33,292 nucleotides of DNA from Bacteroidales bacterium (GCA_016927695.1 JAFGME010000145.1:1-33292), one strand, 5' to 3'. Shown: positions 1 through 33,292, counted from the first letter of the stretch. Numbers and translations: made by a program. Notes: generated from the sequence alone by a model not told the origin.

Positions 1-23
1 CAGGGCACCAAAACCCTCCAAAG

Positions 24-452
24 TTATTTGGCAAAACGTTTGATTCCCCGGCCAATGTTTATAACATTAAAATTGATCAGATAACCAAGTCTTTTACCTG
101 TTAATTTCAAATGACTTAACACCTGAGCTTCCCAAACCGGATTTACAAGATCTACCGCCTTTATTTCACAAATTACTTTATTTTCAACCAGTACGTCGAG
201 CCTTAAACCTTCATCAAAGGCTATCCCATCGTAAATGATCGGGATATCAACCTGTCTCTTTACTGTCAATCCCATTTTCTGAAGTTCGTGGCAGAAACAA
301 ATTTCATATACTTTTTCCAATAAACCAGGCCCCAATGCCTTATGAACAAGGTAAGCAGCATGAACTATTTTTTTCCCAATGTCGTCAAGTTCTGCAGGAA
401 CCGGCATAAAACCATCTTGGTGCAATTTGGTGTTTCCGTGATTTGGTGGCAT
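24..452 (-). CDS. GxxExxY protein, small PD-(D/E)xK nuclease-like
   Basis: A 142-residue protein of the GxxExxY family, a compact fold related to PD-(D/E)xK nucleases whose role is not established. The signature is visible as GLLEKVY (G43, E46, Y49). It is followed by a nuclease-like core with D86 in LRLDVLVE and E96-x-K98 in CEIKA. The start at 452 gives a slightly long N-terminus; Met16 (codon at 407) is an alternative, and the conserved part begins near residue 25. It lies 20 bases behind hsdR on the same strand, so it is probably co-transcribed. Placement next to a restriction subunit fits a defence or DNA-repair context, but that is inference. No catalytic residue is obviously missing. 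Confidence 0.85.
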   Translation of the reverse strand: MPPNHGNTKLHQDGFMPVPAELDDIGKKIVHAAYLVHKALGPGLLEKVYEICFCHELQKMGLTVKRQVDIPIIYDGIAFDEGLRLDVLVENKVICEIKAVDLVNPVWEAQVLSHLKLTGKRLGYLINFNVINIGRGIKRFAK

Positions 453-472
453 ATTAATGTTATTATTAAGAT

Positions 473-3001
473 TTATGCAACAAATTTACTTAACGAAATA
501 TAATCCCTCACATAATCCGGAATGATCGTCCTCCACTTCTTTCCTACAGCTTTATAATCTTCGGCGCTAAAGGTCGGGTTCACATTCAGATCGGCAAACT
601 TTTTATGATCAATCAGGCTTCTGACTTTGCTATCGGTGACATAAGACTTGAAAAAGTATTTCAGTGCCGGGATGTTATCGGTTTTATCAGGCTTATAATC
701 CGACAGGAATTTTTCAAACTCTTCCTCCAGCAGTTCATTTTTCGATTTGAAATGTGGAATCAATCCCATGATCTTTTCGATGATCTCCCGGACGGAAATT
801 TTCCTGTCCACTTTGGCCGACCGCCTAAGTTTATCAAGTGTGTAACATTCTTCGGGTTTATTAAGCAGGTTGTCATTTACGTATGTGATCACATCTTCCC
901 AGTTACCAAGTTCTACATTGTCAATGATAAACCGGTCTTCCTTTACCTTGTTTTCAAAATCGAAAAACATCCGGTCAATCTTCATCCCTTCCAACCCTAT
1001 TTTCTGCTCTTTCAGTGTCTTTAAGGGGTCGGGGTCAACATTTTCAAATTCCTCTGAGTAAATGGTTTTGCCATTTCCACCCTCTCCGCCTTTAGTCAAC
1101 CTTGGCAGTTTCAGGATTTCATCATAATTGAATTTTTCCTCAAAATACTCGCAGTTGGCAAAAAAATCGAACAGCTTAAATCTTGTTTTTTCAGGTTCCG
1201 GAACAAGTTCCTTTTGATCATCATTGAAAAAGGTTTCGAGAAAATTATACTTACGGGTTCCACGTCCTTTGATCTGGATGAAGTCGGTAGGTGAAAAAAC
1301 AGGTCGCATCAGGCAAAGATTCAGAATGTCCTGGCAGTCGTAGCCGGTGGTCATCATACCCACCGTAACGCAAACCCTTGTTTTGCTGGTTTTATAGTAG
1401 TCAATGAAGTTCCCTGAACCATTCAGGTTGTTATTGACAAAGTTGACGGTGAATTGCTGTGCACCTGCAATAAATGAAGTGACCTGAACTGCAAAATCGG
1501 AATTGTACTTTCCGGGGTAGAGTTTATCAGCCATTTCATTCAGAATCTGGGTAATTTTAGCCGCATGGTTCTGGCTGACGGTAAATACGATTGTCTTGCC
1601 CAATTCTCCACTAATGGGATCGGGCAGGGCATTTTCGAGGAAAGTCTTACAGAAAATTTTATTCGTTGTTTCGGAATAGAATTTTCGTTCAAAATCCCTT
1701 TGTTTGTATATGGCTTCTTCATCCTCACCATCCTCAACAGGCAACATGATTGAATAACCTTCATCCGAAAGCAACTGAGTGGTTATTTCAGTGCGTGCAT
1801 CCACAACAACCGGATTGACAAGAAATCCTTCCTTTACACCGTTAAGCAGCGAATACCGGTAGGTTGGCTGGCCTGTTTCACAACCAAAAGTACGGTATGT
1901 ATCGAGCAAAATCCTTCTTTCCAGTTCACGGGGATCTTTATGCGAAATTTTGGATGGATCAATCTTGCGAAGATAATCTTTGGGTGTGGCGGTCAATCCC
2001 AGTTTGTACCCCACAAAATACTCGAAAACAGCACGGGAGTTACCACCAATGGAGCGGTGTGCTTCATCGGAAATAACAAGGTCAAAATCAGTAGGCGAAA
2101 ACAACCTGCGGAATTTATTGTCAAATAATAAGGATTGCACTGTGGTCACAACAATTTCAGCACGTCGCCAGTCGTCACGGTTTTCTTTATATATAACAGT
2201 TTTGTAATCATTTTTCAGGTACTTGTTAAATGATTTGAATGCCTGGGATTCGAGTTCGAGGCGATCAACCAGAAACAATACCCTGTTTGCATTGCCTGTT
2301 TTCAGAAAGAGTTTGATGACAGCGGCAGCTACCAGTGTTTTGCCGGTGCCGGTTGCCATTTCAAATAAAAACCGGTCGCTGCCTTTTGTCACAGCATCCT
2401 GGATGGCTTTGACAGCATTTTTCTGGTATTTCCTTAAGAATTTTAAGCCGTTCTTCTTTTTGAAAGCCTCCCGCTCATGCTCGTTCAACCATTGCGGATC
2501 GAGCAAATAATTTGGGTTTTGTGTGAGCGCAACATAATCGTCCTCCACCTTCTCATTAATGAGAAGGACAGGGTTCGGCTGGTGTTTTTTATAACTTCCC
2601 AGTGAGTCGGGGGAAGGGAATTTAGTGATCAGGTAAGGGTTTCCTTTTTTCAGGTCCCAGAAATAATGGATGTTTCCATTGGACAACAACACAAACCTGC
2701 AATCCTGACTTTGGGCATATTTCCTGGCCTGTTCTTTGCCTGCCAGGGGATTCATATTTTCTGACTTGGCTTCAAGAACGATCAACGGAAAGCCTTTGCC
2801 ATCGAGCAGGAGGAAATCGACAAAGCCGCTTTTGGTTTTTTCAAAATCCTGTCCAAATCCGGAAAGGTGGTTTTCAGTGATCCTGACATGGTTCTCCAGC
2901 AGAACATTCGCCGGCCCTGTTTCGTCGTCGAGCAACCTCCAGCCGGCTTCTTCAAGAAGTTTATTGATTTTAATTCTTGCTTTGGCTTCACTGCCCTTCA
3001 T
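473..3001 (-). CDS. hsdR: Type I restriction enzyme subunit R (HsdR, EcoEI-like)
   Basis: An 842-residue motor and nuclease subunit of a type I restriction-modification system, which would translocate and cut unmethylated DNA in complex with HsdM and HsdS. The N-terminal PD-(D/E)xK nuclease shows D62 and E77-A-K79. A superfamily 2 helicase follows, with Walker A ATGTGKT (216-222), the DEAH box (312-315), TATP (337-340) and motif VI QIKGRGTR near 585. The C-terminal third resembles the EcoEI R-protein C-terminal domain. The ATG at 3001 directly precedes a plausible N-terminus. It is shorter than EcoR124-type HsdR (about 1000 residues) but complete. No hsdM or hsdS is in the window; downstream comes only the GxxExxY gene, then the edge. 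The helicase domain alone could suggest another SF2 nuclease, but the domain order favours HsdR. Confidence 0.9.
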   Translation of the reverse strand: MKGSEAKARIKINKLLEEAGWRLLDDETGPANVLLENHVRITENHLSGFGQDFEKTKSGFVDFLLLDGKGFPLIVLEAKSENMNPLAGKEQARKYAQSQDCRFVLLSNGNIHYFWDLKKGNPYLITKFPSPDSLGSYKKHQPNPVLLINEKVEDDYVALTQNPNYLLDPQWLNEHEREAFKKKNGLKFLRKYQKNAVKAIQDAVTKGSDRFLFEMATGTGKTLVAAAVIKLFLKTGNANRVLFLVDRLELESQAFKSFNKYLKNDYKTVIYKENRDDWRRAEIVVTTVQSLLFDNKFRRLFSPTDFDLVISDEAHRSIGGNSRAVFEYFVGYKLGLTATPKDYLRKIDPSKISHKDPRELERRILLDTYRTFGCETGQPTYRYSLLNGVKEGFLVNPVVVDARTEITTQLLSDEGYSIMLPVEDGEDEEAIYKQRDFERKFYSETTNKIFCKTFLENALPDPISGELGKTIVFTVSQNHAAKITQILNEMADKLYPGKYNSDFAVQVTSFIAGAQQFTVNFVNNNLNGSGNFIDYYKTSKTRVCVTVGMMTTGYDCQDILNLCLMRPVFSPTDFIQIKGRGTRKYNFLETFFNDDQKELVPEPEKTRFKLFDFFANCEYFEEKFNYDEILKLPRLTKGGEGGNGKTIYSEEFENVDPDPLKTLKEQKIGLEGMKIDRMFFDFENKVKEDRFIIDNVELGNWEDVITYVNDNLLNKPEECYTLDKLRRSAKVDRKISVREIIEKIMGLIPHFKSKNELLEEEFEKFLSDYKPDKTDNIPALKYFFKSYVTDSKVRSLIDHKKFADLNVNPTFSAEDYKAVGKKWRTIIPDYVRDYISLSKFVA

Positions 3002-3027
3002 ATAGTAATATTACTAAATCCGGAAGT

Positions 3028-3042
3028 AAAGATAGTATCTTT
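3028..3042. promoter_or_regulatory. Palindrome 26 bases upstream of hsdR
   Basis: AAAGATA-G-TATCTTT is a perfect 7+7 inverted repeat with one central base. Each arm reads outward as TATCTTT, one base short of the Bacteroidetes -7 box TAnnTTTG (TATCTTTA toward hsdR, TATCTTTC toward the other side). It could be the hsdR promoter box, an operator, or both. A -33 TTTG is not evident. Confidence 0.4.
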
Positions 3043-3072
3043 CGGAAAATAAGAAAATGAAACCCGGGATTT

Positions 3073-3150
3073 CAGCAACACGGTCAGCAAGTTGAATAAT
3101 AGTCTGACTATATTCTCATTTTTAAGTTTAATTAACAGACCGTGTGGCTG
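3073..3150. repeat. Imperfect 13-bp inverted repeat with a nested palindrome
   Basis: The left arm CAGCAACACGGTC (3073-3085) and right arm GACCGTGTGGCTG (3138-3150) pair at 12 of 13 positions across a 52-base spacer. Inside the spacer is a second perfect palindrome, ATAGTC-T-GACTAT (3099-3111). The structure lies between the start regions of the divergent hsdR and DUF4175-like genes, upstream of the likely promoter of each. This suits operator sites or a cruciform better than a terminator; there is no T-tract after either arm. Confidence 0.5.
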
Positions 3151-3158
3151 TAACTTCG

Positions 3159-3166
3159 TAACTTTG
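3159..3166 (+). promoter_or_regulatory. Candidate -7 box for the DUF4175-like operon
   Basis: TAACTTTG matches the Bacteroidetes -7 consensus TAnnTTTG exactly, 61 bases before the ATG at 3228. A good -33 TTTG at normal spacing is not seen, so the call rests on one element. Confidence 0.4.
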
Positions 3167-3227
3167 GCCGAAAATACAAAATAAAGCGGGTTTCGTTTCC
3201 GTTTTGTTCTCAAATCAGTTTACCCAT

Positions 3228-6200
3228 ATGCAGGACAACTATACCATACTGCTTGAAAAACTCGACCGCTTTATCAGGAAGTACTATGCAAACCAGCTCA
3301 TCAGGGGTTCAATATACTTTGTGTCGTTATGGGTAGTGTTCTTTTTAACGGTAAATTTTGTAGAGTATTTTGGACGCCTTGAGGTTGTGCCCAGAACGAT
3401 AATGTTTTATCTGTTTATTGGCGCTACACTATTTATTTTCTGGTGGTATGTTCTGGTTTCCCTTCTCAAATTGTACCGTCTCGGGAAATTTCTTACCCAT
3501 GAAGAAGCATCCCGTATCATAGGCAGACATTTTCCGGACGTCAGCGACCGTTTGCTGAATACGCTGCAGCTAAAAAAAATGGAGGAAATTGAAGGAGTAA
3601 ACATGGAACTGATCAAAGCCGGTATTGATCAGAAGGCAGAAGAGCTCAGACCCGTCGCTTTTACCATGGCCATTGATCTGAAAAAGAACCTGCGTTATAC
3701 CCGTTATCTTCTTCCTCCGGTACTTATACTCATTGTACTGCTCCTCGCCTCCCCCACTTTTATTACAGAACCGGCCGGACGGTTGATAAGGCACGGCGAG
3801 CATTTCGAAAAACCGCTCCCTTTCAGGGTGATTATTACCAATGAAAAGCTTGAAGGGATACAGTATGAGGATTACAGGCTTGAGATTGTTTGCGAAGGCA
3901 CGGAACTGCCCGGCGAGGTCTTTCTTGAAATCCGGTCGGGAAAGATAAAAATCAGAAAAACTAATCCTTCGAAATTTTACCACGATTTCCTCAATTTGCA
4001 GGAGGATATTGAGTTCACAATAGATGCAGGCAAGGTGGTTTCCGGCCCCTTCAGTCTTAAAGTGCTGCCCAAGCCCGTCATCCTTGACTTCCGGGTCAAC
4101 CTGGATTATCCTGCCTACACGGGTAAAAGCCCTGAAACGCTTGACAATAATGGCGATATGATTGTACCTGAGGGAACGACAGTGTCGTGGAAATTCTTTA
4201 CCAGCAACACAAAGAGTCTGAGTCTGCGTTTCGACACCGCCCTGATAGTGGTTGAACAGAAAGATGCTGCGAATGCATTTACCCATAGCCGGAGGATGCT
4301 GAAGAGTACATATTACTCTGTCCTCAGCCGGAATGAGTTTCTGACCGGAAGCGACTCGCTTCTCTACCAGATATCGGTGATCCCTGACCTTTACCCAACC
4401 ATTGTCCTGGAAGAATTCCGCGATTCCCTGCTGCAGAGCAATCTCTTTTTCAGGGGAGTTATCCGCGATGATTACGGATTCAGCCGGCTTACCTTCAATT
4501 ACAAAGTAAAATCTGAAAATGGCATTGAAGCTGCCTCAGAATCCGAATCCCTGCCCCTTCGTTCCGGAGTGAACCCACAGCAATATTATCACTTCAGGGA
4601 TATTGCCGCTATGAACCTCCGCCCCGGAGACATTATGGAATATTATTTTGAAGTGTGGGACAATGATGCTGTGAATGGCAGCAAATCTTCGCGCACCCAA
4701 ACCATGGCTTTCAGGGCTCCTACACTGGATGAGATCGAGGAAATGACAGAGTCTGCCAACAAATCCATCAAGGAGGAGATGGAAGAAAGCATTCATGAAG
4801 CCCGCGATCTTCAGAAGCAGGCAGAAGAGCTTCAGCGAAAGCTGGTTGACAAAAATGAACTGTCATGGGAAGACAAACAACAGGTTCAATCCCTTTTAGA
4901 CAGGCAGCAGGAGCTGAAGGCAAAAATGGAAAACATCCAGAAGGAAAATGAGATCAAATCGCTGAAGGAATCACAGTTTAAGGAAATAAATCCGGAAATC
5001 CTGGAAAAACAGAAACAGCTGGAGGAACTGCTGAATGAATTGCTTAAAGACGAAGAGTTGCAAAAACTGTTTGATGAACTGCAAAAACTGATGGAGGAAG
5101 TGGACAAGAACAAGGTAAATGAAATGCTGGAGAAGATGAAAATGACAGGAGAAGAGATGGAGGACATCCTTGACCGGAATCTTGAGCTTTTCAAGCAGTT
5201 TGAATTTGAAAAAAAACTGGATGAGACCATAAGCAAGCTGGAAGATCTTGCAAAGAAACAGGACAGCCTGGCCGGCGAATCGGGTAAAAAGGATGCAAAA
5301 TCTGATGATCTCAAAAATGAGCAGGATAAACTGAACAATGAATTCAATAAGTTGCAGGAAGACCTTAAAGAACTGGACAATATGAATCGCGGGCTCGAAT
5401 CGCCAAACGAATTCAATCCGATGGAAGAGCAGCAGGAGAACATAAGCCAGGAGATGCAGGAAAGTTCCGAAATGCTTCAAAAGGGATCAAAGAGCAAAGC
5501 ATCTCAGTCGCAGAAAAGCGCTGCGGAGAAAATGCAGGATATGGCTGAATCACTTTCACAACAGCAGGAGGAAATGCTGGAAGAAGGGATGATGGAAGAC
5601 ATTGACGCGCTCAGGGACCTGCTCGAGAACCTGATTCAACTGAGTTTCGACCAGGAATCTCTTATTGAGCAGACGAAGTCGGTGAATATTAATGATCCGC
5701 AGTTCAATGAGGTAATGAAGGAACAGAAAACGATAAGAGACGACATAAAAATGATAGAGGATTCACTGATCGCTTTGAGCAAGAGAAATATTATGATTGA
5801 ACCCTTTGTCAATAAAGAGGTCGGTGAGATAAACCGGAATATGGAAACCACTATTGATCTGCTTCACCAGAGGCGAATGGCCAATGCAGCAGCGAGACAG
5901 CAATACATCATGACCTCCATCAACAACCTGGCTTTATTGCTTTCAGAGTCACTGGAACAAATGCAGATGAGTATGCAGAGCCAGCAACAGGGTGGAAAAA
6001 AGGCCTGCAAATCGAAATGCAATAAGCCCGGGTCAGGTCAGTCAAACATGAAATCAATCAGGCAGTTACAGCAACAGTTAGGACAGCAGATTGAGGAATT
6101 GAAAAAGGGGATGAAGCCGGGTGGGAAAATGGAGGGTGGAAGCCAGGGGAACGAAAAGCAGAATATGAGTGAAAAACTGGCAAGACTTGCTGCAGAGCAG

Positions 6201-6593
6201 CAGGCCATCAGAGGCCGGTTGCAGGAGGTGGCCGGTCAGCTTGAGAAAGAAGGACAGCTCCATGAAAGCGGCGAACTAAAGAGGATCATGGAGGAAATGG
6301 AAAAAACCGAAACAGATCTTGTGAATAAAATGATCAGTCAGGAAACTTTACTCAGGCAGCAAAACATTATGACCAGGCTTTTGAAATCGGAAAAGGCAGA
6401 GATGGAAAGAGAACAGGAAGAAAAAAGAGAATCAAAGGAAGCAAAAAATGAGTTTGAGGGTAACCCGGAACAATTTTTTGAGTATAAAAGACTACTGAAC
6501 AATGAAGTGGAACTATTGAAAACGGTTCCTCCGAAATTGAATCCCTTTTACAGGGAGAAAGTGAACCAGTATTTTTACTTTTTTGAAAAATGA
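3228..6593 (+). CDS. DUF4175-like membrane protein with long coiled coil
   Basis: A protein of about 1121 residues of unknown function. The N-terminal 170 residues hold three membrane segments (SIYFVSLWVVFFL; MFYLFIGATLFIFWW; LPPVLILIVLLLASP). A beta-rich extracytoplasmic region of about 370 residues follows, then a very long Glu/Lys/Gln-rich coiled coil to the end, with Gln-Met-rich stretches near residues 900-960. A CKSKC cluster at about 930 is odd in such a sequence. I chose the ATG at 3228; a TTG at 3204 would add eight residues. The architecture matches proteins annotated as DUF4175 in Bacteroidetes. The stop overlaps the next gene's start as ATGA, so the two are translationally coupled. 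A scaffolding or envelope role is inference only. Confidence 0.8.
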   Translation: MQDNYTILLEKLDRFIRKYYANQLIRGSIYFVSLWVVFFLTVNFVEYFGRLEVVPRTIMFYLFIGATLFIFWWYVLVSLLKLYRLGKFLTHEEASRIIGRHFPDVSDRLLNTLQLKKMEEIEGVNMELIKAGIDQKAEELRPVAFTMAIDLKKNLRYTRYLLPPVLILIVLLLASPTFITEPAGRLIRHGEHFEKPLPFRVIITNEKLEGIQYEDYRLEIVCEGTELPGEVFLEIRSGKIKIRKTNPSKFYHDFLNLQEDIEFTIDAGKVVSGPFSLKVLPKPVILDFRVNLDYPAYTGKSPETLDNNGDMIVPEGTTVSWKFFTSNTKSLSLRFDTALIVVEQKDAANAFTHSRRMLKSTYYSVLSRNEFLTGSDSLLYQISVIPDLYPTIVLEEFRDSLLQSNLFFRGVIRDDYGFSRLTFNYKVKSENGIEAASESESLPLRSGVNPQQYYHFRDIAAMNLRPGDIMEYYFEVWDNDAVNGSKSSRTQTMAFRAPTLDEIEEMTESANKSIKEEMEESIHEARDLQKQAEELQRKLVDKNELSWEDKQQVQSLLDRQQELKAKMENIQKENEIKSLKESQFKEINPEILEKQKQLEELLNELLKDEELQKLFDELQKLMEEVDKNKVNEMLEKMKMTGEEMEDILDRNLELFKQFEFEKKLDETISKLEDLAKKQDSLAGESGKKDAKSDDLKNEQDKLNNEFNKLQEDLKELDNMNRGLESPNEFNPMEEQQENISQEMQESSEMLQKGSKSKASQSQKSAAEKMQDMAESLSQQQEEMLEEGMMEDIDALRDLLENLIQLSFDQESLIEQTKSVNINDPQFNEVMKEQKTIRDDIKMIEDSLIALSKRNIMIEPFVNKEVGEINRNMETTIDLLHQRRMANAAARQQYIMTSINNLALLLSESLEQMQMSMQSQQQGGKKACKSKCNKPGSGQSNMKSIRQLQQQLGQQIEELKKGMKPGGKMEGGSQGNEKQNMSEKLARLAAEQQAIRGRLQEVAGQLEKEGQLHESGELKRIMEEMEKTETDLVNKMISQETLLRQQNIMTRLLKSEKAEMEREQEEKRESKEAKNEFEGNPEQFFEYKRLLNNEVELLKTVPPKLNPFYREKVNQYFYFFEK

Positions 6594-7084
6594 AGATGAG
6601 AGAAGAAAGGAAAGAGATAATCATCAGATCGTTACCGGAAGATCTATTTTCCCTCGAAAAGTTTATAGAGGAGATCTGCGATACTTTTCACATAAACAAC
6701 ACCTATTTTGGTAACATAACGGTAGCCTTGACCGAGGCTGTTCAAAACGCCTTCATTCACGGCAATGGTAGCGATAAAGGCAAAAATATCCATATCAGCT
6801 TCAACCATAGCGCCGCCGGCTTATGCTTTACCATTAAAGATCAGGGCAAGGGTTTTAACTTTGGGAATATTCCTGATCCCTTTGACGATTCTCAGGAAGA
6901 AGTGGTTTTTCCCGGAAGAGGTATATTTCTGATAAAAACGTTGGCTGATCACATGGAATATAAAGGAAATGGCAACGAGATGAAAATTATTTTCAAGATT
7001 TCAAGCATTAACCGCGAAACATCACTTGACCGTATCAAAAAAATGCTGCAATACGCATCAGCCATTAAAAATCCCGCCCATTAA
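6590..7084 (+). CDS. RsbW/SpoIIAB-like ATP-binding protein (anti-sigma factor type)
   Basis: A 164-residue GHKL-type ATPase of the HATPase_c_2 group that includes the anti-sigma serine kinases RsbW and SpoIIAB. The N-box reads ALTEAVQNAFIHGN, the G1 box DQGKGFNF and the G2 box GRGIFLIKTLAD, so the ATP pocket looks intact. The start overlaps the previous stop (ATGA at 6590); an ATG two codons later is equally possible. In partner-switching systems such kinases bind a sigma factor and phosphorylate an STAS anti-anti-sigma protein. Neither partner is encoded in this window, so the target is unknown. The coupling to the membrane coiled-coil gene suggests a shared pathway, which is inference. Confidence 0.85.
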   Translation: MKMREERKEIIIRSLPEDLFSLEKFIEEICDTFHINNTYFGNITVALTEAVQNAFIHGNGSDKGKNIHISFNHSAAGLCFTIKDQGKGFNFGNIPDPFDDSQEEVVFPGRGIFLIKTLADHMEYKGNGNEMKIIFKISSINRETSLDRIKKMLQYASAIKNPAH

Positions 7085-7101
7085 ACGGGGATTGTAACGA
7101 G

Positions 7102-7542
7102 ATGACAAAACCAAAAAGAGGAACTGTCAGGTTTTTCAGTGAAGGAACGGGCTACTCCCCAAAGAATAAAAGAAAACTTAAAGAGTGGGTGGAAGCTGTC
7201 ATTGTCGGGCAGGGAAGAAGTATGGGAAATTGCAATTTTATTTTTTGCACCGATGATTACCTGCTAAGGATCAATCAAAAATACCTTAATAAGGATGATC
7301 TTACGGATGTCATCACATTTGATATGTCGGAAGAAAGTGATGTTATTGAAGGCGATGTGTATTTGAGCATAGAAAGAATCAGGGAAAACGCACAAGGACT
7401 TTGTAAAACAATTGATAATGAGACACATAGAGTGATGATACATGGCGTTTTACATCTTATGGGCTGGAAGGATAAAAGGGAAGGGGAGAAAAATGCCATG
7501 CGTGAGGAAGAAGACAGATGTTTGAAAAAGCTGGGACTTTAA
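7102..7542 (+). CDS. ybeY: Endoribonuclease YbeY, rRNA maturation factor
   Basis: A 146-residue YbeY homologue, the metal-dependent RNase used in 16S rRNA 3'-end maturation and ribosome quality control. The conserved [10 protein letters not shown] stretch (65-74) and the active-site segment [13 protein letters not shown] are present. H114 and H118 supply two ligands of the H-x3-H-x5-H site. The third position, where E. coli has His in GYDH, reads K-D (D124) here. I recall the same substitution in other Bacteroidetes, so it is probably lineage-typical rather than inactivating. It starts 17 bases after the ATPase gene and 34 bases before mnmG, in a run with the same orientation. Confidence 0.95.
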
Positions 7543-7560
7543 ACAAACCCTCCGAAATTT

Positions 7561-7576
7561 TGTTCCACGTGTAACC
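7561..7576. promoter_or_regulatory. parS-like site upstream of mnmG
   Basis: TGTTCCACGTGTAACC centres on CACGTG. It matches the ParB-binding parS consensus TGTTTCACGTGAAACA, allowing the known T/C and A/G variation, except at two positions on the right side. It ends at the base before the mnmG start codon. A similar site follows the gene at 9462. Binding by ParB is inferred. Confidence 0.5.
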
Positions 7577-9457
7577 ATGGATATGTTTGTAAAATATGAT
7601 GTCATTGTGGTAGGGGCCGGACATGCCGGAAGTGAAGCCGCCGCTGCGGCCGCCAATCTGGGATCAAGAACATTATTGATCACAATGAACATGACAAACA
7701 TTGCCCAGATGTCCTGCAATCCTGCCATGGGAGGAATTGCAAAAGGTCAGATCCTTAGGGAAATTGATGCCCTTGGAGGATATTCCGGTATTGTGACAGA
7801 TAAAACGATGATTCAGTTCAGAATGCTGAACAAATCCAAAGGCCCTGCCATGTGGAGCCCAAGGGCTCAGAACGACAGGATGCTTTTCAGTATGGAGTGG
7901 AGAAACAAGCTTGAAAGCACCCCGAACCTCGACTTCTGGCAGGATATGGTTACCGGTATTATGGTTAGCGATGGCAAAGCCCGGGGTGTGATTACTGCTA
8001 TGGGACAACAGATTTATTCGCAGGCCGTGATCCTTACCAACGGTACGTTTCTGAACGGTGTTATCCATATAGGAGAGAAAAGTTTTGGCGGAGGAAGGCT
8101 CGGAGAGTACGCCTCAAGAGGTTTGACAGAAAATCTGTTAAAGCTTGGCTTTTATTCGAACAGGATGAAAACCGGAACTCCTGTGAGGGTCGATGGAAGA
8201 ACGATTGATTTCGCCCTCCTGGAGGAGCAACCCGGAGATCAGGTACCCGGAAAATTCAGCTTTACCGATACACCCCCTCTTCATAAACAGAGAAGTTGCT
8301 ACCTGGCTTATACAAGCCCCGAAGTGCACAATGTACTTAGTAAAGGATTTGAAAAATCACCTATGTACACCGGCCGGATCGAAGGCATCGGCCCTAGATA
8401 CTGCCCTTCAATAGAGGATAAGATACACCGGTTTTCTGAAAAGGAACGACATCAGCTTTTCATCGAACCGGAAGGATGGAATACCGTTGAATATTACGTC
8501 AATGGATTTTCATCCTCACTTCCCGATTATATTCAGCTTGAGGGACTGAGAAAAATACCCGGATTTGAGAAAGCAAAAATATTCCGACCGGGATATGCCA
8601 TTGAATACGATTTTTTTCCTCCGGTTCAATTGAAATACACTCTGGAAACCCGTTTGACCGGGAACCTGTTTTTTGCAGGTCAGATCAACGGAACCACAGG
8701 TTACGAAGAGGCAGCAGCCCAGGGCCTGATGGCAGGGATCAATGCACATATGCTGATTAACCATCGGCTTGGATTTGTTTTAGGCAGATCGGAGTCGTAT
8801 ATTGGCGTTCTTATTGACGACCTGATCACCAAAGGGGTGGATGAACCCTACCGCATGTTTACCTCCAGAGCCGAATACAGAATACTTTTACGGCAGAATA
8901 ATGCCGACCTGAGGCTGACCGAAAAGGCATACGACATCGGACTTGCCTCGTATGATCGTTATCAGAAGGTACAAAGTAAAAAGAAAACGATTGGTAGTAT
9001 ACTCGATTATCTCAGGGAAAGAAGCATTGCTCCTGAAGAGGTAAATGATTTGCTGACACAAAAAAATACCAGCGCCATTCAGCAAAAGGTTAAAATGGCT
9101 TCACTGTTGCTCAGACCCCAGATTTCAGTTGGCGAATTGCTATCATTGCCGGCAGATATTGACGGTTGTTTTCCTGAGCGTGAAAAACCGTTCTTTAATG
9201 AGTGCCTCGAAGAGGCAGAAATACTGATAAAATATGGAGGTTATATCGAAAGGGAGCAAGAGATAGCCGGTAAACTTGCAAGGCTTGACGAGTTGCAGCT
9301 TAGCCCTGATTTTGATTATGCAGGCTTGAAGGCGCTTTCCTTCGAAGCCAGAGAAAAACTGGCACGAATAAGGCCGTTAACCCTTGGACAGGCATCGCGC
9401 ATCAGTGGTGTTTCTCCGGCTGACATTTCGGTTTTGGCAGTTTATCTGGGTAGATAG
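7577..9457 (+). CDS. mnmG: tRNA uridine-5-carboxymethylaminomethyl(34) synthesis enzyme MnmG
   Basis: A 626-residue FAD protein (GidA) that works with the GTPase MnmE to modify uridine 34 of certain tRNAs in the cytoplasm. The N-terminal dinucleotide-binding motif is [12 protein letters not shown] (about 12-23). The family signatures [28 protein letters not shown] and [16 protein letters not shown] are all visible. The C-terminal tRNA-binding region ends in the usual short helical segment ([18 protein letters not shown]). Length is typical. The start at 7577 is chosen over Met3; both are close to the conserved YDVIVVG. mnmE is not in the window. The gene is flanked on both sides by parS-like CACGTG sequences. 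Confidence 0.98.
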
Positions 9458-9461
9458 AAAT

Positions 9462-9477
9462 GTTTTCACGTGGAACA
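9462..9477. promoter_or_regulatory. parS-like site downstream of mnmG
   Basis: GTTTTCACGTGGAACA centres on CACGTG. Its right half fits the parS consensus exactly (the complement of TGTTC); the left half differs at the two outermost bases. The GTG start codon of the next gene (9470-9472) lies inside the CACGTG core. Confidence 0.5.
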
Positions 9478-10372
9478 ATATAAGCTTGAATATTTAAAAA
9501 CCTGCCCGGTTTGTTCTGGAAAGGAGATTATACGTTTTCTGGAAAGCCGCGATCATTTTCTGTCCGGACATGAATTCCTCATCGATATGTGTAAAAACTG
9601 CGGTCATAAATTCACCAATCCGAGGCCTGAAGAAACATTTTCAGAGATCTTCTATAAATCGCAGGAATACATCTCTCATGGAAATAGCTCAAATGGATTG
9701 TTTTCAGGATTGTATAAAACCATCCGTAAAATTAATCTGCAGAACAAGTATAAAACCATTAACAGTTATTGCAAAGCAGCCGGAAATCTGTTAGACATAG
9801 GTTGTGGAACGGGTGAATTCATCCGGCACATGAATACAAAAGGATGGAGAACCCTGGGAATCGAAAGGGATAATGATGCAAGAGAGATCGCCGTTAAAAA
9901 AAACAACGTGGATGCACGAGGAAACAAAGAGATAGCTCACTTAAAACCGGAATCATTCGATGTAATCACCATCTGGCACGTGCTTGAACACATTTATGAT
10001 TTGCACGGAATGGTGCATAATCTGCACAATCTGCTCAGAAAAGAAGGCTACCTGTTTCTTGCCGTGCCCAATGCAGGCAGTTGGGATGCCTCTTTTTATC
10101 TTACGGATTGGGCGGCCTATGACCTTCCCCGGCATGTACACCATTTTAACCGCTCGTCAATGACGGCTTTATTAAACCACCATAACCTGGCTATCGTTGA
10201 AATCATACCCATGAAATTTGATGCATTTTATATCTCTGCGCTTAGCGAAAAGTATAAAACCGGAAAACAGTACTATCTGAAAGGGTTCATCAATGGCCTC
10301 AGGTCAAATAATTTTGGTTTTCACCATAACAATGATTATTCAAGCATAATTTTTGTTGTGAAACAAGCCTGA
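9470..10372 (+). CDS. Class I SAM-dependent methyltransferase with N-terminal zinc ribbon
   Basis: A 300-residue protein. The N-terminus carries a four-cysteine zinc-binding motif, CPVC (C12, C15) and CKNC (C41, C44). A Rossmann methyltransferase domain follows with motif I LLDIGCGTGEF (107-117), an acidic residue in LGIERD, and IWHVLEHIYDL typical of the Methyltransf_23 group. A GTG start is chosen because the zinc ribbon begins 12 residues in and no ATG lies upstream of it in frame. The start falls 12 bases after mnmG and inside a parS-like sequence. Substrate unknown; relatives act on small molecules or sugars. Membership in the mnmG transcription unit is likely from spacing. Confidence 0.85.
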   Translation: MEQYKLEYLKTCPVCSGKEIIRFLESRDHFLSGHEFLIDMCKNCGHKFTNPRPEETFSEIFYKSQEYISHGNSSNGLFSGLYKTIRKINLQNKYKTINSYCKAAGNLLDIGCGTGEFIRHMNTKGWRTLGIERDNDAREIAVKKNNVDARGNKEIAHLKPESFDVITIWHVLEHIYDLHGMVHNLHNLLRKEGYLFLAVPNAGSWDASFYLTDWAAYDLPRHVHHFNRSSMTALLNHHNLAIVEIIPMKFDAFYISALSEKYKTGKQYYLKGFINGLRSNNFGFHHNNDYSSIIFVVKQA

Positions 10373-10397
10373 ACTTCCAAAGTGCAGATGAATGCCG

Positions 10398-10405
10398 TAT
10401 CTTTG
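10398..10405 (+). promoter_or_regulatory. Candidate -7 box for the large histidine kinase
   Basis: TATCTTTG fits TAnnTTTG exactly and lies 16 bases before the ATG at 10422. It would be inside the coding region if the earlier ATG at 10392 were used, one reason to prefer 10422. No clear -33 TTTG at normal spacing. Confidence 0.35.
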
Positions 10406-10421
10406 GAAAACATTATTTTCA

Positions 10422-13400
10422 ATGTTGAAACGATCACTTATAAAAAGGAGGCTTTTGGCCTGGCTTCTGGGTTTTTTATTATTTCTGGCCGCTGGATATG
10501 CATTGCGGATGCATTATGTCACCTCCAAATCGGATGAAAGTATCCGGAGAAAATATGAATCGGTTCTTCATGAAAAAGAACAGATGTGCCGTCACGCTTT
10601 TGACGCCATTAAGGATTCCCTGATGGCTAATGAAAACCAAGCCCTGATATATATCGGACAAAACCTGTTGGCGTCCGCACAGGATGTTTCATTATTCATT
10701 TTTAAATCAGACAGTCTCGTGTACTGGTCAGATATCAGTACACCAATTCGGCAATATTTTGGTGACAACACTTTTTGTTCCGGGTTATTCCACACGGATA
10801 ATGGTTGGTATAACATTGTCATCGACTCAGTGGGTAGTTTCAGATTGGTGGGTCAGATTCTTTTAAAAAATGACTATCTGTATCAAAACCGTCATCTTAG
10901 AAACAGATTTGCAGAAGGCTTCGGAATTTCTGAAAATATCGATATCAGCAAAAATATGGGCGATGTCAATATTTACGACACCCATGGCAACTTTTCACAT
11001 TCGTTGATCCTCAACGACCTTCCCGGGCTTAATGAACAAGAATCCAATTTGGTTTTTCTGCTCTTTTTTCTCTGTTTTGTATGCCTTTTGTTTGTTATTT
11101 ATTATGGGCATATTTATATTTATTCATATTTCAACAGCAATATCATACTGGTTTCCGGATTTATTGCTGACGTTGTATTGATATTGCTGTTTATCACTTG
11201 GTTTAGAATACCTGAATTTGTTTTTGATTTCCATATTTTTTCTCCTGTTCTTGTTTCGAGTTCCAGGGCATTTGCTTCACTTGGAAATTACCTTCTGAAC
11301 GCTACGGTTATTCTTGCGGCAGCCATGGCATTTTACAAGCATTTTTATATCAGGCATGCTCCAAATATCTTTAATCGTTGGTACATTCTAACCCCGTTGG
11401 CAGCTTTGTCAATCATTGTGGCCTATCATTCTTCATTTCGCCTGATTGCATCATTGATACTTAACTCCACTATTTCATTGGACCTGAACGATATAACCCG
11501 CATTACAGGATATAGCATGGCAGGCTTCATGGTGATTGGAATGATTGCAACCTCCTTCCAATTGTTCTCATCCCGTGTTTTGAGAATGATATTTTCATCA
11601 GGGCCCGCATTTCAGAACCATTTTGTTTATGTACTATTGACAGGTTTTTTTGCCCTTTATGTGTTTGTTTTTCAAATTCATTATCTGAACCTGGTTTTTC
11701 TATCGCTGTTTGCATTTCCGTTTTATCCGCTCGTAAAAGCAAAACCAAACCAGAAAAAATTTGCAGTGTTGTTATATTTTCTTTTCCTTATTTCAATTTT
11801 TATTACCCTGCTTTTATACCGGTATAATACGGTTAAAGAAAATAAAGCAAGGGAGCTGCTCGCTTTTAGAGTATCGCAGGAGAGGGATCCGGTGGCGGAA
11901 TATAAATTCATTGACATTTTTAACGAAATGACTGCGGATACTGCCCTTGCCTGGAAAGTATTATCTCTGGCAGAAAATTCTGGGGTTGATCAGGAAGTTG
12001 CCAGGTACATCAAAAAGAAGTATTTCAACGACTACTGGGAGCGTTTTGACCTGATGGTTACTGTTTGCGACAGCAGCAGGTTACTTGATGTTCAACCGGA
12101 CGCTTTTGTGATTAATTGCACTGAATACTTTAACGGCATTATACAAAACCAAGGCAGAAAAACCCTTTGTGACGGGCTCTATTTCGTTGATTATGAATTA
12201 GGTATTGACAATTATCTGGCTGTTGTTAAATCGGGTACAAATCCTTATTCTGTGAATCTATATGTAGAACTTTACCCCAGAGAAATACCCCGTGGACCCG
12301 GGTATCCTGAACTTCTCATCGATGAGCAAGTCAGAGGGGCAAACAGTTTTTCGGACTATTCGATGGCGAAATATAAGGGAAACGAACTGGTTTTCAATTT
12401 TGGCAAGTACTTTTACAGCACCAGCCTTACCCATTATCCTGAAATGACTGATGAATCCGGATTTTTCGAAAGCAACAATTACCTTCACCTAAGATATTCA
12501 GTGAATGAGTACACCTTCCTCATCAGTAGTAAAATGCCCACATTGCCTGAAAAAATTGCTCCATTCTCTTACCTTTTCATTTTTTTCAGCCTGATGGTTT
12601 TCCTTTTGATGCTCTTTTTCAGAATCCCTTTTAAAATTACGAAATTCAGGATGAATATCAGGAAAAGACTGCAGCTCTCTATGGTTTCGCTGCTGCTTGC
12701 ATCATTTGTCATTATCGGGACCGCCTCGGTATATTATATTGTAAGATTAAATGATGATAAGAATCATGATATCTTAAGTGAAAAAGCACATTCGGTTCTG
12801 GTTGAGCTGGAGCATAAGCTGGCTTCCGAGAAAGAAATCAACATCGAAATACAGTCCTACCTGGCCGATCTTTTATATAAATTCTCTTTGGTCTTTTTTT
12901 CCGACATCAACATGTATGATTTACAAGGCAGCCTTTTGGCCAGCTCCAGGCCGGAAATATTCAGCAAAGGGCTTATTTCCGGGAAAATGGATCCTTCTGC
13001 CTATGAACGTATGCTTATAGCCAATAAAAGCCTTTACATACACAACGAAAGCATTGGCGATTACAGGTACCTTTCTGCTTACCTGCCTTTCAGAAATGCC
13101 GACAACAAGCTGGTTGCAGTGCTAAACCTCCCTTATTTTGCGAGGCAGGATGAATTGACGCTTGAAATTTCGACTTTCCTCGTTGCTTTTGTTAACATTT
13201 ACGTAATTCTTATTGTGATCACCATTGTGGTGGCCCTGCTGATTTCCAATTACGTTTCAAAACCCCTGATACTGATACGCGAGAAAATCGGACGACTGAA
13301 GCTTGGGAAAGCCAATGAAAAGATTGACTGGCCCAAAAAGGATGAAATCAGCGGGCTGGTGGCCGAATATAACAGGATGGTGGACGAATTGGCGAAAAGT

Positions 13401-14102
13401 GCAGCCATGCTGGCACAATCGGAAAGGGAAAGCGCCTGGAGAGAGATGGCCAAGCAGGTGGCCCATGAAATAAAGAATCCGCTTACACCAATGAAACTCA
13501 GCATACAGCATCTGAAAAAGGCATGGGATGAAAAATCACCCGACTGGGAAAAAAGGCTGAACCGGGTCACCCAAAATCTCATTGGACAGATCGATTCATT
13601 ATCAGTAATTGCATCGGAGTTTTCCAATTTCGCCAAAATGCCAGGGTCAAAGAACGAAACCATTGAGATTACACAAATTCTCCGGAATGCGGTTGACCTT
13701 TTCCGCGACACTATACCTATCAGAATGGTGTTATATGCCGACCCTGAAAAGAAGTATTTTGTGATGGCTGACAAGGAACAAATCCTCAGGGTGTTTAATA
13801 ATCTGTTGAAAAACTCCATCCAGGCCATTGAAGATCCGGCCTCTGGTCTTATTGAGATCACTCTCAAAGGGCATAGAAACTCCATTGTGATATTTTTCAG
13901 CGACAATGGCGCCGGAATACCGGATGCTCAGAAAGAAAAAGTATTCTTTCCCAGCTTTACCACCAAATCAAGCGGTATGGGACTTGGGCTGGCTATGGCC
14001 AAAAATATTATTGTCAATGCGGGAGGAACCATCGAATTTGAATCGGTTGAAAACCGGGGAACAACCTTTATCATCACACTGCCTTTGATAAAAGATGAAT
14101 GA
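10422..14102 (+). CDS. Large multi-pass sensor histidine kinase, NtrY-like
   Basis: A sensor kinase of about 1226 residues. A first membrane segment (LAWLLGFLLFLAAGYAL) precedes an extracytoplasmic domain. A cluster of roughly seven to eight membrane segments spans about residues 210-470, a second external domain follows to about 710, then two more segments, a third external region, and a segment leading into a HAMP domain. The kinase core has the HisKA motif HEIKNPLTPMKLSIQHL with H1015, an N-box NNLLKNSIQAI, G1 DNGAGIPD and G2 GMGLGLAMA. The H-box wording is that of NtrY-type kinases. No response regulator lies nearby, so the partner is elsewhere. An ATG at 10392 would add ten residues; 10422 gives a positively charged N-terminus next to the first membrane helix. 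The ligand is unknown. Confidence 0.88.
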   Translation: MLKRSLIKRRLLAWLLGFLLFLAAGYALRMHYVTSKSDESIRRKYESVLHEKEQMCRHAFDAIKDSLMANENQALIYIGQNLLASAQDVSLFIFKSDSLVYWSDISTPIRQYFGDNTFCSGLFHTDNGWYNIVIDSVGSFRLVGQILLKNDYLYQNRHLRNRFAEGFGISENIDISKNMGDVNIYDTHGNFSHSLILNDLPGLNEQESNLVFLLFFLCFVCLLFVIYYGHIYIYSYFNSNIILVSGFIADVVLILLFITWFRIPEFVFDFHIFSPVLVSSSRAFASLGNYLLNATVILAAAMAFYKHFYIRHAPNIFNRWYILTPLAALSIIVAYHSSFRLIASLILNSTISLDLNDITRITGYSMAGFMVIGMIATSFQLFSSRVLRMIFSSGPAFQNHFVYVLLTGFFALYVFVFQIHYLNLVFLSLFAFPFYPLVKAKPNQKKFAVLLYFLFLISIFITLLLYRYNTVKENKARELLAFRVSQERDPVAEYKFIDIFNEMTADTALAWKVLSLAENSGVDQEVARYIKKKYFNDYWERFDLMVTVCDSSRLLDVQPDAFVINCTEYFNGIIQNQGRKTLCDGLYFVDYELGIDNYLAVVKSGTNPYSVNLYVELYPREIPRGPGYPELLIDEQVRGANSFSDYSMAKYKGNELVFNFGKYFYSTSLTHYPEMTDESGFFESNNYLHLRYSVNEYTFLISSKMPTLPEKIAPFSYLFIFFSLMVFLLMLFFRIPFKITKFRMNIRKRLQLSMVSLLLASFVIIGTASVYYIVRLNDDKNHDILSEKAHSVLVELEHKLASEKEINIEIQSYLADLLYKFSLVFFSDINMYDLQGSLLASSRPEIFSKGLISGKMDPSAYERMLIANKSLYIHNESIGDYRYLSAYLPFRNADNKLVAVLNLPYFARQDELTLEISTFLVAFVNIYVILIVITIVVALLISNYVSKPLILIREKIGRLKLGKANEKIDWPKKDEISGLVAEYNRMVDELAKSAAMLAQSERESAWREMAKQVAHEIKNPLTPMKLSIQHLKKAWDEKSPDWEKRLNRVTQNLIGQIDSLSVIASEFSNFAKMPGSKNETIEITQILRNAVDLFRDTIPIRMVLYADPEKKYFVMADKEQILRVFNNLLKNSIQAIEDPASGLIEITLKGHRNSIVIFFSDNGAGIPDAQKEKVFFPSFTTKSSGMGLGLAMAKNIIVNAGGTIEFESVENRGTTFIITLPLIKDE

Positions 14103-14126
14103 TTTCCTTTTTCCGGTGGAAATGAT

Positions 14127-14134
14127 TATTTTTG
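14127..14134 (+). promoter_or_regulatory. Candidate -7 box for the T9SS cargo gene
   Basis: TATTTTTG matches TAnnTTTG exactly and lies 27 bases before the TTG start at 14162, giving a short leader. Upstream there is only TTTC where TTTG is expected. It supports the TTG rather than the later in-frame ATG. Confidence 0.4.
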
Positions 14135-14161
14135 TACTTGATTTAATTAACATCTGATATC

Positions 14162-15052
14162 TTGAATAAAACAATCCTCATATCGTTTTTTTTAGGGATG
14201 GCCTCCTTGATTTGCCTGAGCCAACAGAACCCTCATGTTCACTGGCGCTTTGTGAATGAAGCTGTGGTTGAGGAAGGAGGGGAGCTGTTTCTTATTTTCG
14301 ATGTGGAGGTGTCCTGTGACAAAACGGGAACATACCACAGCGACATGCAGGTGTATATAAATTACAACACGCTTGCCTTCGGTGAGAATGTGGTGGCTTC
14401 GGGGAATATTGTGGTGGAGAAAGCTGACCTTCTTTTGGGAGATTTCGGAGGTACACCGCTTTATGTGACCTATCCCCCCGGTTCATACGGCGCTGACAAT
14501 CAGAATAACCGGCATGCTATCCTTACCGAAGCCCAGTTCCCTGTGCCCAGTCCTGCATTTGCCCATGAAGTGCCCATCCTTCCTGCATGGGGTAAATTAT
14601 TGAGCTATAAACTAAGGATTCAGGACGACACACAACTTGCCGGCATTGAATTTGTCCCCGCCATACTGACCAACTTTATGAACGGCGGTCAATACTATGT
14701 GGACCAGGACCATCCATCGCCCACAAAATACGGTGATCCCCCCAACTATGAAGGAGTGTATGAAAATGACCTGCTTGACTTTGCCCTCAGTGTATCCGGC
14801 ATGCCCGGTCTGAAATATGATAAACTGCCTGTGTTTTATTATGCAGATAAACTGCTGATTTTTGAAAACACAGACAGTACGGAATTCCAGCTAACCGTGT
14901 TTGATATAAATGGAAGAATGGCTTTGAATATGAAAATATCTCCGGCAGAAAATGCAGTTGTTCCTGTGAGTTTGCCTGCCGGCATTTATCTTGCCAAAGC
15001 TGTCTTCGAAAATGGAACGGTGTCCGTTAAATTCTTTGCAAATGAAAAATGA
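14162..15052 (+). CDS. Exported protein with type IX secretion C-terminal sorting domain
   Basis: A 296-residue protein with a signal peptide ([19 protein letters not shown], cleavage before QQNPH). The central beta-rich region of about 200 residues has no family I recognise, though its start ([20 protein letters not shown]) looks like an immunoglobulin- or cohesin-like fold. The last 70 residues form a T9SS type A sorting domain: [14 protein letters not shown], then [19 protein letters not shown] and a final SVKFFANEK. The start is a TTG; the next in-frame ATG, at 14198, would cut the signal peptide in half. The 3' end overlaps the threonine aldolase gene by 11 bases. It is predicted to be exported through the outer membrane and released or surface-attached. 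T9SS machinery genes are not in the window. Confidence 0.85.
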
Positions 15053-16064
15053 AGTGATTGACCTCCGTTCCGATACCGTTACAAGACCGGTAAAAGGGAT
15101 GTTGGACGCAATGCAGTCGGCGGTGGTGGGGGATGATGTTTTTGGCGACGACCCAACTGTGATCAGGCTTGAAATGATGGTAGCAGGGATGTTTGGCAAA
15201 GAGGCCGCCTTGTTTTGTCCTTCAGGAACGATGACCAATCAGATTGCCATGAAAGCGCATACAAAACCCGGAGATGAAGTGATATGTGATGAGAGTTCTC
15301 ATGTTTACCGGTATGAAGGGGGAGGCATTGGCTTCAACTCAGGGTGTTCGGTGAGGCTGATCCGCGGCGACAGAGGAAGGATCACGGCCCGGCAGGTCGA
15401 AGCGGAGATCAATCCTGACGACCCCCATTTCCCGGTGTCGAGGCTTGTGGTGGCAGAAAACACAGCCAACAGGGGAGGAGGGAGTTGTTATGATTTTCAG
15501 GAATTGGTGAATATCAGCGAAATTTGCAAGCGCACAGGGCTCAGATTCCACTTAGACGGCGCCCGTCTTTTCAATGCGCTCGTGAAAACAGGCCGTACTA
15601 CCACTGAAACAGGCCCCCTCTTTGACTCTGTATCCATCTGCCTTTCCAAGGGATTGGGAGCTCCGGTGGGTTCTGTGCTTACCGGAAGCAGCGATTTCAT
15701 CCGTCAGGCCCGCAGGATCAGAAAAGCCTTCGGTGGGGGCATGAGACAGGCGGGATATTTAGCCGCCGCAGGTATTTATGCCATTGAAAACAATATCAAC
15801 AGGCTTGAAGAAGACCACCGGAAAGCGTTAAGAATCGGGGAAATATTGCACAAAAAAGACTCCGTAAAAGAGGTGTTGCCTGTGGAGACAAATATTGTGG
15901 TATACAGGCTTAACAACGAAATAAAAGATACAGATTACCTCGAATGTCTCAAAGAAAAGGGGGTGCTTGCCATCGGATTCGGACCGCAAACCATTCGTAT
16001 GGTTACCCACCTTGATTTTACGGATAATATGCTGGAACGGCTCGAAAAAATACTACTCCACTGA
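15042..16064 (+). CDS. ltaE: Low-specificity L-threonine aldolase
   Basis: A PLP enzyme of 340 residues that cleaves L-threonine or L-allo-threonine to glycine and acetaldehyde in the cytoplasm. The N-terminus [14 protein letters not shown] is the family signature. H87 (SSHVYR), D172 ([11 protein letters not shown]) and the Schiff-base lysine K203 in [12 protein letters not shown] are all present. The loop ENTANRGGG departs from the ENTHN form common in proteobacterial enzymes. I chose the ATG at 15042, which puts the signature seven residues in; a longer reading from 14991 would add 17 unlikely residues. The start lies inside the end of the T9SS cargo gene, so the two are probably co-transcribed, although a functional link is not obvious. 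Confidence 0.93.
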
Positions 16065-16124
16065 GGGATGATGGGAAAGCATGGGATCATAAACACTATT
16101 TTAGCGCTTTTCTATTGCAAAAGT

Positions 16125-16559
16125 ATGAGCAGGAGGTTACCGGTATTGGTTCTTTTAGCCGTGGGATTTCTTCCGGTCCTGGGGCAAAGCAGGTTATTCC
16201 TGAAAGAGGTGGATATTATTAAAAAAGATCTCAAAATGGAGAGATGGACCATCCTGGAGGAGAAATGGGATTCCGTATCATCGTCCGGTCTTTTGCAAAC
16301 CCCATACAGGGACTTTTCTGCAGGGACAAAGTTTGTTTTTATCGCCCTGGTCGATGAATGTGACTCCTGCCGGGTGGAATTATTCTATTTGAATCCTGAA
16401 GGGATCCGAAGAGAGATAAATGAAGACATCGACAGGGCCGAAGGACTTACCAGGGCAGGTTATTTTTTTGAACTAAGCGATATACTGAATGCATCTTTCT
16501 GCCTTTCCACCGAAACCGACAAACCCAGGAGCATGTTCGTAATCCTTGCCGGTTATTGA
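16125..16559 (+). CDS. Small exported protein of unknown function
   Basis: A 144-residue protein I do not recognise. It starts with a signal peptide, MSRRLPVLVLLAVGFLPVLG, with likely cleavage before QSRLF. The mature part has a pair of cysteines in CDSCRVE and a mixed alpha/beta appearance. An ATG at 16068 would add 19 residues in front of the signal peptide (MMGKHGIINTILALFYCKS) and is less likely. It begins about 60 bases after threonine aldolase on the same strand and ends a co-directional block. It is convergent with the DUF362-like gene, with only 38 bases between them and no clear terminator hairpin. Confidence 0.7.
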   Translation: MSRRLPVLVLLAVGFLPVLGQSRLFLKEVDIIKKDLKMERWTILEEKWDSVSSSGLLQTPYRDFSAGTKFVFIALVDECDSCRVELFYLNPEGIRREINEDIDRAEGLTRAGYFFELSDILNASFCLSTETDKPRSMFVILAGY

Positions 16560-16597
16560 ATTCAAACCCGATGTTAATTTTTTGCCGGGCGTAAAAT

Positions 16598-17329
16598 TTA
16601 TTTTTCCAGCAACTGAATTTTTACCGGATCCGGTTCACCCAGGCCATGCTGAGCTGCAAAGGTATTTGTCAGTATGTCGCCAGGATCGAAACCAATGAGT
16701 GAGGAGGCATACACATCCACGGCAACAGGGTCGGTTCCGGCAATGATGCGGTTGGGTTTCACCGTGTCACCCGGGCCTCGTGGGCCGTTGTTCACCACAC
16801 ACTCCAGGGCATCCACGAGGCAGAGATCGGGCTTGCGGATGAGATTGAGGTCGGCAATGCATTGCGCAAGATATTCCACCCTGTCGTAGGTGTATTCCCC
16901 GTCAGGCGAATGCATAAAGCGGTTTGTGGTGGGGGAGGATACCCCCATCAGGCCTTTCAGGACACACGAGAATCCTGTGCCGGCATGGTGTTTCGCCACG
17001 GGAATATTGATATACACGTCCACATTGAGGAATTCACTGAATACCGATGCCCTGTTCAGGGATTTGCCTTTCGGGATATCCACATCGGTTCTCTCAGCAC
17101 AATAAGAGATCATTTTGATCATATTGCTGTATTTGTCGAAATACCTGCTCTTTTCCCAGTATCCTTCAGGAACCGGTTTGAAGCAGATGATCCTGCCTGC
17201 GCCGGCTTTCAGGCAATGATCAAGAAACACCAGGGGAATATCCGGGTGGGTGTATGTCCCCGGGTATTGCCAGGGAGAATTAACAAGTATTCCGACAGAC
17301 TGTCCTGGTTTGATAGCAATGTTGCATAT
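16598..17329 (-). CDS. DUF362-like protein, start codon uncertain
   Basis: A protein resembling the DUF362 family, whose members are often annotated near iron-sulfur proteins but lack a settled function. Recognisable parts are VDVYINIPVAKHHAGTGFS, LKGLMGV, LCLVDALECVVNNGP and NRIIAGTDPVAVDVYAS. The first normal start codon in frame is a GTG at 17230 (210 residues). The reading frame continues upstream and encodes what looks like the family N-terminus: IKPGQSVGILVNSPW, then TYTHPDIPLVFLDHC. No ATG, GTG or TTG precedes this in frame; an ATA at 17329 is in frame and an ATG at 17327 is one base out. Either a rare start, a sequencing error or a frameshift is present. I give the extended limit. The upstream end abuts the divergent ERCC4 nuclease gene. 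Confidence 0.65.
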   Translation of the reverse strand: MCNIAIKPGQSVGILVNSPWQYPGTYTHPDIPLVFLDHCLKAGAGRIICFKPVPEGYWEKSRYFDKYSNMIKMISYCAERTDVDIPKGKSLNRASVFSEFLNVDVYINIPVAKHHAGTGFSCVLKGLMGVSSPTTNRFMHSPDGEYTYDRVEYLAQCIADLNLIRKPDLCLVDALECVVNNGPRGPGDTVKPNRIIAGTDPVAVDVYASSLIGFDPGDILTNTFAAQHGLGEPDPVKIQLLEK

Positions 17330-17334
17330 TTTTG
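17309..17334 (+). promoter_or_regulatory. Candidate promoter for the ERCC4 nuclease
   Basis: TTTG at 17309-17312 and TATTTTTG at 17327-17334 match the Bacteroidetes -33 and -7 elements, but with a 14-base gap, shorter than the usual 17-23. The -7 box is 26 bases before the ATG at 17361. Confidence 0.4.
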
Positions 17335-17360
17335 TATTATAAAAATGCGATTTGGCCAGA

Positions 17361-17984
17361 ATGAGAATTATTGCTGACTTCCGGGAAAAACGCTCCGGAG
17401 TTCCCTCTTTAATCGCTGAAAAAGGGGTGACAGTTGATTTCGCAAACCTCGTTTCAGGGGATTATTATTTAGAAAACCATGTCTTATTCGAACGAAAGAC
17501 GGCGGAGGATTTTGTTCAGTCCCTCATCGCCGGGAGGTTGTTCGCCCAGGCAGAAGGGCTGAAAAGAAGCTGGATCCGGCATTGTCTGGTGGTGGAAGGC
17601 AATCCGTACAAAACACTGCACCGGATCAGCCGGTCAGCCATCAGGGGAGCGCTTGTTTCCCTTGCGGTAGCATGGCAGTTGCCGGTGCTTTTCTCTGCAG
17701 GAAAGCAAGATACGGCTGATATTCTTCTGGCAGCAATGCATCAGGAAAACAAAAAGACAAGAGAAGTTTCCGGTAAAAATGCGGGTGTAAAAGGAAAGGG
17801 AAATCTTCGGCTTGCATTCCTTCAGGGACTTCCCGGTGCAGGGCCAGGAACGGCAAAGGCGCTGATGGATCGTTTCGGTACGATCCGCGGTCTTGTTGAT
17901 GCTACTATGGAAGAACTATTATCCGTGGGTGGTGTAGGTACTGTGAGAGCAGCCAGAATATATGAGTTTTTGAACCGCACCTGA
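17361..17984 (+). CDS. ERCC4-type structure-specific nuclease with helix-hairpin-helix tail
   Basis: A 207-residue protein with the nuclease and DNA-binding parts of the XPF/Mus81/Hef family and no helicase. The ERCC4 nuclease core shows D6 in MRIIADFREKRSG, GDYYLE (33-38) and the catalytic ERKTAED (E44-R45-K46, D50). A basic linker (about 130-148) leads to a tandem helix-hairpin-helix region (about 152-207), with GLPGAGPGTAKALMDRFG and LLSVGGVGTVRAARI. XPF-type enzymes cut branched DNA, and this fusion could do the same as a homodimer; that is inference. The ATG at 17361 is preferred over a TTG at 17352. It is divergent from the DUF362-like gene and convergent with pgk, so it is probably transcribed alone. 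Confidence 0.85.
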   Translation: MRIIADFREKRSGVPSLIAEKGVTVDFANLVSGDYYLENHVLFERKTAEDFVQSLIAGRLFAQAEGLKRSWIRHCLVVEGNPYKTLHRISRSAIRGALVSLAVAWQLPVLFSAGKQDTADILLAAMHQENKKTREVSGKNAGVKGKGNLRLAFLQGLPGAGPGTAKALMDRFGTIRGLVDATMEELLSVGGVGTVRAARIYEFLNRT

Positions 17985-18014
17985 GGTTCCGGTTTTATCA
18001 GATATGAAATCAGG

Positions 18015-18039
18015 CCCCTCAAAATAAGGATTTGAGGGG
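18015..18039. terminator. Hairpin between ERCC4 nuclease and pgk
   Basis: CCCCTCAAA (18015-18023) pairs perfectly with TTTGAGGGG (18031-18039) across a 7-base loop. The T-run after the stem is weak. Placed between convergent genes, 30 bases after the nuclease stop, it can act on either strand. Confidence 0.65.
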
Positions 18040-18060
18040 ATTTGTACAAATAACCGGGCT

Positions 18061-18080
18061 TGCCTGCGGTTCTGCAGGCA
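18061..18080. terminator. Second hairpin near the pgk end
   Basis: TGCCTGC (18061-18067) pairs with GCAGGCA (18074-18080) around a 6-base loop. It lies 46 bases beyond the pgk stop, in the right place for pgk termination. No long T-run on either side, so the mechanism may not be classical. Confidence 0.5.
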
Positions 18081-18126
18081 GTTAAGGATAAAGGATTGCA
18101 AAAGGGACGCCGGTTTGTTGTCCCGC

Positions 18127-19320
18127 TCAGGCTTTTATCGCCACAACGCCCGGCAGTTCTTTGCCTTCGATGTATTCGAGCATGGCGCCTCCGCCGGTGG
18201 AAACGTAACTGACCTTGTCTTTCAGACCGTATTTGTTGATGGCTGCCACTGAATCGCCTCCGCCGATGAGTGAATATGCCCCTTTTCCTGTGGCTGCTGC
18301 CACCGCTTCTGCAATGGCTTTGGTTCCTTCTGCAAAGTTATCCATCTCAAATACCCCCATGGGACCGTTCCAGAGAATGGTGGCCGACTCACCGATCACT
18401 TTGTTATAAACTTTTATGGTTTCCGGACCTATATCCAGACCCATCCAGTTGTCGGGAATATCATTCACGTCGGACAGTTTCCGGTGGGCATCATTTTCAA
18501 ACCTGTCCGCAATAATGGTATCTGTCGGAAGATAAATTTTCACGCCCATCTGTTTGGCTCCTTCGAGGGTGTGGAGCGCCACTTCAAAAAGTTCATCCTC
18601 CACCATCGATTGTCCGACATGACCTCCGAGGGCATGGATAAAGGTAAACATCATCCCTCCTCCGATAAGAAGGTTATCCACTTTGTCGAGCAGGTTGTTG
18701 ATGATCTCAATTTTCCCGGAGACTTTAGCGCCCCCTAAAATGGCGGTAAATGGCCTTTTTGTGTCTTTCAGCACTTTGTCGATGCTTGCCACTTCATTCT
18801 CCATGATATATCCAAACATCTTATCTTCAGGGAAGAACTTTGCTATGACGGCTGTAGAGGCATGAGCCCTGTGTGCAGTGCCGAAGGCATCGTTCATGTA
18901 AACATCTCCCAGGGCGGCCAATTTTGAAGCAAAGGTTTCGTCGCCTTTTGTTTCTGCCTTATGGAACCGCAGATTTTCAAGCAAAAGAATTTCCCCCGGT
19001 CTGAGATTTTTCGACAATGCAAGGGCCTGTTCCCCGATGCAGTCGTCAGCAAACATAATACGGGCGCCGGTTTTTTCCCCGAGGTAAGAGATCAGATACT
19101 TCAGTGAAAATTTCTCCTCCGGGCCCTCCTTGGGCCTTCCTAAGTGAGACATCAGTATGACTGAGCCTCCATCGTCAAGTATCCTGCGGAGAGTTGGAAT
19201 GGCAGCGTCAATTCTTGTGGTGTCGGTAATCCTGAAATTATCGTCGAGCGGAACATTAAAATCAACCCTCACCAGCACTTTTTTCCCTTTGAACGGATAT
19301 GCATCAATATTTTTCATCAT
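18127..19320 (-). CDS. pgk: Phosphoglycerate kinase
   Basis: A 397-residue glycolytic enzyme that transfers phosphate from 1,3-bisphosphoglycerate to ADP. The signature [13 protein letters not shown] is near the N-terminus, [17 protein letters not shown] and the basic GTAHRAHAS segment follow, [12 protein letters not shown] marks the domain hinge region, and the nucleotide-binding loop [15 protein letters not shown] is near the C-terminus. Length is typical for bacterial Pgk. The start at 19320 (ATG-ATG pair; 19317 is equivalent) places the conserved region about 16 residues in; an ATG at 19395 would add an unlikely extension covering the promoter. It has its own well-formed promoter and hairpins downstream, so it is probably a single-gene unit. 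Confidence 0.98.
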
Positions 19321-19337
19321 CGAAAGAAGATTTTTTT

Positions 19338-19367
19338 CAAAAATAATCATTTTCGTAATAGTACAAA
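19338..19367 (-). promoter_or_regulatory. Promoter of pgk, Bacteroidetes type
   Basis: On the minus strand, TTTG (19367-19364), an 18-base spacer and TATTTTTG (19345-19338) match both the -33 and -7 elements exactly. Transcription would start near 19331, about 11 bases before the pgk ATG. This is the best promoter in the window. Confidence 0.65.
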
Positions 19368-19404
19368 GCCCGCTTCCCGAAAAAACCGGTTTCACGATTT
19401 ATCG

Positions 19405-19412
19405 TATTTTTG
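19405..19412 (+). promoter_or_regulatory. Candidate -7 box for the aminotransferase operon
   Basis: TATTTTTG fits TAnnTTTG exactly, 16 bases before the ATG at 19429. No TTTG at standard spacing upstream. It lies back to back with the pgk promoter. Confidence 0.4.
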
Positions 19413-19428
19413 GAGAAAAATATCCTTC

Positions 19429-20586
19429 ATGGAATCTTTCAATGGTACGATACGGTCCAGGCTACCCAATCAGGGAACGACTATTTTCACCGTTATGTCG
19501 GCCCTGGCGGCAGAACACGATGCCATTAATCTTTCACAGGGATTTCCTGATTTTCCTGTATCTGATGAACTGATTGGCCTGGTTCACAAATTCATGAAGA
19601 AGGGCTGCAACCAATATGCACCCATGCCGGGTGTTCCGGCTCTTCGCGAACAGATTGCCCTGAAGGTAAAAGAAGCTTACGGCGCTGATTATGATCCGGA
19701 CAAGGAGATCAACATCACAGCCGGAGCCACACAGGCCCTTTTCACGACTATTTCAGCCGTGGTAAATGAGGAAGACGAAGTGATTGTTTTTGAACCGGCT
19801 TACGACTCCTATGCACCTGCCGTGAAACTAAACGGCGGCATCGTGAAGTACGCCGGGCTCAGGCACCCCGGCTATTCCATCGACTGGCACGAGGTAAAAA
19901 AAATGATCACACACCGCACGCGGATGATCATCATCAATTCACCGCATAACCCCACCGGATGCGTTCTCAGACCCGACGACCTGATTAACCTTGAAAAACT
20001 TACCGGTAATACCGACATTGTTGTATTGAGCGACGAGGTTTACGAACATCTGATCTATGACGGAATGAGGCATGAGAGCGTTTGTCTTTATCCGGAACTG
20101 GCACAGCGGTCATTTGTGGTGGGTTCATTTGGCAAAACCTTTCACGCCACAGGCTGGAAAACAGGGTTTGTCATGGCGCCGGAACCACTGATGACAGAGT
20201 TCAGGAAAGCGCACCAGTTTGTGGTGTTTGCCTGCAACACCCCCATTCAGTATGCCCTGGCCGGGTTTTTAAAGAATAAGGACAACTACAACCAATTGTC
20301 TTCTTTCTATCAGCAGAAAAGAGACTATTTTATAAATGCCATTGCCGGCTCAAGGTTCCGGATAGTTCCATCGTATGGCACTTATTTTCAATTGCTGGAT
20401 TACAGCGCCATCTCAGACGAAAGCGAGATGGATTTCGCCGTCAGAATGACCAAAGAGTTCAGGCTGGCTTCTATTCCCGTTTCAGCCTTTTACAATAAAC
20501 CGGCTGATCATAATGTGCTGCGTTTCTGTTTTGCCAAAAAAGAGGAAACCCTTGACAAAGCCGCTGAGATATTATGCAAGATCTGA
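19429..20586 (+). CDS. PLP-dependent aminotransferase, methionine/glutamine type (YbdL-like)
   Basis: A 385-residue fold-type I aminotransferase. Conserved points are INLSQGFPDFPV, NQYAPMPGVPALREQIA, the PLP-contacting N174 (SPHNPTG), D202 (SDEVYEHLIYD) and the Schiff-base lysine K236 in GSFGKTFHATGWKTGF. The wording places it with methionine aminotransferase YbdL and the kynurenine/glutamine transaminase branch, which use methionine, aromatic amino acids and often glutamine. The start at 19429 gives MESFNG, close to the conserved N-terminus. Its last 13 bases overlap the omega-amidase gene. That pairing supports glutamine as amino donor, with 2-oxoglutaramate removed by the partner. Exact substrate preference cannot be read from sequence. 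Confidence 0.9.
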   Translation: MESFNGTIRSRLPNQGTTIFTVMSALAAEHDAINLSQGFPDFPVSDELIGLVHKFMKKGCNQYAPMPGVPALREQIALKVKEAYGADYDPDKEINITAGATQALFTTISAVVNEEDEVIVFEPAYDSYAPAVKLNGGIVKYAGLRHPGYSIDWHEVKKMITHRTRMIIINSPHNPTGCVLRPDDLINLEKLTGNTDIVVLSDEVYEHLIYDGMRHESVCLYPELAQRSFVVGSFGKTFHATGWKTGFVMAPEPLMTEFRKAHQFVVFACNTPIQYALAGFLKNKDNYNQLSSFYQQKRDYFINAIAGSRFRIVPSYGTYFQLLDYSAISDESEMDFAVRMTKEFRLASIPVSAFYNKPADHNVLRFCFAKKEETLDKAAEILCKI

Positions 20587-21368
20587 AAATAACACTTGTC
20601 CAAACCGGAATACAGTGGGAGGATCCAGCGGAGAACATCGGCAGGTTAGAGCAGAAACTGTCGGCGCTGAATGAAAAGCCCGATGTTATCGTACTTCCTG
20701 AAATGTTTAGCACCGGCTTCACCATGGAGGTGGAAAAGTGTGCAGAAACCATGGATGGCCTCTCCGTGGATTTCATGAAAAGAAAATCGAACGAAACGGG
20801 TTGTGCCCTGACAGGAAGCGTGCTTATAAGAGAAGATAACCGGTTCTATAACAGAATGTTATGGGTAACGCCTGACAACAAGGTTGAGATGTACGACAAG
20901 CGGCACCTGTTTTCCATGGGTGGCGAACATGTCATGATGAGCGCCGGAAAATCCCGCAAGGTGGTTGAACTGAATGGATGGAGAATCCGTCTGCTGGTAT
21001 GCTATGATCTTCGCTTTCCGGTTTGGTGCAGGAACATTTTCAGGGATGGGAAATACGATTATGATGTTTTGATATGTATTGCAAACTGGCCTTTGATCAG
21101 GCGGGATGCCTACCTTGCGCTGCTGCCGGCAAGGGCCATAGAGAATGTCAGTTATATGGTTTGGGTAAACCGTACAGGTATGGATGGCAAAGGGATTGCC
21201 CATTCCGGAAATTCCATGGCCATTGATCCCAAAGGAAGGATGATTGCGCAAGCGGAAGCAGACGAAGATTGTCTGGTAACGGTTCAGCTTTCCGGGGAGG
21301 AACTCACCGGTTTCAGGGATAATTTCAGGGTCGGGCCCGACTGGGAACAGTTTTCCATCCAGGCATGA
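20574..21368 (+). CDS. Omega-amidase of the nitrilase superfamily (YafV/Nit2-like)
   Basis: A 264-residue C-N hydrolase with the full catalytic triad: E43 (VLPEMFSTGF), K109 (YDKRHLFSMGGE) and C143 (VCYDLRFPVWCRN). YDKRHLF with MFSTGF, and IANWP further on, are typical of the YafV/Nit2 group, which hydrolyses 2-oxoglutaramate and 2-oxosuccinamate. The ATG at 20574 lies inside the end of the aminotransferase gene, a strong sign of coupled translation. Together the two would drive glutamine-dependent transamination forward (the glutaminase II route, linked in other bacteria to methionine salvage). The reaction is inferred from family and context. Length is normal and no residue is missing. Confidence 0.9.
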   Translation: MQDLKITLVQTGIQWEDPAENIGRLEQKLSALNEKPDVIVLPEMFSTGFTMEVEKCAETMDGLSVDFMKRKSNETGCALTGSVLIREDNRFYNRMLWVTPDNKVEMYDKRHLFSMGGEHVMMSAGKSRKVVELNGWRIRLLVCYDLRFPVWCRNIFRDGKYDYDVLICIANWPLIRRDAYLALLPARAIENVSYMVWVNRTGMDGKGIAHSGNSMAIDPKGRMIAQAEADEDCLVTVQLSGEELTGFRDNFRVGPDWEQFSIQA

Positions 21369-21420
21369 AATAATTTGTTTTTGGCTCCGTCTGATCATTA
21401 TATACTAATGTTTTACTGCA

Positions 21421-21963
21421 ATGAAAAAAGAAACATCTGAAAAATCGCTCAAAAAGCACCATGGACGCGATGACCTTATCGGGGAACACAAAGCCGGAGA
21501 TGCAGGGCAGTTGGTTCTGCTGCTGATCTTTCTTGCTGTATGGATCACCGACAGTTTTATCCTTAACATGACCACCTTCCCAAACCATTATATCAATATA
21601 TGGATCCGCACATTGGCAGGGATTGCCACATTGATATTCTCAGGCTGGCTGGCTTACTCAGGGCTGAAGATCGTCTTCGGGGAAAAACGTCCGAAGCCGG
21701 AAGTGATAACCAAAGGGGTATTCGGCATGGTGAGGCATCCGGTTTATCTTTCGTCTGTATTGCTGTACGCCGGGATGCTTTTTCTCAGCATTTCTGTTGC
21801 AGCAACAGCAGTGTGGATAATAATCATCCTGTTTTACCTGTATATCAGCCGGTACGAAGAAAAGATGCTGACCCGGCATTTTGGGGAAGAATACCTTCGT
21901 TATCAACGTGAGGTTCCCATGATGTTTCCAAAACTTAAGATCAGGAACAGAAATGTTGAATGA
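21421..21963 (+). CDS. Isoprenylcysteine methyltransferase-like membrane protein
   Basis: A 180-residue integral membrane protein of the ICMT/PEMT-type methyltransferase group. Four membrane segments are visible (about 31-48, 61-82, 110-126 and 129-143). The SAM-binding signature is GMVRHPVYLSS with R105-H106-P107, and the C-terminal pair E146-E147 is followed by HFGEEYLRYQREVPMMFP. The N-terminal 28 residues are charged and cytoplasmic. Bacterial members have few known substrates, and prenylated proteins are not expected here; lipid methylation is one option. It lies 52 bases after the omega-amidase gene, and its end overlaps the corrinoid adenosyltransferase start by 11 bases. Confidence 0.85.
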   Translation: MKKETSEKSLKKHHGRDDLIGEHKAGDAGQLVLLLIFLAVWITDSFILNMTTFPNHYINIWIRTLAGIATLIFSGWLAYSGLKIVFGEKRPKPEVITKGVFGMVRHPVYLSSVLLYAGMLFLSISVAATAVWIIIILFYLYISRYEEKMLTRHFGEEYLRYQREVPMMFPKLKIRNRNVE

Positions 21964-22486
21964 CAATCACAATATCGGCTATGTGCATGTTTACACGGGC
22001 AACGGGAAGGGAAAAACCACTGCGGCGGCAGGACTGGCTTTAAGGGCAGCCGGCGCGGGGAAAAAAGTGTTTATAGGGCAGTTTGTGAAAGGCAAGCCCT
22101 ATTCCGAAAACGAAATTATCCGGAATAGAATTCCTGAAATCACTGTATGCCAGTACGGAAGGGGTTGTTTTATTTACAATGAACCTACGGCGGAGGATAT
22201 TGCCGCAGCAAAGCGCGGACTTGAAGATGTGCGGCAAAAAATGAATTCAGGCGCCTTTGAGGTCATGATCCTTGACGAGATCAATATTGCCACCTTCTAC
22301 CGGTTGATCAGCGCCGAAGAGGTTCTGACCCTGATCCGTGAGAAACCCTCCGGGCTTGAACTGGTACTCACCGGCAGGTATGCTTCCGCGGAGGTGACAG
22401 AGGCAGCCGACCTGGTTACAGAGATGACAGAGGTGAAACACTATTACAGTCGTGGGATTGAAGCCCGCGAAGGGATTGAATATTAG
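21953..22486 (+). CDS. cobO: Corrinoid adenosyltransferase (CobO/BtuR type)
   Basis: A 177-residue P-loop enzyme that adenosylates cob(I)alamin or cob(I)yrinate diamide. The P-loop TGNGKGKTT (15-23) is near the N-terminus. QFVKGKPYSENE, a short CQYGRGC segment, ILDEINIATFYRLI and ELVLTGRYASAEV with LVTEMTEVKHYY follow the CobA/CobO pattern. The start at 21953 lies within the preceding gene. The stop overlaps the stop of the convergent histidine kinase gene by three bases, with no terminator between. No other cobalamin genes and no cobalamin riboswitch are seen in the window, so a salvage role for B12-dependent enzymes is as likely as biosynthesis. Confidence 0.92.
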   Translation: MLNDNHNIGYVHVYTGNGKGKTTAAAGLALRAAGAGKKVFIGQFVKGKPYSENEIIRNRIPEITVCQYGRGCFIYNEPTAEDIAAAKRGLEDVRQKMNSGAFEVMILDEINIATFYRLISAEEVLTLIREKPSGLELVLTGRYASAEVTEAADLVTEMTEVKHYYSRGIEAREGIEY

Positions 22487-24303
22487 TTTCCCACCGGCAC
22501 CCTTACCGTGGCAATGGTACCGCTTTCGGGGCTCGGTTCATAATTTATTTCGCCGTTGATGGTGTCAATCCGGCTGGCGATGTTGAGCAACCCGATGCCT
22601 GTACTTTTTTCCTTTAAATCAAAGCCTTTGCCGTTATCCTCCACAATAAGGACAAGGTAATTCCGGCTTTTAACAAGTTGCAGGGCGACACGGGAAGCGC
22701 CTGAGTGTTTTATCACGTTGTTTACCAGTTCCTGTGAAATTCGATATAAAGCGATCTCTACGTTTTCATCAAACCTCCGGTCAATACCGAAATGCTCGAA
22801 ATTGTATTTTATATCGCTTTTACCCAGGCTTTTTTCGAGCATGTCACGGATGGTGGGTACCAGCCCTGACTCACTCAGCTGGCGGGGCATCATCTGATGG
22901 GAGATGGTGCGTACCTCCTGGCAGGCATCGTCGAGGATGACCGTGAGCTCGTTCAACTGTTCCGCCCTTCCGGGAGAATCATTGCCGATGGCTCCTGAAA
23001 GACCGGCCCACGAGAGTCTGAGGCCCGAAAGAGTCTGGCCGATTCCGTCATGAAGGTCTTTTGCAATCCTTTTTCGCTCCTCTTCCTGGGCGGTAAAAAC
23101 GGCTTTCATCCCGACCTCTTTCAGCCTGATCCTCTCCTCCTGCAGCGCTGCCAGATGTTTTTGCCTGTTACTGTAAAAGAGAAATGCCCCCGTACCGATG
23201 ATCAGTATGAGTACCAGGGTAAGAACAGTAATCTGACCGCGTTGCTGCGAAATTTTCAGTTGCCCTATTTCGTTTTCCTGGGATAACATCTTTATTTCCT
23301 TTTCCCTTTTTTCGCTCTCGAACCGGGCCTGAAGCTCTTCCAGTTGTTTCATTTTGTTATCATCGAACACTGAGTCATGCACTTCCTTGAATTTCTTATG
23401 AAAATTAAGTGATTCACGGTAGTTGCCTTCGTTTTCATATACTTTAGACAATCCGCGGTAAACCTGTCCCAGCAGGGGAAGGGCTTGGGTTTCGAGGGCA
23501 AGGTTTTCCGCCTGCCGGAAGCTGGACATGGCGCTGCTGTTTTCGCGAAGGTCGGCCTGGACACCTGCCAGGTTAAGGTAGGAATACAACATGCCCATTT
23601 TGTTGTCTTCGCTGATGTCGATTTCAAGGGTGCGTTGAAAATATTCCATTGCTTTTCCGTACTTTTTCTCTTTCGAGTAAAGCTCTCCCAGGTTGTTGTA
23701 TGTCAGCGCTTTACCAGAACGGTTGTCGATCCTTTCGTTGATTTCAAGGGCCTGAAAATACTAGAACTCTGCCGAATCCAGATCTTCCTTGGCATCATAG
23801 ATCGTTCCGATGTTATTAAGGAGCAAAGCACTCACTCTTTCATTTCCAGCCTCCATAATGATCGCAAGAGATTTTTTGTAATAACCAATGGCCTTTTCGT
23901 AATGGCCTAAGTTCTTATTCAGTACGCCGAGGTCATTGTAGGAAGAAGCCAGCATCATTTTATTGCCGATGTTCTCGAGTATCCTGGCTGCTTTTACCTG
24001 TTTTTCCATAGCCAATTCAAAATTTCCTTTGTTTTTATGGATCACCCCTGCAATCTGGTACGACATGGCCTGCAAAGCGCTGTCGCCCCTTTCCCCGGCA
24101 AGGGAAGCTGCCTCTTCAGCATATTCCAGGCACTTGTCGGGGTTTTTGTTGTACTCCTGTTTGGCCACTTTATAAAGCAATGATGCTCTCAAAGAATCTC
24201 CTGCCCCTGCCAGCAGGGCCTCAAGGCTGTCGACATTATATACCTTCTGGGATATTCCCGTCAATGGCAGAATTAAAATGAAAACCATCCATGCATTCTT
24301 CAT
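22483..24303 (-). pseudogene. TPR sensor histidine kinase interrupted by an in-frame TAG
   Basis: One reading frame of 607 codons broken by a single TAG at 23763-23761 (codon 181). Before it: a signal peptide (MKNAWMVFILILPLTGIS) and tetratricopeptide repeats such as ASSYNDLGVLNKNLGHYEKA. After it the same frame continues in-register TPRs (YFQALEINERIDNRSGKALT), then a coiled coil, a membrane segment (about 358-377), a HisKA_3 domain with ERKRIAKDLHDGIGQTLSGL (H418) and a HATPase_c domain (VEDNGKGFDLKE, TGIGLLNIASR). Flanking residues suggest a Tyr or similar codon was lost. Restart at the ATG at 23649 would give a 388-residue kinase with no signal peptide. Normal genes here also end in TAG, so reassignment is unlikely. 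No LuxR-type regulator is adjacent. It follows the LRR gene by 52 bases. Confidence 0.8.
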
Positions 24304-24355
24304 CGGGCATTATATTAATTTGACAACGAGAGTTATATTTTCCGACTATAAAAAA

Positions 24356-26944
24356 TCAGTAATGCACAACTTCACAACCGGGATTTAGCGCCCTGAACTT
24401 TTCAATGCTCTTTTCGCTGACACGGGTATTGAAGCATACCACCTTTTCGAGCTGTTTGCAATTAAACAGGGGTGTGATGTTTTTGATGGATGTATTGCTG
24501 AATTCAATCACCCTTAATTCCGTCATACTTTCAACCGGTTTAAGGTTTCCAACCGATGTTCCTGAAACGTTCAGATATTGCAGGCCCGTTAATGAGGCGA
24601 GTGGTTTCAGGTCTTTTACCGGAGTATTTTGAATGGAAAGACGGGCAAGGCTTGTCATCTGTGCCAGGGGCAAAAGATCGGAAACCGGGCACTGGTTGAG
24701 CTCAAGCCGGGTCAGATGCCTGAACGAAGTCAGGGTGCTGATGTCGGTAACCTGTGTTCCTGACAAAGAAATCTCTTTCAGGTTGCGTAACATGATCAGT
24801 GGCTTCAGGTCGCTGATGCCCCGGTTGTTAACCACTTCCATTTTTTCTGAATACAGCAATGTATGCATTTCTTCCGGCGAGGGCAGGTCGGTAAACGAAT
24901 GTACTTCTTTGAAATATTCTCTCCAGACTTCAGGAAGATTCTGCCACCAATTGTAGAGTTGAGAAGTTTTAAAAACAACGAGGCATCCTGGTCTTTGTTT
25001 CACAAAATCAAAGGACTCCTGGTCGTTCACACCGGATTCATCTGCATAGATGTACTTCAGGTTAAGGTTAACCAAAGGCATCAGACTGCCAATGCGCGTA
25101 TTTTCAATAATAAGTGTCTGAAGTTCAGAGAGAAGCGCCAGGTTGTCGGTTGTTGTTATGGCTGTTCCGGAAACATCCAGGTATTCAAGTTTGAAAAGCT
25201 CCATGAGGGGGCTGAAATCGTTGGCCCCGCTGCCCGAAAGGTTGAGTTTTTTCAGATTATACAATTTCCGGAGGGGTGAAAGGTCGGTGATATCTCCCCT
25301 TCCTGCCAGGTCAAGTTCTTCAATCCTGAGCAATCCGTGAAGTTCTTCTTCTGTCGGTGTTCCGGTGAGCCCTAATGAAAGGGAGAAAATATTTTTCCAT
25401 GAATCATTCATTTCCGCCCAGCTTTTCTTCAGTTCCTCTGATTCGTAAACCACCAGGCAGCCGGGATTGTCTCTCATGAACCGGATGGCATCGCTGCCCG
25501 ATATCAGTGTATTGTTGCAGTAAATCCTCTTAAGCCCGGGGTGTCCGTTCAGGGGTTCGAGAGAGCGGACTCCGGTGTTATTGATAGACAAATACTCGAG
25601 ATCATGCAAATCTTTGAGCGGTTCGATGGAAACCACCAGTGTGTTGTTGCAATTCAGCAGGCGGAGGCTCACAAGTTCCGAAAGGGGTTCGAGGTTGCTG
25701 ATAAAAGTACTGTTTATGCTCAGGGTTTCCAGGTTTGTAAGATTTGCCAAAGCGCCCGGATCGTAAATCTCAATGCTGTCACATTCAAGATGACGGAGCG
25801 CGGGCAGCGCTTCAAGCGGCGTAAAATCAATGATCTTGTTTCCTGAACAATGGATCTTCCCGAGGCGGTGAAGATGGATGATGGGGTTCAGGTCAGTAAT
25901 CATTGTGTTTTCAATGTTCAGTTGCTGCAGTTGTGACGAATATTGCAGGGGCGTGAGATCTTTCACCGGAATTCCCCGGCAATCCAGGGCTTCCAGCTTG
26001 TTGAGGCTCCTGAGCGGAGTGAGGTCATTCACCAGTGTATTGGAGCAGTCCAGGTGCCTGAGTTCCGACAGTTCACTCAGAGGGGAAAGGTCTCTGATGG
26101 TCAGCATGCCTGATACATCCACTTCCGTTTTCTTCAGGATGGCATAGATTGCACTGTACAATTGCTTTGTGTCATAGCTCAAAGTGTCAGTGGCGGTTGT
26201 GTCACGGGGTGTTTTGTCAAACAGGGTTTCCATCCCCCTGACATCCGTGCCTGTCTTGTTATTATGACGCACCACGATAAGGCTGTCCTCAAAATACAGT
26301 ATGTCGGAAAGCAGTATGCTGTCGCCCGCCTGCTTTTCTTTTCCGAAGTAATTTCTCCATGCCGGATCCATGCCATTCCACCATTTTCTAACCTCCTCTT
26401 TCTCATTGAATTTGTGGGTGTAGATGCTTGCGATTTTAAAATCATCCCTTGTGAGGTCAAGGTTTATCTCTACATATCTTGTTTTCTGAGAATTCACACT
26501 GTCATTGCGCAGGGTCACTCCATCCAGTTTTCTGATGAGGGTAACAAGAAAAAAATGCCCGCCATCTGCATTGATGTAATGTGTGATATCGGTGATCCCG
26601 AATGTAAAATCCACACTGTGGTAAAAGAAGCCTATATCTTTCAGATAAGCTTGTACATCCTTATATATGGGATATTCCCTGTTTTCATCCAGATCATCTT
26701 CAATCTGAACTTTATCATGAAGAAAAATTTTGCTATAGCTTTCATTGATGACGATCTCTTTTTCTTTGAAAGGATTGTCAGGGTTCCCGATAAAATTCAA
26801 CGTACCCTCCAGGAAGCTTACCAGACGGGTCACCTGGGTTTTATAGGATTTTATCTCCTCGTTGCTCAGAGGGGATTTATCCTGAGTCCGGCCTGCTGTT
26901 GCGAAAAAAACCGGCAAAAGGAGCAGCCATAAATATTTTGTCAA
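24356..26944 (-). CDS. Exported leucine-rich-repeat protein with three internal modules
   Basis: A protein of about 862 residues with a signal peptide MTKYLWLLLLPVFFATAG. The TTG start at 26944 is preceded by GGAG at good spacing; an ATG at 27088 would add 48 unlikely residues and overlap the upstream gene further. An N-terminal domain (about 25-180, with NFIGNPDNPFKEKE and YKDVQAYLKDIGFF) comes first. Then come three modules, each opening with a Trp motif (WWNGMDPAWRNYF 188, SWAEMNDSWKNIF 508, WWQNLPEVWREYF 666), continuing with 22-residue LRRs of the form LxxLxCxxTxVxDLxPL, and closing with (N/R)PGCxVV (493, 651, 854). LRRs of this type bind proteins. The function is unknown; it is likely periplasmic or surface-exposed. 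It is probably co-transcribed with the three genes upstream. Confidence 0.8.
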   Translation of the reverse strand: MTKYLWLLLLPVFFATAGRTQDKSPLSNEEIKSYKTQVTRLVSFLEGTLNFIGNPDNPFKEKEIVINESYSKIFLHDKVQIEDDLDENREYPIYKDVQAYLKDIGFFYHSVDFTFGITDITHYINADGGHFFLVTLIRKLDGVTLRNDSVNSQKTRYVEINLDLTRDDFKIASIYTHKFNEKEEVRKWWNGMDPAWRNYFGKEKQAGDSILLSDILYFEDSLIVVRHNNKTGTDVRGMETLFDKTPRDTTATDTLSYDTKQLYSAIYAILKKTEVDVSGMLTIRDLSPLSELSELRHLDCSNTLVNDLTPLRSLNKLEALDCRGIPVKDLTPLQYSSQLQQLNIENTMITDLNPIIHLHRLGKIHCSGNKIIDFTPLEALPALRHLECDSIEIYDPGALANLTNLETLSINSTFISNLEPLSELVSLRLLNCNNTLVVSIEPLKDLHDLEYLSINNTGVRSLEPLNGHPGLKRIYCNNTLISGSDAIRFMRDNPGCLVVYESEELKKSWAEMNDSWKNIFSLSLGLTGTPTEEELHGLLRIEELDLAGRGDITDLSPLRKLYNLKKLNLSGSGANDFSPLMELFKLEYLDVSGTAITTTDNLALLSELQTLIIENTRIGSLMPLVNLNLKYIYADESGVNDQESFDFVKQRPGCLVVFKTSQLYNWWQNLPEVWREYFKEVHSFTDLPSPEEMHTLLYSEKMEVVNNRGISDLKPLIMLRNLKEISLSGTQVTDISTLTSFRHLTRLELNQCPVSDLLPLAQMTSLARLSIQNTPVKDLKPLASLTGLQYLNVSGTSVGNLKPVESMTELRVIEFSNTSIKNITPLFNCKQLEKVVCFNTRVSEKSIEKFRALNPGCEVVHY

Positions 26945-27044
26945 AACATTTCTCCGGTTCAATAAAAGACTTGATGTTTTACGGCAGCAGCCTGTCCGTT
27001 TGCCGGCATAATCACTTTGTATTAATTGCCTGATACACATATCT

Positions 27045-27878
27045 TCAAGGGATATAGAATTCCAGCAGCTCCTTTTTCTCTTTTTCATTGATCCGGAAAA
27101 GTTTGGAGATCAGCCAGCCTGAATTGTAATCGGGCCGGTTGAAGTAGGAAAGCTCAAAATACCAACCATCCACCTGGAAGAAATGAAACTTCAGGTTATC
27201 CGCGCTTTCGAATTTCATATTTCCCTGCTTGACTTCATAAAAAAGCAGGGTAAGATAGTCGGGCTTGTAATTGTTGTGTGCAAAATACTCGGTATATGAG
27301 GGATCCTTGAACACCTTATGCATGTTCATGAAATCGAGTTCATGGCTGAGGGGGTGCAGGAACGACCGTTTGATAACCTCTGTTTCGCCCTTATGGAATT
27401 TTTTTAGAAATTTATCAAAGTACACATTGGTAAGCACCCATTTATACCCTAAATTTTCCTGCTCTAATTTCAGAAAAAGGAGAAGTTTTTCCTTTTTACC
27501 ATAATACCTGAAAGAGGAAGAAAGCTCGGCGAACCAGCAATCTCCGTGAAAATCAAGGAAAAGAGGTTCAGTGTCACGGGTTATATACTCAATGAATTTA
27601 ATCCTGAGGCTGTCAGGCGATGAGCTGGTGTTCCTGTCGAACAGCATATTCAGGTACATGATCCTGAAATCCTTGTCGTGATAAAGGCTGTCGCCTTTGT
27701 AATATCTTTTTCCGAATTTGTCCTCTTCTCCGTTAAATCTTCTGAAAAACTGGTTCACCTGTTTTGTCTGGGCATAAAAATAACTCTCATCTCCTGTAAT
27801 CCCATCCAGGCCGGGTTTCTGTGCCTGTGCGTTCAGGAGAAAAAGAACGGAAAAAAATCCGGAGAAAAGGATTTTCAC
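27045..27878 (-). CDS. Exported protein of unknown function, 277 residues
   Basis: A secreted protein with a signal peptide MKILFSGFFSVLFLLNAQA and cleavage before QKPG. The mature part, rich in aromatic residues, has a FFRRFNGEEDKFG motif near its start, then FLDFHGDCWFAELSSSF, and a possible second similar fold near VDGWYFELSYFNRP. The pattern of helices followed by a strand-rich end (YKWVLTNVYFDKF) is reminiscent of NTF2-like folds; this is a guess from appearance. The start overlaps the stop of the preceding gene (27875-27878), so the two are translationally coupled, and its stop lies about 100 bases before the TTG start of the LRR gene. I do not recognise a named family. Confidence 0.75.
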   Translation of the reverse strand: MKILFSGFFSVLFLLNAQAQKPGLDGITGDESYFYAQTKQVNQFFRRFNGEEDKFGKRYYKGDSLYHDKDFRIMYLNMLFDRNTSSSPDSLRIKFIEYITRDTEPLFLDFHGDCWFAELSSSFRYYGKKEKLLLFLKLEQENLGYKWVLTNVYFDKFLKKFHKGETEVIKRSFLHPLSHELDFMNMHKVFKDPSYTEYFAHNNYKPDYLTLLFYEVKQGNMKFESADNLKFHFFQVDGWYFELSYFNRPDYNSGWLISKLFRINEKEKKELLEFYIP

Positions 27879-28453
27879 AACTTCATCGTTTCTTTGATCC
27901 TGATATCTCCAAGGAGTACATCCCAGAATCCGATAAGGCGACCTGCGATTTGAGTTTCCTTGCGTTTCACGTAAACGGTGATATCCTTTTTTGTGATATC
28001 CTGGTAAATAAGGCTCCCTTCCAGGTCGAATCCGGAAAACTTCTGGAAGATGGTGATCACACCCACGTAGGATCCATCGGGCTGGCGTTCCAGGTCGCTG
28101 ACGTACTCAATTTTATACCATTCAATTTCCACCCTGCTATAATTCAGGCGCATGAGTCTTTCAAAATACACACGCACCGGGTAGTAATTGATCTCTGGTT
28201 TATAGAGGGAAGAAACACCCACTTCGCTGCCTTCCATGAATAGTTCTACGGCCCTCTCTATCACCCTGTTCGCTTCCGAGAACGGGGTTTCCTTGTCGCC
28301 GATGATACTGATGTATTTGCTTAAATCCCTGACCTTTTCCAGGGCAAGGCTGTCGATGGCTTGTTTTCTTTCGGGAGAAATGTCCTCCTGGGCAATGCCC
28401 GGCAAAAAAACCATGCAAAGCAAAACGGAAAATAATGATGCTTTATATTTCAT
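27875..28453 (-). CDS. Exported protein of unknown function, 192 residues
   Basis: A secreted protein with a signal peptide MKYKASLFSVLLCMVFLPGIA and cleavage before QEDIS. The mature sequence parallels the N-terminal domain of the LRR protein encoded downstream. LSKYISIIGDKETPFSEANR lines up with the LRR stretch around NFIGNPDNPFKEKE; both continue through a YPVRVYFERL / YKDVQAYLKD segment and a beta-rich end with an aspartate-rich YQDITKKDITVYVKRK. It lies five bases after the lipoprotein gene and overlaps the next gene by four bases. No catalytic motif is seen. A small partner-binding or ligand-binding domain shared by the operon is a reasonable inference. Confidence 0.75.
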   Translation of the reverse strand: MKYKASLFSVLLCMVFLPGIAQEDISPERKQAIDSLALEKVRDLSKYISIIGDKETPFSEANRVIERAVELFMEGSEVGVSSLYKPEINYYPVRVYFERLMRLNYSRVEIEWYKIEYVSDLERQPDGSYVGVITIFQKFSGFDLEGSLIYQDITKKDITVYVKRKETQIAGRLIGFWDVLLGDIRIKETMKL

Positions 28454-28458
28454 GTGCC

Positions 28459-29136
28459 TTATTTTTTAATTAATTCCAACTCTGTGATCAATCCGTAATC
28501 ATCGGTTTTTACGCGATAAACCCTGCTCGTGTATCTTTTCTGATCTTTGAGATAATGGAGATAATCTTTGATAACGGCAGGTTTGTCATAATCCACGATA
28601 TCTCCTTCCCGGCTTATAATGATCAGCACAGGGACCTCATTGTCAGCAAAAAGTTTGAGGGTTTCGCTTATTTTGCTGTTGGCTGCGTCGATACTTCTGG
28701 CGCCGGCGATCTGCTCAAAATAATCATCAAGATATCCCCCCGATTCTTTCTTTTTCTTTTCTTCCTCTGCTTCCCTGAGCTTTCGCTCCTCCTCTGCCTT
28801 AAGTTTTTCGAGTTCTTCCTTTGCCGCAATGATTTTTGCCTCCACCTGGGAGATCAGGTCCTGCACCTCCGGATCGTTCAGGTTCTGGCTCCTGATATTG
28901 AGCAGCCGTCTCTCCATTTCAGACAGCGGCATGGTACCGTCATCGTTGAGGATGGCCCTCAGATCGGCCTTTGCATTTTCTATTTTTTCGGCATATTCCC
29001 TTGCGGCCTGTTCCATGGCCAGTTTTTTCTTGCTTTTGCATCCTGCTGTACCAAAGGTAAGGCCTCCTGCCAGCAGCAGTAACATCACCCTGAATACCAG
29101 CGAATAACCTAATCCTGTAAAGATTCTGTTCGGCAT
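28459..29136 (-). CDS. Coiled-coil lipoprotein of unknown function
   Basis: A 225-residue predicted lipoprotein. A hydrophobic leader MLLLLAGGLTFGTAG runs into the lipobox cysteine C33 (TAGC), followed by KSKKK. A charged coiled coil rich in Glu, Lys and Ala covers about 38-130 (AAKEELEKLKAEEERK). The C-terminal domain of about 90 residues contains LKLFADNEVPVLIIISREGD and a YLHYLKDQKRYTSRVYRVKTD stretch of unknown family. The start at 29136 gives a 17-residue N-region before the hydrophobic core; Met18 is an alternative. It is the first gene of the four-gene exported-protein run, with a candidate -7 box TATTTTTG at 29211-29204. Confidence 0.75.
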   Translation of the reverse strand: MPNRIFTGLGYSLVFRVMLLLLAGGLTFGTAGCKSKKKLAMEQAAREYAEKIENAKADLRAILNDDGTMPLSEMERRLLNIRSQNLNDPEVQDLISQVEAKIIAAKEELEKLKAEEERKLREAEEEKKKKESGGYLDDYFEQIAGARSIDAANSKISETLKLFADNEVPVLIIISREGDIVDYDKPAVIKDYLHYLKDQKRYTSRVYRVKTDDYGLITELELIKK

Positions 29137-29203
29137 AATGAATATATTTGAAAGAAAGATTGTTTTAAAGCTTCAACCGCCTTTCCGGCCCTCTTATTAT
29201 GGA

Positions 29204-29211
29204 CAAAAATA
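29204..29211 (-). promoter_or_regulatory. Candidate -7 box for the exported-protein operon
   Basis: On the minus strand TATTTTTG fits TAnnTTTG exactly, about 68 bases before the lipoprotein ATG. No TTTG is found at the -33 spacing. The 100-base gap to the divergent radical SAM gene also holds TATCTTTTG on the plus strand (29220-29228), a near match. Confidence 0.35.
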
Positions 29212-29236
29212 TCTAATTTTATCTTTTGTTTCAGGT

Positions 29237-30253
29237 ATGAAAACAAAATATTTCAACATACCGGTATTCATTCCGGAACTGGCCTGCCCTTTTCGCTGCA
29301 TCTATTGCAACCAAAGGAAAATTTCAGGAACATTGCAGGTCCCGGAACCCGCATCTGTTAACAATATCATCGACACCCGCCTGGCAACCCTCCCTCAGAA
29401 AGGGTCGCATATTGAAATCGCATTTTTCGGAGGGAATTTCACAGGTCTGCCGCCCGCATTGCAAAGAACTTATCTTGACATTGCCGTGAAATATTATCAT
29501 AAAGGGCTCGTTTCAGGCATCCGGCTTTCCACCAGACCTGATTATATCAACGAAGAAACAATCGCATTGTTGTTGAAATATCCGGTCACTACGGTCGAGA
29601 TAGGCGCTCAGTCGCTGGATGAAGATGTCCTGATTTGCTCGGGCAGGGGGCATACGGTTGCCGATGTGGAACTGGCTTCTGCCCTGGTGAAAAAGGCCGG
29701 GTTTTCACTGGGTTTACAGATGATGACCGGTCTGCCGGGAGACAGCCGGGAGAAGTCTGTCCGCACAGCCCAAAAGATCGCAGCGTTGGGAGCCGACATC
29801 GCCAGGATATACCCCACACTTGTGATCAAAGGCACTGTGCTGGAAAGGATGTATTGCGAAGGTGAATACAAACCACAGACGATGGAAGAGGCCGTTGATC
29901 TGACGGCGAAACTCATAATGATATTTGAAAAAGCAAAGGTCCGGGTGATCCGTACCGGGCTGCATGTGTCCGAAGGCCTCCTGAACGGACATGATTTGGT
30001 GGCAGGGCCCTTTTCTCCCTCCTTTGGTGAGATGGTCAGGTCAAAATTGTGGGAAGAAGCGCTCTGGTCTTTGCTGTGCATGGAAGAGAATAAGAAAATC
30101 ACCATCGTCGTTTCCCCGGGCGAGTTGAATTACGCCATCGGTTACCGCTCTTCCAACAGGAACATGCTTATGAAAAGGTTCGGGCAGGTGATTTTCAGGA
30201 AAAGTGAAATTATGAGCGGGAGGGAATTCGGGGTTGAACTGCAGGGACATTGA
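29237..30253 (+). CDS. Radical SAM protein, Elp3-like
   Basis: A 338-residue radical SAM enzyme. The cluster-binding motif CPFRCIYC (C17, C21, C24) sits right after the IPVFIPELA start. Further signatures are EIAFFGGNFTGLP, IRLSTRPDYI, TVEIGAQSLDEDVL and GLQMMTGLPGD, the wording of the Elp3/oxygen-independent radical SAM group. The acetyltransferase domain of true Elp3 is absent, so this is a shorter paralogue. The C-terminal part reads KVRVIRTGLHVSEGLL and GPFSPSFGEMVRS. The ATG at 29237 is preferred over 29138, which would add 33 residues. The substrate is unknown. A DUF6873-like gene follows by 68 bases on the same strand. Confidence 0.85.
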   Translation: MKTKYFNIPVFIPELACPFRCIYCNQRKISGTLQVPEPASVNNIIDTRLATLPQKGSHIEIAFFGGNFTGLPPALQRTYLDIAVKYYHKGLVSGIRLSTRPDYINEETIALLLKYPVTTVEIGAQSLDEDVLICSGRGHTVADVELASALVKKAGFSLGLQMMTGLPGDSREKSVRTAQKIAALGADIARIYPTLVIKGTVLERMYCEGEYKPQTMEEAVDLTAKLIMIFEKAKVRVIRTGLHVSEGLLNGHDLVAGPFSPSFGEMVRSKLWEEALWSLLCMEENKKITIVVSPGELNYAIGYRSSNRNMLMKRFGQVIFRKSEIMSGREFGVELQGH

Positions 30254-30321
30254 TTATTTACGGGAGTTTTATCGATTATCTGCAAATATGCATTACACTG
30301 ACAAATCAATGAGAACAAGGT

Positions 30322-31008
30322 ATGCCGGCAATAGTCAGTAAAAATATACCCGGGAAGGCCATTGTGAACCTTGCCGGGTTTACGGAGGTTATCCTTTTTG
30401 AAACCCGGGGCATTGTTTATGATGCCATCGCCTGTCATCCAGATGTGTTTTTCTGCCAGGCAGGGGAAAAGATGATATATTCTCCACTGCTTCCCCAGAT
30501 CATCATCAACCGGTTAACATCATTGGATATACCCCTTCTTGAAGGACAATCCGGTCCGGGTAAAAAATACCCGGAAACGGCCGCATTCAATGCCGTTTGT
30601 ACCGGAGATGCCCTCATCCATAACCTGATGGCCACAGACGGCAGGATTTTGTCTGAAGCACATCACCTGCAGCAAATTCATGTTGAGCAGGGTTATTGCA
30701 GATGTAACCTGCTTTTCACGGACCAAAGAAGCTATATCACATCCGACAGGGGCATCCATTTGAAACTGGAACGGGAAGGGTTCAGCGGCCTTTATGTGGA
30801 TCCCCGGGGGATACTGCTTCCCGGTTTCGGGCACGGATTTTTTGGCGGCGCCTGCGGCATCAGCGGCGATACGGTGTATTTCACAGGAAGCCTGGGTCAA
30901 TACCCTGAAGGAAAAAAGGCGGCTTCTTTCCTCGAAAGCCATGGCCTCAAAATAGTGGAGCTTTGCACCGGGCCTCTGTTCGACGGAGGAGGCATCCTTT
31001 TCGTATAA
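30322..31008 (+). CDS. DUF6873-like protein (possible guanidine-modifying-enzyme fold)
   Basis: A 228-residue protein that resembles the family annotated as DUF6873, reported to share the guanidino-modifying (GME) fold. Visible points are LLEGQSGPGKKYPETAAFNAV, a Cys pair in VEQGYCRCNLLFTDQRS, GHGFFGGACGISGDTVYFTG and the ending LCTGPLFDGGGILFV. The final DGGGILFV corresponds in form to the GGGN-C region of amidinotransferase-type enzymes but carries no cysteine, so classical guanidino hydrolysis is doubtful. The family call is from memory and moderate. It lies between the radical SAM gene and aspS in the same orientation; a link to either is speculative. Confidence 0.7.
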   Translation: MPAIVSKNIPGKAIVNLAGFTEVILFETRGIVYDAIACHPDVFFCQAGEKMIYSPLLPQIIINRLTSLDIPLLEGQSGPGKKYPETAAFNAVCTGDALIHNLMATDGRILSEAHHLQQIHVEQGYCRCNLLFTDQRSYITSDRGIHLKLEREGFSGLYVDPRGILLPGFGHGFFGGACGISGDTVYFTGSLGQYPEGKKAASFLESHGLKIVELCTGPLFDGGGILFV

Positions 31009-31065
31009 AAAAGCCATTTTCCGGCACATTTTAGTAATTTCGCACCTTCATCAAATACATGGAAT

Positions 31066-32811
31066 ATGTTACGAACACATACATGCGGCGAACTGCGCCC
31101 CGCACATTCAGGACAACAGGTGACCCTGACCGGATGGGTTCAACGCTCACGCGACCTGGGTGGGATGACCTTCATCGACCTGCGCGACAGGTATGGGATC
31201 ACACAACTGGTTTTCAATATGGAAACCCATCCCGACCTGTGTGAAAAGGCCAGAAAATTAGGAAGAGAATATGTTGTTTCGGCCACAGGCGTTGTTTCGG
31301 AACGCAGCAATAAAAATCCCAGGATACCCACCGGTGAAATCGAAATCATGGTCGTGGAGCTGAGTGTTCTGAATCCTTCTGCTGTCCCACCCTTCACCAT
31401 TGAGGAAAACACCGACGGCGGCGACGAACTGAGGATGAAGTACCGATACCTGGACCTGAGGAGAAATCCCGTAAAAAAGAATATGGAGTTGCGTCACCGG
31501 ATGGCGCTGGAAACAAGGAAATATCTTGACTTCCAGGGCTTCCTGGAAATCGAGACCCCATTCCTGATCAAATCCACTCCGGAAGGCGCCCGTGATTTCG
31601 TAGTCCCATCCCGCATGAACCCGGGGCAGTTCTATGCCCTGCCTCAATCGCCACAGACCTTCAAGCAACTGCTGATGGTGGCCGGATATGACCGCTATTT
31701 CCAGATCGTGCGTTGTTTCAGGGACGAGGACCTGCGTGCCGACCGGCAGCCGGAGTTCACACAGATCGACTGTGAGATGTCGTTTGTAACTCAGGAAGAC
31801 GTGCTCAACACCTTCGAAGGTTTAGCCAAAAGCCTGTTCCGGGAGGTGAAAGGACTTGAAACGGGGAACTTCCCGCGCATGTCGTATGAAGACGCCATGA
31901 GGCTTTACGGCTCCGACAAGCCGGACCTCCGTTTCGGTATGCAGTTTGTAGATTTCACCGGTCTGGCCAAAGGCCATGGGTTCCAGGTGTTCGACGATGC
32001 AGAACTCGTGGCCGGTATAAATGCAAAGGGGTGTGCCTCCTATTCCCGCAAGCAGACAGACGAGCTCACGGAATTTGTGAAAAAACCGCAGATCGGCGCC
32101 AAAGGCCTGATATATATCAGATTTAATGAAGACGGAACCGTGAAATCATCCGTTGATAAGTTCTTCGATGAGAACACGCTGAAGTTGTGGGGGGAACAGG
32201 CAGAAGCCCAACCCGGCGACCTGCTTCTGGTTCTCGCCGGCGATACTTTAAAGACAAGGAAGGCATTGAACGAGCTCAGGCTGGAGATGGGAAACCGGCT
32301 CGGCTTGCGTGATCCGGACATCTTCAAACCTTTGTGGGTCACTGACTTCCCCCTGCTGGAATGGGATGAGGAAACCCGGAGATTTTACGCAATGCACCAC
32401 CCTTTTACATCGCCCAAACCCGAGGATGTTGCCCTGCTCGACACCGATCCGGGCAAAGTGCGCGCCAACGCCTACGATATGGTCATCAACGGAGTGGAGA
32501 TAGGAGGGGGATCCATCAGGATCCACGACAGAAAACTGCAGCAAAAGATGTTTAAAACCCTGGGATTTTCTGACGAAGATGCGCAGGAGCAGTTCGGTTT
32601 CCTGATGAACGCCTTCGAGTACGGCGCGCCGCCGCACGGAGGAATAGCCCTGGGATTCGACAGGCTGGTAGCCCTTTTCGGAGGCTCCGATTCCATCCGG
32701 GACTATATTGCCTTCCCGAAGAACAATGCAGGCCGTGACGTGATGATCGACTCACCTGCACGCATTGCCCGGGAACAGTTGGATGAGCTGCGTATCAAGA
32801 TCGTTGATTGA
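31066..32811 (+). CDS. aspS: Aspartyl-tRNA synthetase
   Basis: A 581-residue class IIb synthetase that charges tRNA-Asp in the cytoplasm. The anticodon-binding OB domain comes first ([18 protein letters not shown]). Class II motifs follow: [20 protein letters not shown], the [20 protein letters not shown] segment with [20 protein letters not shown], and motif 3 [16 protein letters not shown]. The bacterial insertion (GAD) domain lies between (about 285-420). The ending [12 protein letters not shown] is typical. The start at 31066 gives [10 protein letters not shown], as in other bacterial AspRS; the ATG at 31059 is out of frame. A near -7 box TAATTTCG lies at 31035-31042. No other aminoacylation genes are nearby. 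Confidence 0.98.
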
Positions 32812-32836
32812 ATATCAAATAGCGAATATTTCTGGA

Positions 32837-32866
32837 AGTAGAAAGTAGAAAGTGAAAAGTCGAAAG
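32837..32866. repeat. Tandem purine-rich heptamer repeat
   Basis: Four copies of a seven-base unit: AGTAGAA, AGTAGAA, AGTGAAA and AGTCGAA, followed by AG. It lies 25 bases after the aspS stop and just before the end of the convergent small membrane gene. No hairpin is formed, so it is not an ordinary terminator. Confidence 0.7.
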
Positions 32867-32870
32867 CCAT

Positions 32871-33182
32871 TCACGTCATAAACTTGTTGACGGGTTTCAG
32901 CGCCACTTCGAAACCTTCTTTGAGGCAGAAAGGGCAGTGAGGATAAGATTCGGAAAAAATGTAGCCGCATCTTTCACATTTGTAGCTTTTTTCAGTGTAA
33001 GGGATGATTTTTCTCTCCTGTGAACTCAGCAGGAAGGCCAGTCCCATTACAGGTGTCAGAAACAGGCTGATGATGAAAAGCCTCCGGCTGCCGATCTCCC
33101 TGAAATTCCCCAGCAGGGAGAAAAGCCAGGTGATGAGAATATAGCCTGCAACAATCAGCCCTATGATTAAAACATCGGACAT
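32871..33182 (-). CDS. Small membrane protein with C-terminal zinc ribbon
   Basis: A 103-residue protein with two membrane segments (LIIGLIVAGYILITWLFSLL and LFIISLFLTPVMGLAFLLS) and a soluble tail with CERC-GYIF and CPFC, a four-cysteine zinc ribbon (C69, C72, C83, C86 by count). The tail would lie in the cytoplasm if the short N-terminus does. No functional family is recognised; such proteins occur widely as uncharacterised regulators or channels. The ATG at 33182 follows a -7-like box TAATTTTG at 33212-33205. It is convergent with aspS. Confidence 0.75.
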   Translation of the reverse strand: MSDVLIIGLIVAGYILITWLFSLLGNFREIGSRRLFIISLFLTPVMGLAFLLSSQERKIIPYTEKSYKCERCGYIFSESYPHCPFCLKEGFEVALKPVNKFMT

Positions 33183-33204
33183 AATGGTTTTTTGTTATGT
33201 CTTG

Positions 33205-33230
33205 CAAAATTAACAAAAATGAAACACAAA
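33205..33230 (-). promoter_or_regulatory. Candidate promoter of the small membrane protein
   Basis: On the minus strand TTTG (33230-33227), a 14-base gap and TAATTTTG (33212-33205) resemble the -33 and -7 elements, with a shorter gap than usual. The -7 box ends 22 bases before the ATG. Confidence 0.4.
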
Positions 33231-33247
33231 CTTAATTTATAAAAATA

Positions 33248-33292
33248 ATGCTGCAGCAATTGCGTCAGCAAAAAATTTACCCTGCCGTGTCA
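33248..33292 (+). CDS. Possible start of a gene cut by the right edge
   Basis: An ATG at 33248 opens a frame with no stop to the edge, reading MLQQLRQQKIYPAVS. Fifteen codons are too few to name a family or to be sure it is real. The upstream sequence is A/T-rich, as expected before a Bacteroidetes gene, but the -7 match (TAATTTAT) is poor. Confidence 0.2.
   Translation, partial: MLQQLRQQKIYPAVS

Follow-up and report, generated by a model that had tools for sequence, protein, structure and literature searches.

Gene content of the locus

The analyzed window, a stretch of 33,292 nucleotides from a Bacteroidales bacterium (GCA_016927695.1, JAFGME010000145.1:1-33292), contains four consecutive genes on the minus strand, here designated A to D. 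Gene A (28459-29136, minus strand) codes for a lipoprotein of 225 amino acids and lies 5 bp from gene B (27875-28453, minus strand), whose product is an exported, predicted NTF2-like protein of 192 amino acids. The GTG start codon of gene C (27045-27878, minus strand), which codes for an exported protein of 277 amino acids, overlaps the stop codon of B by 4 bp. The longest open reading frame of gene D begins with an ATG at position 27088 and has a length of 910 amino acids (24356-27088); the start that provides the signal peptide is probably a TTG at position 26962, which results in an exported modular LRR protein of 868 amino acids (24356-26962, minus strand). Counted from the TTG, a gap of 82 bp separates C and D, and counted from the ATG, the two genes overlap by 44 bp. 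A sensor kinase gene with TPR and HisKA_3/HATPase domains (22483-24303, minus strand) begins 52 bp past D in the same orientation, and its frame is broken by an in-frame TAG (23761-23763). The first-pass annotation of the window had described four minus-strand genes with small gaps or overlaps, all coding for products with export signals and followed after 52 bases by a kinase. This layout was confirmed, and N-terminal export signals were recognized by eye on A, B, C, and D alike. The in-frame stop codon of the kinase and the three W(W)..W(R/K) motifs with LRR blocks in D had been overlooked.

Searches against Pfam and NCBIfam at the curated cut-offs assigned no family to A, B, or C, and the Pfam domains found on the proteins of the locus were confined to the LRR in D and the TPR and kinase domains in the kinase. 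None of the products of A to D matched DUF3828, DUF3887, DUF4878, or any other Pfam NTF2-like family above the curated cut-off, and neither did any of 72 orthologues of B. A comparison with the anti-phage defence models of PADLOC-DB at an E-value of 0.01 also yielded no match for A, B, C, or D. The earlier impression that no characterized family is recognizable thus holds for A, B, and C, which are not named by any of these libraries.

The signal peptide of A contains a lipobox with Cys33, which is invariant in 33 aligned relatives and is followed by the sequence KSKKKLA. The latter is typical of the family, and KS follows the cysteine in 62 of 79 relatives. Surface lipoproteins of the Bacteroidota carry an acidic run after the lipid-bearing cysteine as export signal; such a signal is absent after the lipobox of A, where KSKKK is found instead. 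The middle part of the protein is helical and charged and varies in length among the relatives, whereas the C-terminus forms a small conserved domain (DYDxPTTIxxYLNYLKDQK ... GxITELELIKK) with the invariant residues D182, Y183, D184, and P186. This domain showed a weak match to B (hhalign probability 29%, E 6e-4, 47 columns), and the search of A against PDB sequences produced chance-level matches only.

Co-occurrence and linkage of the four genes

The distribution of the genes was determined in a sample of 247 genomes of the order, which spans many families, by a search with B followed by profile searches for A, C, and the N-terminal domain of D. Matches to B were obtained in 52 genomes, and in 43 of them they were counted as orthologues by E-value; the B protein of the window shares about 60–84% identity with the orthologues in genomes of the order. 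A was detected in 42 genomes, every one of which also contains B, while C was present in 45 and the N-terminal domain of D in 44 (both with E below 1e-50). The four genes occur in an essentially identical set of genomes, which makes up about one in six of the genomes sampled. A and B share 42 genomes, with none containing only A and one containing only B, and B and C share 43, with none containing only B and two containing only C. The sole genome with B and without A (G163) has its B gene at a contig end, and of the two C-only genomes one is just 68% complete (G241) and the other contains a diverged B (G181). Fisher p-values for the pairs among A, B, and C range from 3e-44 to 8e-47, but they overstate the evidence because the genomes are related by descent and not independent. 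Given the near-perfect co-occurrence in 247 genomes, the association of the four genes is not due to chance. Conserved co-occurrence of at least three of the four genes had been proposed beforehand as support for a system, and here all four were found together in the same genomes.

The genes are also physically linked. Among 80 loci, A lies directly before B wherever the upstream sequence suffices (78 of 78), while C was located near B at 48 of 76 loci and D at 42 of 69. The median spacing is 6 bp between A and B and -4 bp between C and D, as opposed to a variable 171 bp between B and C, and the cassette therefore looks like two tightly coupled pairs, A-B and C-D. C and D remain paired, in most cases immediately after A-B and in some at another place in the genome: they are parted from A-B by inserted genes at three loci (L127, L138, and L163) and located on another contig in two genomes (G035 and G036), yet are still present in all of these cases. 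In one genome (G058), B and C are present with no match to D. Since the B-C spacing is variable, C-D can be located elsewhere, and D may be missing as in the latter genome, the two sub-units may act separately.

Outside the order, contiguous A-B-C-D cassettes were found in five genomes of another family of the same class (f128), among which G322 and G357 are nearly complete, and phylum-wide searches with B profiles gave few matches (11 of 395 and 10 of 296 genomes). The relatives all came from Bacteroidota genomes in a search that covered this phylum, its viral contigs, and its plasmids, with no relatives among the viral contigs or plasmids. The A-B-C-D set is conserved in Bacteroidales and in a single additional family of the same class. 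Exported proteins without a family name that are conserved to this degree suggest a fixed job in the cell envelope, and the set offers a concrete four-gene target for genetics.

Predicted folds and domain architecture

B is the most conserved of the four proteins, with a mean column identity of 78% (72 orthologues), followed by C (57%), D (51%), and A (43%), although this ranking is rough as the sets of relatives differ between the genes. The AF2 model of B (pLDDT 84, pTM 0.74) contains helices at residues 27-51, 58-70, and 93-101 and strands at residues 77-82, 89-92, 107-117, 129-142, 148-169, and 172-188. Because Foldseek returned E-values of about 0.001 (in a list that includes 4wyk), VIA was employed for a second look at the fold. 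It aligned the model to 3rob_A with a Z-score of 15.6 and an rmsd of 2.3 over 130 residues, and below this entry the list consisted of NTF2-like proteins throughout, with LinA, scytalone dehydratase-like proteins, and ketosteroid isomerase among the fold neighbors. The model shows the alpha-beta cone of the NTF2-like superfamily, in which N-terminal helices are packed on a curved antiparallel sheet, and B is thus predicted to adopt an NTF2-like fold. No relative of B was found by the PDB sequence search.

When distant relatives of B were included, conservation alternated along two strands, with means of 0.73 at odd and 0.41 at even positions of residues 129-142, and of 0.63 at even and 0.35 at odd positions of residues 148-169. 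Q137, Y150, D152, T154, and K156 are retained in the distant relatives. Such an alternation is what a site preserved on a single sheet face would produce, and judging from these alignments B would possess a family-wide site there, with the opposite face free to specialize.

D combines an N-terminal domain (26399-26887, minus strand; residues 26-188) with an LRR region (24359-26107, minus strand). Homology of the N-terminal domain with B (hhalign E 3.1e-05, probability 73%, 157 columns aligned) bears out the suggestion of the first-pass annotation that one domain is used twice in the operon, and on this basis the domain can be regarded as NTF2-like. It is also the best conserved part of the protein, with a mean of 0.66 vs. 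0.52–0.55 in the LRR blocks. Pfam LRR_4 matched D in 15 stretches (E 1.1e-47), and the repeats form three blocks at about residues 286-500, 561-657, and 711-868, with the W(W)..W(R/K) motifs located at residues 194, 515, and 672; in the reading of these motifs, the blocks end at residues 500, 658, and 861. D is of almost constant length among its relatives and ends in LRR, without a Pfam match to a T9SS C-terminal sorting domain or a barrel. The LRR are of the internalin-like type. D reached 191.6 bits with the NCBIfam InlA model, whose cut-off is 1600, and was far under the cut-offs of the other internalin models; its matches in the PDB sequence search were limited to LRR.

For C, the AF2 model (pLDDT 79, pTM 0.73) consists of two helix/strand halves. 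The five best VIA rows were weak (Z 3.6–4.7), and two of them, 3sbu and 4mjf, are titled NTF2-like or DUF4348. Foldseek found no match with E below 0.001, no relative was detected by the PDB sequence search, and in comparisons with the profiles of B and D only signal peptides or weak stretches were aligned. Based on the model, it is plausible that C is a tandem NTF2-like protein composed of two such halves.

Distant B'-C' cassettes

More distant cassettes, seen in few of the sampled genomes and surveyed here without a systematic count, contain a diverged B' that is followed by a relative of C (C') in most loci (L071-L075 and L077-L080). A protein with a D-type N-terminal domain is often found near B'-C'. 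In L071 such proteins carry FGE-sulfatase and Fib_succ_major modules, in L073 the domain is combined with C-termini of no assigned family, and in L075 a relative of the domain is fused to an outer-membrane barrel. Four loci (L071, L074, L079, and L080) code directly upstream of B' for an exported protein of the caspase-like C14 type in which GHG and DCC motifs are present. Some of the distant cassettes come after giant genes whose products have T9SS-like C-termini as judged by eye. A homology between the C-terminal domains of A and of the caspase-like proteins was considered as well. The similarity looked convincing by eye, but hmmsearch scores reached just 2–11 bits and hhalign gave an E-value of 0.06 over 15 columns, and this claim was dropped.

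The distant cassettes resemble A-B-C-D in the order of B' and C' and in the frequent presence of the D-type N-terminal domain on a nearby protein, but differ in that FGE-sulfatase, Fib_succ_major, barrel, and C14 proteins replace the LRR and lipoprotein A. One may speculate, with considerable doubt, that both kinds of cassette code for an undescribed class of modular periplasmic recognition complexes of the Bacteroidota, built from a constant B-C pair of NTF2-like proteins, an exchangeable arm docked through an NTF2-like domain, and an exchangeable first gene. The arms would comprise LRR, FGE/lectin-like modules, Fib_succ_major, and the outer-membrane barrel, and the first gene would code for a lipid anchor here and an exported caspase-like protease in the distant cassettes. 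If this were true, a recognition event might set off extracytoplasmic proteolysis in some species. Regulated envelope proteolysis is a testable question raised by the exported caspase-like proteins.

A putative envelope assembly and alternative explanations

Based on their co-inheritance, the four products probably form an undescribed assembly in the cell envelope; co-inheritance as such is no proof of binding, however. In its specific form, to which we would assign a probability of roughly 45%, this reading holds that A to D code for a periplasmic assembly with A as anchor, B and C as NTF2-like hub, and D as LRR arm that binds a client. Lipoprotein A would tether the assembly to a membrane, and the highly conserved B would act as the hub. 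The NTF2-like domain at the N-terminus of D would dock on B, much as a stand-alone NTF2 protein and an NTF2 domain form a heterodimer, while C would probably add two further NTF2-like units. The three-block LRR solenoid of D would then serve as the recognition arm that holds an envelope client. As a whole, the assembly would most likely function as a non-catalytic scaffold or recognition device. We infer its location on the periplasmic side from the absence of known surface signals, since D contains no T9SS domain or barrel and the residues after the lipobox of A are lysine-rich and not acidic.

A function in surface recognition or adhesion, with D displayed outside the cell and its LRR binding a surface ligand in the manner of internalins, would be compatible with the LRR type, with the ligand-binding-type modules (FGE-sulfatase and Fib_succ_major) of the distant cassettes, and with the barrel fused there to a relative of the D N-terminal domain. 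However, the lack of a T9SS C-terminal domain and of a barrel in D, its almost constant length, and the KSKKK motif of A in place of the acidic surface-export signal make this explanation unlikely. We regard as somewhat less probable still that the cassette provides an extracytoplasmic enzyme or ligand carrier, in which the NTF2-like cavity of B would be the site where a small molecule is bound or converted, as in many SnoaL or ketosteroid isomerase-like proteins. The fold neighbors LinA, scytalone dehydratase-like proteins, and ketosteroid isomerase and the polar set Q137-Y150-D152-T154-K156 kept in distant relatives point in this direction, but B matches no enzyme family by sequence, tight coupling to LRR and lipoprotein partners would be unusual for an enzyme, and NTF2-like folds are often non-catalytic (PMC3924330).

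It is improbable that the cassette belongs to the type IX secretion machinery or serves it as an accessory. The relatives all stem from Bacteroidota genomes, in line with the scope of the search, and giant genes with apparently T9SS-like C-termini precede some distant cassettes, but PorV was detected in 237 of the 247 genomes of the order (220 over the cut-off) and the cassette in about 43, so that the latter is not a core part, and T9SS genes were not noticed at any of the loci. With PorV present in nearly every genome of the order, its co-occurrence with the cassette had no discriminating power as a test of T9SS association and was discarded for this purpose.

The kinase does not belong to the conserved A-D system. 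Of 51 loci with enough sequence, five had a kinase match, and just one of these was a true orthologue, located in a relative of the same genus (L096) where an intact kinase frame of 613 codons follows D and is itself followed by a response regulator. Conserved linkage of a kinase and a response regulator to the cassette, as in a two-component system, was not observed among these loci. At the locus in the window there is no response regulator, as the following convergent gene lies too close to accommodate one, and the regulator of this genome that is most similar to that of the relative (60% identity) is an orphan on another contig. Because of the broken frame, the lack of a regulator at the locus, and the single orthologue, the kinase is treated as incidental, and it probably is a decaying neighbor; the in-frame TAG may also be a base-call error in the assembly. 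A signaling system, in which the TPR histidine kinase passes on what the envelope proteins perceive, could be suspected from the position of the kinase 52 bp downstream of D in the same orientation and from the intact kinase and regulator at the same place in the relative, but in view of the above it is very improbable and, as a general feature, largely refuted. Thus, the undescribed envelope system that the first-pass annotation had suggested is supported by the co-occurrence and linkage of the four genes and by the unnamed families of A to C, whereas its proposed readout by the kinase is not.

Comparison with known systems

The folds involved are known, whereas the family libraries and open papers searched gave no description of the four-gene set, of its co-inheritance, or of its connection with the wider group of B'-C' cassettes. 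Among eukaryotic proteins, a similar pairing is known from mRNA export, where NXF1 contains LRR and an NTF2-like domain and NXT1 is a stand-alone NTF2-like protein; 4wyk, which appeared in the Foldseek list of B, belongs to this comparison. Domain order, compartment, and lineage differ from those of the cassette, however, and the resemblance is an analogy for which no homology beyond the fold is claimed. The internalin-type proteins share the LRR type with D but differ from it in the N-terminal domain and in the inserts between the LRR blocks, in addition to the low scores of D with the respective NCBIfam models. The DUF4348/NTF2-like structures 4mjf and 3sbu from Bacteroides are weak structural matches to C (Z 3.6–3.8), with no sequence match and Z-scores too low for a claim of kinship.

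A close parallel is provided by the extracytoplasmic NTF2-like families DUF3828, DUF3887, and DUF4878, which have been proposed to be non-catalytic and ligand-binding and are linked to other domains by operons or fusions (PMC3924330). It has been argued that such NTF2-like families act in ligand binding without catalysis and in regulation by way of the partners in their operons (PMC3924330), and this picture fits the assembly proposed here. The cassette has the predicted NTF2-like fold and the presence of operon partners in common with these families, but B shows no sequence match to them, and the cassette combines several NTF2-like units with a lipoprotein and an LRR arm. With these differences, it falls among the extracytoplasmic NTF2-like modules with operon partners.

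Gene neighborhoods of the A–D set and of related cassettes

The radical-SAM gene (window 29138-30253, plus strand), which adjoins the lipoprotein gene A in divergent orientation, was kept 5' in 42 of 66 loci, and the window 30322-31008 gene and aspS were often close to it there. The frame of the TPR sensor kinase is broken by an in-frame TAG stop (window 23761-23763); in the same-genus relative (L096) it is unbroken and a response regulator is also present. An orphan response regulator on another contig of this genome (L189 1453-2112; G000:C211:5701-6297) had 60% identity to the regulator 3' of the kinase in the same-genus relative, and no kinase adjoined it within the 3.6-kb locus.

The B'-C' pairs, distant relatives of B and C in other Bacteroidota, had different partners. 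Exported caspase-like (C14) proteins bearing GHG and DCC motifs were encoded immediately 5' of the pair in L071 (16968-18137), L074 (453-1559), L079 (7562-8731), and L080 (7723-8850). Genes of giant exported proteins (L075 3578-9628; L077 11606-19501; L078 442-7221), some with C-termini that appeared T9SS-like by eye, immediately preceded a protein with a double D-type domain and the B'-C' pair. The L072 cassette was preceded by several protein kinase genes, a PP2C-like gene and an FHA-like gene (1079-9187; by eye).

Near the window start, a small GxxExxY-type ORF (24-452) adjoins a large helicase-like gene (473-3001, minus strand) that by eye resembles a type I restriction R subunit.
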